Source: Scardovia inopinata JCM 12537
GTDB lineage: Bacteria; Actinomycetota; Actinomycetes; Actinomycetales; Bifidobacteriaceae
DNA: 64,000 bases
NCBI RefSeq assembly: GCF_001042695.1
Contig: NZ_AP012334.1
Span: 682,001 to 746,000, forward strand
Direction: 5' to 3'
Part shown: positions 1 through 64,000 of the stretch, piece by piece
Position numbering within the stretch: position 1 is the first letter of the stretch
Layout of the letters: every line of letters starts with the position of its first letter
Made by a program: the position numbers and the translations under genes
Notes under the pieces: model-generated
The model's input: the letters and a program-made list of their open reading frames with translations, nothing else
Databases searched by the model: none
Told to the model about the DNA's origin: nothing

Positions 1-321
1 ATTAATAATCACATAATAATCAATACCACCCATAGGATTATGCTCAATAGACGAGTCCACAATCTCATAGGTTTGAATAACACCTTTATCAGTCAAAGCA
101 TGAGGATCCAACTCACGAAAATCCTCCTCCATAACCTTCCGACACTCCCGTGAATGAACAATAGCAACCATCTGCTGCCGAAAATCAGCAGCCTCACGCT
201 CCCTATACACACGAACCCCCAATACAAGACCTACTAATAATCCGCAGATAATCAGCGAAGATACTAGTATTGTTAGCCACACAGGAAAGCGTCTGCCTTT
301 CCTTATCCAATAAACTGTCAT
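1..321 (-). CDS. Small membrane-anchored protein, DUF1310-like (3' end outside window)
   Basis: An open reading frame of 107 codons runs from an ATG at 319-321 off the left edge without a stop. A purine-rich GAGAAGG sits a few bases before the ATG. Residues 13-35 form one hydrophobic segment after basic residues (WIRKGRRFPVW), so the protein is probably a type II membrane or secreted protein. The rest reads like DUF1310: a phrase around MVAIVHSRECRKVMEEDF, then LDPHALTDKG, then EHNPMGGI. That family is known to me mainly from Streptococcus and Listeria and has no assigned function. It follows the metal transporter permease gene by 42 bp on the same strand and could be co-transcribed. The family call rests on remembered motif similarity. 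Confidence 0.65.
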   Translation of the reverse strand, partial: MTVYWIRKGRRFPVWLTILVSSLIICGLLVGLVLGVRVYREREAADFRQQMVAIVHSRECRKVMEEDFRELDPHALTDKGVIQTYEIVDSSIEHNPMGGIDYYVIIN

Positions 322-363
322 GGCACCTTCTCGGATATGTCACTGTTCCTCACTAGTAATTTT

Positions 364-1200
364 TTATCGTTTCTTACTGAAAATCAAGCGGACAATAAGC
401 CAGACTATGGTGCTGAGAGTCACAATCACAAAGCTGGGCGGCAGATTCAGAATTGTAGAGATAAGCAGCCCAAGCCAAATAGATGCCAGGCAAAGAATAG
501 TGGCGGTTACCACCGCGGTAAAGGGGGATTTAGTAATCATGGTTGCAGTGGCAGCCGGTGTTATCACCAGGGCAAATACCAGCAGGGTGCCCACAGCAGG
601 AACGGCAACTGTTATAACCCCCGCCATCAGAGCCATAAAGAGTACATTCATGAAGGCTATTGGTACTCCTTTTGCCCGGGCAACCTGTTCATCAATGGAG
701 CTGAACAGAAGGGGGCGGAAAACCAGGCTGACAATAAGCAAAAGGAGAGCATCAAAAATTGCGAATCCTGCTAATTGGCCCTTGGTTATAGTCAGAATGG
801 AGCCAAAAAGTATATTTTGCATTTGCTGAGTAGCCTGAGAAGTCATCCGGGCAAAGTAAAAACCTAAACCGGTAGCAAAGGCAAGAACTGTACCAGTCGC
901 AATTTCTCTCTGAGAAGCTTTTTTACCCAAGCCTCCAATTATCAGCCCGCCTGCCAGAGCAAAAACCCCCATGCCCAGGGACACGGGCAAACCGAGTATG
1001 GCTGCCAGAGTTGCTCCAGGCAGTCCAATATGAGCCAAGGCGTGGGCAGCAAAGGTTGACTGTCGGGAAATGGTAAAGTAGCCCATGATGCCTGAAGCCA
1101 GGGCGATTAAAAGACCCGCTGCAAAAGCGTTGGCCATAAAAGGTGTGGTCAGAGTCTGTCTCCAGACAGGGGAGTACTGGAAAAAAGTGAGATTATTCAT
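364..1200 (-). CDS. Metal-ion ABC transporter permease (ZnuB/MntB family)
   Basis: The 278-residue protein is almost entirely hydrophobic, with about seven to eight predicted membrane segments, as expected for the ABC-3 permease family that moves zinc or manganese inward. The family's central region is recognisable (AAHALAHIGLPGATLA near residue 50, and VGTLLVFALVITPAATA near 205). Its start codon overlaps the stop of the ATPase gene by 4 bp, which indicates translational coupling. It would form the membrane channel that works with the ATPase (1197-2090) and the binding lipoprotein (2094-3083). Sequence alone does not decide between zinc and manganese. Confidence 0.9.
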   Translation of the reverse strand: MNNLTFFQYSPVWRQTLTTPFMANAFAAGLLIALASGIMGYFTISRQSTFAAHALAHIGLPGATLAAILGLPVSLGMGVFALAGGLIIGGLGKKASQREIATGTVLAFATGLGFYFARMTSQATQQMQNILFGSILTITKGQLAGFAIFDALLLLIVSLVFRPLLFSSIDEQVARAKGVPIAFMNVLFMALMAGVITVAVPAVGTLLVFALVITPAATATMITKSPFTAVVTATILCLASIWLGLLISTILNLPPSFVIVTLSTIVWLIVRLIFSKKR

Positions 1201-2090
1201 TCCTGCTCCTGACTATGCTCACTGTCTGCTAGGCAATCTGCAGAGGTGTGGAACCGAGCAGCTTCGGCCGGGTCATGCAAATCATGGTGAGACCGGCTGG
1301 GCGGTTCAATGCTGCTGTCGTGAGTGACAAACATATCACCCTGAGGAGTGGTAATAACCTCAACCTTGGTTCCGTACAAATGAGTAAGAAGATCTGAGTT
1401 GAGTACTCCATCAATGGGGGAATAATGCGGATGCCCATCTAGAAGATAAACAGCTCCGGTGAGAATAGGCAAAAGAACATTCAGGTCGTGGGAAACAACC
1501 TGAATAGCAATGCCTTCCTGGCGATTGAGCAGAGATAAAAGATCAACCAAAGCACTCTGGCTGGCCATATCCAGATTGGCCAGGGGTTCATCCAGCAGAA
1601 GAAGTTTGGGATCTCCCACCAAAGCCTGTGCTATGGCAGCCCTCTGCCTTTGCCCTCCAGACAACTGGGATAGCCGGCTAGAAGCATAGGGGCGTAGACC
1701 AACAAAATCAATGGCTTCCTGCGCTTTTTTCTTTTCCTTTGCCCTGGTGATGTGCCAGCCGAAACGGGTTCCACTTAAGCCTAAGAGTACAGACTCCATG
1801 ACCGTAATATTGCTGTCGCCGGACGATTCATAACTTTGAGGGACATAGCCTATACGGCTGTTCATCTGTCCGGCCGGTTTGCCTAATACAGTCACGGAGC
1901 CACTGTCGAGCGGAAGCAGACCCAGCTCAACCGAGATCATGGTTGTTTTACCCGCTCCGTTGGTACCTACAATAGCAGTAACGGATCCTGCAGGTATGCT
2001 GAAATTTCCCTGGGACCAAATAACTTTGTTAGACCGGGAAATAGCCGCATTCTTGAATACAATGCACGATTCCTCCTGATCTGCTGTCAT
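1197..2090 (-). CDS. Metal-ion ABC transporter ATP-binding protein (ZnuC/MntB-type)
   Basis: This 297-residue ABC ATPase has Walker A GTNGAGKTT near residue 43, the signature LSGGQRQR near 142, Walker B KLLLLDEPLANLD near 163 and a switch histidine in VVSHDLN near 200. The nucleotide-binding domain ends near residue 225. A 60-70 residue tail with scattered His, Asp and Glu follows (HDSS, SRSHHDLHDP, HSQEQE), which might bind metal. The gene lies 3 bp after the lipoprotein gene and overlaps the permease gene by 4 bp, so the three form one operon. It powers import through the adjacent permease. Confidence 0.9.
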   Translation of the reverse strand: MTADQEESCIVFKNAAISRSNKVIWSQGNFSIPAGSVTAIVGTNGAGKTTMISVELGLLPLDSGSVTVLGKPAGQMNSRIGYVPQSYESSGDSNITVMESVLLGLSGTRFGWHITRAKEKKKAQEAIDFVGLRPYASSRLSQLSGGQRQRAAIAQALVGDPKLLLLDEPLANLDMASQSALVDLLSLLNRQEGIAIQVVSHDLNVLLPILTGAVYLLDGHPHYSPIDGVLNSDLLTHLYGTKVEVITTPQGDMFVTHDSSIEPPSRSHHDLHDPAEAARFHTSADCLADSEHSQEQE

Positions 2091-2093
2091 GAG

Positions 2094-3083
2094 TCAGGAC
2101 TCCGAACCCTTGTCTGCCTGGTCCAGAGCCTTGGAAAAGGCAGATACTAAATTGCTGATCCACTGATCAAGACTGGTGTAACGTGCAGGAATTTGTTCAG
2201 TGACGTCAACAACTGGCACGGAGGATTTCCCTGCGGTTGACGTCAGCATATTGCTCATATCTGAAGTCTCCTGAGGATTGTTAATCAGCACAGAAATATC
2301 ATGATTTTCAATAATTTTTTGAAAGGCATGCAAATCAGCAGCTGAAGGTTCCCCTGAGTTCTGCATGGCTCGAGTATATGTCGCAGGAGTGGCATCTTTC
2401 ATTCCCAGATCTGCCATGAGGTAGTAGGCGACGGATTCTGTAGCTCCGTAGGATTTATCCTTGTGCTTTGAGGCAAAATCCGCGATTTGTGCCGAAAGTT
2501 TTTTCTGCTTTTTCTCCCAAGAAGAGTAGAGGGAAGCAAAATACTTTTTGTGGGAAGGAAGGATACGGCTATAAGTGTCCCGAATAGATTGAGCCATTTT
2601 GTCGCGAACATCGGCTGAGAACCACAGGTGGGGGTTGTCTCCTTCTTCGGCTCCGATTGTTGACGCAGCATTGATGGTTGCCAGGGCGTGGTTAGATGTC
2701 TTGGTTGCCCAGGAGTCATAGCCAGCACCATTAACAATTACGACTTGAGCGTTGGTTAGTTTTGCTATATCTGATGTTGTAGGGGAGAACTCATGAGCGT
2801 CAACGGAAGTATTTTTTAACAGGGAAGTGACTGATACTTGATTTCCTCCCAGTTCACTAGCCAAAGATCCCCACTGGTTAACCGAGGCAACTACGGTAAT
2901 TGGCCCTTTGGCCAGGCCTGTTGCGGAAGATGATTCCTTCTTGCCTGGAGCAGATCCTCCTGACTGGCCAGCAGAGCATGCTCCGGGCAGGAGGATAGCG
3001 AAAAGGGTAAAGAGAACTGTAAAAAAACGAAGCAGAGGTGTCCGCGCAGCTTTGCGTCCAGTCGCCATCATGATGCCTGTCAT
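2094..3083 (-). CDS. Metal-ion ABC transporter substrate-binding lipoprotein (ZnuA/cluster 9 family)
   Basis: The 329-residue protein starts with a basic stretch and a hydrophobic signal peptide that ends in a lipobox (LLPGAC), so it is probably lipidated at Cys35. The mature part follows the cluster A-I zinc/manganese-binding fold: VVASVNQWGSLASELGG, the ligand-like VDAHEFSP, NPHLWFSADV, and a C-terminal NNPQETSD region. A long central helix (KKYFASLYSSWEKKQKK) is typical of the family. There is no long His-rich loop. It is the first gene of the operon, and its upstream AT-rich region (3084-3150) would hold promoter and metalloregulator sites. ATGs at codons 5 and 6 are alternative starts. 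Confidence 0.9.
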   Translation of the reverse strand: MTGIMMATGRKAARTPLLRFFTVLFTLFAILLPGACSAGQSGGSAPGKKESSSATGLAKGPITVVASVNQWGSLASELGGNQVSVTSLLKNTSVDAHEFSPTTSDIAKLTNAQVVIVNGAGYDSWATKTSNHALATINAASTIGAEEGDNPHLWFSADVRDKMAQSIRDTYSRILPSHKKYFASLYSSWEKKQKKLSAQIADFASKHKDKSYGATESVAYYLMADLGMKDATPATYTRAMQNSGEPSAADLHAFQKIIENHDISVLINNPQETSDMSNMLTSTAGKSSVPVVDVTEQIPARYTSLDQWISNLVSAFSKALDQADKGSES

Positions 3084-3362
3084 AGTGTTTAACTACCTTT
3101 CTAATAACCTATTATCCCAAACTCTTAATTATTTAATTATCTAACAGGGTACCGATAAGGAAAGTAGAAATCTGGCGGTTGGGTAGCTCTGTCCTTATCG
3201 TTGCTGGAAACGGTGGGAAGAGGAATAGACGGGAGGATTAAAAGGATTAAACAGGAGGCGATGACGTCAGCTGTGCTTGGGGTAAGCTATGCTGAAGACA
3301 GACTTAGATAAAATACTTTCTGAACAATCTGGCTTAAGAAAACCGTGTGCAAAGGACGTATT
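3084..3362. promoter_or_regulatory. Divergent intergenic region between metal transporter operon and folD
   Basis: This 279-bp stretch holds no gene. It separates two divergent transcription units. Near 3122-3142 there is an AT-rich block with repeated TTAATTA/TAATTA half-sites that could bind a metal-responsive repressor such as Zur or a DtxR/MntR-type protein. That is a guess from position only. The ribosome-binding site AAAGGA before folD (3348-3353) lies at its right edge. Confidence 0.3.
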
Positions 3363-4262
3363 ATGGCACAAATACTTGACGGAAAAGCCGCAGCGGCTCG
3401 GATAAAGGCTGATTTGTTGCACAGGGTTCAGGAGGTAAAAAAGCATGGTTATAAACCTGGTCTGGGCACCCTTCTGGTGGGGGAAGATCCTGGATCAGTT
3501 AAGTATGTAGCTGGCAAACACAGAGATTGTCAGGAGGTAGGGATTGAGTCCCTTCGTATCGATTTGCCAGAAACGGCTAGTGCTCAGGAAGTTATTGATG
3601 CCATTGACTACTTGAACCATAATGAAGACTGTACCGGGTTTATTGTTCAGTTGCCTCTGCCGGACTCCATGGACGCTGACCGAATTATTGAACACCTGGA
3701 TCCGGCTAAAGACGCAGACGGGATGCATCCATACAATCTGGGAAAGCTGGTTCTGCATACGAACGGAATCTCTGACATTCCCATGCCTTGCACGCCTCGG
3801 GGAATTCTTAGGCTCTTGAACGAATACCATAGGGACCTTCAAGGCAAGGACGTTTGCGTTGTTGGCCGGGGGATTACCATTGGCCGAACCATGGGAATGC
3901 TGCTAACTACCAGGGGAGTGGATGCAACCGTGACCCTCTGCCACTCCAAAACTCGGGATTTGGCCAGTAAAATCAGGGCAGCAGACGTGGTTATTTCAGC
4001 TATAGGACAGGCTCACTTTATTCAGCCCGATATGATTAAACCCGATTCTGTTTTGGTAGATGTGGGCGTTTCCCGAGTGTGGGATGCGAAAGCTAAAAAA
4101 TGGCGAATCCAGGGCGATTTTGATCCCGCTTGCTATCCTCTCAGCTCAGCCTATACCCCTAATCCGGGAGGGGTCGGGCCTATGACAAGAGCCATGCTGC
4201 TGAGCAACGTGGTTGATATGGCTGAACGGTTGGTGGCTTCCAGAGCTTGGCCAACCTGCTGA
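3363..4262 (+). CDS. folD: Bifunctional methylenetetrahydrofolate dehydrogenase / methenyltetrahydrofolate cyclohydrolase
   Basis: This cytosolic enzyme interconverts 5,10-methylene-THF and 10-formyl-THF, supplying one-carbon units for purine and formyl-Met synthesis. Family signatures are visible: the YVAGKHRDCQEVGI region with the catalytic Lys near residue 50, GFIVQLPLPD near 95, DADGMHPYNLGKL, PCTPRGILRLL, the nucleotide-binding VVGRGITIGRTMG near 165, and the C-terminal PGGVGPMTRAMLL. The upstream GTG at 3345 would add six residues but places AAAGGACG inside the gene. That motif is the ribosome-binding site for the ATG at 3363, which I therefore chose, giving 299 residues. Confidence 0.95.
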   Translation: MAQILDGKAAAARIKADLLHRVQEVKKHGYKPGLGTLLVGEDPGSVKYVAGKHRDCQEVGIESLRIDLPETASAQEVIDAIDYLNHNEDCTGFIVQLPLPDSMDADRIIEHLDPAKDADGMHPYNLGKLVLHTNGISDIPMPCTPRGILRLLNEYHRDLQGKDVCVVGRGITIGRTMGMLLTTRGVDATVTLCHSKTRDLASKIRAADVVISAIGQAHFIQPDMIKPDSVLVDVGVSRVWDAKAKKWRIQGDFDPACYPLSSAYTPNPGGVGPMTRAMLLSNVVDMAERLVASRAWPTC

Positions 4263-4394
4263 TGTGCCTTTCTTTCTGCCCTTTGGCTATGCTTTCCCCT
4301 ATGATGGTTCTTTGTAACTGCGTCATTCCTTGCGAATGATCAGATACATATAACTAAATATCGATTTTATCCATTACGACAAGAAAAACAATCA

Positions 4395-5879
4395 ATGACA
4401 GATAAGAATAAAGAAGTCGAGAAGGTAGCAATCAATGATATTGGTACCGTTGACGACTTCATCAAGGCAGTCGACTCCACCATCAAGAATTTTGATGATG
4501 GTGACCTGGTTGAGGGGACGGTAGTCAAGATCGATCGTGACGAAGTTCTCCTCGACATCGGCTACAAAACTGAAGGTGTTATTCCTTCAAAAGAACTCTC
4601 CATTAAGAAGGATGTAGATCCTGAAGATGTCGTCCAGGTTGGTGATACCATCGAGGCCCTGGTAGTGACCAAGGAAGATAAGGATGGCCGCCTCATCCTC
4701 TCCAAGAAGCGCGCACAATATGAACGTGCCTGGGGTGATGTGGAGAAAATTAAGGAAGCAGATGGTGTGGTTGAAGGCACCGTTATTGAAACCGTCAAGG
4801 GCGGTCTCATTGTTGATATTGGTCTTCGTGGCTTCCTGCCTGCATCTCTGGTTGAGATGCGCCGTGTTCGTGATCTAGCTCCTTATATTGGTCAGAGAAT
4901 CCAGGCTAAGATTCTTGAACTCGACAAGAACCGCAACAACGTGGTTCTGTCCCGTCGCCAGTATCTGGAAGAAACCCAGTCCGAAGTTCGTGAGACCTTC
5001 CTGTCCCAGCTTAAGAAGGGTCAGATTCGGGAAGGTACTATCAGCTCTATCGTCAACTTTGGTGCATTCGTCGATCTTGGCGGCGTAGACGGTCTGATTC
5101 ATGTTTCTGAGCTGTCATGGAAGCATATTGATCACCCGTCAGAAGTTGTTAAGGTTGGAGATAAGGTCACCGTTGAGGTTCTTGATGTGGATCTCGACCG
5201 GGAGCGCATTTCCCTCTCTCTGAAATCCACCCAGGAAGACCCCTGGCAGCGGTTTGCCCGCACTCATGTTCCCGGACAGATTGTCAAGGGCAAGGTTACC
5301 AAGATTGTCCAGTTTGGTGTCTTTGTATCCGTGGACGATGGCATTGAAGGCCTGATCCATATTTCTGAATTGGCTAACCGGCATGTGGATAATCCTGAGA
5401 CTGTGGTTAAGCCAGGTGAAGAAGTCTTCGTCAAGGTTATTGATGTGGATCTCGACCGCCGCCGTATTTCCCTCTCCCTCAAGCAGGCCAATGATTCCGT
5501 TGATCCTACCTCTGAGGACTTCGATCCAGCTCTATATGGTATGCCGGCTGAATATGATGAGAACGGCAACTATAAGTATCCTGAAGGATTCGATCCTGAA
5601 ACTAATGAGTGGATTGAAGGCTATGAGAAGCAGCGCGAAGAGTGGGAATCTCAGTATGCTGCAGCTCATGATCTATGGGAAGAGCATAAGGCTTTTGCTA
5701 CCAAGGAACTCGAAAACGCAGCAGCTTCTGCGGCAGAGGACGGACAGGCTCCTGCTGCCGAACCCCATAGGGAAGAAGAAGCTACTACTACCTATTCCTC
5801 CACTGAGAAAGCTGAAGGTACTCTTGCTGCTGACGATCAGCTTGCCGCCCTGCGCGAGCAGCTGCTCAACGAACAATAA
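4395..5879 (+). CDS. rpsA: 30S ribosomal protein S1
   Basis: The 494-residue protein contains four S1 RNA-binding repeats, as in most Actinobacteria: starting near residue 37 (GDLVEGTVVKIDRDEVLLDIG), 122 (DGVVEGTVIETVKGGLIVDIG), 209 (GQIREGTISSIVNFGAFVDLG) and 294 (GQIVKGKVTKIVQFGVFVSVD). The 130-residue C-terminal tail is acidic and rich in Ala and Glu. It helps mRNA bind the 30S subunit. A strong hairpin at 5946-5980 follows. No gene other than folD lies upstream, and the 130-bp gap probably carries its promoter. Confidence 0.97.
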   Translation: MTDKNKEVEKVAINDIGTVDDFIKAVDSTIKNFDDGDLVEGTVVKIDRDEVLLDIGYKTEGVIPSKELSIKKDVDPEDVVQVGDTIEALVVTKEDKDGRLILSKKRAQYERAWGDVEKIKEADGVVEGTVIETVKGGLIVDIGLRGFLPASLVEMRRVRDLAPYIGQRIQAKILELDKNRNNVVLSRRQYLEETQSEVRETFLSQLKKGQIREGTISSIVNFGAFVDLGGVDGLIHVSELSWKHIDHPSEVVKVGDKVTVEVLDVDLDRERISLSLKSTQEDPWQRFARTHVPGQIVKGKVTKIVQFGVFVSVDDGIEGLIHISELANRHVDNPETVVKPGEEVFVKVIDVDLDRRRISLSLKQANDSVDPTSEDFDPALYGMPAEYDENGNYKYPEGFDPETNEWIEGYEKQREEWESQYAAAHDLWEEHKAFATKELENAAASAAEDGQAPAAEPHREEEATTTYSSTEKAEGTLAADDQLAALREQLLNEQ

Positions 5880-5945
5880 GAGGCGTGAACAGCAACTTCA
5901 ACAGCAAAGAGCATGCTCCTTGCCAGAAAGCGACAGAGCATAAGT

Positions 5946-5980
5946 ATGAGGCGGATCCGGTACATCCGGGTCCGCCTCAT
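5946..5980 (+). terminator. Hairpin terminator after rpsA
   Basis: A 15-bp stem (5946-5960 with 5966-5980, one G-T wobble) closes a 5-base loop. Only a short T stretch follows, so it may act as an intrinsic terminator or as a 3' end stabiliser. Confidence 0.7.
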
Positions 5981-5996
5981 TTCGTAAGATAATCTT

Positions 5997-6500
5997 ATGG
6001 AAACACAAAATGGAGAGAGACTGCGGACAGCAGTGACCTACCGCCAGCGTCATGATTTTATTGTTTTCACTGTGGTTATGTTTATTGTTGGAGCTTTTAC
6101 CTACCTACCTCTGGGGATATGGTCGGCTTGCACTGCCGAAAATCATAATCCGGCAGGTGTTATAATCGGCGTCTTCTTTAGTGGGGGCTACCTGCTGTTT
6201 AGTATTCTTACAGGTCTTATTATTACCACTAGATGGGTTTCGACCTTAAGCTACCGATCCAAAATTATTATTATTGTTTTCTTTCTCGTTCCTCTTATTA
6301 TGGTTATGGCTGGTATATATTACAGTATTCCTTACTGGTTTTATAACCTTAATCAGTACAGGCGCATGAAGAAGGAAAGATCTATGAAGTGTGGATTCCG
6401 CAGTGAGGTATTCCAAGGGAATGACTCCTCTGGTAATTCCTCTGCTGAGGGAACAGACAAGGACAAACCTCAAGAATCAGGTCAGACCAAAGAAGGATAA
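5997..6500 (+). CDS. Hypothetical three-helix membrane protein
   Basis: The 167-residue product is not a family I recognise. It has a short polar N-terminus, three clear hydrophobic segments (residues about 23-45, 54-76 and 86-107, the last one IIIIVFFLVPLIMVMAGIYY) and a hydrophilic, Lys/Glu/Ser-rich tail of about 50 residues. No ribosome-binding site is obvious before the ATG at 5997, which lies just after the rpsA terminator, so the start is uncertain. It ends 8 bp before coaE, and the coaE ribosome-binding site lies inside its last codons. The two genes are therefore probably co-transcribed. Confidence 0.6.
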   Translation: METQNGERLRTAVTYRQRHDFIVFTVVMFIVGAFTYLPLGIWSACTAENHNPAGVIIGVFFSGGYLLFSILTGLIITTRWVSTLSYRSKIIIIVFFLVPLIMVMAGIYYSIPYWFYNLNQYRRMKKERSMKCGFRSEVFQGNDSSGNSSAEGTDKDKPQESGQTKEG

Positions 6501-6508
6501 GATGGATT

Positions 6509-7159
6509 ATGGTTCGTGTAGGTCTGACCGGTGGCATCGCAGCTGGTAAATCAACCATCAGTGCCCATTGCCGACAAAGGGGAATCCGGGTGATTGATTA
6601 TGATCAGCTGGCTAGAGATGTCACAGAGCCGGGGAGTGCAGGCCTTTCTGCTCTTATTGGTTTATTCGGTAATGATATACTCTTACCTGATGGTTCTTTG
6701 AATAGGAAATGGATGGCGGAGCATGTCTTCGCAGGTGACCATGCTCAGGAAAACCGCCATAAGCTGGAGTCGGTTATTCATCCCCTTATTTTTCAGCGGG
6801 CTCGCATGCTCGACAGGCAGTGGAGCTCCTCTTCTCCTCAGCAAAGCATAATTATTCATGATATTCCCTTGCTGGTCGAGTCACTTCCTGAATTGAAGAA
6901 ATATAATATTGCTCCTGACTATGTCATAACTGTTGAAGCCGATGATCAGACCCGAATTAACCGTATGGTGCAGACCCGTGGTATGAGCCGCCGTCAGGCT
7001 GAGGAACGGATTCAGGCCCAGCTGCCTCAAAAAGTGCGCCGAGAGTGTGCTGATTACTGTATCTCCTCTGACCAGCCTCTGGACCGCATGGTAGCAGATT
7101 GTGACCGAATTCTTGATTCGATCCGCGGTCGGCAGGGGAAATGTTCAGTCCGGGAATAA
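6509..7159 (+). CDS. coaE: Dephospho-CoA kinase
   Basis: This cytosolic enzyme phosphorylates the 3'-hydroxyl of dephospho-CoA, the last step of CoA synthesis. At 216 residues it is of normal size. It shows the P-loop GLTGGIAAGKST at residues 5-16, the substrate-binding VIDYDQLARDVTEPG near 30, HPLIFQ near 90, DIPLLVE near 116 and the lid motif RMVQTRGMSRRQAEERI near 150. The gene follows the small membrane protein gene by 8 bp and precedes uvrB, an arrangement also seen in other bifidobacteria (from memory). Confidence 0.95.
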   Translation: MVRVGLTGGIAAGKSTISAHCRQRGIRVIDYDQLARDVTEPGSAGLSALIGLFGNDILLPDGSLNRKWMAEHVFAGDHAQENRHKLESVIHPLIFQRARMLDRQWSSSSPQQSIIIHDIPLLVESLPELKKYNIAPDYVITVEADDQTRINRMVQTRGMSRRQAEERIQAQLPQKVRRECADYCISSDQPLDRMVADCDRILDSIRGRQGKCSVRE

Positions 7160-7217
7160 TTTTTTGATTTTTTCGATACCGACTGATACAACGACACTAT
7201 AGCAGGATTCTATAGGA

Positions 7218-9362
7218 ATGGAACAGATGTCACACCTAGCAGATGAAAAACAGACCTTAGACCAGCTCATACACCGGGAGAACAAGCCTTTTGTGGTCAA
7301 GTCCCCCTACAAGCCTTCAGGAGATCAGCCCCAGGCTATTGAAGAGCTGGCGGAACGCCTGAACAGCGGCGAAAGTGACGTGGTTCTCATGGGGGCTACC
7401 GGTACCGGCAAAACCGCGACAACTGCCTGGCTGATCGAGAAGTTGCAGAGACCCACTCTGATTTTGGAACCCAACAAAACCCTGGCTGCACAGTTATGTG
7501 CCGAGTTTCGTGAACTTATGCCGGACAATGCAGTTTCTTACTTTGTATCGTATTATGATTACTATCAGCCTGAAGCCTATGTTCCCCAAACTGATACCTT
7601 TATTGAGAAAGATTCATCCATCAACGATGATGTGGAACGTCTGCGCCATGCGGCAACGGCCAATCTTTTGACCCGCCGGGATACGGTGGTAGTATCTACC
7701 GTTTCCTGTATTTATGGTCTGGGAACTCCTGAAGAGTATGCGTCGCAGATGCTCTTTTTACACGAAGGTGATGAAATCAATCGGGATGATCTGTTGAGAA
7801 CCTTCGTTAAGATGCAGTATAAACGCAATGATATTGCTTTTACCCGGGGAACCTTTAGGGTCAGGGGGGACACGGTGGAGATAATCCCTGTGTATGAGGA
7901 ACTTGCTATCCGGATTGAATTTTTTGGCGATGAAATTGATTCGATTTCTACCCTTCATCCCCTGACCGGGGATCTGATAGATCATGTGACCAGTATCCAT
8001 ATTTTTCCTGCAACCCACTATGTTGCAGGTCCCGACCGCTTGAACAGGGCTTTGAAAACTATCAAGGAAGAGATGGATCAGCGGGTTGCTGAGTTTAAGA
8101 AACAAAATAAGCTTTTGGAGGCGCAGCGGCTGGAAATGCGCACTACCTATGATCTGGAGATGCTTTCTCAAATTGGCACCTGCCCGGGGGTGGAAAATTA
8201 TTCCCGTCATTTTGACGGGCGCCAGCCTGGCAGCCCTCCCCATACTCTATTGGATTTCTTCCCCGATGATTTTCTTCTGGTGATTGATGAGTCCCATCAA
8301 ACCGTTCCCCAGATTGGGGCTATGTATGAGGGAGACGCCTCCCGTAAGAGAACTTTGGTTGAGTATGGTTTCCGCCTGCCCAGTGCTATGGATAACCGGC
8401 CTTTGAAGTGGGATGAATTTGAGCAGCACATTGGTCAGACTGTTTATCTGTCGGCAACCCCCGGCGATTATGAGCTCGGCTTGTCTGATGGGGTAGTAGA
8501 ACAAATTATTCGTCCAACCGGCCTGGTGGATCCTCGAGTTGAGGTAAGGCCGGTGGAAGGACAGATAGATGATCTTTTAGGAGAAATCAAGGATCGGGTT
8601 GCTAAAAATGAAAGGGTCCTGGTTACTACTCTGACTAAGAAAATGGCCGAAGATTTAACTGATTATCTGCTGGATAGGGAAATCAAGGTAGAATATTTGC
8701 ATTCCGATGTCGATACCTTGCGCCGGGTTGAGCTTCTTAGGCAGCTGCGTGAAGGGACGATCGATGTAATTGTGGGTATCAACCTCCTGAGGGAGGGGCT
8801 GGATCTGCCGGAAGTTTCCCTGGTCGCTATCCTGGACGCGGACAAGGAAGGCTTCCTGCGCTCCTATCGATCTCTGATCCAGACCATAGGCCGTGCAGCC
8901 CGTAACGTGTCGGGTACGGTTATCATGTATGCTGATAAAGAAACCGAGGCTATGAGCCAGGCAATTACAGAAACTAATCGTCGCCGGGAAGTTCAGATCG
9001 CTTATAATACCAAGCATCATGTGGACCCTCAGCCCCTGATCAAGAAGATCAGCGATGTGAATGATATGCTGGCTAAAGAAGATGTGGATACCCAGACATT
9101 ACTGGACACCGGGTATCGCAATTCCGGCAAGGCAGGTAATTCTCATCTGGGTGTGCCTAAACTGGACAGGGATAAAGCCTTCAAAAACCGCAAGCAGCTG
9201 ATTGATGCCGGTCTGCCTGCACAGGATTTAGCTGATCTGATTCGGCAGTTGAGCGATCAAATGCATACAGCCGCTGAACAGCTCCAGTTCGAGCTGGCCG
9301 CCCGTTTACGGGATGAAATCCGTGATTTGAAAAAGGAACTGCGGCAGATGACCCAGATGTAG
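7218..9362 (+). CDS. uvrB: Excinuclease ABC subunit B
   Basis: UvrB is the damage-verifying helicase of nucleotide excision repair and works with UvrA and UvrC. The 714-residue protein has Walker [11 protein letters not shown] near residue 60, the beta-hairpin [19 protein letters not shown] near 108, the DESH box ([11 protein letters not shown]) near 357, helicase motif [11 protein letters not shown] near 560, and the C-terminal UVR motif ([17 protein letters not shown]). The AGGA at 7213-7216 nearly touches the first ATG, so the ATG at 7227 (MSHLADE) is a plausible true start. A separate UvrA-like gene lies at 34875, but it is of the short class. Confidence 0.96.
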
Positions 9363-9405
9363 TGGCTTGCTTTCCCGGTCAGCACTTCCTCTTAAGCTGG
9401 ACACT

Positions 9406-10395
9406 ATGCATGAAACCCCTGTAATCTTTATGGTCGTAACCCTGCTGGTCTTGGCCATCTTCTTTGTGGTGGATCTCTTTATAGTCGGCCGCAAGCCACA
9501 TGTACCCACCACCAAAGAATGTTTGCAGCATATTGGCTTCTTTGTGGCTGCTGCTTTGATTTTTGGGGCTATTATGTGGGCGGTAGCCGGATCCAAACCG
9601 GCAATTGAGTTTTATTCAGGATGGTTGACTGAATACTCACTGAGCGTGGACAATCTCTTCGTCTTTGTAATTATTATGTCAAACTTTGCTGTTCCCAAAA
9701 AGTTGCAAAAGTTTGTTCTCAGCGTGGGCATTACCCTGGCCCTCATTTTGCGAGGAATTTTTATTCTCCTGGGGGCAGCTATTATCACTCGTTTCACATG
9801 GGTATTTTTCATTTTTGGTGCCTTCCTAATTTATACGGCTTTTTCCCTGGTCAAGGGTGACGATGGGGACGATGATTACAAGGAGAATAAACTCATCACC
9901 CTTCTGAGGAAAGTCATGAAAATCTCCGATGAGTACGACGGTGAGAAGTTGAGGGTTGTAAAAGACGGAGTCAAGTATTTTACCCCTATGCTTATTGTTT
10001 TCGTTGCTATCGGCACTACTGATGTTATGTTTGCCTTCGACTCTATACCTGCGATTTTTGGTCTGACCAAGGACCCCTTTATTGTTTTTACCTCAAACGT
10101 TTTTGCCCTTTTAGGCCTGCAGCAACTCTATTTCCTTCTGGGTGCCCTGCTCGACAAGCTGGTTTATCTTCCCTATGGCCTTGCCCTGGTCCTGGGCTTT
10201 ATTGGAGTCAAACTGGTAATGGAGGCCCTTCATAGCAATACTTTGCCCTTTATTAATTCAGGCAAGGGGATAAGCTCAGTTCCTGAAATCCCTACCTGGG
10301 TTTCTCTCATAGTCATCATTGTCTCCCTGGGCACGGCTTCTATAGCCAGTGTCCTAAAGATGCGCAGCCTGCAGGCAAAGGAATCAAACAGATAG
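9406..10395 (+). CDS. TerC family integral membrane protein
   Basis: A TerC/Alx-family protein with about eight to nine membrane helices. Family signatures are present: EYSLSVDNLFVFVIIM near residue 70 and the matching DVMFAFDSIPAIFGLT near 200, with their conserved membrane-buried Asp residues. Members are linked to metal ion efflux, mostly manganese, and to tellurite resistance. The specific substrate here is unknown. Translation from the TTG at 9367 would add 13 residues before a better ATG at 9406, which I chose (329 residues). No Ter phage-defence partners adjoin it. The TerB-like gene at 49093 is far away. Confidence 0.85.
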   Translation: MHETPVIFMVVTLLVLAIFFVVDLFIVGRKPHVPTTKECLQHIGFFVAAALIFGAIMWAVAGSKPAIEFYSGWLTEYSLSVDNLFVFVIIMSNFAVPKKLQKFVLSVGITLALILRGIFILLGAAIITRFTWVFFIFGAFLIYTAFSLVKGDDGDDDYKENKLITLLRKVMKISDEYDGEKLRVVKDGVKYFTPMLIVFVAIGTTDVMFAFDSIPAIFGLTKDPFIVFTSNVFALLGLQQLYFLLGALLDKLVYLPYGLALVLGFIGVKLVMEALHSNTLPFINSGKGISSVPEIPTWVSLIVIIVSLGTASIASVLKMRSLQAKESNR

Positions 10396-10420
10396 GAAAT
10401 CTGACAGGGAAGAAACGTAG

Positions 10421-10450
10421 TTGGACAGCGTCATTGCTTGCGGTTAAAAT
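10421..10450 (+). promoter_or_regulatory. Sigma-70-type promoter of pyk
   Basis: TTGGAC at 10421-10426 and TAAAAT at 10445-10450 are separated by 18 bp, close to the vegetative consensus, about 60 bp before the pyk start codon. Confidence 0.55.
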
Positions 10451-10509
10451 GAGTGTGTTGTGAATACGGGACTTCCCCGTTCCATTTAATAGAAAATAGG
10501 TAGGCATTC

Positions 10510-11952
10510 ATGCGCAAAGCTAAGATTGTTGATACTATCGGGCCGGCTTCCTCATCTCTGGAAACCTTGACCGAGCTCGTCAAGGCTGGGATGAACGTCG
10601 CTCGAATCAATCGTTCTCACGGAACTTTTGAAGAGCACGTGGCCATTTATAACAACATTCGTCAGGCTGGCAAAGCAGCTGGAAAGAATGTTGCTGTCCT
10701 GGTGGATCTGCAGGGACCAAAGATTCGTTGTGGCTGGATTGAAAAGAATGAGCAGGGCGAAGACAAGGTTCAGCTTGATAAGGGCCAGGAATTCGTTATT
10801 ACCACTGATGATATTACCGGCACTAAAGACCGTGTGTCCACCACATTCAAGGGCCTGCCGGCTGACTGCCATCCCGGAGATCCAATCCTCATCGATGATG
10901 GTAAGGTTCGTCTGGAAGTCACCAAGGTTGAGGGTAATGACGTACATACCAAGGTGATTGTTGCTGGTCCGGTATCCTCTCATAAGGGGATTAACCTTCC
11001 TGGCGTTGCTGTTTCCATCCCTGCTCTGACTGAGAAGGATGAGGAAGATCTGCGCTGGGGTATTCGGACCGGTGCCGATGTTATTGCTATGTCTTTCGTT
11101 CGCTTCGCATCCGACATAGATCGGGCTCATGAAATTATGGACGAAGAGGGACGTCGCGTTCCTGTTATTGCCAAGATTGAGAAGCCTCAGGCTGTTGAAA
11201 ATCTGGAAGAAATTGTCAAGGCTTTCGACGGCATTATGGTTGCCCGCGGTGATATGGCCGTGGAGATGCCTTTTGAGGAAGTGCCTCTGATTACCAAGCG
11301 CTGCATTGAGCTCTCTCGCAGCTACGGCAAGCCGGTCATTGTAGCTACAGAGGTTCTGGGATCAATGGTTCACAGCCCAATTCCTTCTCGTGCTGAAGCT
11401 TCCGACTGCGCTAATGCTGTTCTTGATGGTGCCGATGCAACCATGACTTCCAATGAGACCGCAGTGGGTGATTATCCTGTGGTAACTGTTGAGACCATGA
11501 ATCGCGTCTCTTCCTATGCTACTGAGCATGGCTACGACCGGATTCCTCCTATTAAGGATGAGAAATTCACCGTTTCTTCTGCTGTTGCTCATTCTGCTGT
11601 AGAGCTGGCTTCGAAGTTGGGTGTCAAGGCCATTGCCGCCTTTACACAGACTGGTGCTACTGTTCACCGTATTTCTGCTGAGCGTCCTCAGGCACCGATT
11701 TACGGGTTGACCGCCAATGAGCACACCAAGTGCTTCCTGGGCATGAGCTGGGGCACCGAAGGCATTACCGTTGACACTGATTATCATGGTCTCAACCGTG
11801 CTGACCTGATGAAGCTGGTTGACAAGACTCTTAAGGATAACGGCAAGGTAGCTGATGGCGATACCATTGTTGTCGTTTCCTGTTCTCCTGTCGCGACTAA
11901 GGCTGGATCCACTGATTCCATCTACGTTCATGTGGTTGGTCAGACTGACTGA
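10510..11952 (+). CDS. pyk: Pyruvate kinase
   Basis: Pyruvate kinase makes ATP and pyruvate from phosphoenolpyruvate and ADP at the end of glycolysis and the bifid shunt. The 480-residue protein has the family landmarks: KIVDTIGPASSS at the N-terminus, RINRSHGT near 35, VDLQGPKIRCG near 64, the active-site strand PVIAKIEKPQAVEN near 217 with the catalytic Lys, and MVARGDMAVEMP near 243 with the metal-binding Asp. In motif ETxxGxYP it reads ETAVGDYP. AGGTAGG lies 6 bases before the ATG, and a consensus-like promoter precedes it. The bidirectional hairpin at 11989 follows. Confidence 0.96.
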   Translation: MRKAKIVDTIGPASSSLETLTELVKAGMNVARINRSHGTFEEHVAIYNNIRQAGKAAGKNVAVLVDLQGPKIRCGWIEKNEQGEDKVQLDKGQEFVITTDDITGTKDRVSTTFKGLPADCHPGDPILIDDGKVRLEVTKVEGNDVHTKVIVAGPVSSHKGINLPGVAVSIPALTEKDEEDLRWGIRTGADVIAMSFVRFASDIDRAHEIMDEEGRRVPVIAKIEKPQAVENLEEIVKAFDGIMVARGDMAVEMPFEEVPLITKRCIELSRSYGKPVIVATEVLGSMVHSPIPSRAEASDCANAVLDGADATMTSNETAVGDYPVVTVETMNRVSSYATEHGYDRIPPIKDEKFTVSSAVAHSAVELASKLGVKAIAAFTQTGATVHRISAERPQAPIYGLTANEHTKCFLGMSWGTEGITVDTDYHGLNRADLMKLVDKTLKDNGKVADGDTIVVVSCSPVATKAGSTDSIYVHVVGQTD

Positions 11953-11988
11953 GACCTTTTAAGCGGATAGAATCCACGATAGGGAAAA

Positions 11989-12022
11989 AGAAGAGCCCGA
12001 ATTGAGGAATCCGGGCTCTTCT
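11989..12022. terminator. Bidirectional terminator between pyk and the L,D-transpeptidase gene
   Basis: An 11-bp GC-rich perfect stem (11989-11999 with 12012-12022) closes a 12-base loop. Read on the minus strand it is followed by TTTTTCCC, so it suits the convergent L,D-transpeptidase transcript best. It also ends pyk. Confidence 0.75.
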
Positions 12023-12127
12023 AGTATTCTGCTCTATTCTAATATCTTCTGATAAGATCTCCTGGCAGATAATTTTATTTTTATTCTTATTCTTCTTTTA
12101 TACTTTTTATATTTATATTTTGCTTAT

Positions 12128-13609
12128 TTACCCTCTTACCGCCTTAGTTGGGGTAGAGCCAGTAATCTTAACCATTGCCTTCATGGGGAGGAAATCATAA
12201 AGCCATTTGGCATCCTGGGGGTTCATATTGACGCATCCGTGAGACATGGGACGTCCCTGAGCAATTCCACTTTGGTTCCATGGTGCAGCATGGAAACCCT
12301 CGCCACCATGGAAATAGCTAATCCACTTGACATTAGGAGTGACATAATCCTTGCCCCGCATAGTCTGCGTATTCAATTTAATATAAACGGTATAAGTACC
12401 TGGATGCGTTGGGGTGGAAGGTTTTCCTGTAGAAACATTGAAAGTCTTCTTTAGAGTAGTTCCACTGTATGCGTATGCCTTCTGCTCACTCAGATTGACT
12501 AGGGCCCAAGGATCCCCGTCAGGGATATCATACCGATAGACAACAGTGCTCTTGGTAGAGTACGCCTTAGTCTGTACCGGTGCAGTTATGACAGCATTAC
12601 GGCCTGCTTTCAGAGCTGCCACAACCTGACTGGCAGGCTGGGAAGTGTCAGTTACGGTTATTCCGTTGATTCCCTTGACTTGCACGGCAACCAGGCGATT
12701 CTTATGATCAATAGTCTGCTGCTGATTAACCAGAGTCTGATTCAGATTTTGGGGGAGAACTGTCTTTAAACTTGAATAGACAGCGTCATAATCATAAGAT
12801 AGAGTCATCGTTTTCGTCTGTTTATCGCTGGAAAAAGTCATCCAGGAAGCAATGAGAGAAGAAGGAATAGTATATGACTTGGTTGACCCGTTGGAAATCT
12901 TTATGATTGTGGATAGGCGGGCGTTGGCAGCGGCAGCGGCTGCTACCGCCTGAGAATCAGAGATTGCCGGCTGCATGAGGCGCACTTGTGCTTTTGCCTT
13001 TTGAGTATGCCCAGGCTGAGACAAGGCTTTGGACACTGCTGACCGGACTGAATCCAGAACAACAGATTTGCCGCTTTTCCCAGGCCGCACAATAAATTTC
13101 GCCTGTGATTGGCTGTAGATTACCTGAGGCTCCTGGGCTCCGGTACTGTTGCCTACAAAAGTCTTATCAAGATAGTTCTGCATGACTGTCTCGTCTGTGG
13201 TGGCCGACAAGGTAAGTTTTTGCAAAGCAGCAGGGCTGAATCGCTCAAAATCAGACTTATCGCGTTTAGCATCAACAGCGGTCTGGGCAGTTTTGTTGAT
13301 TTTTACCCTTACCCCTAGATCATCAAGACTTACCAGATGTTTTTTCCCATCGGTACCGGTGATGGAGATAATAGTTTTCTCCTTCAGCTGAGAAACAAGT
13401 TTTTCGACCTCTGCCTGAGTCTTACCTGTCAAACTGGTCTGTCCCAGACTGACTCCAGGAGCTACCCGATCCTGGAAAAAACGGTAGGCGGCAAACGTCC
13501 CTCCGCCCACGGTAAGAATAAGGGCAAGAACTACAAAAAAGACAACAAGTCTGGCTTTTCCTTTTTTTCTCGCCTTAGACTTGTTCTTGCCATGCTGAGA
13601 ACCAATCAT
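12128..13609 (-). CDS. L,D-transpeptidase (YkuD domain) with peptidoglycan-binding-like domain
   Basis: The 493-residue envelope protein has a very basic N-terminus (KNKSKARKKGKARL), one membrane anchor at residues 22-45, a long extracellular region resembling the PG_binding_4 domain (VSLGQTSLTGKTQAEVEKLV repeats the family pattern), and a C-terminal YkuD catalytic domain. The active-site cysteine motif is intact: HGGEGFH near residue 430 and MSHGCVNM near 454. Such enzymes form 3-3 crosslinks or attach proteins to peptidoglycan. It is a single gene, convergent with pyk, with its own promoter region at 13610-13754. Confidence 0.92.
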   Translation of the reverse strand: MIGSQHGKNKSKARKKGKARLVVFFVVLALILTVGGGTFAAYRFFQDRVAPGVSLGQTSLTGKTQAEVEKLVSQLKEKTIISITGTDGKKHLVSLDDLGVRVKINKTAQTAVDAKRDKSDFERFSPAALQKLTLSATTDETVMQNYLDKTFVGNSTGAQEPQVIYSQSQAKFIVRPGKSGKSVVLDSVRSAVSKALSQPGHTQKAKAQVRLMQPAISDSQAVAAAAAANARLSTIIKISNGSTKSYTIPSSLIASWMTFSSDKQTKTMTLSYDYDAVYSSLKTVLPQNLNQTLVNQQQTIDHKNRLVAVQVKGINGITVTDTSQPASQVVAALKAGRNAVITAPVQTKAYSTKSTVVYRYDIPDGDPWALVNLSEQKAYAYSGTTLKKTFNVSTGKPSTPTHPGTYTVYIKLNTQTMRGKDYVTPNVKWISYFHGGEGFHAAPWNQSGIAQGRPMSHGCVNMNPQDAKWLYDFLPMKAMVKITGSTPTKAVRG

Positions 13610-13754
13610 AAAAAGCAGATTACACCATAACGCTTACAAAATCGCAAAAATTCAAGAGAAAGAAGGGGACCCCGGCTCCTGACAAAGCACCTGACAAAGA
13701 ATGGGAAAACGTCACTGGTGCACAAGCTCTCTGATAGGGCTTGCTGGGCTCTTT

Positions 13755-14345
13755 CTACGCCGCGTGCCGGCGAGTATATTCGTTGAGAATGCCAATGATA
13801 GACTTAGCATCTACAATGGTCCCATTCAGGGCGAGCTCGTAGGCTTTGGTCAAAGGAATAACCCGGGCAGAAGAAGACGGTGATTCAGGTCCCAAAGTTC
13901 CCCGCTGAACCTGAGTCAGACCTGTAGCCCGGTAAATGATGGTGTGCTGGGTGGAAAAACTGGGAGTATTTACAAAGCGAACTACTGGAGAATATTGACT
14001 GGCCTGATAGCCGGCTTCCTCTTCAAGTTTGAGTTCTGCCACCTCTTCCGGTTTTTGGTCCTTATTGGTAGCATGACCTGCAGGAAGCTCCAGGGTCCAG
14101 GAATGGTTCGGTACCCTATACTGCTCAATCAGAATGACCTCTTCTTTGTCCGTGATAGGCAGGACGCAAATGGTATCTCCATCATTTTCTCGAAGAATAT
14201 AGCGCTCAAAGTGTCCAATATCGGTGCTGAACAAATCTACCCGATCGATGTCGAAATAGTGAGTTTCAAGGATTTCCTCACGCTTTTCCTCACGAATTGG
14301 TGCTGCACGCCAGGGATCAAATTCACGATAGGTTTTGTCTGCCAT
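13755..14345 (-). CDS. NUDIX-fold protein related to ADP-ribose pyrophosphatase, with degenerate Nudix box
   Basis: The 196-residue protein resembles ADP-ribose/ADP-sugar pyrophosphatases: LIEQYRVPNHSWTLELPAGH, the Nudix helix, and NTPSFSTQHT further on. The Nudix box departs from the consensus. The segment after PAGHAT is longer by about one residue, the first conserved Glu aligns with Gln, and the Arg-Glu pair aligns with Leu-Lys. The EEEAGY part that supplies metal-binding glutamates is kept. It may still hydrolyse a nucleotide sugar, or may only bind one. It is transcribed divergently from tRNA-Leu. The start ATG is preceded by AGGAGTAGGT. Confidence 0.8.
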   Translation of the reverse strand: MADKTYREFDPWRAAPIREEKREEILETHYFDIDRVDLFSTDIGHFERYILRENDGDTICVLPITDKEEVILIEQYRVPNHSWTLELPAGHATNKDQKPEEVAELKLEEEAGYQASQYSPVVRFVNTPSFSTQHTIIYRATGLTQVQRGTLGPESPSSSARVIPLTKAYELALNGTIVDAKSIIGILNEYTRRHAA

Positions 14346-14508
14346 TACCTACTCCTTTAGGGGTCATTATTTTTCTCCTCTTCCCCTCGCCGAAAGTGGG
14401 GAAGCTGCTGCTTTAATTGTAACCTCGCAGGCCAGGAACCGCTTGGGTGTGTCGGTCGTTGATTTGTAGTACACTCATTTCTGTTGTGCGAAACCTTTCG
14501 CATCTGAT

Positions 14509-14582
14509 GCCTCGGTATCCCAATTGGTAGAGGAAACAGCCTCAAAATCTGTGCAGTGTGGGTTCGAGTCCCACCCGAGGCA
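14509..14582 (+). tRNA. tRNA-Leu (anticodon CAA)
   Basis: The 74-base sequence folds into a cloverleaf: acceptor GCCTCGG with CCGAGGC and discriminator A, T arm GTGGG-TTCGAGT-CCCAC, and an anticodon loop CTCAAAA giving CAA, a leucine anticodon reading UUG. The variable region is only about five bases rather than the long arm usual for tRNA-Leu, and the anticodon stem has a C-T mismatch next to the loop. CCA is not encoded. The isotype call follows the anticodon. Confidence 0.75.
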
Positions 14583-14716
14583 CGCATATGTGTGTGTGAT
14601 TATAGGATAAGGAAGTTTTCCTGACTGTGACCATATATACATGAATAAGTGAAATGGTGTTCGCTCAGCGTGGAGAGACTCATCGATGGTCCTTCCACCA
14701 GGAAGGCAGAATAGTT

Positions 14717-15433
14717 ATGGTAACTGATAAAGATACAGATACAGATGCGACAGGCGGGGACAAGCTTCCTACTGTCGTCGTGGCCGAAGACGAAGCCCTC
14801 AATAGGTTGGATATTATTGAAGCCCTTAATGAGAACGGTTATAGGGTCATAGGCGAAGCAGCAAATGGTCAGGAAGCTGTGGACAAGGTTCGTCAGCTTA
14901 AACCTGATCTGGTAGTTATGGATATTAAAATGCCGGAGAAAGACGGAATTACTGCTGCCCGCGAGATTAACCAGGATTTTCTGGCTCCTGTGGTTATGCT
15001 GACGGCTTTCTCTCAAAAAGATTTGGTGGCAGAAGCCGTAGACGCCGGCGTCATGGCTTATGTGGTCAAGCCTTTTGTCCCTGAGCGTCTTTTCCCTGCG
15101 CTGGCGGTAGCACAGGAGCGTTTCAAGCAGATGAGGTCCCTGAGAGAACACATTGATCAGATGCCGGCTCTTGATACAGAAGCGCCTTCGGCTGATAGTA
15201 AAGCCGCTGCAGACAAGGAAATTCAAGAACTTCGCAATCAGGTTGATGAATTGAAGAATCGTTTGGAAAGCCGGAAGCATGTGGATAAGGCTAAGGGTCT
15301 GCTCATGCAGCATATGGGTCTGACCGAGCAGGAGGCCTTCCGCTGGATTCAGAAAACGTCTATGGACAGGCGTTTAACCATGATGGAAGTAGCTGATGCT
15401 GTCGTTCAGCAAATTGAGGGCAGCAGGGAGTAG
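14717..15433 (+). CDS. ANTAR-domain response regulator (PdtaR/AmiR-NasR type)
   Basis: A two-domain cytosolic regulator of about 238 residues. The receiver domain (residues about 18-135) has the acidic pair ED, the phospho-acceptor Asp in LVVMDIKMPEKDG, Thr in MLTAF and Lys in VVKPF. A coiled coil with IQELRNQVDELKNRLESR leads into an ANTAR domain (KAKGLLMQHMGLTEQEAFRWIQ), which binds tandem RNA hairpins and prevents transcription termination. Actinobacterial PdtaR homologues pair with a PdtaS kinase, which is not in this window. I chose the ATG at 14717 because AGGAAGG precedes it by about nine bases. The ORF extends upstream to 14654. polA follows on the same strand. Confidence 0.9.
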   Translation: MVTDKDTDTDATGGDKLPTVVVAEDEALNRLDIIEALNENGYRVIGEAANGQEAVDKVRQLKPDLVVMDIKMPEKDGITAAREINQDFLAPVVMLTAFSQKDLVAEAVDAGVMAYVVKPFVPERLFPALAVAQERFKQMRSLREHIDQMPALDTEAPSADSKAAADKEIQELRNQVDELKNRLESRKHVDKAKGLLMQHMGLTEQEAFRWIQKTSMDRRLTMMEVADAVVQQIEGSRE

Positions 15434-15474
15434 TTTTTCGGCTGGCTGCTGTATTTTATGGCTGAGCTCGTAGA

Positions 15475-18400
15475 ATGGAGAGCATGGCTGAACAAAATTC
15501 TGCGACTCATTCATCCTCATTGTCAACCTCATCGTCATCTGGTTCTGCCGGGCAATCTGACAGGCGGCTGCTGGTGGTTGACGGCCATTCTTTGGCTTTC
15601 AGGGCTTATTTTGCCCTGCCCGCTGACAGTTTTTCTACTTCTGATGGTCAGGTTACCAATGCTGTCTACGGTTTTACAACCATGCTTGCCCAGGTTTTGC
15701 GTGATGAAAAGCCCAGTCATGTTGCTATAGCTTTTGATGTGAAAGGCGGAACTTTCCGTAACCGGATGCTTCCTCAGTATAAAGGAACCAGGGACGCTGC
15801 TCCGGAAGATCTTTTGTCTCAGCTTCCTCTAATTCAGCAGGTTCTGTCTGCCTTAGATATCAGCTTTGTAGAGAAGGAAGGATTTGAAGGGGACGATATT
15901 ATTGCTACCCTGGCAACTATGGGGGAGAAAGCTGGATATGAAACTTTCGTCCTATCAGGAGACAGGGATGCTTTTCAGCTGGTGGATCAGTCCATCACCG
16001 TCCTGTACCCGGGGCATCATTTTAAAGATTTAAAGCACATGACTCCTCAGGCTGTATTTGACAAATATAAGGTGTGGCCTAATCAGTATCCCGATTTGGC
16101 CGCTATGAGAGGAGAGCAGGCGGACAATATTCCGGGAGTTCCCGGGGTAGGCGATGGCTATGCGGCGAAGTGGATCAATGAGTTTGGCAGCCTGCAGGAG
16201 ATTATTGACCATGCTGATCAGATTTCGGGGAAAAAGGGTCAGGCTTTGAGAGACAATGTCGATCAGGTTCGTTTGAACCGCCGGGTTAATGCTTTGGTCA
16301 GAGATGTGGATTTGCCTGTCAGTCTTGATGACTTTATTCTGCATGAGCCTAATATCGAGAAAGTAAATGAGGTTTTCTCCTCCCTCCAGTTTGGAAAGAA
16401 TACTAAAACACGAATTCTTACCGCCATGGCGATTGCCGAGGGCAGGGATGAGAAAGCTGCGGCTGTTGCTGCGTCTGGTCTCAAGGCACCAGTTTCTTCC
16501 TCTGTCTATACTTTCAGCGACGGGACGGAAGACATCAATCCTGCCAACAGTGAAGTGATTGACCCGCAGATCCAGACCCTGCCATCCTCTTCTGATAAGC
16601 GCAGCCAGGTTATTAATGATTTCTTGTCGAAGAGACTGGTAGACAGCGTGACATCAACAATTCTGACCGACAACCGCCAGAAGACAGAAGGACGTGTATG
16701 GGTGCTTTCGGCCCGTGGAGAAGTAGACAGGGGGACCGGCCACCTGCGCTCCCTGTCTGTCATGACTGACCAGGGTCAGGCTTTGGTTTTGCAGGAAGCG
16801 GATTTGCATAATTCACAGGTAATCCAGGCCTTGGGATCAGCCATCAAGTCCTTCTGCGGACAGCTCGTGGTTCATGATTTTAAGAGGCTGATTCATCTTC
16901 TCACTTCCATCCTTCCTGAAATCAGCGCCGACAGGACTCTTCTTCCCCTGTCTGATACTCGTTTGGAAGGATACCTGGTTCAGCCCGATGCTACAGCAAA
17001 AATCGAGACAGCAGCTCAATATGCTCAGTATTTCCTGCATCTGGAAACTGAAGAAAATCCGCAGCCTCACCCTCAGCAGGGAGCCCTGGATCTGGGGAAT
17101 GATTCAGATTTATCCAGTCAGGGATCTAATGAAGACAATCAGCCCGACCAGGAAGATCAGGCTGCCCAGGCACGTCGTGATGCTCGTGATGCCAAAGAGT
17201 GTGCCTATATTCTCGCTCTCCATCAGCTTTTCTACCCGGTGTTGGAGAAGAGACAGGAAATCAGCCTGCTGAAAGACATTGAGCTTCCGGTTTCTACTGT
17301 TCTTGCCCGGATGGAACTTACTGGAGCAGGAGTAGATTACAGCCGGTTGAGGAATATGTACGATTCTTTCGCTGCCCAGGCTGCCCAAGCTGAGCATATA
17401 GCATGGGACCAGGCAGGCAAACAGATCAACCTACAAAGTCCTAAGCAGCTCCAGGCAGTCCTTTTTGATGATATGGGGCTGGAGCCAACCCGTAAGACCA
17501 AAAGCGGGGGAAGAACCACCAACGCGGCAGCCCTGCAGGAACTGTACATCCGGTCTGTCCACAACGAAAGAGCCAATACTTTTCTGGGAGCTCTTCTGCG
17601 CCACAGGGAAGTCAACAAGCTTAAACAAATTGTTCAAACCTTAATGGATTCAGTGAATACGTCTGATGGCCGTATTCATACTACTTTTGAGCAGACAGTT
17701 GCTGCCACTGGCCGGTTGAGTTCTACCGATCCTAATCTGCAGAATATTCCCAATCGAAACGTGGAAGGCAGGGAGATTCGGGCGGCTTTCGTTCCCTCTG
17801 ATGGATATCTGTCTTTGCTCAGTTCCGATTATTCTCAGGTTGAGCTTAGGCTCATGGCTCACCTATCAGGAGATGAAGCCCTGATTGAAGCTTTCCGGTC
17901 CGGGGCTGATTTCCATAAGTATGTGGCATCCCTGGTCTATCAGGTTCCCCTTGATCAGATAACTCCCGATCAGCGCAGCCATATTAAGGCTATGAGCTAC
18001 GGTCTGGCATATGGGCTCAGCACCTACGGTCTGGCTCAGCAGCTGGGGATTTCTCCTGCTCAGAGCGACCAGCTTAAGGCCAAGTATTTCTCTACTTTCG
18101 GCAAGGTTCATGATTACCTGGAATCCCTGGTTTCGCAGGCAAAGAAGAGGGGATATACCACCACTATGTTCGGCCGCCGTCGCTATTTTCCTGATCTGCT
18201 TTCCAGCCGCAGACAACTGCGGGATGCAGCGCAGAGAGCTGCTTTGAATGCCCCGATTCAGGGATCTGCCGCAGATATTATGAAAATAGCCATGAATAAG
18301 GCGGCCACCAGCTTAGACGAGGCTGGGGTGAAGAGCCGCATCATTCTGCAAATTCATGATGAACTGGTAGTGGAACTGGCTTCCGGAGAAGAGGAGGAAG

Positions 18401-18504
18401 TGACTGCTCTGGTGAAAAATGCCATGGAAGAAGCTGTGGAACTGGCTGTGCCTCTTGACGTATCTACCGGCATAGGTTCTGATTGGCAGCTGGCAGCTCA
18501 CTGA
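15475..18504 (+). CDS. polA: DNA polymerase I
   Basis: This 1009-residue enzyme fills gaps and removes RNA primers. The N-terminal 5'-nuclease domain is intact (VDGHSLAFRAYFAL, GDDIIATLA, SGDRDAFQL, GVPGVGDGYAAKW). The middle domain lacks the first exonuclease motif DxE and so probably has no proofreading, as in several actinobacterial PolA proteins. The polymerase domain shows TGRLSSTDPNLQNIPNR, SSDYSQVELRLMAHLSGD (motif A), KAMSYGLAYG (motif B) and QIHDELVVE (motif C). The extra length lies in acidic, Gln-rich inserts around residue 535-565. The second ATG at 15484 is an equally plausible start. Confidence 0.96.
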   Translation: MESMAEQNSATHSSSLSTSSSSGSAGQSDRRLLVVDGHSLAFRAYFALPADSFSTSDGQVTNAVYGFTTMLAQVLRDEKPSHVAIAFDVKGGTFRNRMLPQYKGTRDAAPEDLLSQLPLIQQVLSALDISFVEKEGFEGDDIIATLATMGEKAGYETFVLSGDRDAFQLVDQSITVLYPGHHFKDLKHMTPQAVFDKYKVWPNQYPDLAAMRGEQADNIPGVPGVGDGYAAKWINEFGSLQEIIDHADQISGKKGQALRDNVDQVRLNRRVNALVRDVDLPVSLDDFILHEPNIEKVNEVFSSLQFGKNTKTRILTAMAIAEGRDEKAAAVAASGLKAPVSSSVYTFSDGTEDINPANSEVIDPQIQTLPSSSDKRSQVINDFLSKRLVDSVTSTILTDNRQKTEGRVWVLSARGEVDRGTGHLRSLSVMTDQGQALVLQEADLHNSQVIQALGSAIKSFCGQLVVHDFKRLIHLLTSILPEISADRTLLPLSDTRLEGYLVQPDATAKIETAAQYAQYFLHLETEENPQPHPQQGALDLGNDSDLSSQGSNEDNQPDQEDQAAQARRDARDAKECAYILALHQLFYPVLEKRQEISLLKDIELPVSTVLARMELTGAGVDYSRLRNMYDSFAAQAAQAEHIAWDQAGKQINLQSPKQLQAVLFDDMGLEPTRKTKSGGRTTNAAALQELYIRSVHNERANTFLGALLRHREVNKLKQIVQTLMDSVNTSDGRIHTTFEQTVAATGRLSSTDPNLQNIPNRNVEGREIRAAFVPSDGYLSLLSSDYSQVELRLMAHLSGDEALIEAFRSGADFHKYVASLVYQVPLDQITPDQRSHIKAMSYGLAYGLSTYGLAQQLGISPAQSDQLKAKYFSTFGKVHDYLESLVSQAKKRGYTTTMFGRRRYFPDLLSSRRQLRDAAQRAALNAPIQGSAADIMKIAMNKAATSLDEAGVKSRIILQIHDELVVELASGEEEEVTALVKNAMEEAVELAVPLDVSTGIGSDWQLAAH

Positions 18505-18579
18505 TACTCTGTAGCCCGACAGGCAATAAAAAAGAATTAAAATGATAGATATTCTGAAAACTGGTAAGCAGGAGACAGC

Positions 18580-19533
18580 ATGAGTGACAAAAAAGTGGGG
18601 AAGGCAGATTCAGGTTCTGCCCTTGGCGGCGACCAGGCCGATCATACTCTGGACCAGGCTGGTCTTACTCTTGGGCAGACCGTATCAGTTTTGGAGGAGC
18701 TTTACCCCCTTACATACGCAGAATCCTGGGATCAGCCCGGTTTGATTGTTGGCGACCTGCGCTGGAAAGTCAGGACTATCTACTGTGCCGTGGACCCAAC
18801 ATATGAGGTTATCCAGGATGCTCTGATGCACAAGGCTGACCTGCTTATTACCCATCACCCCCTCTTTTTCCAGGCAGTTCACACGGTAGGAGGGCAGGGG
18901 TTCAGAGGTGATCTGGTTCGCATGCTGATCGAGGCTCACTGTGGGCTCTGGGTTGGTCATACCAATGTCGATGTGGCTGTCCGCGGCCAGGGTCAGGCTT
19001 TTGTGGAGAAATTGGGGCTGATTGATCAGGGGCCTTTGGAACCTGTGGATGATCCGGAAGCAACCAGTCTGATTGGTTTAGGCAGACTGGGCCGGCTGAA
19101 AGAAACAGAAAGCTTGGAAAGCTTCGCCCACCGGGTAGCTTCCTGCTTACCTGAGACAGAAGTGGGAATCACGGTCGCTGGAGATAAGGATATGCCTGTT
19201 AACCTGGTTGCTGTCCTGCCAGGGTCAGGAGATTCCCTGATAGGAAAGGCTGTGGAATCGGGGGCAGATGTTTATGTAACCAGCGATTTGCGCCATCACC
19301 CGGTTACTGATGCTTGCCAGCAAGCCAGGTATGCAGCCCGTCTGTCAGGCCAGGATTCTTTTCCCCGGCCGGCATTTATCAATACTCCTCACTCAGCCAT
19401 TGAAAAACTGTGGCTGTCTGTATACGGAATTCATGATATTCCTGATGCCCTGGCCTGTAAATTCGGGGAAGAGAACCGACCTGACATGATACTGACTAAA
19501 CTGGTGACCGATCCCTGGACCTGGAGAATATGA
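18580..19533 (+). CDS. NIF3-like dinuclear metal centre protein (GTP cyclohydrolase I type 2 family)
   Basis: A 317-residue member of the NIF3/YbgI/YqfO family, which forms toroidal hexamers with two metal ions per subunit. Metal-binding motifs are visible: LLITHHPLFFQ near residue 89 and VGHTNVDVAV near 125, with the C-terminal pair in the region ending INTPHSAIEKLW. It lacks the long YqfO insertion. The biochemical function is not settled despite the name. AGCAGGAG precedes the ATG, and the 75-bp gap after polA suggests co-transcription. Confidence 0.85.
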   Translation: MSDKKVGKADSGSALGGDQADHTLDQAGLTLGQTVSVLEELYPLTYAESWDQPGLIVGDLRWKVRTIYCAVDPTYEVIQDALMHKADLLITHHPLFFQAVHTVGGQGFRGDLVRMLIEAHCGLWVGHTNVDVAVRGQGQAFVEKLGLIDQGPLEPVDDPEATSLIGLGRLGRLKETESLESFAHRVASCLPETEVGITVAGDKDMPVNLVAVLPGSGDSLIGKAVESGADVYVTSDLRHHPVTDACQQARYAARLSGQDSFPRPAFINTPHSAIEKLWLSVYGIHDIPDALACKFGEENRPDMILTKLVTDPWTWRI

Positions 19534-19550
19534 GATCTAGCTGCCTGCTA

Positions 19551-19572
19551 GCCTATTAGGTGCCTATTAGGT
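19551..19572. repeat. Tandem 11-bp duplication
   Basis: Two perfect head-to-tail copies of GCCTATTAGGT lie between the NIF3-like gene and tRNA-Pro. Confidence 0.8.
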
Positions 19573-19623
19573 GCCCATGCTAGTTGTCTGTGATTGTGGG
19601 AAGAGAAATAAAAAGATAAAAAG

Positions 19624-19697
19624 TCGGGCTGGCGGGATTTGAACCCACGACATCCTGCACCCAAAGCAGGCGCGCTACCAAGCTGCGCTACAGCCCG
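19624..19697 (-). tRNA. tRNA-Pro (anticodon TGG)
   Basis: On the minus strand the sequence folds with acceptor CGGGCTG/CAGCCCG, D arm GCGC-AGCTTGGTA-GCGC, anticodon stem CCTGC/GCAGG with loop TTTGGGT, and T arm CGTGGG-TTCAAAT-CCCGCC. The anticodon TGG reads proline codons CCN. The discriminator is A. Confidence 0.95.
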
Positions 19698-19745
19698 AAC
19701 TGGGAATTGCCCGCCGTGTGCAGGCAACCATTACAGTATAACCCT

Positions 19746-20930
19746 ATGACTCGAACGACATGCGGTTACCTGGAAGAGTCGGGCAGACACCCTAATAGAC
19801 TACAAAGCATGGGACAAAACCAAAAGGCAGAGAATTCCGGATTAGTTATGGGGCTTTTCTGTATGTTCTTTTCTTCCCTTATTATGTCAATTTATACAGA
19901 TCTGGCTTCACCTATCTGGCTGGTTGCTGCCCGTCGGCGGATGATTGGAGCAGCTATTGTTGCTGCTTTCAGCAGCCTGTCTTTTGTTATTGGCTATGCC
20001 CGCCATTCGCATTCCTGGGTTTTGCGCCAAGGATGGTGGATACCCCTGAGACGTTTTGTGGAGATTATCTCTTTGACTGTGGTTTATGCCACGACTTTCT
20101 TCTTCATTGTTTTGGCTGCATTAACTGTGGTTGCGTATGTTTTTGGCTCACAGTTTAGTCAGTATCTGATCTGGCTGGTTGGTGGTTTTGCTGCCGTTGG
20201 AGCTTATATTACCTATGTTCAGGCCAACCAGCTCAGTGCCAAGACGGTTGCTTCCCTCCTGCCCTTTTTTGTGATTTCCGGAGTTACTACTGCAGGTTCT
20301 ATGTCTGATGATCATGATTGGTGGCGTAATAATTTTTCTCAGTTGGGGGATAGAACTACCTTTGCTGCCTCGCTTTTTAATTATACCATCGTCATGGCGG
20401 GAATTTGTATAATTATTATTAGCTATTTTTCTGTGTCTGAGATGATCACATATTATCGGCTGACAATAAATAATAACCGAAAACCGATTAAGCATTTTAT
20501 TCGCCGCATGCTTCTCCTTTTCCTTCTCTTGCTCTTATCTGCTCTTTGTTTTTTGGGAGTAGGCCTCTTCCGCTATACTCCCCATCCTGTTCTGCATAAT
20601 ATTTGTGCCCGTGGCATTGCTCTGCCTTTGACCCTGCTCATGGTCCTCCTGCCCTGGTTGGCACCCCAACTATCCCGGGCTATGTATTTGGTTTCGGATT
20701 TGATTATTGTTATTATTGCTGCAAGGGGGATTTCCTGGGTCCTGGGATATACTTCCTTAACCAATGTGGAAGCTCTGGCAGTTTTCCTTTTTATGGCCTG
20801 GTTTATTATTTTCTCTCGACAGATTGGGGCCATGGAGACAGATCGGGTTCAGCAGGAAGAACTGTCACTACTCGTACCGGCCTCAGAACAGCCAGCACGC
20901 ACAGAGTCTCGCATAAATCCGGAGATTTAA
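19746..20930 (+). CDS. Multi-pass membrane protein of unknown function
   Basis: About 394 residues with roughly nine to ten hydrophobic segments and charged ends. I do not recognise a firm family. The phrase SMSDDHDWWRNNFSQLGDRT followed by a phenylalanine-containing helix loosely recalls DUF998-type membrane proteins, but I would not assign it on that. The tail after residue 365 is hydrophilic. No clear ribosome-binding site precedes ATG 19746 or the later ATG at 19809 (MGQNQKAENSG), so the start is uncertain. It is convergent with glgX, with only 14 bp between the stops. Confidence 0.65.
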   Translation: MTRTTCGYLEESGRHPNRLQSMGQNQKAENSGLVMGLFCMFFSSLIMSIYTDLASPIWLVAARRRMIGAAIVAAFSSLSFVIGYARHSHSWVLRQGWWIPLRRFVEIISLTVVYATTFFFIVLAALTVVAYVFGSQFSQYLIWLVGGFAAVGAYITYVQANQLSAKTVASLLPFFVISGVTTAGSMSDDHDWWRNNFSQLGDRTTFAASLFNYTIVMAGICIIIISYFSVSEMITYYRLTINNNRKPIKHFIRRMLLLFLLLLLSALCFLGVGLFRYTPHPVLHNICARGIALPLTLLMVLLPWLAPQLSRAMYLVSDLIIVIIAARGISWVLGYTSLTNVEALAVFLFMAWFIIFSRQIGAMETDRVQQEELSLLVPASEQPARTESRINPEI

Positions 20931-20944
20931 GCTGGAGAGGCCGA

Positions 20945-23263
20945 CTATTTTTCCTCTTTATTCTGGTCATCTCCAGCAGGCGAAGATTTATCAGAAATGC
21001 CCCTGTCAGGATTGTCAGAAGAAGTAGGGGACAGCGAAGACCTTACTGTCTGTCCTGATTGTTCTGACTGCTTTTTTACTTTTTTGGCCTGACCATGATT
21101 CATATCGATCTGGAACGCCTCCTGAGTTTGGGAAGTCACCAGGGGAACATCATTATCATCGCTGATCAGCAGGAGGAAACTCCTAGACTGAGCCATGATG
21201 TTGAAACCGGCTTCATAAGCAAGTTCGGGGGAGAAGGGGTCGTGAGTGTCTACCAGGAGTTTCCATTTCTTACCATATTTTGCATCCGGCAGCTGGAACA
21301 TGAGAGACTCATAATAGGCGTTGAAGATGAGAATAAAATCGTTGTCAACAATCTGATTTCCGTATACATCGGACTCGGGGATGGCGTGCCCGTTCAGAAA
21401 AACCATCATGGTCAAGGCGTTGGTATTATCCCAATCTTCCTGATCCATCACATTGCCTGTGTGATCAAACCATTCCACTTCCGGCACTGAGCAGCCGTCG
21501 GGAGCGATAGCGTTAAAGAACTTGCGCCGGTGGAGAACAGGATGAGTCAGACGGATATGGATCATCTTACGGGTAAAATCATGGAGCTCTTCCTGAGCAT
21601 CAGTCAGATTCCAGTGGGTCCATGATAAGGAGTTGTCCTGGCAGTAGGCGTTGTTGTTACCCTGCTGGGTACGCATAATCTCATCGCCTCCGTTAATCAT
21701 AGGGATGCCCTGACTGACCATCATGGTGGAAATGAAATTACGCATCTGCTGGCTGCGCAGTTCATTGATATCGGTTACATCAGTAGGCCCTTCAACTCCG
21801 CAGTTCCAGGACCGGTTATTATTGTCTCCGTCATTATTGCCTTCGCCATTGGCTTCGTTGTGTTTGTTGTTGTAGCTGACCAGATCATTCATGGTAAAAC
21901 CATCATGCGCAGTAATGAAGTTGATAGATGCTACAGGACGGCGTCCATCAGCCCGGTAAAGGTCAGAACTACCCATCAGGCGGCTGGCAAATTCAGGTAG
22001 TTTGGACGGCTGGGACCTCCAGAAGTCACGGACGGTATCCCTGTACATTCCATTCCATTCACTCCACAGGGGAGGGAATCCTCCAACCTGGTAGCCGCCG
22101 GAACCAATATCCCAGGGTTCGGCAATAAGCTTGACGTTAGAAATAACTGGATCCTGCTGAATAATGTCAAAGAAGGCAGACAGCTTGTCGACATCAGAGA
22201 ACTGACGGGCCAGGGTAGCAGCCAAATCAAAACGGAAGCCGTCAACATGCATTTCTGTGACCCAATAGCGCAGGGAATCCATAATCAGCTGGAGGGTATG
22301 GGGAGAACGCATCAGAAGGGAATTGCCGGTACCGGTTGTATCAAAATAGTGGCGTTCATCCCCGTCCACCAGACGATAGTAAGAATGATTATCAATGCCT
22401 TTAAAGCTGAGAGTAGGGCCCATATCGTTGCCCTCCGCCGTATGGTTATAAACCACATCAAGAATAATTTCGATTCCGGCATCGTGGTAGGCCTTGACCA
22501 TGGATTTAAATTCATTAACCTGTTGACCCCGCTGACCGGAGCTGGAATAGGCGTTATGTGGTGCAAAGAAGCCTATAGTGTTATAACCCCAATAGTTGCT
22601 CAAGCCTTTGGCCTGGAGGAAGGAATCGTTAATAAACTGATGAACCGGCATGAGTTCCAGGGCTGTAATCCCAAGATTTTTCAGGTAACCTACCATATGG
22701 GGGTGGGCAAGTCCGGCATAAGTTCCTCTCAATTCCGGAGGAACCTGCTCATTGAGATTAGTCATACCCCGCACATGAGCTTCATAAATGACGCTATCAT
22801 GGTAGGCAATGTGGGGATGGCGGTCGTTGCCCCAGTCAAAGAAGGGGTTAATAACCACGGATTTCATAGTATGTTTAGCTGAGTCTTCGGTATTGCGGGC
22901 AGATGTGTCGCTGGGTTTCATGATGTCATAGGAGAAAAGACTGGCATCGGAATCTATCATGCCATCAATTGCCTTGGCATAGGGATCAAGCAGGAGCTTA
23001 GAGGGGTCGCAGCGCAGCCCGTGCTCAGGATCATAAGCGCCATGCACCCTGTAGCCATACCTCTGCCCCGGCTGAACCCCCACCAGATAGACATGCCAGA
23101 TAAAGGTATTGCATTCAGTGACATTAATGCGGGTTTCATGATCGTTCTCGTCAAATAAACACAGTTCAACTTTTGTTGCAGCTGACGAATAAAGGGCGAA
23201 GTTAACGCCAATGCCATCGTAAGTTGAGCCGAGGGGATACATAGAACCAGGTCGAATTTGCAT
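20945..23263 (-). CDS. glgX: Glycogen debranching enzyme (isoamylase-type, GH13)
   Basis: The 772-residue enzyme hydrolyses alpha-1,6 branches of glycogen or limit dextrin. It begins with a CBM48-like domain (PLGSTYDGIGVNFALYSSAATKVELCLFDE) and continues into a GH13 barrel. Catalytic regions are visible: DVVYNHTAEGN near residue 265, GFRFDLAATLAR near 342 with the nucleophile Asp, IAEPWDIG near 380 with the acid Glu, and NFITAHDGFTMND near 448. The last 50 residues are low-complexity and rich in Ser, Lys and Gln. Together with the downstream shunt genes it feeds stored glucan into central metabolism. Confidence 0.94.
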   Translation of the reverse strand: MQIRPGSMYPLGSTYDGIGVNFALYSSAATKVELCLFDENDHETRINVTECNTFIWHVYLVGVQPGQRYGYRVHGAYDPEHGLRCDPSKLLLDPYAKAIDGMIDSDASLFSYDIMKPSDTSARNTEDSAKHTMKSVVINPFFDWGNDRHPHIAYHDSVIYEAHVRGMTNLNEQVPPELRGTYAGLAHPHMVGYLKNLGITALELMPVHQFINDSFLQAKGLSNYWGYNTIGFFAPHNAYSSSGQRGQQVNEFKSMVKAYHDAGIEIILDVVYNHTAEGNDMGPTLSFKGIDNHSYYRLVDGDERHYFDTTGTGNSLLMRSPHTLQLIMDSLRYWVTEMHVDGFRFDLAATLARQFSDVDKLSAFFDIIQQDPVISNVKLIAEPWDIGSGGYQVGGFPPLWSEWNGMYRDTVRDFWRSQPSKLPEFASRLMGSSDLYRADGRRPVASINFITAHDGFTMNDLVSYNNKHNEANGEGNNDGDNNNRSWNCGVEGPTDVTDINELRSQQMRNFISTMMVSQGIPMINGGDEIMRTQQGNNNAYCQDNSLSWTHWNLTDAQEELHDFTRKMIHIRLTHPVLHRRKFFNAIAPDGCSVPEVEWFDHTGNVMDQEDWDNTNALTMMVFLNGHAIPESDVYGNQIVDNDFILIFNAYYESLMFQLPDAKYGKKWKLLVDTHDPFSPELAYEAGFNIMAQSRSFLLLISDDNDVPLVTSQTQEAFQIDMNHGQAKKVKKQSEQSGQTVRSSLSPTSSDNPDRGISDKSSPAGDDQNKEEK

Positions 23264-23399
23264 AAGTCCATTCTCTCACACTCTTTTGCACATAATGTTA
23301 AGAATCGCCAGTCTCCCCATATTTTTCCCTGGTGAACTCGTACTTGCTGTAGCCTTGCTGTAGGCTGGCTGTATTGTAGATATTAGCTGGAGGTAAATT

Positions 23400-24866
23400 A
23401 TGACTGTGTGGAAACCGCCGACGGTAACTCATCCTCTCGATGCCTCTGTCCATATCCCCGGCAGTAAATCATTGTCCAACCGGTATTTAGTTTTAGCTGC
23501 CCTCGCTGGCAGACCGACAACTATTCATGGTCTCCTGCGTTCCAGAGACACGAACCTGATGATACAGGCCCTGAAAAAACTAGGTGCACAGGTGCTGTCT
23601 GCGGATGAAACCAGTACAACTGTGACCGTTATTCCTCCTGAATCTGGTATTTTTAAAGGACGCTGTCGAATCAACTGTGGATTGGCAGGAACGGTGATGC
23701 GCTTTGTACCTGCCCTGGCTTTGTATGCTGACAGTTCTGTTGTGTTTGATGGTGATGATCAGGCATATCGTCGCCCTATGAAGCCCTTGCTCGATGGCTT
23801 GTGCCAGTTGGGAGCACGGGTTGAATATTTAGGCCAGGAAGGGCATCTTCCTTTTATGATTATTCCTGATCGGAATTTTATTGCACAGATAAGTCCGGGG
23901 GAGGAATCAGGGTTTGAAACAGAATCACAGTTAGACCGACCGCAGGAAGTAACGATTGATTCATCAGCTTCTTCTCAGTTTATATCAGGTCTCCTCTTGG
24001 CTGCCAGCCGCTATCCCCGCCAAGTCATCATCCGCCATAAAGGCTCCCACCTTCCCAGCCTTCCTCATATTCAGATGACTATGGATGAGTTAAAGCTGGC
24101 TGGCTGTCGTCTTGTTATGCGTCAGCAGTCTGCTGATGCGCAACCGGATTCCGGAGGTTCCAGCCAGGTCAGGTGGAGTGTGGTCAGGTGGAGTGTTTTT
24201 CCACCGAGAAGTAAGACAGGGCTTCAGCTGCCGGAAGAGATCCGCATAGAGCCTGATCTGTCAAATGCTGCCCCTTTCCTGGGAGCGGCTCTTCTTGCTG
24301 GTGGAAGAGTCAGTATACCGGACTGGCCTGAGGAAACCACTCAGCCTGGTGGACTTTTACCGCAGTATTTGCTTGATTTTGGTGCTCATATTGATAAAAC
24401 CAGTCAGGCTGCTGATGGCAGATCATATACCCTGACTGCTTCTTTTCCCTCTGCTTCCAGACCTCACGGCCTGGGGGACTATAACCTGTCGGCTGCCGGA
24501 GAACTTGCCCCTTCTCTTGCCGCTCTTGCTGTGGTTGCAGACAAGCCTACCAGCTTTCATGGGATTGGGCACTTGCGCGGGCATGAGACCAACAGGTTGG
24601 CAGCCTTGGTAAATCAGATCCACCGGGTGGGAGCGAATGCTGAAGAACTGGAGGATGGAATTACCATCTATCCTCCGCAATCCCTGACTGATTTACATCC
24701 AACCTGTATGGAAACTTACGCTGATCATCGAATGGCAACTTTTGCAGCTATGCTCAGTATTCCTATACCTGGTCTGACCATCAGCAACATTGAGGCAACC
24801 AGGAAAACTCTTCCTGATTTTCCAGGGATGTGGACCAGTATGATCCGGCAAAATTATCAGCACTGA
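23400..24866 (+). CDS. aroA: 3-phosphoshikimate 1-carboxyvinyltransferase (EPSP synthase)
   Basis: This enzyme joins shikimate-3-phosphate and phosphoenolpyruvate in aromatic amino acid synthesis. The 488-residue protein has the PGSKSLSNRYLVLAALA motif near residue 20, NCGLAGTVMRFVPALA near 97 and MxTYADHRMATFAAM near 435. It is longer than the usual 430 residues because of two polar inserts (around 165-190 and 240-275). The second insert contains an in-frame 15-bp tandem duplication encoding RWSVVRWSV. GGAGGTAA precedes the ATG. Confidence 0.95.
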   Translation: MTVWKPPTVTHPLDASVHIPGSKSLSNRYLVLAALAGRPTTIHGLLRSRDTNLMIQALKKLGAQVLSADETSTTVTVIPPESGIFKGRCRINCGLAGTVMRFVPALALYADSSVVFDGDDQAYRRPMKPLLDGLCQLGARVEYLGQEGHLPFMIIPDRNFIAQISPGEESGFETESQLDRPQEVTIDSSASSQFISGLLLAASRYPRQVIIRHKGSHLPSLPHIQMTMDELKLAGCRLVMRQQSADAQPDSGGSSQVRWSVVRWSVFPPRSKTGLQLPEEIRIEPDLSNAAPFLGAALLAGGRVSIPDWPEETTQPGGLLPQYLLDFGAHIDKTSQAADGRSYTLTASFPSASRPHGLGDYNLSAAGELAPSLAALAVVADKPTSFHGIGHLRGHETNRLAALVNQIHRVGANAEELEDGITIYPPQSLTDLHPTCMETYADHRMATFAAMLSIPIPGLTISNIEATRKTLPDFPGMWTSMIRQNYQH

Positions 24867-24887
24867 GTATCAGCACTAACATACATA

Positions 24888-24924
24888 AAGGTGGTATAAG
24901 TCAGCATAAGACTTATACCACCTT
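24888..24924. terminator. Hairpin between convergent aroA and ackA
   Basis: A perfect 15-bp stem (24888-24902 with 24910-24924) and 7-base loop. Neither side has a strong T run, so it could end either transcript weakly or protect 3' ends. Confidence 0.6.
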
Positions 24925-24926
24925 AT

Positions 24927-24975
24927 TAAATGGGCACTAAATGGGCATTAAGTGGGTACCTTATTAAGTGGGCAA
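24927..24975. repeat. Imperfect 11-bp tandem repeats
   Basis: Three head-to-tail 11-mers (TAAATGGGCAC, TAAATGGGCAT, TAAGTGGGTAC) occupy 24927-24959, and a fourth copy TAAGTGGGCAA follows at 24965-24975. They lie just beyond the hairpin. Confidence 0.8.
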
Positions 24976-25021
24976 TCCACCACTCTGGCCCTATCTGCTG
25001 TAGCAGCAGTATATGAGCAGA

Positions 25022-26248
25022 TCAGCGCTGGAACTTGTTGCCGTATTCGTCACCAACTTCAGCCAGTTGCGCAACCTTACGGGCTATGGCGAGCTCTTCA
25101 TTGGTCGGGATAACAGCAATAATTACCGAGCTGTCAGGGGTTGAGATGATGCGTGGCTGACTGCTGCGGATTTCGTTCTTTTCCTTATCGAGTCTGACCC
25201 CAAACGGTGCCAGCTTGTCGCAGACGGCCTGGCGCACGGAAGAATCATTCTCACCTACACCTGCAGTGAAGGTAATGACATCAACTCCGCTCATCTGAGC
25301 AGTATAAGCGCCAATATAGCTGACAATGCGATGGATGTAAATGTCAAAAGCTAGCTGAGCATCTTTATCTCCCTGCGCGCGCAGAGCATCTACATCGCGC
25401 ATGTCTCCGTGACCAGTCAGACCCATCATGCCGGACTGCTTGTTGAAGAGGGTATCGAGCTGATCCACATCCATGTGAGCATTACGAATCAGGTGGAAGA
25501 CGACAGCTGGATCAATATCACCGGTCCTGCCGCCCATAACCAGTCCTTCCAGAGGAGTCAGACCCATGGATGTTTCCACCGGCCGTCCGGAAATCTGAGC
25601 AGAAGCAGAAGCACCATTTCCAATGTGAAGGACAATCTGTTTGAGACCTTCAGCAGGTTTGTCTACGAGCTGCGGAACCACTGAGCCCACGTACTCATGA
25701 CTGGTACCATGAGCACCGTAGCGACGGATGTGATACTTTTCAGCAACTTCCTTATTCAAAGCGTAGGTGCTGGAGGCTGCGGGCAACTGGAAGAAGAAGG
25801 AACTGTCAAAAACAAATCCCTGGGGAACATCGGGCAGGAGCCGAGTCATGACTTCGGCTCCAATAGCTTCCGGACCATTGTGCAGAGGAGCCAAGACAGC
25901 TAAATCCTTGACCTGCTGAATAGTCTTGGGGGTAACTAGAGCTGGGGTGGGGAAGATGTATCCGCCCTGAACCACTCGGTGGCCTACAGCAACCAGATCA
26001 TAATCTTTGAGATTAGGACCATACTGGTCGAAGAAGGACAATACCTTCTTGAGACCTTGTTCGTGATCCTTAATAGGCTCGGTAAAAGTGTGCTTCTCAC
26101 CATTAAATTTGTGGGTGTAAGCGCCGTCAGTGGGTTCTCCAATCTTCTCAACGAGACCGGAAGCGAGGCCTTCTCCGCTTTCCAGATTAACCAGCTGATA
26201 CTTGATAGAACTTGACCCTGAGTTAATGACCAGAACGGTCTTTGCCAT
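25022..26248 (-). CDS. ackA: Acetate kinase
   Basis: AckA converts acetyl phosphate and ADP to acetate and ATP, the main ATP-yielding step after phosphoketolase in bifidobacteria. The 408-residue protein starts MAKTVLVINSGSSSIKY, with VAVGHRVVQGG near 80, FDSSFFFQLP near 145, RRYGAHGTSHEYVG near 175, HIGNGASASA near 205 and FTAGVGENDSSVR near 320. The open frame extends 27 codons upstream. AAAGGAG sits five bases before the ATG at 26246-26248, so I chose that one of two adjacent ATGs. It lies downstream of pta in the same direction and is probably co-transcribed. Confidence 0.96.
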   Translation of the reverse strand: MAKTVLVINSGSSSIKYQLVNLESGEGLASGLVEKIGEPTDGAYTHKFNGEKHTFTEPIKDHEQGLKKVLSFFDQYGPNLKDYDLVAVGHRVVQGGYIFPTPALVTPKTIQQVKDLAVLAPLHNGPEAIGAEVMTRLLPDVPQGFVFDSSFFFQLPAASSTYALNKEVAEKYHIRRYGAHGTSHEYVGSVVPQLVDKPAEGLKQIVLHIGNGASASAQISGRPVETSMGLTPLEGLVMGGRTGDIDPAVVFHLIRNAHMDVDQLDTLFNKQSGMMGLTGHGDMRDVDALRAQGDKDAQLAFDIYIHRIVSYIGAYTAQMSGVDVITFTAGVGENDSSVRQAVCDKLAPFGVRLDKEKNEIRSSQPRIISTPDSSVIIAVIPTNEELAIARKVAQLAEVGDEYGNKFQR

Positions 26249-26309
26249 CATGGCTCCTTTAATCATAGAATCTGATGATATATGAACTCTTTTTAATATA
26301 CTCGGCGGC

Positions 26310-28013
26310 TCATACCTCTTCCTGGGCACAGACAGCAGTCAAGGCAATAGTGTTGACAATGTCAGCCACCAGGGCTCCGCGAGAAAGATCATTCACCGGC
26401 TTGTTCAGTCCCTGGAGGACAGGGCCTATAGCGAGGGCACCAGAGGAGCGTTGCACAGCCTTGTATCCGATATTTCCAGCAGATAGGTTGGGGAAAATAA
26501 AAACATTGACATGTCCGGCAACTGGATTCCCCCGTGCTTTAGTTGCAGCCACCTGGGGAGACCATGCCGCATCCATTTGGATGGGACCGACCACAGGTAG
26601 GTTTGGTGCTTTCTGAGAAACGATTTTTGTAGCTTCGGTGACTAGGTCTACATCTGGCCCGGATCCGGATCCCAGAGTCGAATAGGTCAGCAGGCCAACC
26701 TTGGGATCCAAACCGAATGTCTGGGCCGTCTGAGCAGATTGAATGGCTATGTCAGCCAGCTGTGAGGCGGTGGGATTTAAGTTGATGGCGCAGTCAGAGA
26801 AAACGGCAATATGATCTGCAAAGCACATGATGAAGGCACCAGATACTAAGGAAGCGCCTGGCTTTGTTTTAATCAGCTGCAGGGCGGGACGAACCGTATT
26901 AGCAGTGGTGTTTACTGACCCGGAAACTAGACCGTCAGCCTTGCCTAGGACAACCAGCATAGTACCAAAATAGGAAGGATCCTGCAAGCTTTGCCGGGCT
27001 TTATCAACTGTCATCCCTTTCTTGGCGCGCAATTGACAGAGCTTGTCAATCATATCAGCCAGAATCTCTTCATCATCCATAGGTTGGAAGTGTGCCTTAT
27101 TAAGGTTCTTTAAGCCCAGCTCTTCGGCTTGTTTTAGGACTTGATCTTTCCTGCCCACAATGATCAGATTCACAACATCGCGGTCCAGCAGATAATCCGC
27201 TGCTTTCAGGATTCGAGGCTCAGAACCTTCAGGCAGGACGATCGTTTTTTTATGCGCTTTTGCCTTTGTCAGGAGTTCTGCCTGGAAAGCGTAGGGAGTC
27301 TCAGGTCGGGAAAAATCTGTCCGCTTCAAGGCCTCCAGCACTTCCTTTGCTGGTGCTGCCTCTTCAAAAAGAGGTAGAGAATCAGTAGCTTCTTGGTCAA
27401 TCATGCAGTCATGGGCTGGAATCAGCCATGATGGATAGTCAAAGGCCGCTAACTGGGCTTTAATTCCTGCTCCTTTTTCGGTATCAGATGGATTCCAGCC
27501 AGTGACGAAAATTCCAGCAACCGTATTTCCTGCTTTTTCAACCTGCCGAATGCAGACGTCCACGGTTTTGCCGACAGCTTTCGGCTCCCGGTTAATGCAG
27601 CATATTGCAAGGAAAACAGGGGATTTCAAGTCTGCAGCGATTTGCGTATCGAGAACGAAACCTTCAGGATCGAAAACTGCCTTTTTATCCTGTCCTACAA
27701 TCACTACGGCTTCTGGTTTCGTTGCTGGGATGAATTCCTCCCAAGAACGAACAATGTCTCCCCGGGCATCCTCATGATTTTTCACCGCCTGCCCCGGGCA
27801 AACAACCCGCGCTTCGTGGGCGGTCTGATTTGCGTGAGCAGTATGAATCAGCACATCAGTAAAGGTATCCTTGTGTTTGCAAGCAATTGGTCGGAATATG
27901 ACTGTTTTCTTCTCCCTGGCCAATGCTGCAGTAACTCCATTTGCAACGACATTGCGGCCATTTGCCCCTTCTGGACTTGCTATAAAGACGGTGATTGCGG
28001 TCATACTATTCAT
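26310..28013 (-). CDS. pta: Phosphate acetyltransferase (with N-terminal DRTGG/P-loop-type region)
   Basis: Pta interconverts acetyl phosphate and acetyl-CoA, linking the bifid shunt to biosynthesis. The C-terminal 330 residues are the catalytic PTA domain (KTIVLPEGSEPRILKAADYLL, VVLGKADGLVSGSVNTTANTVRPAL, FADCAIN-like SDCAINLNPTA, GPIQMDAAWSPQVAATKA). The N-terminal 230 residues resemble the regulatory P-loop-like region of long-form Pta but carry a modified loop, FIASPEGANGRNVVANG. At 567 residues it is shorter than the E. coli enzyme because the middle domain is reduced. ATG 28013 lies only 2 bp after AAGGAG, so ATG 28004 may be the true start. Confidence 0.93.
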   Translation of the reverse strand: MNSMTAITVFIASPEGANGRNVVANGVTAALAREKKTVIFRPIACKHKDTFTDVLIHTAHANQTAHEARVVCPGQAVKNHEDARGDIVRSWEEFIPATKPEAVVIVGQDKKAVFDPEGFVLDTQIAADLKSPVFLAICCINREPKAVGKTVDVCIRQVEKAGNTVAGIFVTGWNPSDTEKGAGIKAQLAAFDYPSWLIPAHDCMIDQEATDSLPLFEEAAPAKEVLEALKRTDFSRPETPYAFQAELLTKAKAHKKTIVLPEGSEPRILKAADYLLDRDVVNLIIVGRKDQVLKQAEELGLKNLNKAHFQPMDDEEILADMIDKLCQLRAKKGMTVDKARQSLQDPSYFGTMLVVLGKADGLVSGSVNTTANTVRPALQLIKTKPGASLVSGAFIMCFADHIAVFSDCAINLNPTASQLADIAIQSAQTAQTFGLDPKVGLLTYSTLGSGSGPDVDLVTEATKIVSQKAPNLPVVGPIQMDAAWSPQVAATKARGNPVAGHVNVFIFPNLSAGNIGYKAVQRSSGALAIGPVLQGLNKPVNDLSRGALVADIVNTIALTAVCAQEEV

Positions 28014-28087
28014 TACTCCTTTGTGTGAAGCTGCCCGTTTGATTCCTCTATGATGGCGGTCACGCCTCTTCTCAGTATAGTCAATCT

Positions 28088-28115
28088 CCCGATTTATATA
28101 TTCCCGATTTATATA
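28088..28115. repeat. 15-bp direct tandem duplication
   Basis: CCCGATTTATATA occurs at 28088-28100 and again at 28103-28115, between xfp and pta and adjoining the xfp terminator. Confidence 0.75.
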
Positions 28116-28146
28116 AAAGTCCTCCCGTCCATAAGGCGGGAGGACT
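28115..28146 (-). terminator. Intrinsic terminator of xfp
   Basis: A perfect 10-bp GC-rich stem (28118-28127 with 28137-28146) with a 9-base loop. On the minus strand it is followed by TTTTATATAAA, a good U-tract, 66 bp after the xfp stop. Confidence 0.85.
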
Positions 28147-28211
28147 GGAAATTATCTCTTATCAGGATGGCACGGTGCCAATCTGATAAAGCAGATTACC
28201 CGATAAGCAGA

Positions 28212-30689
28212 TTACTCGTTATCGCCGGCGGTCGCAGCAGTAGCAGTAACAGCACCAGGCTTATCGGTCTTGACTCCGGACCATACCCAGTCGGTGTAGT
28301 CAGGATGATCGTGACCATTGTCTACTGCGTACTGGAATGCTTCCTGGCGGAAGTCTTCCAGCTTCTTGATGTCGTCAGCATACTTATCAGCGTCCAGCAT
28401 CCGGAGTGCTTCTGCAGTAAGCTCATAACGATCAATGTCATTAACGCGGACCATATCGAAGGGGGTAGTGGTGGAACCCTGCTCCTGATAGCCGTGAATG
28501 TTGAAGTTGGCATTGTTGGGACGATCGAAGAGCAGGCCCTTGACCTCGCGAGCATAAGAGTGATATGCCATGAGGACCGGCTTGTCAGCAGTGAAGAGTT
28601 CGGTGAACTCTTCGTCTGACAGGGCTTCGTTGTTCTCCTTAGGATTCTGCAGGGAGAGCAGATCTACAACGTTGACAACCTTGAACTTGATACCGTATCC
28701 CTTGAGCTTGTCGGCTGCGGCCATAATTTCCTGAGTAGGAACATCGCCAACAGAAGCGAGAACAATCTCAGTCTCATCGTTGTTCTTGGCTGTACTTGCC
28801 CACTTCCACTCGGCAGCGCCCTTGGTAAGCTCTGCACGGGCTTCGTCAAGGCTCAGCCAGGTAGCAGCAGGCTGTTTTCCAGCAATGATGGCGTTGATCT
28901 TGTTTGTTGACTTGTAAGCCTTCTCGCCGATAGCCAGCAGCATGTTGGCGTCGGTGGCGAAGTAGATGCCAATAACATGATCATTGTTGAAAGTCTTGTT
29001 GAGCAAGACAGAAACAACGCCTGGATCCTGGTGGCTGAATCCGTTGTGATCCTGACGCCATACATGAGAGGAAACGAGGAGGTTCACAGAAGATATTGGC
29101 TTACGCCAAGGAATCTCGCGAACAGTAGCTTCCAGCCACTTGGCATGCTGATTCAGCATAGAATCAATCACGTGAACGAAGGATTCGTAGGAGCTCCAAA
29201 TTCCATGACGACCAGTCAGAACGTATCCTTCAATGAAGCCTTCCATCTGGTGCTCAGACAACTGCTCTGTAACCTGACCGGTGACGGCCATGTGCTCGTC
29301 AACCAGAGAGGACAGATAGCCGTTGTCCCACTGCTTATTGGTTACTTCGTAAGCAGCCTGCAGGCGGTTGGAGGCAGTCTCATCAGGTCCGAAGATGCGG
29401 AAGGAATCGGGGTTGAGCTTAATGATATCGCGAGTGTAAACACCAAGACGACGGGTAGCTTCAAGCTGACCCCAGCCATGGCCGAACTCTTCAACTTCCT
29501 TAACCTTGTAATCGTCAAGAACAGGAAGCTTAAGATCTTCGCGGATGCGGCCGCCGTTGGCGTTAGGATTGGCACCAATGCGCAGGTCGCCTTTAGGCAT
29601 GAACTCAGTCACCTCTGGACGCAGAGTTCCCTTCTCGTCGAACAGCTCTTCAGGCTTGTAAGATTCGAGCCAGTTCTTGAGTACCTGGAAATGCTCTTCG
29701 GTATCGCGGGCGGAAGCCAGCGGCACCTGGTGAGCGCGCCAGGATCCCTCGGTCTTCTTGCCGTCAATGAACTTGGGGCAGGTCCAGCCCTTAGGAGTCC
29801 GGAAGATGATCATGGGGTAGAAGGGGCGATCAACATCGTTGGTCTGAGCAGTTGCCTTGATGTCGCAGATCTCGTCGAAGACAGTCTCCAGCAAATCAGC
29901 AAAGCGACGGTGAATGGACATGTGATCTTCATCATCGAAGCCAGCTACAAACTCATAGGGGTTGTAACCCATGCCGCGGAAGAAGTCATGGAGCTCTTCA
30001 TCGGAAATGCGGGCAAGGATGGTAGGATTGGCAATCTTATAGCCGTTCAGGTGCAGGATTGGCAGCACAATACCATCGGTGCGGGGGTTAACCAGCTTAT
30101 TGGACTGCCAGCCAGTTGCCAGAGGTCCGGTCTCAGCTTCGCCATCGCCAACGATGGCGGCAACGAAGAGGCTGGGGTTATTCATAATAGCACCGTAAGC
30201 ATGAGACAGGGCATAACCCAGCTCGCCACCTTCGTGGATAGAGCCAGGAGTTTCAGGTGCATAATGGGAGGGAATACCACCGGGGTAGGAGAACTGACGG
30301 AAGAACTTCTGCAGACCAGCCTCATCGTTGGTAATCTTGGGATAGTACTCGGTATAGGTTCCGTCCAGATAGGACTGGGAAGTACCGGCAGGGCCGCCGT
30401 GGCCTGGACCCATAATGAAAACAGTGTTCTGCTGATGATCAGCAATAAGACGATTGATATGACCGAACAAGAAGTTCAAACCTGGAGTGGTACCCCAGTG
30501 GCCAACCAAACGATGCTTAACATCTTCGCGAGTGAAGGGCTCCTTCATAAGGGGGTTGCTGCGAAGGTAAATCTGTCCAATAGACATGTAGTTAGCTGCA
30601 CGCCAATACTTATCTACGCCTTCAAGAGCCTCATCAGTAACTGGACGATCCAGTTTCTTCCACGGGGTTCCAATAACAGGACTCGTCAT
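28212..30689 (-). CDS. xfp: Xylulose-5-phosphate/fructose-6-phosphate phosphoketolase
   Basis: This is the thiamine diphosphate enzyme that defines the bifid shunt. It cleaves fructose-6-P or xylulose-5-P with phosphate to give acetyl phosphate. At 825 residues it matches bifidobacterial enzymes. Visible signatures include [20 protein letters not shown] near residue 63, [19 protein letters not shown] near 135, the ThDP motif [15 protein letters not shown] near 179, and [16 protein letters not shown] near 548. GGAG lies six bases before the ATG. The next genes on the strand are pta and ackA, which use its acetyl phosphate. Confidence 0.98.
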
Positions 30690-30741
30690 AAATACTCCTG
30701 TACTTTTGCACCATTTCGGGTGCGATCGGATATTACTATTT

Positions 30742-30761
30742 AGAGATAGAAACCTATCTCT
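30742..30761 (-). promoter_or_regulatory. Hairpin in the xfp leader
   Basis: A perfect 8-bp stem (AGAGATAG/CTATCTCT) with a 4-base loop lies about 55 bp before the xfp start. A shorter GCACC/GGTGC hairpin follows near 30706-30722. They may stabilise the leader of this highly expressed gene. No promoter was fixed with confidence. Confidence 0.4.
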
Positions 30762-30888
30762 TTTCGCTCATAATATTACGGGAAGTATACGACTTTCAGG
30801 CTCTTATTTTATCCGCGAAATGTTGCTTATTTCCTTGTGATTGGGCACAAAGGTGATACAATTTCTGGAACCGTTCTCTTAGATTCAT

Positions 30889-31734
30889 TTAGTTCATGGG
30901 TGTGTTCTTACTCACATAGTCAGCGATAATCTGGTAGCCCATAACACCAGGATGAAAATTATCGGATCCATAAAATTCAGGAATCGTGGCATCAACATCA
31001 ACATGTGTTACATCAAGAAAAGTAACTCCGGCGTTTTTGCAAATTATCGAGCTCTCTGCCGTCTGCCTGTTTGAAGCAATTAGCATGGCCTTACGCAGCT
31101 TTTTTCCTAAGGAGGGACTGTTATAGAGCTGCCCAGGACTGAGAACCACCACATTTTTAGCAATTTTCTTGGCCTGGCTGATGACATCTTCCAGATCATC
31201 ATGCCACTCTACGAGGGATCGTTGAGCCATCAAATCATTTGAACCTGCACATATGTAGAGAAGATCAAAATCAGTGCTGGTAATTTCGTTAAACTCGCGG
31301 AAACGAACCCGTCGCATGGTTGCCCCGAGTTTTCCATGTGTCTCCCAGGAGACTTCCTGCTGCCGCCTGTTGGCAAGTCCCTGCGCAATACGAGGCATCA
31401 TTCCCTGGCTTTGATTGTCAACTCCGCAGGCAACAGCCATGGAGTCTCCCATCATCGCTGTCTTAAAAGGGCGGAATTTCAAGGGATTTACAGGACTGTG
31501 CAGAGGAGCAGCTGTGGAATCAGTCTTTTCCGCTGCCTTGCCGTCCTGTAGCTTTTCAGACTCCTGTTTTTTCTGCGGCTGGACTGTTCCCTGGCGTTCT
31601 CCTTGAGGCTCTTCAGCCAGGTGGATTGTTTTGCTGGCATAGAGGCCTTCAATAGTCGCTATGATTTTTTCTGCAGAGTTCAGTTTGAGATTAGTGCTTT
31701 TTGTCCTATCGGTATCGTTAGTATCGTTAGTCAT
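30889..31734 (-). CDS. SGNH/GDSL-family hydrolase
   Basis: A 281-residue protein with an 85-residue polar, Lys/Glu/Gln-rich N-terminal region and an SGNH hydrolase domain. Block I is MMGDSMAVA near residue 95, block II Gly is in HGKLGATMRR, block III is AGSND near 167, and block V is SDNFHPGVMGY near 258, giving a complete Ser-Asp-His set. No signal peptide is seen, so it is probably cytosolic. The substrate, presumably an ester, is unknown. It starts with several ACTGATTAC-like repeats encoding MTNDTNDTD. It lies between guaA (divergent) and xfp (same strand, 200 bp away). Confidence 0.85.
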   Translation of the reverse strand: MTNDTNDTDRTKSTNLKLNSAEKIIATIEGLYASKTIHLAEEPQGERQGTVQPQKKQESEKLQDGKAAEKTDSTAAPLHSPVNPLKFRPFKTAMMGDSMAVACGVDNQSQGMMPRIAQGLANRRQQEVSWETHGKLGATMRRVRFREFNEITSTDFDLLYICAGSNDLMAQRSLVEWHDDLEDVISQAKKIAKNVVVLSPGQLYNSPSLGKKLRKAMLIASNRQTAESSIICKNAGVTFLDVTHVDVDATIPEFYGSDNFHPGVMGYQIIADYVSKNTPMN

Positions 31735-32010
31735 ATTATTCCTACGTCGTGTTTGTATGCCCTGAATGTCGTCTTGTTTGGATATATCCTAGTTTCTGGC
31801 AGTGGACAAGGCAGTCAGCGGATAGAAATATAAATATATCGAATATCGAGAAATTTCTTTTTCCTGTGCTGTAAATATGTCCCAGTTAATCAGGATAATG
31901 AAACAGCCCATGAGGGAAGCCGCATATACTGTATTGCTCTATTACTATACAATCATTATGCAGCTAAGAACGGTATATATATGGAATATACAGTGTATCA
32001 GGAGGATAAC

Positions 32011-33573
32011 ATGGCCAAGGGCCCGGTTTTGGTTGTCGATTATGGCGCTCAGTATGCTCAGCTGATTGCCCGCCGTGTGCGCGAAGCAAATGTTTATTCC
32101 GAGCTGGTGCCCCATTCTATGCCTGTTGACCAGATGCTGGCCAAGGATCCGCAGGCTATTATTCTTTCCGGCGGCCCCGCCTCCGTTTATGAGCCGGGAG
32201 CTCCTACAATTGACAAAAAGATTTTCCAGGCCGGAATCCCCATTTTGGGAATTTGCTATGGTTTCCAGGTTATGGCTCATGAGCTGGGAGGAGATGTGGA
32301 CCAGGCTGCTCTGGGAGAGTACGGTAAAACCGAGGCTACCATTGATAAGCCTCAGGGAATTCTGGCTAATTCTCCCCAGCAGCAATCTACCTGGATGAGC
32401 CATGGAGTTGCTGTTCGCACAGCACCGGAAGGATTTACGGTTCTTGCTCACACAGATGGTGCTCCGGTGGCTGCTATGGAGGATAAATCCCGCAAGCTCT
32501 ACGGGGTCCAGTGGCATCCTGAGGTGAAGCACACACCTTTGGGCCAGGATATTTTTGAGACTTTCCTTCATAAGGAAGCTGGTCTGCCCAGAACCTGGAA
32601 TTCTTCCGGAATTATTGATGAACAGGTGGCTAAAATTCGCTCCCAGGTTGGGGATAAGCGGGTTATTTGCGGCTTGTCGGGTGGAGTGGATTCAGCTGTG
32701 GCGGCAGCTTTAGTGCATAAAGCTGTTGGTGATCAACTGACCTGTGTTTTTGTGGATCACGGTCTGCTTCGCAAGGGAGAAGTTGAGCAGGTAAAGCATG
32801 ATTTTGTGCAGGCAACTGGTATCAAACTGGTGACCGTTGATGCCTCAGAGGAATTTCTGTCTGCTTTGGATGGAGTCACCGAGCCTGAGCGTAAGCGCAA
32901 GATTATTGGCGAAAAGTTTATCCGTACCTTTGAAAAGGCGACCCGCCAGATTGTGGCAGATGCTCACGATGAGGGAGGAGAAATCAAGTTCCTGGTCCAG
33001 GGCACTCTCTACCCGGATGTTGTGGAATCAGGCGGCGGAGACGGGGCAGCCAACATTAAGAGCCACCACAATGTAGGCGGCCTGCCGGAGGATCTTGATT
33101 TTGAGCTCATTGAACCTCTTCGTACTCTTTTCAAGGATGAAGTACGGGCCATCGGCACCAAGCTGGGTCTGCCTGACGACATAGTCTGGCGTCAGCCCTT
33201 CCCTGGTCCTGGCCTGGGTATCCGGATTATTGGTGCTATCACTCGGGATCGTCTGGAACTTCTGCGGGAAGCCGATGCCATTGCCCGGGAAGAACTCAGC
33301 CGTGCCGGTCTGGACAGGGATATCTGGCAGTGCCCTGTTGTTCTGCTGGCTGATGTTCATTCCGTGGGTGTTCAGGGCGATGAGCGGACATATGGCAGCC
33401 CCATTGTTCTGAGGCCAGTTTCTTCTGAAGATGCTATGACTGCAGATTGGTCCCGCGTCCCCTACGATGTTCTGGCTCAAATTTCCACCCGAATAACTAA
33501 CGAATGCCGGGGTATTAACCGCGTGGTTCTTGATGTGACCAGCAAACCACCGGCCACTATTGAGTGGGAATAA
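32011..33573 (+). CDS. guaA: GMP synthase (glutamine-hydrolysing)
   Basis: GuaA aminates XMP to GMP. The 520-residue protein has a class I glutamine amidotransferase domain with the nucleophile Cys in [15 protein letters not shown] and the His-Glu pair in [11 protein letters not shown], an ATP pyrophosphatase PP-loop [14 protein letters not shown] near residue 226, and the C-terminal dimerisation end [21 protein letters not shown]. The reading frame extends ten codons upstream, but AGGAGG lies seven bases before the ATG at 32011, so I start there. It shares xanthine/guanine metabolism with xpt at 57549. Confidence 0.97.
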
Positions 33574-33895
33574 GATCGAGGGAAATACCAAAACCAATTA
33601 ACCGAAAAGTCACTGAGAGCAGGTACTTTTTAACGGATACGGTGATCTTTGTTAGCATATTTTTGAGGTAGTGTCTGCCGGTTAAATACAATCAGAAAAA
33701 GATAATCAGATAAGATAACGTGATGTAACGTAACTTAACGTAAGATATGTATTGGAAGCAATGAGAAACAGAGCATAGTTATTAAGCATAATTATAAGTT
33801 TCGGAGGCAAGTTAAGGGAAAAAGAGGAGAAACAGAGCGGCGAAAGGCGACTGCTATATTAAAAAACAAAGGTGAAAGGAAATGAGAAGTCTGTT
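33574..33895. repeat. Gene-free region with 10-bp tandem repeats
   Basis: No gene is seen in these 322 bp after guaA. At 33716-33745 three head-to-tail 10-mers (TAACGTGATG, TAACGTAACT, TAACGTAAGA) occur. The right part is purine-rich and AT-rich, unlike guaA, and marks the left edge of the accessory region. Confidence 0.6.
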
Positions 33896-34849
33896 ATGAG
33901 GATCTGTATTTTAGGCTTAGGAGTAATTGGAACAACCTATGGATATGCCTTTCAGAAGGCCGGGCATCAGGTTGAACATTTAGTAAGGGAAAAGAAGCAA
34001 GAGTATCTTCCCTCTGAACTGGATGTAACTATATTGGATGGACGCTATAATTCTCATGGCGAAGAGAAGAGGGATAAATATACTGCATATCCAGCAAAGC
34101 CAAACACCAGCTACGATTTCATTTTTCTGAGTGTCCGCAGCGGCAAGCTGAAGGATGCGCTGGCAGCATTGTCACGCAATAATATAAGAGGAACCGTTGT
34201 ATTATTTTGTAATTTTTGGAATGACCGTCAGGAAATCGAAAAAATAATGGAAGGCTATAAATTTATCATCGGATTTCCCACTGCGGGCGGACATATGGCA
34301 GATGGAAAGCTGAACTGTGTTCTTTTTGACCATATCATGCTTGAAAGTGAAGAAAAAGCTTCGATACCAAACTATCGAGATTTGGCGGAACTTCTCGCAT
34401 CAGCAGACATAAAAACAGAAATTCCCTCTGATATGGTGGAGTGGATTTGGATTCATATGGCCATTAACGCAGGCGTCACTTCTACTGCTGCACGGGAAGG
34501 GAAAATGGATAATCCAAAACAACTGGCACTTAATCTGATGCAGGATTCTCGTGAGTTATCCATCGCAGCCAAATCAATAAGGGAGACTATCACAGTCGTT
34601 CAGGCCAGGGGAGTGGATATGAGGAAATATCGCGGTGAGCTTCTCCCTTATAAAATCCCTCCTGTCATCGCCGGTATAATTATGAAACGTATGTTTGCCA
34701 ACAATGAACTTACCCGCAGAATTATGACATTGCATAATGATGAAAAAGATATTATGTATGGCTGCAATAGTGTCTATGACTCTGGTAAAAGTATGAATCT
34801 GAATCTGCCGCTCTTTTATTCACATATGGATAATATTATTAAAAAGTAG
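33896..34849 (+). CDS. Ketopantoate reductase (ApbA/PanE) family protein
   Basis: The 317-residue protein begins with the dinucleotide-binding motif MRICILGLGVIGTTYG, as in ApbA/PanE-like reductases. It continues with family-like phrases VRSGKLKDAL, FPTAGGHM and WIWIHMAINAGV. It looks closer to a Firmicutes clade of unknown substrate than to housekeeping PanE, and codon use is more AT-rich than guaA beside it. Horizontal transfer is likely (inference). The frame opens at a GTG at 33872. I chose ATG 33896, preceded by GAGAAG. It ends 25 bp before the UvrA-like gene. Confidence 0.75.
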   Translation: MRICILGLGVIGTTYGYAFQKAGHQVEHLVREKKQEYLPSELDVTILDGRYNSHGEEKRDKYTAYPAKPNTSYDFIFLSVRSGKLKDALAALSRNNIRGTVVLFCNFWNDRQEIEKIMEGYKFIIGFPTAGGHMADGKLNCVLFDHIMLESEEKASIPNYRDLAELLASADIKTEIPSDMVEWIWIHMAINAGVTSTAAREGKMDNPKQLALNLMQDSRELSIAAKSIRETITVVQARGVDMRKYRGELLPYKIPPVIAGIIMKRMFANNELTRRIMTLHNDEKDIMYGCNSVYDSGKSMNLNLPLFYSHMDNIIKK

Positions 34850-34874
34850 CTGCTAACAGAAAAGAGTGGGAATT

Positions 34875-37358
34875 ATGCCTGATCAGATTGAAGTCAGGGG
34901 AGCCAGGGTCCACAACCTGAAGAACATCAGCGTGAATGTTCCCTTGAATAAAATTGTGGGAATTTCCGGTCTGTCCGGATCGGGGAAGTCCTCCCTGGCC
35001 TTAGGCGTTCTTTACGCCGAAGGTTCCAGAAGATATCTGGAATCCCTGTCCACATATACCAGGAGAAGAATGACAGGAGCTGCAGCGGCTAACGTGGATG
35101 AAATTCTGTATGTTCCAGCCTCTTTGGCTCTCCACCAGCGTCCTGCAGTGCCCGGAATTCGCAGCACTTTCGGTACCGGTACCGAGCTTTTGAACAGTCT
35201 TCGTCTGATGTTCTCACGACTAGCTTCCCATCGTTGCCCGAACGGTCACTATCTTCCTCCCTCCCTGGCCGTCGCCGGGGGACTTGAGATGACCTGTCCT
35301 GTCTGCCAGGAAAAATTCTATGGACCCTCGGCTGAGGAGCTTGCCTTCAACAGCCAGGGAGCCTGCAAGACCTGCACTGGAACCGGTACTGTCATGATTG
35401 TTGATGAATCAACGCTTGTTCCTGATGATTCCCTGACCATAGACGAAGGTGCGGTAGCCCCTTGGCAGACTCTTATGTGGTCTCTTATGAAAGATATAGC
35501 CCGGCAAATGGGCGTGAGGACAAATGTCCCTTTTAAAGATCTTACAAAGAAAGAAAAAGATATCGTCTTTCATGGCCCTGCGGTAAAAAAGAACATCATT
35601 TACCAGAACAAGACCTCAGGCGCCTCGGGAGACATGGACTTTACCTATTTCAATGCCACCTATACCGTGGAAAACGCTTTGTCCAAGGTTAAGAACGAAA
35701 AAGGCATGAAGCGGGTGGAAAAATTCCTGAGACAGGATGTTTGCCCGGATTGCCAGGGAACGCGTCTTTCTCCAGCAGCCAGAGCGCCACAACTGCGAGG
35801 AATAGGTCTGGATCAGGCTTGTTCTATGACTCTGGAAGACAGCCTTGCCTGGGTTAGGGGAGTTCCTGACAGCCTGCCGGAAGAGATGAGGCCAATGGCT
35901 GAGTCTATCTGCGAATCTTTCCTCGTTGCTGCCAGAAGACTGATGGATCTAGGACTTTCTTACCTGACTTTGGACCGAGCGTCATCCACTCTGTCTACAG
36001 GGGAAAGGCAGAGAATGCAATTGGCTCGAGCCGTGCGCAACAGAACTACCGGTGTTTTGTATGTGTTGGATGAACCTTCGATTGGCCTACATCCAGCAAA
36101 TATAGAAGGCCTTATCGGAGTTATGAAAGATCTTGTTGCAGATGGCAATTCAGTGGTTCTGGTGGATCACGATGTACAGATTCTCCGGCAGGCAGACTGG
36201 TTTATAGAGCTTGGACCCGGAGCGGGGGAAAACGGCGGCCAGGTTATTGCCCAGGGGACTTTGTCAGAACTGGAGAAGAATACGAACTCCAATATTGGAG
36301 GATTCTTGTCAGGAAAAGAGACAATTGGCGTGCGTCAAAAGTCCTCAGGAGATGATTTGTTTTCCAAGGGATCCATTGATCTTTCAACCGGACCTGTTCA
36401 CACTGTCAAACCTCTCGACGTCCATATTCCTCAAGGCAGGCTTACCGCTGTGACCGGAGTCTCTGGCTCAGGCAAGACCACGCTCATTCTGGAAAGTCTT
36501 ATACCTGCTTTGCAGGCTGCAATAGAAGACAGGAAACTGCCGAACTATGTGAAAAAATGCCTGGCAGAGGGCATCTCTCGCGTGAAACTGATTGATGCCA
36601 CTCCTATTGGCATCAATGTCCGGTCAACAGTAGCCACTTACGCGAATGTGCATGATGAACTCCGCAAAGCTTTTGCCCGGACTCAGGAGGCTAAGAAAAA
36701 GGGATTCCGGGCCGGCGATTTTTCATACAATACAGGCTCTTTGCGCTGCCCGGATTGTGACGGGACAGGAACAATCAGTCTTGATGTACAGTTCCTTCCT
36801 GATGTAGAGATCCAATGCCCGGAATGCGGGGGAACCAGGTATTCAAAAGAGGCGTTTTCGATTGTAAGAAAAAATAAAGCTGGGAAGGAATATTCTCTCC
36901 CAGATATTATGGCCATGGACATCAGCCAAGCTATGGAAGCTTGCAGGGATATGAAGTCCGTTTATACAAGGCTTAAAACGTTGAATGATCTGGGTCTTGG
37001 GTATTTGACCCTAGGGGAGGCGACCCCCAGCCTTTCCGGTGGTGAAGCACAGCGTCTGAAGTTGGCTTCCGAAATGGGAAGACGCCAGGAGGATTCCGTT
37101 TTTATTTTCGATGAACCAACCATTGGTCTTCACCCTCTTGATGTGCGCTCCCTGATTGGAGTTTTCCAGGGACTGATTGATGCTGGTGCCACTGTTATTG
37201 TTATCGAGCATGATCTGGATTTGATCAGGAATGCAGATTATGTCCTCGATATGGGCCCCGGAGGAGGCACCGCCGGCGGTCGCCTTGTCGCTTCCGGTAC
37301 TCCGGAGGAGATTGCTAGCAATCCTGCCAGCGTTACCGGTCGATATCTGGCTATCTGA
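34875..37358 (+). CDS. Short-class UvrA-like ABC ATPase (UvrA2)
   Basis: An 827-residue UvrA paralogue, shorter than the 940-960 residues of true UvrA because the UvrB-binding region after the first Walker A is missing. Two ABC modules remain: Walker A GLSGSGKSS near 31 and GVSGSGKTT near 534, signatures LSTGERQRMQLARA and LSGGEAQRLKLASE, and Walker B VLYVLDEPSIGLHP and FIFDEPTIGLHP. Zinc-finger cysteines are kept (CPVCQEKF, CKTCTGTGT, CPDCDGTG, CPECGGTR). Class II UvrA proteins occur in genomes with drug-producing or resistance islands and are thought to act on specific DNA adducts. Its role here is unknown. A GTG at 34866 is an alternative start. Confidence 0.88.
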   Translation: MPDQIEVRGARVHNLKNISVNVPLNKIVGISGLSGSGKSSLALGVLYAEGSRRYLESLSTYTRRRMTGAAAANVDEILYVPASLALHQRPAVPGIRSTFGTGTELLNSLRLMFSRLASHRCPNGHYLPPSLAVAGGLEMTCPVCQEKFYGPSAEELAFNSQGACKTCTGTGTVMIVDESTLVPDDSLTIDEGAVAPWQTLMWSLMKDIARQMGVRTNVPFKDLTKKEKDIVFHGPAVKKNIIYQNKTSGASGDMDFTYFNATYTVENALSKVKNEKGMKRVEKFLRQDVCPDCQGTRLSPAARAPQLRGIGLDQACSMTLEDSLAWVRGVPDSLPEEMRPMAESICESFLVAARRLMDLGLSYLTLDRASSTLSTGERQRMQLARAVRNRTTGVLYVLDEPSIGLHPANIEGLIGVMKDLVADGNSVVLVDHDVQILRQADWFIELGPGAGENGGQVIAQGTLSELEKNTNSNIGGFLSGKETIGVRQKSSGDDLFSKGSIDLSTGPVHTVKPLDVHIPQGRLTAVTGVSGSGKTTLILESLIPALQAAIEDRKLPNYVKKCLAEGISRVKLIDATPIGINVRSTVATYANVHDELRKAFARTQEAKKKGFRAGDFSYNTGSLRCPDCDGTGTISLDVQFLPDVEIQCPECGGTRYSKEAFSIVRKNKAGKEYSLPDIMAMDISQAMEACRDMKSVYTRLKTLNDLGLGYLTLGEATPSLSGGEAQRLKLASEMGRRQEDSVFIFDEPTIGLHPLDVRSLIGVFQGLIDAGATVIVIEHDLDLIRNADYVLDMGPGGGTAGGRLVASGTPEEIASNPASVTGRYLAI

Positions 37359-37364
37359 TTAAAT

Positions 37365-37592
37365 CTAATTATCTTGTGAATGCCGTTCTCCAATTTGGAA
37401 ATCATCTGAATGCTCAAACATGTATCGTACAGTTAAAGCCTTGCTGCCTGTTAACTTTTCAAAATCATTGGTGAAGGTGTCCATCTTTCCTTCTCTGATA
37501 GCCTGAGCAAACGTGACCATTCCCTCAGAAGAAAAAGGTGCCTCAGAACCTTCTTTAAACTCGCCGTCTGTTGTACGAGGAACCCCATTGCA
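37365..37592 (-). pseudogene. C-terminal fragment of an NmrA-like NAD(P)-dependent oxidoreductase
   Basis: On the minus strand, a 75-codon frame with no usable start ends in TAG at 37365. It reads GVPRTTDGEFKEGSEAPF, then SSEGMVTFAQAIREGKMD, then ALTVRYMFEHSDDFQIGERH. This resembles the C-terminal end of NmrA-type SDR (quinone oxidoreductase-like) proteins. A TGA lies directly upstream in the same frame, and nothing continuing the gene follows beyond 37600. The body of the gene, including its Rossmann nucleotide-binding part, has been lost. Confidence 0.65.
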
Positions 37593-37624
37593 TCAAAAAA
37601 CTGGAAATAATCTTAGTTGAAATG

Positions 37625-37732
37625 TATAATGTGCACTATCACTAGAGAATATGTAAATCTGTGGCAGAAGAAGTAGAACCCTGAGCAGATCGGACTGATT
37701 GATTGGATTGAGTGGATTGATTGATTGGATTG
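37625..37732 (+). promoter_or_regulatory. Putative promoter and repeated leader before the GNAT gene
   Basis: TATAAT at 37625-37630 matches the -10 consensus. Downstream, the 15-mer TGATTGATTGGATTG occurs at 37696-37710 and 37718-37732, a spacing of 22 bp, immediately before the start codon at 37735. Confidence 0.4.
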
Positions 37733-37734
37733 GC

Positions 37735-38205
37735 ATGCCGTATACACAGGTAATCGAAGATTTTACTGATTCCAGGTTTCAAAAAGCTTTTATAACATAT
37801 TTTTCCGAGTACGGGATTGTCAGGGAAGATTGGGACTCGTTGTTTCAACGAATGAATGATGAATGCGAAAATAAAGCCTTTGCAAGAGTTAATGATGACG
37901 AATGTATTATAGGGTTTCTTCAATTTCGACGAATACATTTTACTAGTTATTTTTTTGAGACTCAGTGTGGTTTTATTAGGGAATTTTGGGTTGCAAAAGA
38001 ATTTCGTAATCGTGGGAATGGTACTCATCTGCTTAATCTTACTGAAAATTACTTCATACAACATAACTATTCTGCAAGTATCCTTACAACAGATACAGAA
38101 GCTCAGTTCTATCAGAGGCGTGGCTATTGGAAGGCGATGGGTTTCAGATCCAAGAATAGCAATGAGGTTTTTATTAAAAATCTCACCAGGCATAGTGAAA
38201 AATGA
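37735..38205 (+). CDS. GNAT-family N-acetyltransferase
   Basis: A 156-residue protein with the GNAT fold. The core acetyl-CoA-binding region is IREFWVAKEFRNRGNGTHLL near residue 80, a version of the R/Q-x-x-G-x-G/A loop, followed by TTDTEAQFYQRRGYWKAMGF, typical of the fourth motif. The target molecule is unknown. The frame opens upstream at 37699, but those codons are the repeated TGATTGGAT leader, so ATG 37735 (MPYTQVIEDF) is preferred. It overlaps the next gene by 4 bp and is therefore probably translated together with it. Confidence 0.82.
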   Translation: MPYTQVIEDFTDSRFQKAFITYFSEYGIVREDWDSLFQRMNDECENKAFARVNDDECIIGFLQFRRIHFTSYFFETQCGFIREFWVAKEFRNRGNGTHLLNLTENYFIQHNYSASILTTDTEAQFYQRRGYWKAMGFRSKNSNEVFIKNLTRHSEK

Positions 38206-38921
38206 TTGATAAGCCTATGAGTGGTAATTGGAAATTTTTGATTCGTGCACATACCTTTGTGCTCGCAGCGGTGATTCTTGTCATAACGGTATTAACTATT
38301 GGAGCTACCCTTGTTATGGGGCATGAGGCTTCAGTGAAAAATATTTATGATGAACTCCTTCTGGAGGGGCCAGAATGTACTTTTCATGTATCTTTGCCTG
38401 GCAAGGGTAGTATTGCTATGCCGCGTGGATTCGAGACACATGATGGTGGTGTCGATCGTATCTCGAGCAGTTACCGCAGCTGGACGTATGAAGGCAATAA
38501 GTTGGGTCGTCTCCTTGCCAGTAAACTTTACAAGTCTGATGGTCTGTATCTGAGTCTCAGACGTTCACCGCGTAGCAATGCGGTTGAGATTTATGCAGAT
38601 AGTGGGCTTGCAATCGGGCGAGATGGCAATGGTTATGGAGTGAAAGTCGACTGGACGTACACTGCATCAAATCGCACCCTTATAAGAGAGATAACTTTTC
38701 TTCGCGACAACAGTATTGCCCGCAAACAGATTTCGGCAAAAGATTTCTTCTCGGGTGCGGGTCTTGATCGAAACGATGTGGAAAGATGGGCTAATCACGC
38801 TCTAAATGACCTTGTAATAAAAGAATACTTTGAAGCGAACAAGGGGCATACGCGCTTCACGGAGAATAATCCTGGTTCATTTACTGCGGCTGATACGACG
38901 GATTGGGGAAGTAAGAAGTAA
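38202..38921 (+). CDS. Membrane-anchored protein, possible TipC-family immunity protein
   Basis: The 239-residue product has an N-terminal hydrophobic segment (residues about 14-38) and a hydrophilic, presumably extracytoplasmic rest. The start of that part, VKNIYDELLLEG, and the end, YFEANKGHTRFTENNPGSF, loosely match my recollection of TipC proteins, which protect streptococci from the LXG toxin TelC. The similarity is weak and the call is tentative. No LXG or other polymorphic toxin gene is in this window, so if correct it is an orphan immunity gene. Its ATG overlaps the GNAT stop (ATGA). A second ATG lies at 38217. Confidence 0.4.
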   Translation: MIDKPMSGNWKFLIRAHTFVLAAVILVITVLTIGATLVMGHEASVKNIYDELLLEGPECTFHVSLPGKGSIAMPRGFETHDGGVDRISSSYRSWTYEGNKLGRLLASKLYKSDGLYLSLRRSPRSNAVEIYADSGLAIGRDGNGYGVKVDWTYTASNRTLIREITFLRDNSIARKQISAKDFFSGAGLDRNDVERWANHALNDLVIKEYFEANKGHTRFTENNPGSFTAADTTDWGSKK

Positions 38922-39079
38922 CATAACTGAATTTTGAGTACTCAGTTGCCATCGCTGCAGAAAGCAATTCACGAGAATAATTCTATACATTTCTAGTCCC
39001 ACGTTATTCCACTGATTCTGTCTCCAAATATGCATAAAACAGATTTTTTATAATTGCGGTTATTGGCGGATTAGCGGGT

Positions 39080-39187
39080 TATAGGAAAGTAGGCCTCACC
39101 CAACTGCAATGGTAAAAAATAACAATGGCGGAATTCCAGTCTTACTCTTTTCAAGCGTTGCAGTTGGGTGAGGCCTACTTTCCTATA
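39080..39187. mobile_element. MITE-like element with perfect 30-bp inverted ends
   Basis: A 30-bp sequence at 39080-39109 is repeated perfectly in inverted orientation at 39158-39187, enclosing 48 bp. The inner halves include CCTCACCCAACTGCAA. No transposase or target-site duplication is seen, so it may be an IS remnant, a MITE, or a very long hairpin. Confidence 0.6.
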
Positions 39188-39288
39188 CGAGTAGTTCTGT
39201 TTAATTTCGTGCATAAATTGTGCCGGTCAGATTAAGAATTGTACAGATGATTATTTAACAGGTAAGTAAAAGTAAATGAGCAATTCAA

Positions 39289-39332
39289 CGGTTCAACAAC
39301 GATTCAACAACGGTTCAACAAGTGCTCAACAA
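39289..39332. repeat. Four 11-bp tandem repeats
   Basis: Four head-to-tail 11-mers: CGGTTCAACAA, CGATTCAACAA, CGGTTCAACAA and GTGCTCAACAA. No gene covers 38922-39562. This stretch holds only the inverted repeat, these repeats and the operator-like repeats. Confidence 0.85.
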
Positions 39333-39397
39333 TTGAACGAGTACCTGAACAAGTACGGAGTACCGCTTATATTCTTCAATGTTCGTCCTGATTTTAT

Positions 39398-39479
39398 CCA
39401 AGTATGGCTATAAAACGTCCATATTTTCGCCACAAGTGTTTAAAATACGTCCATACTTTGGCCAGTTCCATGCTATAAT
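39398..39479 (+). promoter_or_regulatory. Operator-like repeats and promoter of the DUF4143 ATPase gene
   Basis: Two direct copies of a motif, ACGTCCATATTTTCGCCA at 39415-39432 and ACGTCCATACTTTGGCCA at 39447-39464, lie with an inverted partial copy CCAAGTATGG near 39398. A consensus -10 TATAAT is at 39474-39479, so the second copy overlaps the -35 position. Confidence 0.5.
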
Positions 39480-39562
39480 ATGAGTATTAATTCACAGAGT
39501 AAAGGTTTTTGTATTTATATTAAATATATAAATACAAAAAGACTAGAAATCAGGAGCTCTTT

Positions 39563-40864
39563 ATGGATCGTTTTCTCATGAAAAAACTTGTTGCTTGGAA
39601 AATAAACAGGAACAGGAAACCCTTGATCCTCAACGGAGCACGCCAGGTAGGAAAAACCTGGCTGTTGAAAGAATTTGGACGTCAATATTTTACGAATGCT
39701 GCGTATATTAATCTTGACAATAATCCACGTATGATGAGTCAGTTTGACCTGGATTTCAATACTGAACGTCTTCTTCTCGCCTTCGAAGTTGAAACCGGTG
39801 AGCAGATAGTTCCTGGGAAAACTCTTATCATACTCGACGAAATTCAAGAATGCCCCAAAGCGTTGACTTCTCTTAAATATTTTTCTGAGAATGCTCCAGA
39901 GCAGATGATTGTAGCTGCAGGTTCTCTTCTGGGAATTACCATTCATGCAGGAAGTGGATATCCTGTAGGGAAAGTTGATTCGATGGATCTTTATCCTTTG
40001 AATTTTAGGGAATTCTTAGAGGCGACGGGGAACACAAATTTGAGAAAACTCATCGAAAGCAATCACACTGAGATGGCTGAAAGTTTCTCAACTAAACTTA
40101 TTCCCTTGCTCAAACAATATTATTTTGTGGGAGGAATGCCTGAAGTTGTCAAAATTTTTCTTGATACGAATAATTTTGGCGAAGTGCGTAGGACTCAGCA
40201 AAATATTCTTCAAGGATATGAGCGGGATATATCGAAGCATATGACTGCTTCTGAAATAGAATATACATTAGCTGCATGGAATTCAATTCCCGCACATCTT
40301 GCCCAAGAGAATAAGAAATTTATCTTTGGACATATTAAGAAAGGGGCTCGTGCCCGCGAGTATCGTTCGGCAATTACCTGGCTCAGTCAAGCTGGTCTTG
40401 CTACCAGGGTAACCAGAATTTCTGATCCTGGGATTCCTTTATCAGGTTATGCGCAGGATAATGTTTTCAAACTTTTTCTGCTGGATGTTGGTCTGCTTGG
40501 AGCAATGGTGGGGCTCGATCCAAGCAGTATGCTCGACAGCAGAACAATTTTCACAGGATTTAAAGGAGCGCTGACCGAACAATATGTGTGTCAGCAGCTT
40601 ATTTCTGATGGTGGATTCACACCCTTTTATTGGTCAGCTGATAATTCTCGGGGAGAGATTGATTTTATTGTTCAGAAAGGATCTGACATTTTCCCCATTG
40701 AAGTCGCAGCAGAAGAGAATTTGAGGTCCAAAAGTTTGCGCGCTTTTACTGATAAATATACCGGTATGCACCCCTTACGCTTCAGCTTGTCTCCGTTCAA
40801 GGATCGAGCTTGGATGCGCAATATTCCACTCTACGAATGCACGAATGTGAATTTATGGAAATAG
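39563..40864 (+). CDS. AAA ATPase with DUF4143 (AAA_14 family)
   Basis: The 433-residue protein starts with an AAA_14 domain: Walker A LNGARQVGKTWLLKEFG near residue 24, Walker B TLIILDEIQECP near 91, and AAGSLLG near 119. The C-terminal half is DUF4143 (GFKGALTEQYVCQQLI, YWSADNSRGEIDFIVQ, PIEV). The latter is a restriction-endonuclease-like fold with Glu, Asp and PIEV residues in place. Such genes are common, mobile and often strain-specific. The function is unproven, though defence or toxin-like roles have been suggested. AGGAG lies before the ATG. It is transcribed alone behind repeated operator-like motifs. Confidence 0.9.
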   Translation: MDRFLMKKLVAWKINRNRKPLILNGARQVGKTWLLKEFGRQYFTNAAYINLDNNPRMMSQFDLDFNTERLLLAFEVETGEQIVPGKTLIILDEIQECPKALTSLKYFSENAPEQMIVAAGSLLGITIHAGSGYPVGKVDSMDLYPLNFREFLEATGNTNLRKLIESNHTEMAESFSTKLIPLLKQYYFVGGMPEVVKIFLDTNNFGEVRRTQQNILQGYERDISKHMTASEIEYTLAAWNSIPAHLAQENKKFIFGHIKKGARAREYRSAITWLSQAGLATRVTRISDPGIPLSGYAQDNVFKLFLLDVGLLGAMVGLDPSSMLDSRTIFTGFKGALTEQYVCQQLISDGGFTPFYWSADNSRGEIDFIVQKGSDIFPIEVAAEENLRSKSLRAFTDKYTGMHPLRFSLSPFKDRAWMRNIPLYECTNVNLWK

Positions 40865-40925
40865 GGAGGGAAGTGCATACAACCCTTGAATACTAAGTAA
40901 TACAAAATATTACGAAGTAAAAACT

Positions 40926-40947
40926 GACGGTATAATGACGGTATAAT
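40926..40947 (+). promoter_or_regulatory. Tandemly duplicated -10 element upstream of the DUF1287 gene
   Basis: Two perfect head-to-tail copies of GACGGTATAAT give consensus -10 boxes at 40931-40936 and 40942-40947. The start codon is at 40956, so a transcript from the second box would have almost no leader. Confidence 0.6.
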
Positions 40948-40955
40948 AAGAAAAT

Positions 40956-41675
40956 ATGAGCCAGCGAAGTAAGAAAAAGATAGTCATTAGGATTACGAGG
41001 ATTGCAGCAGCCGTCATCTGCCTGAGCTTGATAATTGGACTTGTATATTATCTCTGGGCTAATCCCTGGTGGAACAATCATGGAACGAGTCTTACATCCG
41101 AAACCAAAGATTATTCGCAAGAGTTTAAAATTCCGCAGGTGCATAGCTCTCACGATGCTGATCATGATGGAATTGATGATCAAATAGATATGTTGAAAAG
41201 TGCCAGGGCTTATGTTGCTGGTCATCCTCGGTATAAAAGCAAATATTACAGTGGAGGTTATCCAACTGACCGTTATGGGGTCTGCACCGATGTTGTGGCA
41301 GCAGCTTTTAAGGGAACTGGCTATGATTTGCGCCTGATGGTTGACGCAGACATCCGGTCGAATTTAAAGATTTATGGCCTTGCTTCAGCAGACAACAATA
41401 TTGATTATCGTCGGGTAAAAAATCTTCGTATTTATTTTCCCCGCGCGGCCGCAAGAGGGCAATTCATATCGCTGACTACTGACGTGAAGAAAATCAAGGA
41501 CTGGCAGGGAGGGGACATAGTGATTTTTGCCAATCATGTTGCTCTTGTTTCCAATAAACGTGATTCGCATGGGATTTCTTATGTTATTCATCTTCATGAT
41601 CCGAATCAGAAGTCGTATGAACAGGATTACCTGCCGGGTCGTACTGATATCGTCGGCCACTATCGCCTGGCGTGA
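40956..41675 (+). CDS. DUF1287 family envelope protein
   Basis: The 239-residue protein has a basic N-terminus (SQRSKKKIVIRITR), one membrane anchor or signal segment at residues 14-36, and a DUF1287 domain. Its signatures are YSGGYPTDRYGVCTDVVAAAF with the putative catalytic Cys, LMVDADIRSNLKIYG, NIDYRRVKNL, and WQGGDIVIFANHVALVS with the His. The family is related to NlpC/P60-like cysteine peptidases and is probably a cell-wall hydrolase (inference). It has a duplicated -10 promoter and is followed 60 bp later by the UDG-like gene. Confidence 0.85.
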   Translation: MSQRSKKKIVIRITRIAAAVICLSLIIGLVYYLWANPWWNNHGTSLTSETKDYSQEFKIPQVHSSHDADHDGIDDQIDMLKSARAYVAGHPRYKSKYYSGGYPTDRYGVCTDVVAAAFKGTGYDLRLMVDADIRSNLKIYGLASADNNIDYRRVKNLRIYFPRAAARGQFISLTTDVKKIKDWQGGDIVIFANHVALVSNKRDSHGISYVIHLHDPNQKSYEQDYLPGRTDIVGHYRLA

Positions 41676-41735
41676 AAGGAAGTTTCGTGAGCAATGAAAT
41701 GTGGCTCAAATTCGAGATAGCATGAGAATTTCCAG

Positions 41736-42443
41736 ATGATTTCTAATGTGATTAGCAAGGAAAATTTTCAGCTGCATCCTTTTGCAGCTGATCAGCAGGA
41801 AACGCCGGAAATCCAGCACATTATTAATGACATCATTGCTGATCCCATGAATCAGGATTTCACTAGCAGGAATATTCAGCCACTCGTATCCATTCATCAA
41901 CAAGCACGAATCGTCCTTATTGGCCAGGCACCGGGCAGGGCAGCTCAGGATTCGATGATTCCCTGGAATGATAGGAGCGGGGATCGGTTACGGCAATGGA
42001 TGGGAATTGATAAGAATACTTTTTATCAGTCTGACCGTATAGCAATTATGAATATGGATTTTTATTATCCTGGCAGCAAAGGTGATAGAAGATGTGCAGA
42101 TGGGGCAGGGAAGAAACCAAGAAAAGGACCTTCTTCTGATCTTCCTCCTCGATCCGGATTCGCTGAAAAATGGCATCCTTTGCTTCTGGAACAAATGCCC
42201 AACGTTAAATTAATTCTTTTAATTGGTTTTTATGCAGTTCGGAAATATCTGGGACTCAGGCCAAAAGACAGGCTGACTGATGTGGTTAAGGATTATCAGG
42301 GGAATCCTCTTTATTTTCCTCTGGTCCATCCCTCTCCCCGTAACCAGATCTGGATGACGAAAAATCCCTGGTTTGCTGGGGAAACCTTGCCTTTATTGAA
42401 AAGACGGGTAAGGCAGACTCTCGACTTACCACTTACCGTATAA
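41736..42443 (+). CDS. Uracil-DNA glycosylase superfamily protein
   Basis: A 235-residue protein with UDG-superfamily motifs. Motif 1 is VLIGQAPGRAAQDS near residue 60, followed by IPWNDRSGDRLRQWMGI. Motif 2 is FPLVHPSPRNQIW near 196. The second strand region IAIMNMDFYYPG matches the family's uracil-pocket area, and LILLIGFYAVRKYLG lies between. This subclass is annotated widely in Firmicutes and bifidobacteria as uracil-DNA glycosylase family protein. Its base specificity is unknown. The TAA stop sits inside an 11-bp tandem repeat. Confidence 0.85.
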   Translation: MISNVISKENFQLHPFAADQQETPEIQHIINDIIADPMNQDFTSRNIQPLVSIHQQARIVLIGQAPGRAAQDSMIPWNDRSGDRLRQWMGIDKNTFYQSDRIAIMNMDFYYPGSKGDRRCADGAGKKPRKGPSSDLPPRSGFAEKWHPLLLEQMPNVKLILLIGFYAVRKYLGLRPKDRLTDVVKDYQGNPLYFPLVHPSPRNQIWMTKNPWFAGETLPLLKRRVRQTLDLPLTV

Positions 42444-42576
42444 AATGAGCATAAAATGAGCATGAGCATGAATAGAATATGAATATATGAATGGCTTACA
42501 TAATCTGACGGGACATTCCATTTATAAGTATTTCTGGCCTGAACCCGAGATAAAGTGAGATAAAGTAAGATAAAAT
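42441..42576. repeat. Two clusters of tandem repeats before the channel gene
   Basis: At 42441-42462 two copies of TAAAATGAGCA stand head to tail. At 42547-42576 three 10-mers follow each other: GAGATAAAGT, GAGATAAAGT and AAGATAAAAT. Each 10-mer has a -10-like TAAAGT or TAAAAT, about 45-70 bp before the channel start. Confidence 0.75.
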
Positions 42577-42619
42577 ATGATGCAGAATGTGTTTTTCTCC
42601 TACATGAATCGAGGAATCA

Positions 42620-43426
42620 ATGGATGATGATATGAATCTCCTGGAGGAAATCAGTTCCGAAGGAACCACTGCTGATCCTGATGATAGGGAAGACCTTGCT
42701 AAAAATTCTCAGAAACAGGGAATTCGGTGGAAGCTGCATGATCTTATCAATGGGAAAAGTGAAGCCTCCAGCGTGTATGGAAAGTCCATGAGTTTTATCA
42801 TTATCATAAGCCTGATTCCTCTGTGTTTCAAGCAGACCTGGCCTATTTTCACCGTAATTGAGTATATCTGTACGGCTATTTTTATTCTTGACTATTTGGT
42901 GCGGTGGATAACTGCGGATTATCAGTATGAGCAAGGAATTTGGTCTTTCCTTGTGTATCCTTTCAGGCCCATGGCTATTATAGATCTTCTATCGATCCTT
43001 CCCTCCTTCCTGGCGCTTAATTCGGTCTGGCGATCGCTGCGGACTCTTCGTTTGTTCAGAGCAGTGAGAGCTTTCAAGTTTATCCGTTATTCAAAGAGCG
43101 TTCGAGCCCTGGCCAGGGTTATTCTCAAGCAAAAAGAATCCTTGGCAATCGTTCTGTTTTTCTCCCTGGGATATGTTGCTATTACGGCTGTACTCATTTT
43201 CAACGTGGAGCCTCAAACGTTTCATTCGTTTTTTGATGCCTTGTATTGGGCTGTAGTCAGTCTGACCACTGTTGGCTACGGAGATCTGTACCCCACGACA
43301 GAAGTGGGTAAGGTGATTGCTATGCTGTCATCCATTATGGGGGTAGTAGTTGTGGCTATGCCCTCAGGTATTATCACAGCTGGTCTGGTTGATGAACTCA
43401 AAAGGGAGTCGCGCCGCACTCTGTAG
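42620..43426 (+). CDS. Voltage-gated potassium channel (six-helix Kv type)
   Basis: A 268-residue channel subunit. After a polar 45-residue N-terminus, helices S1-S3 span about residues 53-135. S4 carries regularly spaced arginines (RSLRTLRLFRAVRAFKFIR near 138). S5 and S6 flank a pore loop with the selectivity filter TTVGYGDLYP near 216. It would form a homotetramer in the cytoplasmic membrane. A short C-terminal end without RCK domain follows. GAGGAA precedes the ATG. Confidence 0.93.
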   Translation: MDDDMNLLEEISSEGTTADPDDREDLAKNSQKQGIRWKLHDLINGKSEASSVYGKSMSFIIIISLIPLCFKQTWPIFTVIEYICTAIFILDYLVRWITADYQYEQGIWSFLVYPFRPMAIIDLLSILPSFLALNSVWRSLRTLRLFRAVRAFKFIRYSKSVRALARVILKQKESLAIVLFFSLGYVAITAVLIFNVEPQTFHSFFDALYWAVVSLTTVGYGDLYPTTEVGKVIAMLSSIMGVVVVAMPSGIITAGLVDELKRESRRTL

Positions 43427-43465
43427 TCTCAGGGTAGTCTCATGTTTCCAGCAGGATGTGTGTTT

Positions 43466-43822
43466 TTATCTGTTATTAATCCAGTCAGTCAAATCAGGCT
43501 CGACCAGGCTGACTTGCAGATTCAGGTCTTCTCCATGATCTTCCGGAGTCATGACTAGGCATTCATCCCAATACTCCAGGTGTTTTTTGTCTATCCAGGA
43601 AGTGGATTCCTCAACATTCTGACCTCCCTCTTTCTGGAAGGTGAACCAGTAAAGGTACATGTGATCATCGCGGACTTCGGAGAAGATATTTTCCACATAC
43701 ATTTTCTCGCCCTTGAGCGTCAGGAGCGTATCGGACATGTGAGTATTAAGAAAAGTCATCCATTCGAGAGCCTTCTCTTCTTTTCCCTTTTTGACGGTAA
43801 ACCTACTAAGTTCGGTAATCAT
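43466..43822 (-). CDS. DUF6176 family protein
   Basis: The 118-residue cytosolic protein reads like DUF6176: ELSRFTVKKGKEEKALEWM, then TLKGEKMYVENIFSEV, then YWFTFQKEGGQNVEEST and IDKKHLEYWDECL. I know this family mostly from Firmicutes. It has a ferredoxin-like, dimeric-barrel-like length, but no function is established. It is convergent with the channel gene and divergent from the acetyltransferase gene, so it has its own promoter at 43823-43916. Confidence 0.75.
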   Translation of the reverse strand: MITELSRFTVKKGKEEKALEWMTFLNTHMSDTLLTLKGEKMYVENIFSEVRDDHMYLYWFTFQKEGGQNVEESTSWIDKKHLEYWDECLVMTPEDHGEDLNLQVSLVEPDLTDWINNR

Positions 43823-43916
43823 GGTTATCTATCCATTTCTTTCGTTACTATGACCTTGTAAGGCGTATTCTTATACCGCTGCTGGCAGCAAGTATAACAG
43901 ATAAAGGATAATAATT

Positions 43917-44642
43917 ATGAGTGATCAAATCGAAGAAGAATTGACTGAAAGCCACAGTTCGACCGGGAAATCTGCATGGTCAGCAGGGGAGAAAGCAAAT
44001 TCGACAGGAGTTATCTGCGCTTCCAGCGAGCAAGAGAAAATGCTGGCTGGAAAAATATACGATCCTTCAGATCCTCAGCTGGCATCGCTGAGGCAGCGGG
44101 CACATCGCCTGAGCAAGGAATACAATGATTTGCCGGATACAGATGAGAGGCGGGAGCAAATCCTTTCTGAATTGATTGACCAACAAGGGCCGGGTATTTT
44201 CTTGCAAGGTCCAATCCAGTTTGATTATGGTTGTTTTACCCATATTGGAGAGAATACTTATGCAAACTTTAATTTTACCGTTGTTGACTGCTGTTCAGTG
44301 ACGATAGGCAAGAACGTCTTTTTTGGTCCCAATGTCTCTCTGCTCGCTCCGGTGCATCCTTTGAGGTATGAAGATAGAAACCTCTATCGTAAGGCTGATG
44401 GCGAATTAACTGATCGGGAATATGCCAAGCCAATCACCATCGGAGATAATTGCTGGATTGCCGGAAATGTTACCGTTTGCGGGGGAGTGACTATTGGAGA
44501 GGGCTGCGTTGTTGGTACTGGCAGTGTAGTTACCAGGGATATTCCAGATGGATACCTGGCATTCGGATCTCCCTGCCGGCCTATTCGTCCTATTAGCCAG
44601 GAAGATTCTTTGAGCAATCATCCGGAACTTTTTGAGGATTGA
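43917..44642 (+). CDS. Sugar O-acetyltransferase (maltose/galactoside acetyltransferase, LbH family)
   Basis: The 241-residue enzyme belongs to the left-handed beta-helix acetyltransferases (LacA/Maa/NodL). The N-terminal Mac domain appears as MLAGKIYDPSDPQLASLRQR near residue 42. Hexapeptide repeats follow (GENTYANFNFTVVDCCSVTIG, VFFGPNVSLLAPVHPL with the catalytic His, IGDNCWIAGNVTVCGGV, IGEGCVVGTGSVVTRDIP). The first 40 residues are an extra polar extension. It transfers acetyl from acetyl-CoA to a sugar. AAGGATAAT precedes ATG 43917. Confidence 0.9.
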   Translation: MSDQIEEELTESHSSTGKSAWSAGEKANSTGVICASSEQEKMLAGKIYDPSDPQLASLRQRAHRLSKEYNDLPDTDERREQILSELIDQQGPGIFLQGPIQFDYGCFTHIGENTYANFNFTVVDCCSVTIGKNVFFGPNVSLLAPVHPLRYEDRNLYRKADGELTDREYAKPITIGDNCWIAGNVTVCGGVTIGEGCVVGTGSVVTRDIPDGYLAFGSPCRPIRPISQEDSLSNHPELFED

Positions 44643-44686
44643 TTTTCCCTGTGGGCACTTTGACGATGTGGTTATATGGTCATAAA

Positions 44687-44728
44687 AAATGTGTTTGGTT
44701 TCCGCCCAGGCGGGAGCCAAACACATTT
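44687..44728. terminator. Bidirectional terminator
   Basis: A long stem (about 14 bp, 44687-44700 with 44715-44728) encloses a GC-rich inner part. On the minus strand it is followed by TTTTTTATG, ending the NAD(P)-binding gene at 44798. It also follows the acetyltransferase gene. Confidence 0.75.
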
Positions 44729-44797
44729 CGTGATAATAAACACTGTCCCGATAAACTTGGTAAGTCTTCTATAAATTTAATTACTTATTCAGCTTAA

Positions 44798-45364
44798 TTA
44801 CTTATTCAGGGAGAAGCCACCGAGTGAACTGATTTTTTGGCGTACACCCAGGGTCATCTGGAAGAAGCCAAAAGCTTCCAGTTCACGGGCACGCTTTAGG
44901 CTTCCGGCGTCAACTACGTTCAAAGGGCTGCCCTGCAAGGCCTGAGCAAGAGATTCCTTGGCCTGGTCATCATCAGAAGCCATGAAAACCGTTACCTCAT
45001 TATCGCCTACTTTGCCTGTCGTCAGCGTACCGGAAAAATTAGTATTGAAAGCTTTAATAACAGAGCTCTGGGGGAGTTTAGCTTGGAATTCTTCAGCTGC
45101 GGAGGTACCAGCTGGAACAAGGAGTGAATCGAAAGTGGCAAAATCAACAGGGTTAGTGATGTCAATAACAATCTTACCGGCAAGTTGATCTTTGTACCTT
45201 TCAATGATGTTATCGACAGCGGCATAGGGAACGGCCAGAATGACAATCTGGCCCAACTCGGCCCCGTCTTCATGTCCCAGGAAAGACACGGTGTTGCCCG
45301 CATCCTCGAAATTCTTCGCAATGGCTTTGCCCATGGTGCCTTTACCAAAAATGGTTATCTGCAT
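44798..45364 (-). CDS. NADPH-dependent F420 reductase-like NAD(P)-binding protein
   Basis: The 188-residue protein starts MQITIFGKGTMGKAIAKNF, a Rossmann GxGxxG motif, and has IVILAVPYAAV and KIVIDITNPVDF, characteristic of the F420H2:NADP oxidoreductase/NpdG-like family. Bifidobacteria are not known to make F420, so it more likely reduces another substrate with NAD(P)H. It is transcribed divergently from an HxlR-type regulator (45699), which probably controls it. Such regulator-oxidoreductase pairs respond to quinones or electrophiles. Confidence 0.8.
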   Translation of the reverse strand: MQITIFGKGTMGKAIAKNFEDAGNTVSFLGHEDGAELGQIVILAVPYAAVDNIIERYKDQLAGKIVIDITNPVDFATFDSLLVPAGTSAAEEFQAKLPQSSVIKAFNTNFSGTLTTGKVGDNEVTVFMASDDDQAKESLAQALQGSPLNVVDAGSLKRARELEAFGFFQMTLGVRQKISSLGGFSLNK

Positions 45365-45632
45365 ATTATGTTCCCTTCGTTTGTGAATGTAGCTGATAAA
45401 ATGTTGTAGCTTTATACTACCACATTAGGAGAAAAAAGAAACTAGTAACCAAATAGTAACCTAATAACTAGGTAGAAAGAAAAAGTGTTTTAACTGGGAA
45501 AAAATATTTTTATTTTCTCTATGAGATGAATTGGATATCGTATAAATTGTACAATAGGTGCAGATAGGAAGCATGCTCATCCTGGTGAGTGAGGAAACAG
45601 GAATTGAGCGAGCAAAATATTAGCAAGTAAAA
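45365..45632. promoter_or_regulatory. Divergent control region of the oxidoreductase and hxlR-type gene
   Basis: This region has no gene. It contains AGTAACC-type repeats near 45447-45467 (TAGTAACC twice) and AGTAAAATATTACT near 45626-45639, an inverted AGTAA/TTACT pair. These resemble half-sites of the palindromes found in the tandem repeats just downstream. Confidence 0.4.
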
Positions 45633-45686
45633 TATTACTTAGTAAGGTGGTATTACACAGTAGGGTGGTATTACTTAGTAAGGTGG
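45633..45686 (+). repeat. Three 18-bp tandem repeats with operator-like palindromes
   Basis: Three head-to-tail 18-mers. The first and third are identical (TATTACTTAGTAAGGTGG) and the middle one differs at three positions. Copies one and three carry the near-perfect palindrome TTACTTAGTAA. The last copy ends 12 bases before the start codon at 45699 and helps form its purine-rich ribosome-binding region. Confidence 0.85.
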
Positions 45687-45698
45687 TGGGAATATAAC

Positions 45699-46058
45699 AT
45701 GGCAGTGAGTGAACCGGTCTGTCAGTCTGAGAATCTAGCTGACATTTGTCCGGTAGTTTTGACAATGAGTCTTATAGGTAATAAGTGGAAAATTCTTATC
45801 ATGAGGGATTTGCTGGACGGGCCGCTGCGGTATGGAGAACTGAAGAAGAGCGTGGGACCCATAAGCTCCAAAGTCTTGACTGAAAATCTGAGACAGATGG
45901 AAAGGGATGGAATCTTGACCCGAACCGTTTATGCCGAAGTCCCGCCTCGGGTGGAGTACCAGCTGAGCCCTTTGGGAGAGACAATGCGACCTATTATCGA
46001 CAGTATGAGGGCCTGGGGGAATAATTATAAAAAAGAGAATGAGGTCAGGGAATCTTAG
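45699..46058 (+). CDS. HxlR-family (DUF24) winged-helix transcriptional regulator
   Basis: The 119-residue protein is a typical HxlR regulator: LIGNKWKILIMRDLLDGPLRYGELKKSV, the recognition helix SSKVLTENLRQMERDGILTR, and the wing VPPRVEYQLSPLGE. Two cysteines near the N-terminus (positions 8 and 16, PVCQ and DICP) could be redox sensors, as in YodB/HypR types. It lies behind three tandem operator-like repeats and divergent from an NAD(P)-binding oxidoreductase. Autoregulation and control of that gene are inferred. Its 3' end overlaps the end of the CapA gene by 4 bp on the opposite strand. Confidence 0.92.
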   Translation: MAVSEPVCQSENLADICPVVLTMSLIGNKWKILIMRDLLDGPLRYGELKKSVGPISSKVLTENLRQMERDGILTRTVYAEVPPRVEYQLSPLGETMRPIIDSMRAWGNNYKKENEVRES

Positions 46059-47341
46059 GTCAGGGGGCCGATGGTAATTCTTTTATCCATAGATCTGACT
46101 CTCGCACTGTACTCTTTGTAGAGAGATGAATAGTTTTTCAGGAGAGAATTATTGAGCTCCTGGAAAGTATATACTTTGACCCTCGACCTCTTTCCCGGGT
46201 AGGTTCCCACCATATGAGTGTAAATCAGATCTGCTGTGGGATTGCTGACAGTTACTGTAGAGGTGCTGCCAGTCTTAGAGATTCTGCTTGTTTTGGTGAT
46301 GGTCAGGGACCCAATCATGCCAATCAGGTTATCCGTCTTTAGCTGAGAAGAAATTAAATTTCCCATGGCATAAAAAACAGGAGTTTTTCCTACCCACTGA
46401 AAGGGTTGTATAGTATGAACATGGTTGCCGATAATGATGCCAGCCCCCGCCTTACTCAGCTTCCGGGCGAGAGTTTTTTGCTCCTCATTAGGTTCATGGG
46501 CATACTCAGTTCCCCAGTGCATGGCTACAATAACCAGGTCAACCCGCTTTTTGGCCTCTGCTACCTTAGCCAACATTTCTTTCTCATGACCGGGGTAATA
46601 GTTGACTTCCCAGGGATACTGCGGGGTAATCCCGTTGGTCCCATAGGTATATGAGAGAAAAGCTAGGGAAATCCCCTTGACTTTCATGGTGGCTAGGTGG
46701 TCATATTCAGCCTGGCTGCTGTTGGTTCCCTGAGCCAGCACTCCTTTTTGCGCGTTCCAGAATTTACGGGAATTTTGTATTCCTTTCAGCCCCCTGTCCA
46801 GAGCGTGGTTATTGGCAGTGGAGACTAAGTTGAAACCCTGAGAGACCATATAAGTGCCAAACTGTTGAGGACTGTTGAAAGTAGGATATCCGGACAGGCC
46901 CAGGGAGCTTCCGCCTAGAATGGTTTCCTGATTGTAATATTCCAGGTCATACTTACGGGCTATGGAAGTAACGCTGCTAAGCTGCTTATCAAAATTGTAA
47001 CGATCCGGTCCTATTTGAGCATCTTGGTAGACGGTGGAATGAAGGAGGGCATCCCCGGCCAGGAAGAGAGAAATACTGTTCTTGCGTACTGTTATCTGTG
47101 GGGTCTTTTGCGATGAAGGATTTGTTCCCTGTCTTTTCCTTTTTACCTGCTGGCTGCTGTTGGTTCCCTCTGACCCAGATATTTGGCCGGCTATGCGCCT
47201 GACAAGGACGACACCTGCAATCACTATTGCGATAACGGTTAAGCAGATAATAATTTTTTTCAGGGGAGAAAACTTTTTCTGATACAGCTTTCCTTGGCTG
47301 CCAGTATTGTCACCAGTCCGTTGTTTCTTCCCGTTTGCCAT
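46055..47341 (-). CDS. CapA family protein (PGA_cap metallophosphatase-like)
   Basis: The 428-residue protein has a basic N-terminus, one membrane anchor at residues 29-50, a polar linker, and a CapA domain. Family motifs: ISLFLAGDALLHSTVYQD near residue 92, NQETILGG near 138, STANNHALDRGLKG near 180, VIVAMHWGTEYAHEPNEEQK near 275, and IIGNHVHTIQPFQW near 300. The domain resembles calcineurin-like phosphatases and is linked to poly-gamma-glutamate capsule synthesis. Other pga genes are absent here, so the actual role may be another envelope polymer or unknown. It faces outward. Confidence 0.88.
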   Translation of the reverse strand: MANGKKQRTGDNTGSQGKLYQKKFSPLKKIIICLTVIAIVIAGVVLVRRIAGQISGSEGTNSSQQVKRKRQGTNPSSQKTPQITVRKNSISLFLAGDALLHSTVYQDAQIGPDRYNFDKQLSSVTSIARKYDLEYYNQETILGGSSLGLSGYPTFNSPQQFGTYMVSQGFNLVSTANNHALDRGLKGIQNSRKFWNAQKGVLAQGTNSSQAEYDHLATMKVKGISLAFLSYTYGTNGITPQYPWEVNYYPGHEKEMLAKVAEAKKRVDLVIVAMHWGTEYAHEPNEEQKTLARKLSKAGAGIIIGNHVHTIQPFQWVGKTPVFYAMGNLISSQLKTDNLIGMIGSLTITKTSRISKTGSTSTVTVSNPTADLIYTHMVGTYPGKRSRVKVYTFQELNNSLLKNYSSLYKEYSARVRSMDKRITIGPLT

Positions 47342-47562
47342 GATGCCCGGGACTCCTTTGTACGTAAAGCTGCCTTCGTGTTGAAAGCTAAGAAAATATA
47401 AAGCTTGTTTCCTTAGTTTACTATAGCTTTTCCTCTGTCTCTGACAAACTCCGATTTTTCTTATTTCTCGTCTTTCCTATTTCCTTTCTGTATAGGTGCT
47501 ATAGATGAAAGGCATTTGTTTTCAATGAATTTACACTTACAATAGAAGCGAAAGGATTAATC

Positions 47563-48069
47563 ATGGCAAGATTGGCACTAGTAGTTTTTTCTCAAACGGG
47601 AATTACATTCAGGCAGGGGGAGGTTCTTTCGGATATTCTGAGAATACCTCTTATTCGTCTTGAGCCTCAGCAGCCCTATACAACTGCTGATATAGATTGG
47701 CATAATGATAAATGCCGGGCTAATCGAGAGATGGGTGATGAATATTCCAGACCAGGCATAAAGCCCCTGCCACTTCCCGAGGACTTCGATCTGCTTTTCC
47801 TGGGATTTCCTCTCTGGTGGGGAACCGCTCCCCGGGTGGTTGATACTTTTGTTGAAGCATCAGACCTGAAGCACAAGAAAATTGCCCTTTTTGCAACGTC
47901 AGGTTCCAGCCCGGCAGATCAGTCTGCCAGGGATCTTCAGAAGCTGCTTCCGGAGACGAAGATTCTTGATGCCCAGAGGGTAAATGGCTTCAGCAGAAAA
48001 AAGCTGGAAGAATGGGCTGAAAAGATGATTTCAGAAGCAGATAATGAAGCCGATCAGAAAGGAAGCTAA
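47563..48069 (+). CDS. Flavodoxin-like protein
   Basis: The 168-residue protein resembles the flavodoxin_4 family. The FMN phosphate loop reads VVFSQTGITFRQGEVL near residue 8. The second loop is FLGFPLWWGTAPRVVDTF near 85, and the third is LFATSGSSPADQS near 112. It probably carries electrons or reduces quinones. AAAGGA precedes the ATG. Its TAA overlaps the ATG of the broken oxidoreductase remnant that follows, so it once formed an operon with an NAD(P)-binding partner. Confidence 0.85.
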   Translation: MARLALVVFSQTGITFRQGEVLSDILRIPLIRLEPQQPYTTADIDWHNDKCRANREMGDEYSRPGIKPLPLPEDFDLLFLGFPLWWGTAPRVVDTFVEASDLKHKKIALFATSGSSPADQSARDLQKLLPETKILDAQRVNGFSRKKLEEWAEKMISEADNEADQKGS

Positions 48070-48180
48070 TGAAAATTTTTTGGTGCAGGTGCTTCGGGAC
48101 GGGTAGGCAATGCCCTTGTTTTCCGCCTGACCGGCGATGGTCATCAGGTCGTCGCTGGCGCCAGGCGATATTTTAAGTAA
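48069..48180 (+). pseudogene. N-terminal remnant of an NAD(P)-binding SDR/NmrA-like oxidoreductase
   Basis: The ATG at 48069 overlaps the flavodoxin stop. After MKI, a one-base shift gives FGAGASGRVGNALVFRLTGD and then GHQVVAGARR, an obvious Rossmann start of a YwnB/NmrA-like reductase. The frame ends at TAA (48178-48180) after about 37 codons. It is frameshifted and truncated, so no product is expected. Confidence 0.75.
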
Positions 48181-48203
48181 AAGTGATAGCAAAGGTGATA
48201 ACA

Positions 48204-48968
48204 ATGGCTAAGATTATACAAACAGCAGGACGGGATCGACTGGGAGATTTTGCTCCGCAATTTGCCCATTTTAATGATGACGTCCTCTTTGGTGAAGAAT
48301 GGAATAATGCTGATATATCTTCAAAAACTCGCAGCATTATTACCATTTCTGTTTTTATGGGACGGGGACTGGCTGATTCGTCTCTTAAGGCTCATCTTGT
48401 GATGGGGAAGAAAAATGGGATCAGCCGGAAGGAAATAACCGCCATCATAACTCACGCAGCTTTTTATGCTGGCTGGCCGGTTGCCTGGGCTGTTTTCACA
48501 ATGGCACAGGAGATATGGACAGAGGATGAAGACACTGACCAGGGTCTGCAGGTGGGAAAGGCTGATAACCCTTCCCTGGAAGAGTATGCTAAGACGATTT
48601 TCTTCCCCATTGGAGACCCTAATGATGCCTATGCTCAATACTTTGATGGTCAGAGCTATCTAGCACCCATACAGACAGAAGGGCTGGACATCTCCAATGT
48701 GACATTTGAGCCTGGCTGCCGCAACCATTGGCACATTCATCATGCTTCCCAGGGCGGTGGTCAGATGCTGATTGCGGTTGGTGGCCGGGGCTACTATCAG
48801 CTGGAAGGGCGGGAACCAGTGGAACTTAAACCTGGTGATACAGCCTTCATTCCCCCTAATACCAAGCATTGGCATGGGGCAGCTCCGGACAGCTGGTTCT
48901 CGCATTTAGCTTTTATGGTGCCTGGGAAAGATATGAGCAATGAGTGGCTGGAACCAGTGGAAGGGTAG
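48204..48968 (+). CDS. Carboxymuconolactone decarboxylase-like and cupin fusion protein
   Basis: A 254-residue two-domain cytosolic protein. The N-terminal part is a CMD/AhpD-like fold (FGEEWNNADISSKTRSIITISVF, SLKAHLVMGKKNGISRKEI, THAAFYAGWPVAW) without the AhpD CxxC pair. The C-terminal part is a cupin with metal ligands HWHIHHASQGGGQ near 180 and PPNTKHWHGAAPDSWFSHL near 222. Such fusions are usually annotated as cupin/CMD proteins and occur with flavodoxin and oxidoreductase genes in redox-stress operons. AAAGGTGAT precedes the ATG at 48204. The frame opens at 48183. Confidence 0.88.
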   Translation: MAKIIQTAGRDRLGDFAPQFAHFNDDVLFGEEWNNADISSKTRSIITISVFMGRGLADSSLKAHLVMGKKNGISRKEITAIITHAAFYAGWPVAWAVFTMAQEIWTEDEDTDQGLQVGKADNPSLEEYAKTIFFPIGDPNDAYAQYFDGQSYLAPIQTEGLDISNVTFEPGCRNHWHIHHASQGGGQMLIAVGGRGYYQLEGREPVELKPGDTAFIPPNTKHWHGAAPDSWFSHLAFMVPGKDMSNEWLEPVEG

Positions 48969-49092
48969 GCCAGAGCTGGTTGGCGACAACGGGCAGGTCG
49001 GAAAGGTGGTTATACACGATAGAATAGCTTAACTGCCAGGTCTCTTTTGGATCTGGCTTTCCGATCCGGCCCGGTCTTAATAAGGAGTGCTT

Positions 49093-50700
49093 ATGTCTGG
49101 TGAGAAAATATACAGGGATGTTCCCATCTCTGACAGACCAGACAGGCCTGTTAGCCTTGACAGGCCAATTCATCGAATTCCCCATCAAATTCGGGCTATT
49201 CGATCTCTTCAGATTTCCTTTGAACGGCCTTTTCCCCAGGAAAGAGAGTCTGTTTTTGTCCACCAGGCTCAGCTCTTACACTCATACGAGGATGATTTTT
49301 ATTATCCCTATCAGGTGATTCATTATTATCCAACCTTTGCTTCTCTGACTGACGAGGAGCTGAGAGGCTATGTGGGCTGGAGGACCAGGCTGAGAAAAGG
49401 CCAGGGTCAGGCTGAATCCCTGACCTATGCGTATTTGTATATTTATGAAATAATTAATCAGATTGGGATATCTGAACCTCGTGACGGATTCAGCCAATTG
49501 ACTGATTTCTTTTCCCTTTATGGGAGCTGGGATCCGCATATTCTTAAATTTAAAGATCAGTGGCTGCAGGATTATGTGGTCTACTATCAGCTTGATTCCC
49601 AGCTTCTTCCGCCTGGATGGGACCTGGCTTGGGATCAGGAGCTTTGGGCTTTTGAGCATCCTTTTCAGGCAGATGATAAGACCCTGTCGGCAGCTACGAT
49701 GGCAGCTTCAGGTCTGAATCTTGCTGCCAAATCAGTCTATAAAAAACATGGTGATCTTCTTGACGCTGCACTTCATGTAATGGCTGGAGTATTCCGGCAG
49801 ATGACGGATCATTATTCACGCAGGCGGAAGAACTCTCTTTTTACTGACTATTTTGGCAGCAAAGGCACTGTTCCCTATGATATTTTTGAGACAGTGCCCT
49901 TGTATAAAACGAAGAAATATAAGAATAGAGATTATGATTATGCTGTTGATCGTGACAGAATTTTCCATTCCTCCCATGGTTGGTGGTCAGTAACAGGGTA
50001 TGACCATCCCCGGGGGCGGAACATAAAGATGCATAAATTGGTGGATAATCTTGATCGCTGCATTCGTCTGCATTACAATTTGACCAGGGCGTCAGAAAGA
50101 ATTCCTCAGCTGCCGGCATGGATGAATAAAATAATAAATGATGAGCTGGTCCGCTGGGATCAGCATCTCGCTGCCCTCCGCAGACAGACCGTTACTGTGG
50201 ACCTGTCTCAGCTGGAAAGCATCCGTTCTGATGCAGCCGTAACCAGAGATAAGCTGATTGTGGAAGAAGAGACTGATGCTCCGGCTGAGGCAGACGGTGT
50301 AGATCGGACTATGAGCCAGGCTGCTAATTTTCAGGCTGCTGATTTTGATATGCAGGAGCATTGCCCTGGAGCCGACAGGAAGGGGAGGGCTGAGGAAAAC
50401 GGTCAGCCTGGTGAGGAAGGTCTTAGGACATCTGAGGATAAAGAGGATAAAGAAGAGAGTATTTCGTCTGGCCCTGCCCTGCTAAACCCCCAGGAAGTCA
50501 GACTGCTGTCCTGCCTGTTGCGTGGAGACAGTCTGGACTGGGTCAAGCATGAGGGGGAGGCAGTCTCCCTCTTGGTCGATTCCATTAACACTAAACTTTA
50601 TGATCAATTTCTCGATACAGTGATAGAAGGTGACGACTCGCCGCAGATTATTGAAGATTACAGGGATGATGTGGAATCTCTGATTGCCATGATAGAATAG
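49093..50700 (+). CDS. TerB-N/TerB-C domain protein of a three-gene DNA-processing cassette
   Basis: The 535-residue protein begins with a short linker and a TerB-N-type domain: YPTFASLTDEELRGYVGWR near residue 80, YLYIYEIINQIG near 115, and LQDYVVYYQLDSQLLP near 157. The end is TerB-C-like: LLSCLLRGDSLDW, then VDSINTKLYDQFLDTVIEGD and QIIEDYRDDVESLI. A Gln/Glu/Asp-rich, poorly conserved segment (about 390-450) separates the halves, and I see no central TerB helical core. AAGGAG lies five bases before ATG 49093. It is the first of three same-strand genes with a BrxD-like ATPase and a helicase. Its role is probably to sense or scaffold (inference). Confidence 0.82.
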   Translation: MSGEKIYRDVPISDRPDRPVSLDRPIHRIPHQIRAIRSLQISFERPFPQERESVFVHQAQLLHSYEDDFYYPYQVIHYYPTFASLTDEELRGYVGWRTRLRKGQGQAESLTYAYLYIYEIINQIGISEPRDGFSQLTDFFSLYGSWDPHILKFKDQWLQDYVVYYQLDSQLLPPGWDLAWDQELWAFEHPFQADDKTLSAATMAASGLNLAAKSVYKKHGDLLDAALHVMAGVFRQMTDHYSRRRKNSLFTDYFGSKGTVPYDIFETVPLYKTKKYKNRDYDYAVDRDRIFHSSHGWWSVTGYDHPRGRNIKMHKLVDNLDRCIRLHYNLTRASERIPQLPAWMNKIINDELVRWDQHLAALRRQTVTVDLSQLESIRSDAAVTRDKLIVEEETDAPAEADGVDRTMSQAANFQAADFDMQEHCPGADRKGRAEENGQPGEEGLRTSEDKEDKEESISSGPALLNPQEVRLLSCLLRGDSLDWVKHEGEAVSLLVDSINTKLYDQFLDTVIEGDDSPQIIEDYRDDVESLIAMIE

Positions 50701-50728
50701 AACATATGTTCGATTACTGGAGGCGATC

Positions 50729-52042
50729 ATGAGGATTCCCAAGAGAATCAGTCAGACTGTCATCAACTCACTTAAAGGCGGCGTCGTGCCCAGAATTGGG
50801 CTGCCATATATAACTGTGGGCAGGAAGAATGAGATCGATGCTTTCCTGCATGATGCCGAGATAATCTCTCAGGGAGGAGCATCGTTCCGGTTCATTGCAG
50901 GCCGGTATGGCAGTGGAAAAAGTTTTCTTCTGCAAACTATACGTAACTATGTTATGTCCAAAAATTTTGTAGTTGTCGATGCTGATTTGTCGCCTGACCG
51001 CCGCCTTCAGGGGACCAAAGGACAGGGGCTGGCTACTTACCGGGAACTGATACAAAACATGTCAACTAAAACAAGACCCGAGGGTGGCGCCTTAACCCTG
51101 ATTCTTGATCGATGGATCAGTGGTATTCAAGGCCAGGTCAGACAGGAGCTGGGGCTGGACTTCGGTGATCCGGCCCTGGCTCCAGCAGTCGATAAGAAGA
51201 TATCTGAGGTCATTTTTAGCCTGTCCGATATGATTCACGGTTATGACTTTTCCCACCTGTTGACCTTGTATTATCAGGCTTATCTGAAAGGTGATGAGCA
51301 ACAGAAAGCCAAGGTTGTCCGCTGGTTCAGGGGAGAATATGATACAAAGACTGAGGCCAGGCAGGAACTTGGCATAGGAATTATTATCAGTGATGATGAC
51401 TGGTATGATTACCTGAAAGTATTTGCCAACTTTCTGACTTATGCTGGGTACTCGGGAATGCTCATCCTGATTGATGAACTGGTCAATATCTATAAAATTC
51501 CCAACGCCATCACCAGACAGAATAATTATGAGAAAATATTAACCATGTATAATGATGCCATGCAAGGGAAGGCTCATCATATAGGTGTAATTATGAGCGG
51601 AACCCCTGAATGTATGGAGGACAGACGTCGTGGAGTATACAGCTATGAGGCTCTGCGCTCGCGTTTGGCCCAGGGGCATTTTTCTGGCGAGCATAAGGAT
51701 CTTCTGGCCCCAGTCATTGACTTGCAGCCACTGACAGCTGAAGAAATGCTGGTTTTGGTTGAAAAACTTGCTGATATTCATGCCGGTTTATACGGCTACC
51801 AGCATATGCTCAAGCAGGATGATCTGGTTACTTTTATCACAATTGAGTTCGCTCGAGTGGGAGCTGATTCCCATATCACACCCCGGGAAATTATTCGAGA
51901 TTTCATAGAGGTGCTGGATATTATTTATCAGAATCCGTCTCTGACAGTAACCCACCTTCTTCACTCTGATGACTTCACCTATGCTCGTACTGCTATTGAC
52001 AGTCAAGAAACTACCAAAGAATTTGCCCAATTTGAGATTTAG
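50729..52042 (+). CDS. BrxD-like AAA+ ATPase (DUF2791 family)
   Basis: The 437-residue P-loop ATPase begins IPKRISQTVINSLKGGVVPRIGL, followed by VGRKNEIDAFL and Walker A FIAGRYGSGKSFLL near residue 58. Walker B is GMLILIDELVNIYK near 247, and MSGTPECMEDRRRGVYSYEAL near 290 is a sensor-like segment typical of this family. TPREIIRDFIEVLD closes the C-terminal part. BrxD proteins occur in type II-like BREX and related helicase pairs. The gene starts 28 bp after the TerB gene, with GGAGG before the ATG, and precedes the helicase gene, its usual partner. Confidence 0.88.
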   Translation: MRIPKRISQTVINSLKGGVVPRIGLPYITVGRKNEIDAFLHDAEIISQGGASFRFIAGRYGSGKSFLLQTIRNYVMSKNFVVVDADLSPDRRLQGTKGQGLATYRELIQNMSTKTRPEGGALTLILDRWISGIQGQVRQELGLDFGDPALAPAVDKKISEVIFSLSDMIHGYDFSHLLTLYYQAYLKGDEQQKAKVVRWFRGEYDTKTEARQELGIGIIISDDDWYDYLKVFANFLTYAGYSGMLILIDELVNIYKIPNAITRQNNYEKILTMYNDAMQGKAHHIGVIMSGTPECMEDRRRGVYSYEALRSRLAQGHFSGEHKDLLAPVIDLQPLTAEEMLVLVEKLADIHAGLYGYQHMLKQDDLVTFITIEFARVGADSHITPREIIRDFIEVLDIIYQNPSLTVTHLLHSDDFTYARTAIDSQETTKEFAQFEI

Positions 52043-52112
52043 CTGTCCCCAATCCCTGCAAGAGAGAAATACGGAAGTGGAATGATCAACCCAGGAAAGC
52101 AGGTAAACAGAA

Positions 52113-54398
52113 ATGGATGTGTTTAACCGGTATGCGCCTTTTGTACAGGACTATATTTACAGAAATGACTGGAAGAATCTTCGGGCTGTTCAAGTAGCCG
52201 CAGCTGAGGCTATTTTTCATACCGACGATAATGTTCTGCTGACTGCGTCTACGGCATCTGGGAAAACGGAAGCGGCCTTCTTTCCCATCATTACCCTCTT
52301 CTGTGAGAATCCTCCTTCTTCAGTGGGCTGTATTTATATTGGTCCTCTGAAGGCACTGATCAACGATCAATTTTCGCGTTTAACGGATTTATGCAAAGAA
52401 GCTGACATTCCCGTTTGGCATTGGCATGGGGACGTTGCTCAATCCCATAAAAACCGGCTTCTACGGCACCCCTCCGGTATTCTCCAGATTACCCCGGAAT
52501 CCCTGGAAGCCCTTCTTCTACATAAACATTCCGCCATTCCTCAACTCTTCTGTGATCTGCGATTTATAGTCATCGATGAAGTTCACTCACTTCTCAGGGG
52601 AGATCGGGGAGGGCAGACTCTCTGCCTGATTGAACGTCTCTCCCGCCTGGCTGGAGTTAATCCCCGAAGAATTGGTCTGTCTGCCACAATTGGGGATCCC
52701 CAGAAAACTGGAGATTTTTTGTCTGCAGGAACTGGAAGAAGAACGATCATTCCTCAGTTTGATTCCCCCCGTGCTCCCTGGCGCTTATCTATGGAACATT
52801 TCTATATTAAAGATACTCAGGCCGCATCGGGGAAGACAATAGAACAAGCAGCTCAGCCTCTGGACCAGAAAACTGACAATGCTCCTCCTAAAGCGGACCC
52901 AGGCATAGGCTACATTTTTGAACATACTCGAGGCAAGAAATGTCTGGTCTTTGTGAATTCCAGGGAAGAGTGTGAGTCGATAACCACTGATTTAAGACGG
53001 TATTGTGAGGAAAATCATGAACGAGACCGATTCCTGATTCATCACGGCAACTTGTCTACTTCTTTTAGAGAAACAGCAGAAGATCTGATGAAAGATGATT
53101 CCCAACTGCTGACAACTGTTACCACGTCGACCCTGGAGTTGGGGATTGATATTGGCCGGTTGGAGAGGGCTTTTCAGCTAGATGCTCCCTGGACAGTTTC
53201 CTCCTTCCTCCAAAGAATGGGACGTACTGGCCGCAGGGGCAAGCCTGCGGAAATGTGGTTTGTCATGAGGGAAGATGAGCCAGAACCCCGGGCTATGCTT
53301 CCTGCAACCATACCTTGGAAACTTTTACAAGGAATTGCCATGGTTCAGCTTTATTTGGAGGAGAAATGGGTGGAACCGGCTAATCTGGGACGACTGCCAT
53401 ATAGTCTTCTCTATCATCAGACCATGAGTATTCTTGCATCCAGTGGGGAAACGTCCCCAGCCGCCCTGGCATCTCAGGTATTGTCTTTGACGTATTTTCA
53501 CAGAATCAGCCAGGAAGACTACCGGGTTCTCCTGCGCCACCTTATTTCCATCGGGCATATTCAGCAGACACCTGAGGGTGGATTAATCGTTGGTCTGGCG
53601 GGGGAGAGAGTGGTCAATACCTATAAGTTCTATGGGGTTTTCCAGGAGAGTGAAGAATTTACTGTGCGCAGTGAGTCCCGTGAACTGGGAACGATTGTAT
53701 CGCCCCCTCCCGTGGGAGAAAAACTTGCTATAGCAGGTCATGTGTGGACTGTCCTTGATATAGATAGAAAACGGCGTCTGGTGTATTGTCAGATGGTTAA
53801 GGGGAAAGTTCCTGCATATTTTGGTGAATGCCCCGGGGATATTCACACTCGAGTTTTAGAGAGGATGCAGAAGGTCCTGTCAGAGAACAAGTCTTACCCC
53901 TATCTGATGAAGAACGCGGTAGCCCGCCTGGATCAGGCCCGGTTTACAGCCTTCCATTCGGGCACTGACCGAAAGCCTCTGATACATTTAGGTGGTAGCA
54001 CATGGTGTCTTTTACCTTGGTTGGGAACTTACTCTTTTATGGCTCTGGAACGTTTTCTGAAAATCCGGTGTTCCAATAGACTGGGATTGAAAAATCTGAA
54101 TTCTTTCAAACCTTTCTACCTGCAGTTCACTATGAAGGTTGATGAGAAAACATTCTTTGCTGTTCTGGCTGATGAAGTAAAAAGGCCTCTTGATCCCATG
54201 GAACTTGTCTACAAGGGAGAAGTTCCTTACTTCAACAAGTATGATGAATATGTTCCTGATTCCTTGGTACGCAAAGGATTTGCTTATGGAATACTGGATA
54301 TTGAGGGTATGAAAAAAAGAATTAGCCTCTGGACTTCCTCTCTGATTGAATCGGAACCTGTAGCTAGGACAGGACTGGATAGTAGGATAGGGGAATGA
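52113..54398 (+). CDS. DEAD/DEAH-box helicase, Lhr/BrxH-like
   Basis: The 761-residue superfamily 2 helicase has motif I TASTASGKTEAAFFP near residue 44, Ia YIGPLKALINDQFSRL, motif II VIDEVHSLLRGDRGGQ near 153, motif III GLSATIGDP near 190, and motif VI QRMGRTGRRG near 369. The N-terminal YRNDWKNLRAVQVAAAEAIF is a Q-motif-like region. The long C-terminal 350 residues match Lhr/BrxHI-type helicases rather than RecQ or UvrD. It should use ATP to remodel DNA or RNA with the BrxD-like ATPase. It ends in ATGA, overlapping pcp by 4 bp. Confidence 0.9.
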   Translation: MDVFNRYAPFVQDYIYRNDWKNLRAVQVAAAEAIFHTDDNVLLTASTASGKTEAAFFPIITLFCENPPSSVGCIYIGPLKALINDQFSRLTDLCKEADIPVWHWHGDVAQSHKNRLLRHPSGILQITPESLEALLLHKHSAIPQLFCDLRFIVIDEVHSLLRGDRGGQTLCLIERLSRLAGVNPRRIGLSATIGDPQKTGDFLSAGTGRRTIIPQFDSPRAPWRLSMEHFYIKDTQAASGKTIEQAAQPLDQKTDNAPPKADPGIGYIFEHTRGKKCLVFVNSREECESITTDLRRYCEENHERDRFLIHHGNLSTSFRETAEDLMKDDSQLLTTVTTSTLELGIDIGRLERAFQLDAPWTVSSFLQRMGRTGRRGKPAEMWFVMREDEPEPRAMLPATIPWKLLQGIAMVQLYLEEKWVEPANLGRLPYSLLYHQTMSILASSGETSPAALASQVLSLTYFHRISQEDYRVLLRHLISIGHIQQTPEGGLIVGLAGERVVNTYKFYGVFQESEEFTVRSESRELGTIVSPPPVGEKLAIAGHVWTVLDIDRKRRLVYCQMVKGKVPAYFGECPGDIHTRVLERMQKVLSENKSYPYLMKNAVARLDQARFTAFHSGTDRKPLIHLGGSTWCLLPWLGTYSFMALERFLKIRCSNRLGLKNLNSFKPFYLQFTMKVDEKTFFAVLADEVKRPLDPMELVYKGEVPYFNKYDEYVPDSLVRKGFAYGILDIEGMKKRISLWTSSLIESEPVARTGLDSRIGE

Positions 54399-55078
54399 AT
54401 TTTATGCATAAAACAGTAGTGATTACTGGCTTCGACCCCTTTGGAGGAGAGCCTGTTAACCCAGCTTTCCAGGCCGTCTCCCTCTTACCTGATGCAGTCG
54501 TTTACGGTCAGGGTCAGCAGGCTGATGTGATCAAAGCAGAAATTCCAACCTCATTTACCCGATCAAAACAGGCTGTGACTGAGCTGGAAAATCATTATCA
54601 TCCTGACCTGTTTATCTCAGTTGGTCAGGCTGGAGGACGTTCCGCTATTACCGTGGAAAGAGTAGCTATCAATCTAGAAGACGCCCGCATACCAGATAAT
54701 GATGGGGAAGAACCACATGATCAGCCTGTTATTCAGGGAGATCAAACCGCATATTTTTCCACTTTGCCTGACAAAAATATCGTTAAATCCATGAACGAAC
54801 AAGGAATTCCAGCCCAGCTGTCGTACACAGCAGGAACATATGTATGCAATGCCGTCATGTACACCCTTCTTGCGCTCAGGCAGGATGAAAAAGGACCGGA
54901 AAGGAAGCCGCCGCATATCTCCGGCTTTATTCACGTTCCCTATTCAACAGAGCAGGGCAAGGGTAAACCAGAAGGAACTCCGACCATGCCGGTGGATACC
55001 ATGGCCCAGGGATTGCAGACAGCAATAGCAGTGTGTCTGGAAAGCCTCAGCATAGTACAGTCCAGGCCTGGAAACTGA
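54395..55078 (+). CDS. pcp: Pyrrolidone-carboxylate peptidase (pyroglutamyl peptidase I)
   Basis: This cytosolic cysteine peptidase removes N-terminal pyroglutamate. The 227-residue protein has VVITGFDPFGGEPVNPA at the start, the catalytic Glu in VGQAGGRSAITVERVAINL near residue 78, the catalytic Cys in YTAGTYVCNAVMYTLL near 152, and the catalytic His in SGFIHVPYSTEQ near 178. All three are intact. The ATG at 54395 overlaps the helicase stop. ATG 54404 (MHKTVV) is an alternative and closer to the family start. Co-translation with the helicase may be accidental. Confidence 0.95.
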   Translation: MNFMHKTVVITGFDPFGGEPVNPAFQAVSLLPDAVVYGQGQQADVIKAEIPTSFTRSKQAVTELENHYHPDLFISVGQAGGRSAITVERVAINLEDARIPDNDGEEPHDQPVIQGDQTAYFSTLPDKNIVKSMNEQGIPAQLSYTAGTYVCNAVMYTLLALRQDEKGPERKPPHISGFIHVPYSTEQGKGKPEGTPTMPVDTMAQGLQTAIAVCLESLSIVQSRPGN

Positions 55079-55116
55079 GCTGAACCTGGAAGTCTTTAGT
55101 GCGGGAATAGGAATGA

Positions 55117-56031
55117 TCAGTAAAAGCGGTTAAAGAAGGCAATTTCGTCCTTATTACACTGCAGAGCCACAGGATTTCTTACATCGCAATGAAAAACATG
55201 GCCCTGAGGATTTTTGCTATCCCCATAAGAATGGAACTCGTGCTCGGCTCCAATTCCAGAAAGATAACCGTCCAGGCGGACGCTGCAATCCCGGATAAAA
55301 TCGTCGTTAGCCGTTTGAATAAAGAGAGGAGGAAGATCAGCAGTCATATATTTTTCAGTTGCAATCATGTCCTGGCGGTCTTGGAGCGAATCCTTGGTAA
55401 AGTATGCTTCTATAGCTCCAGAAATTATTCCTGGCATAGTCAGGAAAGAAGCCCCACAGTTAACAGCAGCAGCCTTTACCGTCAGTTTGGGGAGTTCATA
55501 GCCGAAAAGAGCCCGGAACTGAGGATTAGTCAAGATTGTCAGATATTGATCAACCATCTGGCCACCAGCACTATCTCCAACAAGAAAGAGACGGGAAAGA
55601 TCAAGATTGTAGTCCCCCGCATGATGGTCCAGCCAGTGAAAAACTCGATCAACATCATCCATCTCCTGGGGAAAGTGGGAATGAGGAGGAAGACGATAAT
55701 TGAAATTTATACAGGCAAAGCCCATCTGAGCCAGACTCATCAGATAAAACTGATAAGTTTCCTTAGTTCCATAAACCCAGCCGCCCCCATGAATGCTGAC
55801 AATAACTGGGGCTCCTTTCTGATGCTGAGAATCAGACTTTTGAGGAGCATATTCTTCGGGCAGATAAATATCCAGGAGATTCCATTTGCCTGCTGGACCG
55901 TAACTGATATCATCATAACGGACAACACCAGGGACCTGCAAGGGCAGCCCCTTATCCCGCTTGTCATCATTCTTCTTAGCAGCGATATTCATAGCGGTAG
56001 CCGCTGCCAAAGCCTGTGGACTCGCAACCAT
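55117..56031 (-). CDS. Alpha/beta hydrolase (HSL/carboxylesterase family)
   Basis: The 304-residue protein is an alpha/beta-fold esterase: oxyanion motif VSIHGGGWVYGTKE near residue 80, nucleophile elbow LVGDSAGGQM near 151, Asp in TANDDFIRD near 253, and His in GHVFHCDV near 284. The substrate is unknown. No signal peptide is clear. The frame opens at a GTG (56037), but AAAGGAG lies five bases before ATG 56031, so that start is preferred. It is convergent with pcp. A duplicated promoter-like motif lies upstream at 56089-56122. Confidence 0.88.
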   Translation of the reverse strand: MVASPQALAAATAMNIAAKKNDDKRDKGLPLQVPGVVRYDDISYGPAGKWNLLDIYLPEEYAPQKSDSQHQKGAPVIVSIHGGGWVYGTKETYQFYLMSLAQMGFACINFNYRLPPHSHFPQEMDDVDRVFHWLDHHAGDYNLDLSRLFLVGDSAGGQMVDQYLTILTNPQFRALFGYELPKLTVKAAAVNCGASFLTMPGIISGAIEAYFTKDSLQDRQDMIATEKYMTADLPPLFIQTANDDFIRDCSVRLDGYLSGIGAEHEFHSYGDSKNPQGHVFHCDVRNPVALQCNKDEIAFFNRFY

Positions 56032-56088
56032 GGCCACTCCTTTGTCATCCTTGCTTATCTTTGATTACCTGTGCTCGTCTGCGCCAGG

Positions 56089-56122
56089 TTTATACTACAA
56101 ATTTTTTTATACTACAAATTTT
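56089..56122 (-). promoter_or_regulatory. Duplicated promoter-like element upstream of the hydrolase gene
   Basis: A 17-bp unit containing TTGTAGTATAA (minus-strand reading) occurs twice in tandem, giving two possible -10 regions about 60-80 bp before the hydrolase start codon. Confidence 0.4.
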
Positions 56123-56152
56123 ACCCTTGCCAATTCGCTTGACGGAGGCTTT

Positions 56153-57565
56153 TTACTCCTGGTGATTCTTCTGCAGTGAATTTGACCGTCCTGGAAGAAC
56201 CCAGGACAGGATCAAGGCGATTACAAAAGCGATAGCAATAGCATTGCTGGCGAAAATCTGCTGCACCAGGGCAGGAGCATACCTAAAGACAGCGGGAACC
56301 TGGGTGAAACCAATTCCCATGGTTAGGGAGAGGGCAGCAATGGTGATATTCCTCTCGGAAAACCCGGCTTTAGCAATCATCTGGAAACCAGAAACTACAA
56401 TATTCCCAAACATGACAATGGTGCAACCGCCGAGAACTGCCTGGGGGAGGGAATTGAAAACAGCCGCAATCGGCGGGAAGAAACTGGCCAAAATAAGAAC
56501 TAGCCCGCCTGACAGGATTACCTTACGGTTAACTACCTTGGTCATGGCGACCAGACCAATGTTTTGCGCGAACGAGGTTAGGGGCATAACCCCAAAGAGG
56601 CCGGCGAAGGAAGAAATCAGGCCATCTCCAGCAATAGCACCAGCCGTTTCCCGGGCAGTGGGCTGGCGATTAAAACCAACATCAGTTAAGGCGGCTGTAT
56701 CTCCCAGTACTTCCACAGCAGACACCAGGTAGAGCAGGGCAAAGGAGATAATAGCCCCTGAATCAAACTGAGGTTTAAAAGGCATGAACCGGGGGAAAGA
56801 GACAAAAGAAAGATGAGAGAAGGAAGAAAAATCCACCTTGCTCAGGCAGAGAGCAAGAATATAGCCCACTACCAGGCCAAAGAGCACTGACAGCTGCTTC
56901 AGGGTTCCCTTGGCCAGAAACTGGAAAGACAGGCAGCATATCAGGGTAACTGTAGCGATGGTGATGTTCTGCCAGCTGCCAAAGTCCTTGGCCCCATCGC
57001 CGCCGCCAAAGGACTTTGCCCCGACAGAAAGAAGAGAAAAACCAATAGAGGTGACAACAACGGCAGACACAATAGGAGGGACCAGACGTCTCCACCAGGT
57101 GGCGGTCAGCCCTAAAAAGACTTCAAAAAGTCCGCCAACGAGGATAGCACCTACAACAGCTCCATAGCCTTTATCAGCAACAATTGCAGCGGCAGCAGCA
57201 TAATAGGTAAAAGAAATTCCGGTTACCATGGGTAGACGGCTGCCTATGCGCCAGATAGGAAAAAGCTGGAGAACAGTTCCCAACCCTGCTACCAGTAGGC
57301 CTCCCTGGATGAGCCAGGATCGCTGGCTGGTATCCATTGCGGCGGCGGAAGCGATCAGGATGAGAGGAGTCAAATTCGCAACGAACATAGCCATCACATG
57401 CTGAAGGCCAAAAGGGAGCCCCTTCCACAGGGGAATAGGTGCATCGAAAGTACGCAGGGCAGTTGCGATTGATCTATTATCCGATTGAGCCTGCTGGTCA
57501 ACTGATTGATTATTGGCGGATGGACTGGATTGATTCACCTGAGTTTTGCTATTTTTCCTGGTCAC
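56153..57565 (-). CDS. Nucleobase:cation symporter-2 family permease, probably xanthine/uric acid
   Basis: The 470-residue permease has the NCS2 fold with about 12-14 membrane helices. Typical regions are [25 protein letters not shown] near residue 45, [15 protein letters not shown] near 114, and the signature [14 protein letters not shown] near 328, the conserved substrate-binding helix. The N-terminal 35 residues are Gln/Ser-rich. The gene starts 17 bp inside the end of the xpt gene, so they are co-transcribed. Xanthine is the expected substrate. Confidence 0.9.
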
Positions 57566-58217
57566 TGCCTTCTCCCTGGCGTGAAGTGGCAGAAGAGTCA
57601 GAATTCTCAGAAGAGTCGGAATCCTCAGAAGAATCAGAGTCGGCGAATTCTATCTGCCCTGTTTCCGGATCCATAGAAAGTACATTAGCCAGGGACTCTA
57701 CCCGGTAACCCCTAGCTCGCAAGGCATCACCGCCTCCCTGAAAGCCTTTTTCCACAGCAATTCCAAAACCTTCTACTACCACTCCGGCTTCTTCACAAAT
57801 CGACAGAAGGCCATTCAGGGCATTGCCATTGGCCAAAAAGTCATCAATAATCAGAACATGTTCTCCCGGGACCAGGAATTTTTTGGCTACAATAACCGGG
57901 AATTCTTTCTGCTTGGTGAAAGAATAGATAGATGTGCAGTACTGATCACCATCAAGATTGATAGACTGTGCTTTCTTGGCGAAAACAACAGGGACATTAT
58001 GAAAATATCGGGCCGCACAACAGGCGATCCCGATACCAGATGCTTCAATGGTGAGAATTTTATCAATTCGAACGTCCTTAAACAAACGGGCCCATTCCTC
58101 ACCCATGGCGTCAAATAGGGCCACATCGCACTGATGGTTCAGAAAAGAATCAACTTTAAGAACATTCCCGTGTTTGACAGTGCCTTCTCGCCTAATACGA
58201 TCTTCTAGGATTTTCAT
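57549..58217 (-). CDS. xpt: Xanthine phosphoribosyltransferase with acidic repeat tail
   Basis: Xpt salvages xanthine with PRPP to form XMP, which guaA can then turn into GMP. The first 190 residues are canonical: [57 protein letters not shown], and the PRPP loop [16 protein letters not shown] near 123. The last 30 residues are unusual, an acidic Ser/Asp/Glu repeat [16 protein letters not shown] encoded by 18-bp tandem repeats. I start at ATG 58217 (GGAG before it). The ORF extends upstream to 58310. The permease gene overlaps its end by 17 bp. Confidence 0.93.
57591..57644 (-). repeat. 18-bp tandem repeats within xpt
   Basis: Three copies of an 18-bp unit (57591-57608, 57609-57626 and an imperfect 57627-57644) encode the Ser/Asp/Glu tail of Xpt. 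Confidence 0.85.
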
Positions 58218-58476
58218 AATGCTCCACTGTAAAGAAAGAAAATTGAAAGTATGCTCACATACTAGCGGGAAGAAATGACGAAAGAGGGAAGAGAATAAAA
58301 TGGTTCTCATATTGTGGACTGAGACAGCAGATAAGAGAGGGACCTTCTTCTGCTTTCAGAGTTCAGAAACGGCCGGAGAGTTGAGAAACTAATTCTGGTG
58401 TTGACTGCCGAGTATGGTAAAAAGGTATGTCATTTAGGGAGGCGGCCAGCTTCCTGAGCGAGTTTCTGGAGGATTA

Positions 58477-61140
58477 ATGGCAATGAATCCGTCTGTTGGC
58501 GAGGCTTTTCAAGGTTTTACTGCTGGTAGTAAGGACACTGGTAGTAAGGACAACAGCAGGGACCATCTGATAAGGCGGGACTCAGCCTTTCTTCTGGAGG
58601 GACTAAATCAGCAGCAGGCAGAAGCTGTTCGCTATCAGGGCCCGGCTCTTTTGATTGGAGCGGGAGCCGGTTCGGGGAAGACTAGGGTATTGACCCGGCG
58701 GATAGCCTGGGCTCTGAGCCAGTGGGGAGCCTATCCCAGTCAGATTTTGGCGATTACCTTTACCAACAAGGCTGCCAGAGAAATGAAAGAGCGCCTTGCT
58801 ACTCTTGTTGGTCCTGTGGCAGACAGGATGTGGGTTTCTACCTTCCATTCAGCCTGTGTGCGCATTTTGCGCCGGCATGGCAAGGATATTGGTCTTCAGA
58901 GCGGGTTTTCCATCTATGATACGGCCGATTGCCAGCGCCTGGTCAAGCTGATTTGTCAGGATTTGAACATTGATTCCAAGCGATACACCCCCAGGGCCAT
59001 ATTGAGCACTATCTCCGACTGGAAGAATTCCCTGGAAGATGCTCAGACAAAATTGTCTGAATATGCTCCAGATTTCCATCCTGATATACCTGTTCATTCT
59101 TTGGGCGATGGGGGGAATGCAGAGCGCGTTTATGCCATCGTGTACGGAGAGTATCAGCATCGGTTAGCTTCTGCTAATGCTGTGGACTTCGATGATTTGA
59201 TTATGCGGACGGTGGAGCTTTTCCGCCGGAGCCCTCAGGCTCTGGATTTCTATCGACGGCGGTTTTTATATATTTTTGTTGATGAATATCAGGATACCAA
59301 TCATGCTCAATATCAGCTGATCCGGGCCTTGAGCGGAGTGGATGAAACTGTCCATACTTCTCAGACGCAGACCGACACTGACAGTTCAAGACCGGAAGCT
59401 ACGCCAGTACGGCCTGCCTGGATCACTGTGGTGGGAGACTCTGATCAGTCAATTTATGCTTTCCGGGGTGCTGATATTTCTAATATTTTGGATTTTGAGA
59501 AGGATTTTCCCCAGGCAAAAACCATCATGTTGGAGCAGAACTATCGGTCGACCCAAACTATTTTGGATGCAGCCAATGCAGTCATTTCCCAGAATCAGGG
59601 ACGCAAACCCAAGAAATTGTGGACAGATTTAGGGCAAGGGGATTCCATTGTGGGTTTCGCCGCTGACAATGCCCAGCAGGAGGGACAGTGGGTTGCCCGT
59701 ACGATTGCTCAATTGGCTGCTGAAGGGGAATACTCGTATTCAGATATGGCCATCATGTACCGGGCCAATGCCCAGTCTCGGGCCTTGGAAGAAGCCCTGA
59801 TCAGTGCAGGAATTCCTTACCAGTTGGTAGGAGGAACAAAATTTTATGAACGTCGGGAGATTAAGGATGCCCTGGCTTACCTGCAGTGCCTGTCTAATCC
59901 TGCTGACGATGTGAATACCAGACGGATTTTGAATGTGCCCAAACGAGGATTGGGTCCCAGAGCAGAATCCATGCTTAATGCCTATGCCTCGCAGGAAGAT
60001 ATTACTTTTTGGCAGGCTATCAATCGGGCAGAATCGATACCGGGAATGACCAGCCGAATCCTTCATCCTCTTCAAGCTTTTAGGGATTTGATGACAGGTT
60101 TAAGGACTTTTGCCCAGGATAATGACAGCCATCCCGCTGCCATTGTTCAGCAGGTTTTGCAAGAAAGCGGAATTCTCAGGGAGCTCGAAAAATCTCTGGA
60201 TCCGCAGGATATGTCCCGGGTTGATAATCTGTCTCAGTTGCAGTCAGTTGCAGCCGAGTTTGAACAGACTGCTATGGATGCTACTTTATCGGGATTTCTG
60301 GAAACTACCTCTTTGGTGGCTGATGCTGATGCCTTGCCTGATCAGGGAGAAAATAGAGGTCAGGTAACTCTCATGACTCTCCATACGGCTAAGGGGTTGG
60401 AATACCCTGTTGTATTCCTTACAGGCATGGAAGAGGGGACTTTCCCCCATGCCAGAAGCATGGAAAATGAGTCTGAACTGTCAGAAGAAAGACGGTTGGC
60501 TTATGTGGGGATTACCCGTGCCCGCAGGCGTCTTTATCTGACCCGTTCCGCAGTCAGGGCTCAGTGGGGGAATGTCCAAGAGCTGATGCCCAGTAGATTT
60601 TTGGATGAAATTCCCCAGGAACTCATCAGCTGGGACCGCAAGGAAGCAACTTCGGAGAGGATTCGTAGTCGCTGGGCCCAAGGTGATGATGATTGGGATG
60701 GGGATGAGGCTGAATTCGGCGGATTTGATGATGACTATTCTTCTTACTCTCGGTCGTATGGGAGCAGCACCTACGGGGGCAGTTCTTACGGAGGTAGTTC
60801 TTATGGGAATAGGTCTTACAGGAGCAGCACCTACGGGGGCAGTTCTTATGGGGCACCAGGATCGAGCTGGAAGAATAGGCATCATAAGAGCGGGAAAATT
60901 ACGACAAAGCATACGAGTAGACGATCCCCATCCTCCCCGTCGTCATCGTCAGCCTCGGCCAGGCCCACAGTATCCATTGATCAGTTAAGCCTAGGTGATA
61001 AAGTCATACATGATCAGCACGGTTTGGGAACCGTGATTGAGCTTCAGGATAAAGGGGCAAATTCAATAGCAACCGTTGATTTTGGCTCTAAAGGTGTGAA
61101 GAGACTTCTTCTGCGGCTGGCTCCTCTGGAGAAACTCTGA
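58477..61140 (+). CDS. UvrD/PcrA-type ATP-dependent DNA helicase
   Basis: The 887-residue superfamily 1A helicase shows motif I GAGAGSGKTRVLTRRIAW near residue 63, motif Ia ITFTNKAAREMKERL, motif II FVDEYQDTNHAQYQ near 268, motif III VGDSDQSIYAFRGAD near 320, motif IV LEQNYRSTQTILDAAN, and motif VI RRLAYVGITRARRRLYLTRS near 675. After the helicase core comes a 70-residue linker made of Gly/Ser/Tyr repeats, then the Tudor-like C-terminal domain (DKVIHDQHGLGTVIELQDKG) known to bind RNA polymerase in PcrA. It works in repair and transcription conflicts. GGAGGATT precedes the ATG. Confidence 0.95.
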   Translation: MAMNPSVGEAFQGFTAGSKDTGSKDNSRDHLIRRDSAFLLEGLNQQQAEAVRYQGPALLIGAGAGSGKTRVLTRRIAWALSQWGAYPSQILAITFTNKAAREMKERLATLVGPVADRMWVSTFHSACVRILRRHGKDIGLQSGFSIYDTADCQRLVKLICQDLNIDSKRYTPRAILSTISDWKNSLEDAQTKLSEYAPDFHPDIPVHSLGDGGNAERVYAIVYGEYQHRLASANAVDFDDLIMRTVELFRRSPQALDFYRRRFLYIFVDEYQDTNHAQYQLIRALSGVDETVHTSQTQTDTDSSRPEATPVRPAWITVVGDSDQSIYAFRGADISNILDFEKDFPQAKTIMLEQNYRSTQTILDAANAVISQNQGRKPKKLWTDLGQGDSIVGFAADNAQQEGQWVARTIAQLAAEGEYSYSDMAIMYRANAQSRALEEALISAGIPYQLVGGTKFYERREIKDALAYLQCLSNPADDVNTRRILNVPKRGLGPRAESMLNAYASQEDITFWQAINRAESIPGMTSRILHPLQAFRDLMTGLRTFAQDNDSHPAAIVQQVLQESGILRELEKSLDPQDMSRVDNLSQLQSVAAEFEQTAMDATLSGFLETTSLVADADALPDQGENRGQVTLMTLHTAKGLEYPVVFLTGMEEGTFPHARSMENESELSEERRLAYVGITRARRRLYLTRSAVRAQWGNVQELMPSRFLDEIPQELISWDRKEATSERIRSRWAQGDDDWDGDEAEFGGFDDDYSSYSRSYGSSTYGGSSYGGSSYGNRSYRSSTYGGSSYGAPGSSWKNRHHKSGKITTKHTSRRSPSSPSSSSASARPTVSIDQLSLGDKVIHDQHGLGTVIELQDKGANSIATVDFGSKGVKRLLLRLAPLEKL
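60761..60848 (+). repeat. 60-bp periodic repeat in the helicase linker
   Basis: A near-identical stretch of about 28 bp starting GGAGCAGCACCTACGG occurs at 60761 and again 60 bp later at 60821. The unit encodes SSTYGGSSYG-type peptides. Confidence 0.85.
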
Positions 61141-61198
61141 AAATCCTGGGCCCTGTTGCCATGGGCACATCAGGTAAAAGAGCAGATTATTTTCGTGA

Positions 61199-62749
61199 AT
61201 GGATCCTATGAAAACCAATGAGACAAGTCAGCCGCATAAACTGACTGTAGCTAGGCTGCTAAGCAGGCGTCTCCTGGCCTTTTTCCTCTCCTTTGCAGTC
61301 CTGATATGCTGTCTACCGATAGGACAGGCTTCGGTTTTTGCTGCTCACTTGCCTGATAACAAGGCATCGCGGATATCTTCATCCGGGCCATCCCCATCCT
61401 CATCGTCGTCATCATCAACTTCAGAAGGGGTACCCCATATTACTGCTGCCCATGCCTTTGCCATGGACTATGCCACAGGCAGGATTTTGCTTAATCAGTA
61501 TGGAGACCGACCAGCCGGTATTGCCAGCATGACTAAGGTTATTACCCTCTATCTTGTGTATAAAGCCATAGACCAGGGGAAGATCAGCTGGTCCACCAAA
61601 GTTCCTATATCGTCTTATTCGTCCCGCATATCCACTAACTGGCTGACCACGACTGTGCCCATGAAGAAAAAATCGTACACGGTCAGGGACTTAGTCACTG
61701 CTGCCTTCGTAAAATCTGCCAACAGTGCTGCCATATCCCTGGCTGAGAAAATTGCCGGCTCTGAGCCGCGTTTTGTAGATATGATGAGAAAACAGGTCAG
61801 ACAGTGGGGGATTACCGATGCCAAGCTTTACAATTCTTCGGGTCTGAATAATAGTTTCCTTGATAAAAATATTTATCCAGGATCATCGAAGAAGGCGGAG
61901 AATATGATGAGTGCCAGGGATATTGCTCTTGCCGTCTGGCATTTTATTCATGATTATCCCCAGGTTTTGTCTATGACCAGTAAAGCACATGCCACTTTTG
62001 ACGGCATGCCCCTGACCTCGACTGACCATATGCTTCCGGGGCTGAACTCGGCTTATCCTGGATTAGATGGTTTTAAGACCGGAACCACGGAGATTGCCGG
62101 TGCCTGTTTTGCGGCAACAGCAGTCAGACATGGGATGAGGGTTATTACCGTTATTCAACATGCCTCTCATGCTGATGGGAATGAGGAAGCCCGCTTTCAA
62201 GCCATGAAGAAACTCCTGGATTACTGCTTTACTGCTTATGGTCTGGTTGTAGTTGTCAGGAAAGGGAAATCTTTCAAAGGCAGCTCCCTGCCTCTTGTCG
62301 ATGGAAAGAAGAAGAGCGTCCCCCTGGTAGCCCAGTCAGATTTGACTGTCTGCTTGTCGCAGAAGGAAAAAGTACTCCTTACATCGGCCACTGACCCCTC
62401 TACATCCTCCTTTGCCAATACTGCCATTCCTGTCATCCATACCCTATTTACTGAGGTAAAAGCTCCCGTGAAGAAAGGAAAAGTCCTTGCTACCCTGGCA
62501 GTTACCCAGAGAAAAGATTTTACCGGAGTAGTGGCTCTTCCTTCTACTAATCTCAGTGCTGGGCAGACTGTTGACCGGAAGCCTCAGGAATCTCAGGACC
62601 CTGGGTGGAAGAGATGGCTGGACTCCCTGTGGAAGAAGATCAGTTCCCGCATGTCGTCCTGGTGGAAGTCGGCAACTTCCTGGCTTCACCAAACCTGGCA
62701 ATCGTTCCTGTCATCCATACAACAATGGTGGGATGGGATTTCTTCCTAG
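61199..62749 (+). CDS. D-alanyl-D-alanine carboxypeptidase (peptidase S11, PBP5-type)
   Basis: The 516-residue exported enzyme has a basic N-terminus and signal peptide (residues about 22-52, ending PIGQASVFAAH), a poly-Ser linker, and an S11 domain. Active-site motifs: SMTKV (SxxK) near residue 104, KSANSAA (SxN) near 168 and DGFKTGTT (KTG) near 290. The distal region has a PBP5_C-like domain and ends in a Trp/Ser-rich amphipathic segment (MSSWWKSATSWLHQTW), likely a membrane anchor. It trims the terminal D-Ala of peptidoglycan stem peptides. ATG 61208 is an alternative start. Confidence 0.92.
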   Translation: MDPMKTNETSQPHKLTVARLLSRRLLAFFLSFAVLICCLPIGQASVFAAHLPDNKASRISSSGPSPSSSSSSSTSEGVPHITAAHAFAMDYATGRILLNQYGDRPAGIASMTKVITLYLVYKAIDQGKISWSTKVPISSYSSRISTNWLTTTVPMKKKSYTVRDLVTAAFVKSANSAAISLAEKIAGSEPRFVDMMRKQVRQWGITDAKLYNSSGLNNSFLDKNIYPGSSKKAENMMSARDIALAVWHFIHDYPQVLSMTSKAHATFDGMPLTSTDHMLPGLNSAYPGLDGFKTGTTEIAGACFAATAVRHGMRVITVIQHASHADGNEEARFQAMKKLLDYCFTAYGLVVVVRKGKSFKGSSLPLVDGKKKSVPLVAQSDLTVCLSQKEKVLLTSATDPSTSSFANTAIPVIHTLFTEVKAPVKKGKVLATLAVTQRKDFTGVVALPSTNLSAGQTVDRKPQESQDPGWKRWLDSLWKKISSRMSSWWKSATSWLHQTWQSFLSSIQQWWDGISS

Positions 62750-62980
62750 CCTGGTGTATAGTCAAAACTTGTGTTATGCATAAAATCATATCCGAAAAGA
62801 TAGGGTTGTATGTGCATAAGACGTCTGAAGTCATAGTCCGTCAACGGTTCGATACGGCATGTAGGGTTCGCCCTATCTGTGCTGTACTGCAGATATCTGC
62901 ATTAGCGTTGGAGAGACCAGACTTAGGTGGGGCATAGTGCTTCGCCTGCGTACAAACAACGACAGATAGGAAATAATATA
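62750..62980 (+). promoter_or_regulatory. Leader region of rpsD
   Basis: This 231-bp region holds no gene. At 62862-62875 there is a UUCG-type hairpin (TAGGG-TTCG-CCCTA). S4 often autoregulates its mRNA through leader structure. No known S4-binding motif was verified here. Confidence 0.4.
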
Positions 62981-63607
62981 ATGACAAAAATTCAGCGTGC
63001 ACGCCGTCAGGTGCGCCTGTCCCGTTCACTGGGCATTGCCCTGACTCCTAAGGCTCAGCGCCTTTTTGAGAAGCGTCCTTACGGACCTGGTGAACATGGC
63101 CGTGACCGTCGTCGGGCCGAGTCCGATTACGCCGTACGTCTGCGCGAAAAGCAGCGTCTGCGTGCTCAGTACGGTATTTCTGAGAAACAGCTGCGTGCTG
63201 TTTATGAGCGCGCTACCCGTGCTGCCGGTCAGACTGGTACCTCTATGCAGGTTCAGCTGGAAACCCGCTTGGATGCGTTGGTTCTCCGGTCTGGTTTTGC
63301 TAGGACTACAGCTCAGGCTCGTCAGTTCGTAGTTCACCGTCACATCCTGGTAGACGGCAATATTGTTGATCGTCCCAGCTACAGGGTCAAGCCCGGCCAG
63401 ACTATTCAAGTCAAGCCCAAGAGCCAGACCATGGAGCCTTTCCAGGCTGCTGCCGAGGGTGTTCACCGCGATGTTCTTCCTCAAGTTCCTGGATATCTGG
63501 ACGTCACTCTTCCTTCCCTGAAGGCAACCTTGACCCGTCTTCCCGAAGTGGAGGAAATTCCTGTTCAGGTTAATATTCAGTATGTGGTTGAATACTACGC
63601 CCGCTAA
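62981..63607 (+). CDS. rpsD: 30S ribosomal protein S4
   Basis: The 208-residue primary-binding 16S rRNA protein is recognised by RRQVRLSRSLGIALTPKAQRL, RPYGPGEHGRDRRRAESDYA near 38, and the S4 RNA-binding domain LETRLDALVLRSGFARTTAQARQFVVHRHILVDG near 95. It initiates small-subunit assembly. The reading frame opens at 62927. AGGAAATAATATA places the true ATG at 62981. It is a single-gene unit followed by a strong terminator. Confidence 0.97.
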   Translation: MTKIQRARRQVRLSRSLGIALTPKAQRLFEKRPYGPGEHGRDRRRAESDYAVRLREKQRLRAQYGISEKQLRAVYERATRAAGQTGTSMQVQLETRLDALVLRSGFARTTAQARQFVVHRHILVDGNIVDRPSYRVKPGQTIQVKPKSQTMEPFQAAAEGVHRDVLPQVPGYLDVTLPSLKATLTRLPEVEEIPVQVNIQYVVEYYAR

Positions 63608-63668
63608 ATAAAGTCTTTTTTCAAGTCTTTTATCTTTTTTGGCCTTGTGCAGAAGTGCCTCAGCAAAG

Positions 63669-63731
63669 GCATGAGGTACATCAGCCTAGGTATGAGATAC
63701 TGTGGCAAAAGCATGAGATGCCTGGGCAAAG
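63669..63731. repeat. Degenerate 21-bp tandem repeats after rpsD
   Basis: Three imperfect 21-mers, each with a CATGAG or TATGAG core (63669-63689, 63690-63710, 63711-63731), lie between rpsD and its terminator. Confidence 0.5.
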
Positions 63732-63745
63732 AAAGATGAGGGCAT

Positions 63746-63786
63746 AAAAAACCGTCTGTCAGGAGAAATCCTGCAGACGGTTTTTG
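63746..63786. terminator. Bidirectional intrinsic terminator
   Basis: Stem CCGTCTG/CAGACGG extended by an inner CAGG/CCTG stem and flanking A and T runs. TTTTTG follows on the plus strand and TTTTTT on the minus strand, serving rpsD and the convergent MalY/PatB-type gene. Confidence 0.9.
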
Positions 63787-63826
63787 TATAGTTTTGTATT
63801 GCCTTATATAGTTCTATCTAGTTCTG

Positions 63827-64000
63827 TTACTGCTGTCTGCTCAATGCCTGAATCAGCCTGTCAGTACCGTCTTCCACCAAGGTGCGGGAGGTTCCTAAAT
63901 TCATCCTCAAAAACGCAGCCCCGGAGGGTCCGTACATTTTTCCTGATGACAGATAAAGTCCGGTTTGCTCACGAATTTGACGGCTTAAGAGGTCGGCATC
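63827..64000 (-). CDS. MalY/PatB-type pyridoxal-phosphate enzyme (C-terminal part only)
   Basis: The window edge shows the last 57 codons of a gene, ending in TAA at 63827. They read GLYLSSGKMYGPSGAAFLRM, then NLGTSRTLVEDGTDRL. This is the C-terminal end of class II cystathionine beta-lyase/MalY-like aminotransferases, with the conserved RMNLG Arg that binds the substrate carboxylate. The rest lies outside the window, so the exact activity cannot be judged. Confidence 0.85.
   Translation of the reverse strand, partial: DADLLSRQIREQTGLYLSSGKMYGPSGAAFLRMNLGTSRTLVEDGTDRLIQALSRQQ

What the first reader, a model, noticed from the sequence alone, without database searches (positions are those of the whole stretch)
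49093..54398. Three-gene TerB-N/C, BrxD-like ATPase and Lhr/BrxH-like helicase cassette
Three same-strand genes with short gaps (28 and 70 bp) encode a TerB-N/TerB-C protein, a DUF2791/BrxD AAA+ ATPase and an SF2 helicase. BrxD and BrxH-type helicases are known partners in BREX-type systems, and TerB-N/C genes have been predicted in DNA-processing and stress modules. There are no PglX, PglZ, methylase or nuclease genes here, so this is a stand-alone triad. I infer it may protect DNA from phage or other foreign DNA, with TerB-N/C as a sensor or scaffold. The helicase and ATPase active-site motifs are intact.
Basis: partly seen in the sequence, partly recalled or inferred. Interest (0 to 1): 0.8.

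Follow-up and report, generated by a model that had tools for sequence, protein, structure and literature searches.

The report
Shango anti-phage defence system
These three genes are a known bacterial virus-defence system called Shango, carried as an insert in the chromosome; the only mildly new point is that its first protein changes about five times faster than the other two, which suggests that this protein is the one that faces the virus.

Summary
In detail: three intact same-strand genes (49093-50700, 50729-52042, 52113-54398; gaps 28 and 70 bp) encode a TerB_N/TerB_C protein, a BrxC/BrxD-type ATPase and an SF2 helicase. Of 80 named loci, 71 have A-B-C contiguous. In G002 (same genus) the cassette and the following pyroglutamyl-peptidase gene are missing and the flanking genes lie 165 bp apart. 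SngA diverges fastest: lowest identity in 2211 of 2211 pairs; median dN 4.8 times that of SngB, against 1.1 for SngC. SngA here is a short form without the TerB core domain that a Klebsiella SngA has. I infer that SngA is the phage-facing sensor or adaptor, SngB a loader and SngC an Lhr-like DNA translocase; the mechanism is unproven, here and in the papers I saw. Verdict: an ordinary new member of a known system.

The parts
49082..49087 (+). AAGGAG, likely ribosome-binding site of sngA
   Evidence: read from sequence; inference
49093..50700 (+). sngA: TerB_N (aa 26-212), helical/beta middle (213-360), TerB_C (361-528) split by a disordered hypervariable linker (about 393-461); no recognisable TerB core domain
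   Evidence: PADLOC SngA 8.5e-53; Pfam TerB_N, TerB_C, no PF05099 at E <= 1; model pLDDT mean 83.2, under 50 at 393-419 and 423-461; linker 42% identical in close pairs against 80-89% for the folded parts
50470..50697 (+). SngA C-terminal domain (aa 460-535), winged-HTH-like in the model
   Evidence: weak fold match to LysR-type DNA-binding domains: Z 5.5, rmsd 3.4, 71 aligned, tied with unrelated rows; Foldseek prob 0.60, E 3.6; a lead only
50729..52042 (+). sngB: BrxD-like AAA+ ATPase (P-loop GRYGSGKS, Walker B DE)
   Evidence: PADLOC SngB 6.8e-188 (BrxD only 2.4e-46); PF10923; residues invariant in 67 of 67
52113..54398 (+). sngC: SF2 helicase, Lhr/BrxHI-like
   Evidence: PADLOC SngC 1.3e-274; Lhr 5v9x Z 26.2 over 548 residues; motif residues invariant in 67 of 67
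54395..55078 (+). pcp: pyroglutamyl peptidase, overlaps the sngC stop (ATGA); lies in the same insert, probably a passenger, not part of Shango
   Evidence: Peptidase_C15 4.1e-64; no pcp in 80 named Shango loci (68 with at least 700 bp held after sngC) nor in L115/L116

Best explanation
This is a complete, probably working Shango anti-phage system (sngA-sngB-sngC) carried as a module between two chromosomal genes (identity: about 0.97). Proposed mechanism (about 0.4, inferred): SngA recognises a sign of infection, such as a phage protein or a phage DNA-replication intermediate, through its fast-evolving TerB_N/middle part, and may touch DNA through its C-terminal domain; SngB, by likeness to BrxD an Orc/Cdc6-type AAA+ ATPase, loads or licenses SngC; SngC, an Lhr-like SF2 DNA translocase, tracks along and remodels phage DNA and blocks its replication. 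Pfam shows no nuclease domain in the three proteins, so either unwinding alone stops replication or a host nuclease finishes the DNA. The confidence given is for the identity and the defence role, not for the mechanism.
For: Shown: the three PADLOC Shango families are the top matches, in the right order; the same three families top a Klebsiella plasmid triad; 71 of 80 named loci have A-B-C contiguous; catalytic residues are intact; anti-phage activity of the PA14 system, 10-100-fold EOP on many but not all phages, is published (PMC10250203, passages). Insert: cassette plus pcp absent in G002, where the esterase and CMD/cupin genes are neighbours. HGT: SngB of this genus falls with Bacillota-dominated rows, apart from the seven other rows of its family; the family label needs 5 changes. 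SngA fast evolution: lowest identity in 2211 of 2211 pairs; median dN SngA/SngB 4.8 against SngC/SngB 1.09 in 20 disjoint close pairs, whose median identities are 75.1, 95.6 and 93.8%. Loader idea: proposed for BrxD with BrxHI (PMC12839542, passages). Clade of SngC, BrxHI, DruE, DpdJ: PMC12278908 (passages). [quoted passage not shown]
Against: No mechanism for Shango turned up in the listings seen (one search listed 5 of 5,951 and 20 of 42), so the steps are by analogy. SngA dN/dS is 0.08-0.44 where defined (19 of 20 pairs, several with saturated dS), so there is no gene-wide positive selection; a loosely constrained scaffold would also evolve fast. The wHTH match is weak and tied with unrelated folds. 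DruE carries nuclease domains; Pfam shows none in SngC. PMC13192584 places DruE in a YprA-like family, another grouping than that of PMC12278908. SngA here lacks the TerB core that PMC10952713 lists for Shango and that the Klebsiella SngA has. This copy was never tested against phage.
Confidence: 0.9

Rival explanations
1. A degenerate or partial BREX (Pgl-like) locus: BrxD and BrxHI left over without methylase and phosphatase.
For: SngB matches BrxD and SngC matches BrxHI; Pfam calls SngB BrxC_BrxD.
Against: Shango models score far higher (623 against 157; 911 against 402 bits); SngB misses the NCBIfam BrxD cut-off (156.5 against 350); PglZ in the own genome is one match below cut-off, about 0.2 Mb away; the same triad is contiguous in 71 of 80 loci.
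Confidence: 0.02
2. A DNA-repair or tellurite/stress module (Ter-type stress response) rather than phage defence.
For: TerB domains are named for tellurite resistance, and a Ter-linked DNA-processing role was proposed before (Anantharaman 2012; title seen in a reference list; paper not held). Lhr and MrfA, the best folds, are DNA-repair helicases by my recall.
Against: Homologous systems were shown to act against phages. Patchy presence (15 of 119 relatives searched have any SngB-like match, the own genome among them), absence from G002 and SngB-like matches on 691 plasmid records (all under 60% identity, and may include BrxD) fit defence better than housekeeping.
Confidence: 0.05
3. Shango acts by abortive infection: SngA is the effector, released when SngB/SngC meet phage DNA.
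For: Hachiman, another helicase system, works by a helicase that frees an effector (PMC12278908 and its preprint, abstract starts). Liquid-culture protection alone does not separate the two.
Against: SngA shows no known enzyme domain: 43 of 43 relatives give TerB_N and TerB_C, with only 2 YjbR and 1 Csd3_N matches besides. [quoted passage not shown]
Confidence: 0.25

Closest known systems
Shango (SngABC; P. aeruginosa PA14, PMC10250203; E. coli, Millman et al. 2022, recalled and cited there)
   Same: Three genes: TerB-like, ATPase, DEAD/DEAH helicase, in this order; top PADLOC family for each; same three top families as a Klebsiella plasmid triad
   Different: Short SngA without a recognisable TerB core; SngA only about 30% identical to its relatives (median); followed by pcp; no defence island seen around it in a partial PADLOC scan
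Type 2 BREX / Pgl (BrxD + BrxHI dyad)
   Same: Related ATPase and helicase that pair tightly
   Different: No PglZ above cut-off in the genome; only one PF10923 protein; SngB below the BrxD equivalog cut-off; PglX and PglW were not searched for genome-wide
Druantia (DruE)
   Same: Helicase reported in one SF2 defence clade with SngC (PMC12278908); sensor plus helicase logic (PMC13192584)
   Different: DruE profiles are 1460-2055 positions long and DruE carries PLD domains; Pfam shows no nuclease in SngC

Membership tests
Shango | TerB-like protein (SngA) | tested here: met
   PADLOC SngA 178.7 bits, profile 65-527 of 528; TerB_N and TerB_C above cut-off
Shango | TerB core domain PF05099, listed for Shango in a review table (PMC10952713); I do not count it as defining | tested here: inconclusive
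   No match in the window SngA (E <= 1), in 43 of 43 SngA of this lineage (E <= 0.01) or in a Paenibacillus SngA; present in a 769-aa Klebsiella SngA (31.7 bits), which aligns to the same PADLOC profile of 528 positions with about 215 residues extra. So long and short forms share the family model; a diverged TerB core is not excluded
Shango | ATPase SngB | tested here: met
   PADLOC SngB 623 bits, 5-438 of 439
Shango | DEAD/DEAH helicase SngC | tested here: met
   PADLOC SngC 911 bits, 5-715 of 720
Shango | Three genes contiguous in the order A-B-C | tested here: met
   gaps 28 and 70 bp; 71 of 80 named loci the same
Shango | Protects against phage | not testable with these tools
   published for PA14 and cited there for E. 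coli, not for this copy
BREX | PglZ | tested here: not met
   none above cut-off in the own genome; one match at 21.1 bits (cut-off 25), about 0.2 Mb away
BREX | PglX methylase or BrxC beside the genes | tested here: not met
   the five neighbours scanned are PGA_cap, flavodoxin, CMD/cupin, pyroglutamyl peptidase and esterase; a single PF10923 match in the genome; PglX not searched genome-wide
BREX | BrxD equivalog | tested here: not met
   NF033438 156.5 bits, cut-off 350

The most novel reading that the evidence does not exclude
SngA is the arms-race face of Shango: a sensor/adaptor whose folded TerB_N/middle part reads a phage signal and whose winged-HTH-like C-terminal domain, tied by a hypervariable linker, brings DNA to the SngB-SngC loader-translocase. 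The short SngA of this lineage does this without the TerB core, and swapping SngA alone would change phage range.
Probability: 0.3. Interest if true: 0.5.

Novelty: new member of a known kind. Interest (0 to 1): 0.2.

Why it matters
Mainly as annotation: it names an unlabelled locus and shows Shango as a clean module in a chromosome. The rate contrast (SngA about five times the dN of SngB, SngC about equal) gives a direct, testable pointer to which subunit meets the phage, in a system for which I found no reported mechanism in the listings and passages seen. The TerB core, present in one long SngA and not found in 43 short ones, looks dispensable for the system's make-up.

Tried and rejected
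BREX remnant: rejected. Hidden nuclease or other enzyme in SngA: Pfam on 43 SngA gave TerB_N/TerB_C, with 2 YjbR and 1 Csd3_N besides; a profile search of PDB sequences gave nine weak hits (best E 0.044); Foldseek gave no match at E <= 0.001. The cyclin/TFIIB-like rows for residues about 176-366 are at Z 5.0 or less and I do not use them. No SngB relative by sequence in the PDB at E <= 0.01. No SngB match in 50,697 phage records. Promoter and terminator scans were near the shuffle expectation (13 against 8.5, sd 3.1; 5 against 6.0, sd 2.7) and are not used. A profile comparison of SngA with the Klebsiella SngA aligned only 59 C-terminal columns (probability 37.9), so it does not place the missing TerB core. 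A paper search for Shango with TerB, subtype and domain listed two papers, both already seen.

A fourth Shango gene: pcp is absent from the other loci. Extra sequence between sngB and sngC in L022 is repeat-like without a clear gene; L030 has a gap of similar size that I did not read; L026 has 8.4 kb of what look by eye like metabolic genes. Module swapping of SngA: pairwise identities fall smoothly with those of SngB and SngC (Spearman 0.76 and 0.81), so fast evolution fits better; this was not tested by gene trees.

Results against: strict regular expressions found motifs in 29 to 67 of 67 systems (29 for DEVHSL, 50 for the Walker B pattern, 60 for QRMGRTGR, 65 for two others, 67 for LSAT) because they fixed variable neighbours; the column count gives 67 of 67 for the catalytic residues. 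The pairing of window and G001 SngB has support 92/91, under the starred level, and the 34-row set around it 83/67; the smallest starred set holding the window has 40 rows. The window is in none of the 20 close pairs, so the rate ratio is that of its relatives; its own pair with G001 shows the same contrast (35, 75 and 74%).

Rows dropped: of 80 named loci 65 had all three genes complete and entered the rate analysis, with the window and G001 making 67. Of 308 confirmed relatives only the best 80 were kept by the tool, chosen through SngB, so SngB conservation is favoured by the choice; SngC, not selected on, gives the same value. The SngA alignment for the model used 43 and the SngC alignment 30 sequences that I picked. 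dS was undefined for SngA and SngB in L068/L078 and for SngB in L070/L076.
Full report
What is there. Three open, same-strand genes lie at 49093-50700, 50729-52042 and 52113-54398, with gaps of 28 and 70 bp. Pfam finds TerB_N and TerB_C in the first, BrxC_BrxD in the second, DEAD and Helicase_C in the third, all above cut-off. A fourth gene, pyroglutamyl peptidase (54395-55078), overlaps the third gene's stop by four bases. Upstream lie a flavodoxin (47563-48069) and a CMD/cupin gene (48183-48968), downstream an esterase (55117-56037, minus strand).

What it is. The best PADLOC families are SngA (8.5e-53, 178.7 bits, profile 65-527 of 528), SngB (6.8e-188, 5-438 of 439) and SngC (1.3e-274, 5-715 of 720), in the order of the Shango system. 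Shango was described as a TerB-like protein, an ATPase and a DEAD/DEAH helicase; cloned from P. aeruginosa PA14 into PAO1 it lowered plating of many, not all, phages 10-100-fold and protected liquid cultures; E. coli Shango is cited there as acting about 10-fold on two phages (PMC10250203, passages read). The original E. coli paper (Millman et al. 2022) I know only by recall and through that citation.

How conserved it is. A scan of genomes of 84,980 species with SngB patterns gave 308 confirmed relatives, of which the tool kept the best 80. Of these 80, 78 have matches to all three proteins and 71 have A-B-C on one strand with gaps under 150 and 200 bp. The nine others: two lack a SngC match (L024, whose contig ends just after sngB, and L089), two have about 0.9 kb between B and C (L022, L030), one has 8.4 kb (L026), and four have a shortened or displaced best ORF (L054, L069, L071, L092). 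SngB-like matches occur on 691 plasmid records, 542 of them predicted conjugative, all under 60% identity, so BrxD may be among them; the two I opened, from Paenibacillus and Klebsiella, carry the TerB_N - ATP-binding - helicase trio, and the Klebsiella trio has SngA, SngB and SngC as top PADLOC families. None was found in 50,697 phage records. Catalytic residues of SngB and SngC are invariant in 67 of 67 complete systems.

A short SngA. PMC10952713 lists the TerB core domain PF05099 for Shango (passage). It is present in the 769-aa Klebsiella SngA, between TerB_N and TerB_C (31.7 bits, cut-off 24.4), but was not found in the window SngA, in the 43 SngA proteins of this lineage that I aligned or in the Paenibacillus SngA. 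Both forms match the same PADLOC profile. I take this as two forms of SngA within Shango; a diverged TerB core is not excluded, and the profile comparison was not informative.

How it got here. Of 119 genomes searched among relatives, 15 have a SngB match, the own genome among them, nine of the 15 at 64% identity or more. In G002, of the same genus, the genes that flank the cassette are neighbours: esterase 9745-10749 and CMD/cupin 10915-11682 of L115, 165 bp between them, with the next genes on the esterase side (permease, phosphoribosyltransferase, helicase, named by eye) in the window's order; on the other side of the CMD/cupin gene no match to the compared part of the window was found. So Shango and pcp lie in the window as one insert of about 6 kb, or were lost in G002. 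In G001, also of the genus, sngABC lies between the same CMD/cupin gene and the esterase, without pcp and with the esterase turned round. On a SngB tree of 90 rows the window and G001 pair (support 92/91) among Bacillota-dominated rows, while the seven other rows of the family fall elsewhere; the family label needs 5 changes. This argues for several horizontal acquisitions in the family. Base composition gives no help: GC is 0.45-0.49 across the cassette, like its surroundings.

The one fresh observation. SngA evolves far faster than its partners. Over 67 complete systems (65 of the 80 named loci plus the window and G001) SngA has the lowest identity in 2211 of 2211 pairs; medians are 30.5% (SngA), 69.7% (SngB), 69.5% (SngC), and the fall is smooth through all identity bands. 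In 20 disjoint close pairs, median identities 75.1, 95.6 and 93.8%, the median dN ratio is 4.8 for SngA/SngB and 1.09 for SngC/SngB. The window is in none of these pairs, but its pair with G001 shows 35% (SngA) against 75% and 74%. SngC is the control for the choice of loci through SngB. Within SngA the linker 394-460 is 42% identical in the close pairs, and the folded parts (80-89%) too lie below SngB. dN/dS of SngA is 0.08-0.44 in the 19 pairs where it is defined, some with saturated dS, so constraint is weaker but there is no gene-wide positive selection. Fast evolution fits a subunit that meets the phage, and also a loosely constrained scaffold.

Structure. The SngA model is confident (mean pLDDT 83.2) except for the N-terminus and residues 393-461. 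Its C-terminal 75 residues resemble LysR-type winged-helix DNA-binding domains, weakly (Z 5.5, rmsd 3.4, 71 aligned, within 1 of unrelated rows; Foldseek E 3.6, prob 0.60). The SngC model is of middling confidence (mean pLDDT 73.3, poor in parts of the second helicase domain) and aligns best with the helicase Lhr bound to ssDNA (5v9x, Z 26.2, rmsd 4.1, 548 residues), next with the DUF1998 helicase MrfA (Z 23.4). PMC12278908 puts SngC, BrxHI, DruE and DpdJ in a potentially distinct clade of defence SF2 helicases (passages). PMC12839542 suggests that BrxD may load or activate BrxHI and notes that the two form a tight dyad in BREX; Shango and TerB do not occur in its main text (passages and term counts).

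How it probably works. Shown: identity, order, intact motifs, modular presence and fast SngA. Inferred: SngA senses infection or adapts the machine to phage DNA; SngB, by likeness to BrxD, loads SngC; SngC moves along DNA and stops phage replication. DruE-DruH gives a working parallel, with a likely sensor and a helicase effector on ssDNA-containing intermediates (PMC13192584, abstract start and passages), but DruE has nuclease domains that Pfam does not show in SngC. I give this mechanism about 0.4, abortive action about 0.25.

Novelty. Searches for Shango with TerB, with the SngA/B/C names, with mechanism, and for TerB with cryo-EM and helicase listed no paper that I recognised as a mechanistic study of Shango; some listings were cut (5 of 5,951, 20 of 42), and the library lacks most subscription papers. 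A review and a survey list the mechanism as unknown (PMC12926258, PMC10855318, passages). The locus itself is a new member of a known kind, and ordinary.

Noticed in passing
window 39563-40864 (+): AAA_14/DUF4143 ATPase matching the PADLOC candidate family PDC-S01 (576.8 bits; Pfam), inside a low-GC stretch 37501-43500 (0.39-0.44).
   Followed up: partly
window 54395-55078 (+): Pyroglutamyl-peptidase gene overlapping sngC by 4 bp (ATGA), absent from the site in G002 and G001 and from 80 of 80 named Shango loci as held; G001 and G002 have only distant relatives (30-32%) elsewhere. It looks like a passenger of this insert.
   Followed up: yes
window 28212-30689 (-): Xylulose-5-P/fructose-6-P phosphoketolase (XFP domains); with a 1.8 Mb genome this suggests a Bifidobacteriaceae host (inference).
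   Followed up: partly
L119:2676-4985 against window 49093-50700: The Klebsiella plasmid SngA is a long form with TerB_N, TerB core and TerB_C; the window's lineage has a short form in which the TerB core is not found.
   Followed up: partly
L022:11315-12186 and L030:3529-4447: About 0.9 kb between sngB and sngC in two related Clostridia genomes; in L022 there is no clear gene and the small ORFs repeat each other on both strands, so it looks like repeat-rich spacer DNA. L030 was not read.
   Followed up: partly
L116:1772-8292: In G001 several genes without a match in the compared part of the window (one looks like an ABC-type ATPase by eye) lie between the purine permease and the esterase beside Shango, so this site may collect inserts.
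   Followed up: no
L092:8087-13586: Lactobacillus delbrueckii DSM 20074 carries a broken-up Shango in which the best ORFs cover only parts of sngB and sngC.
   Followed up: no
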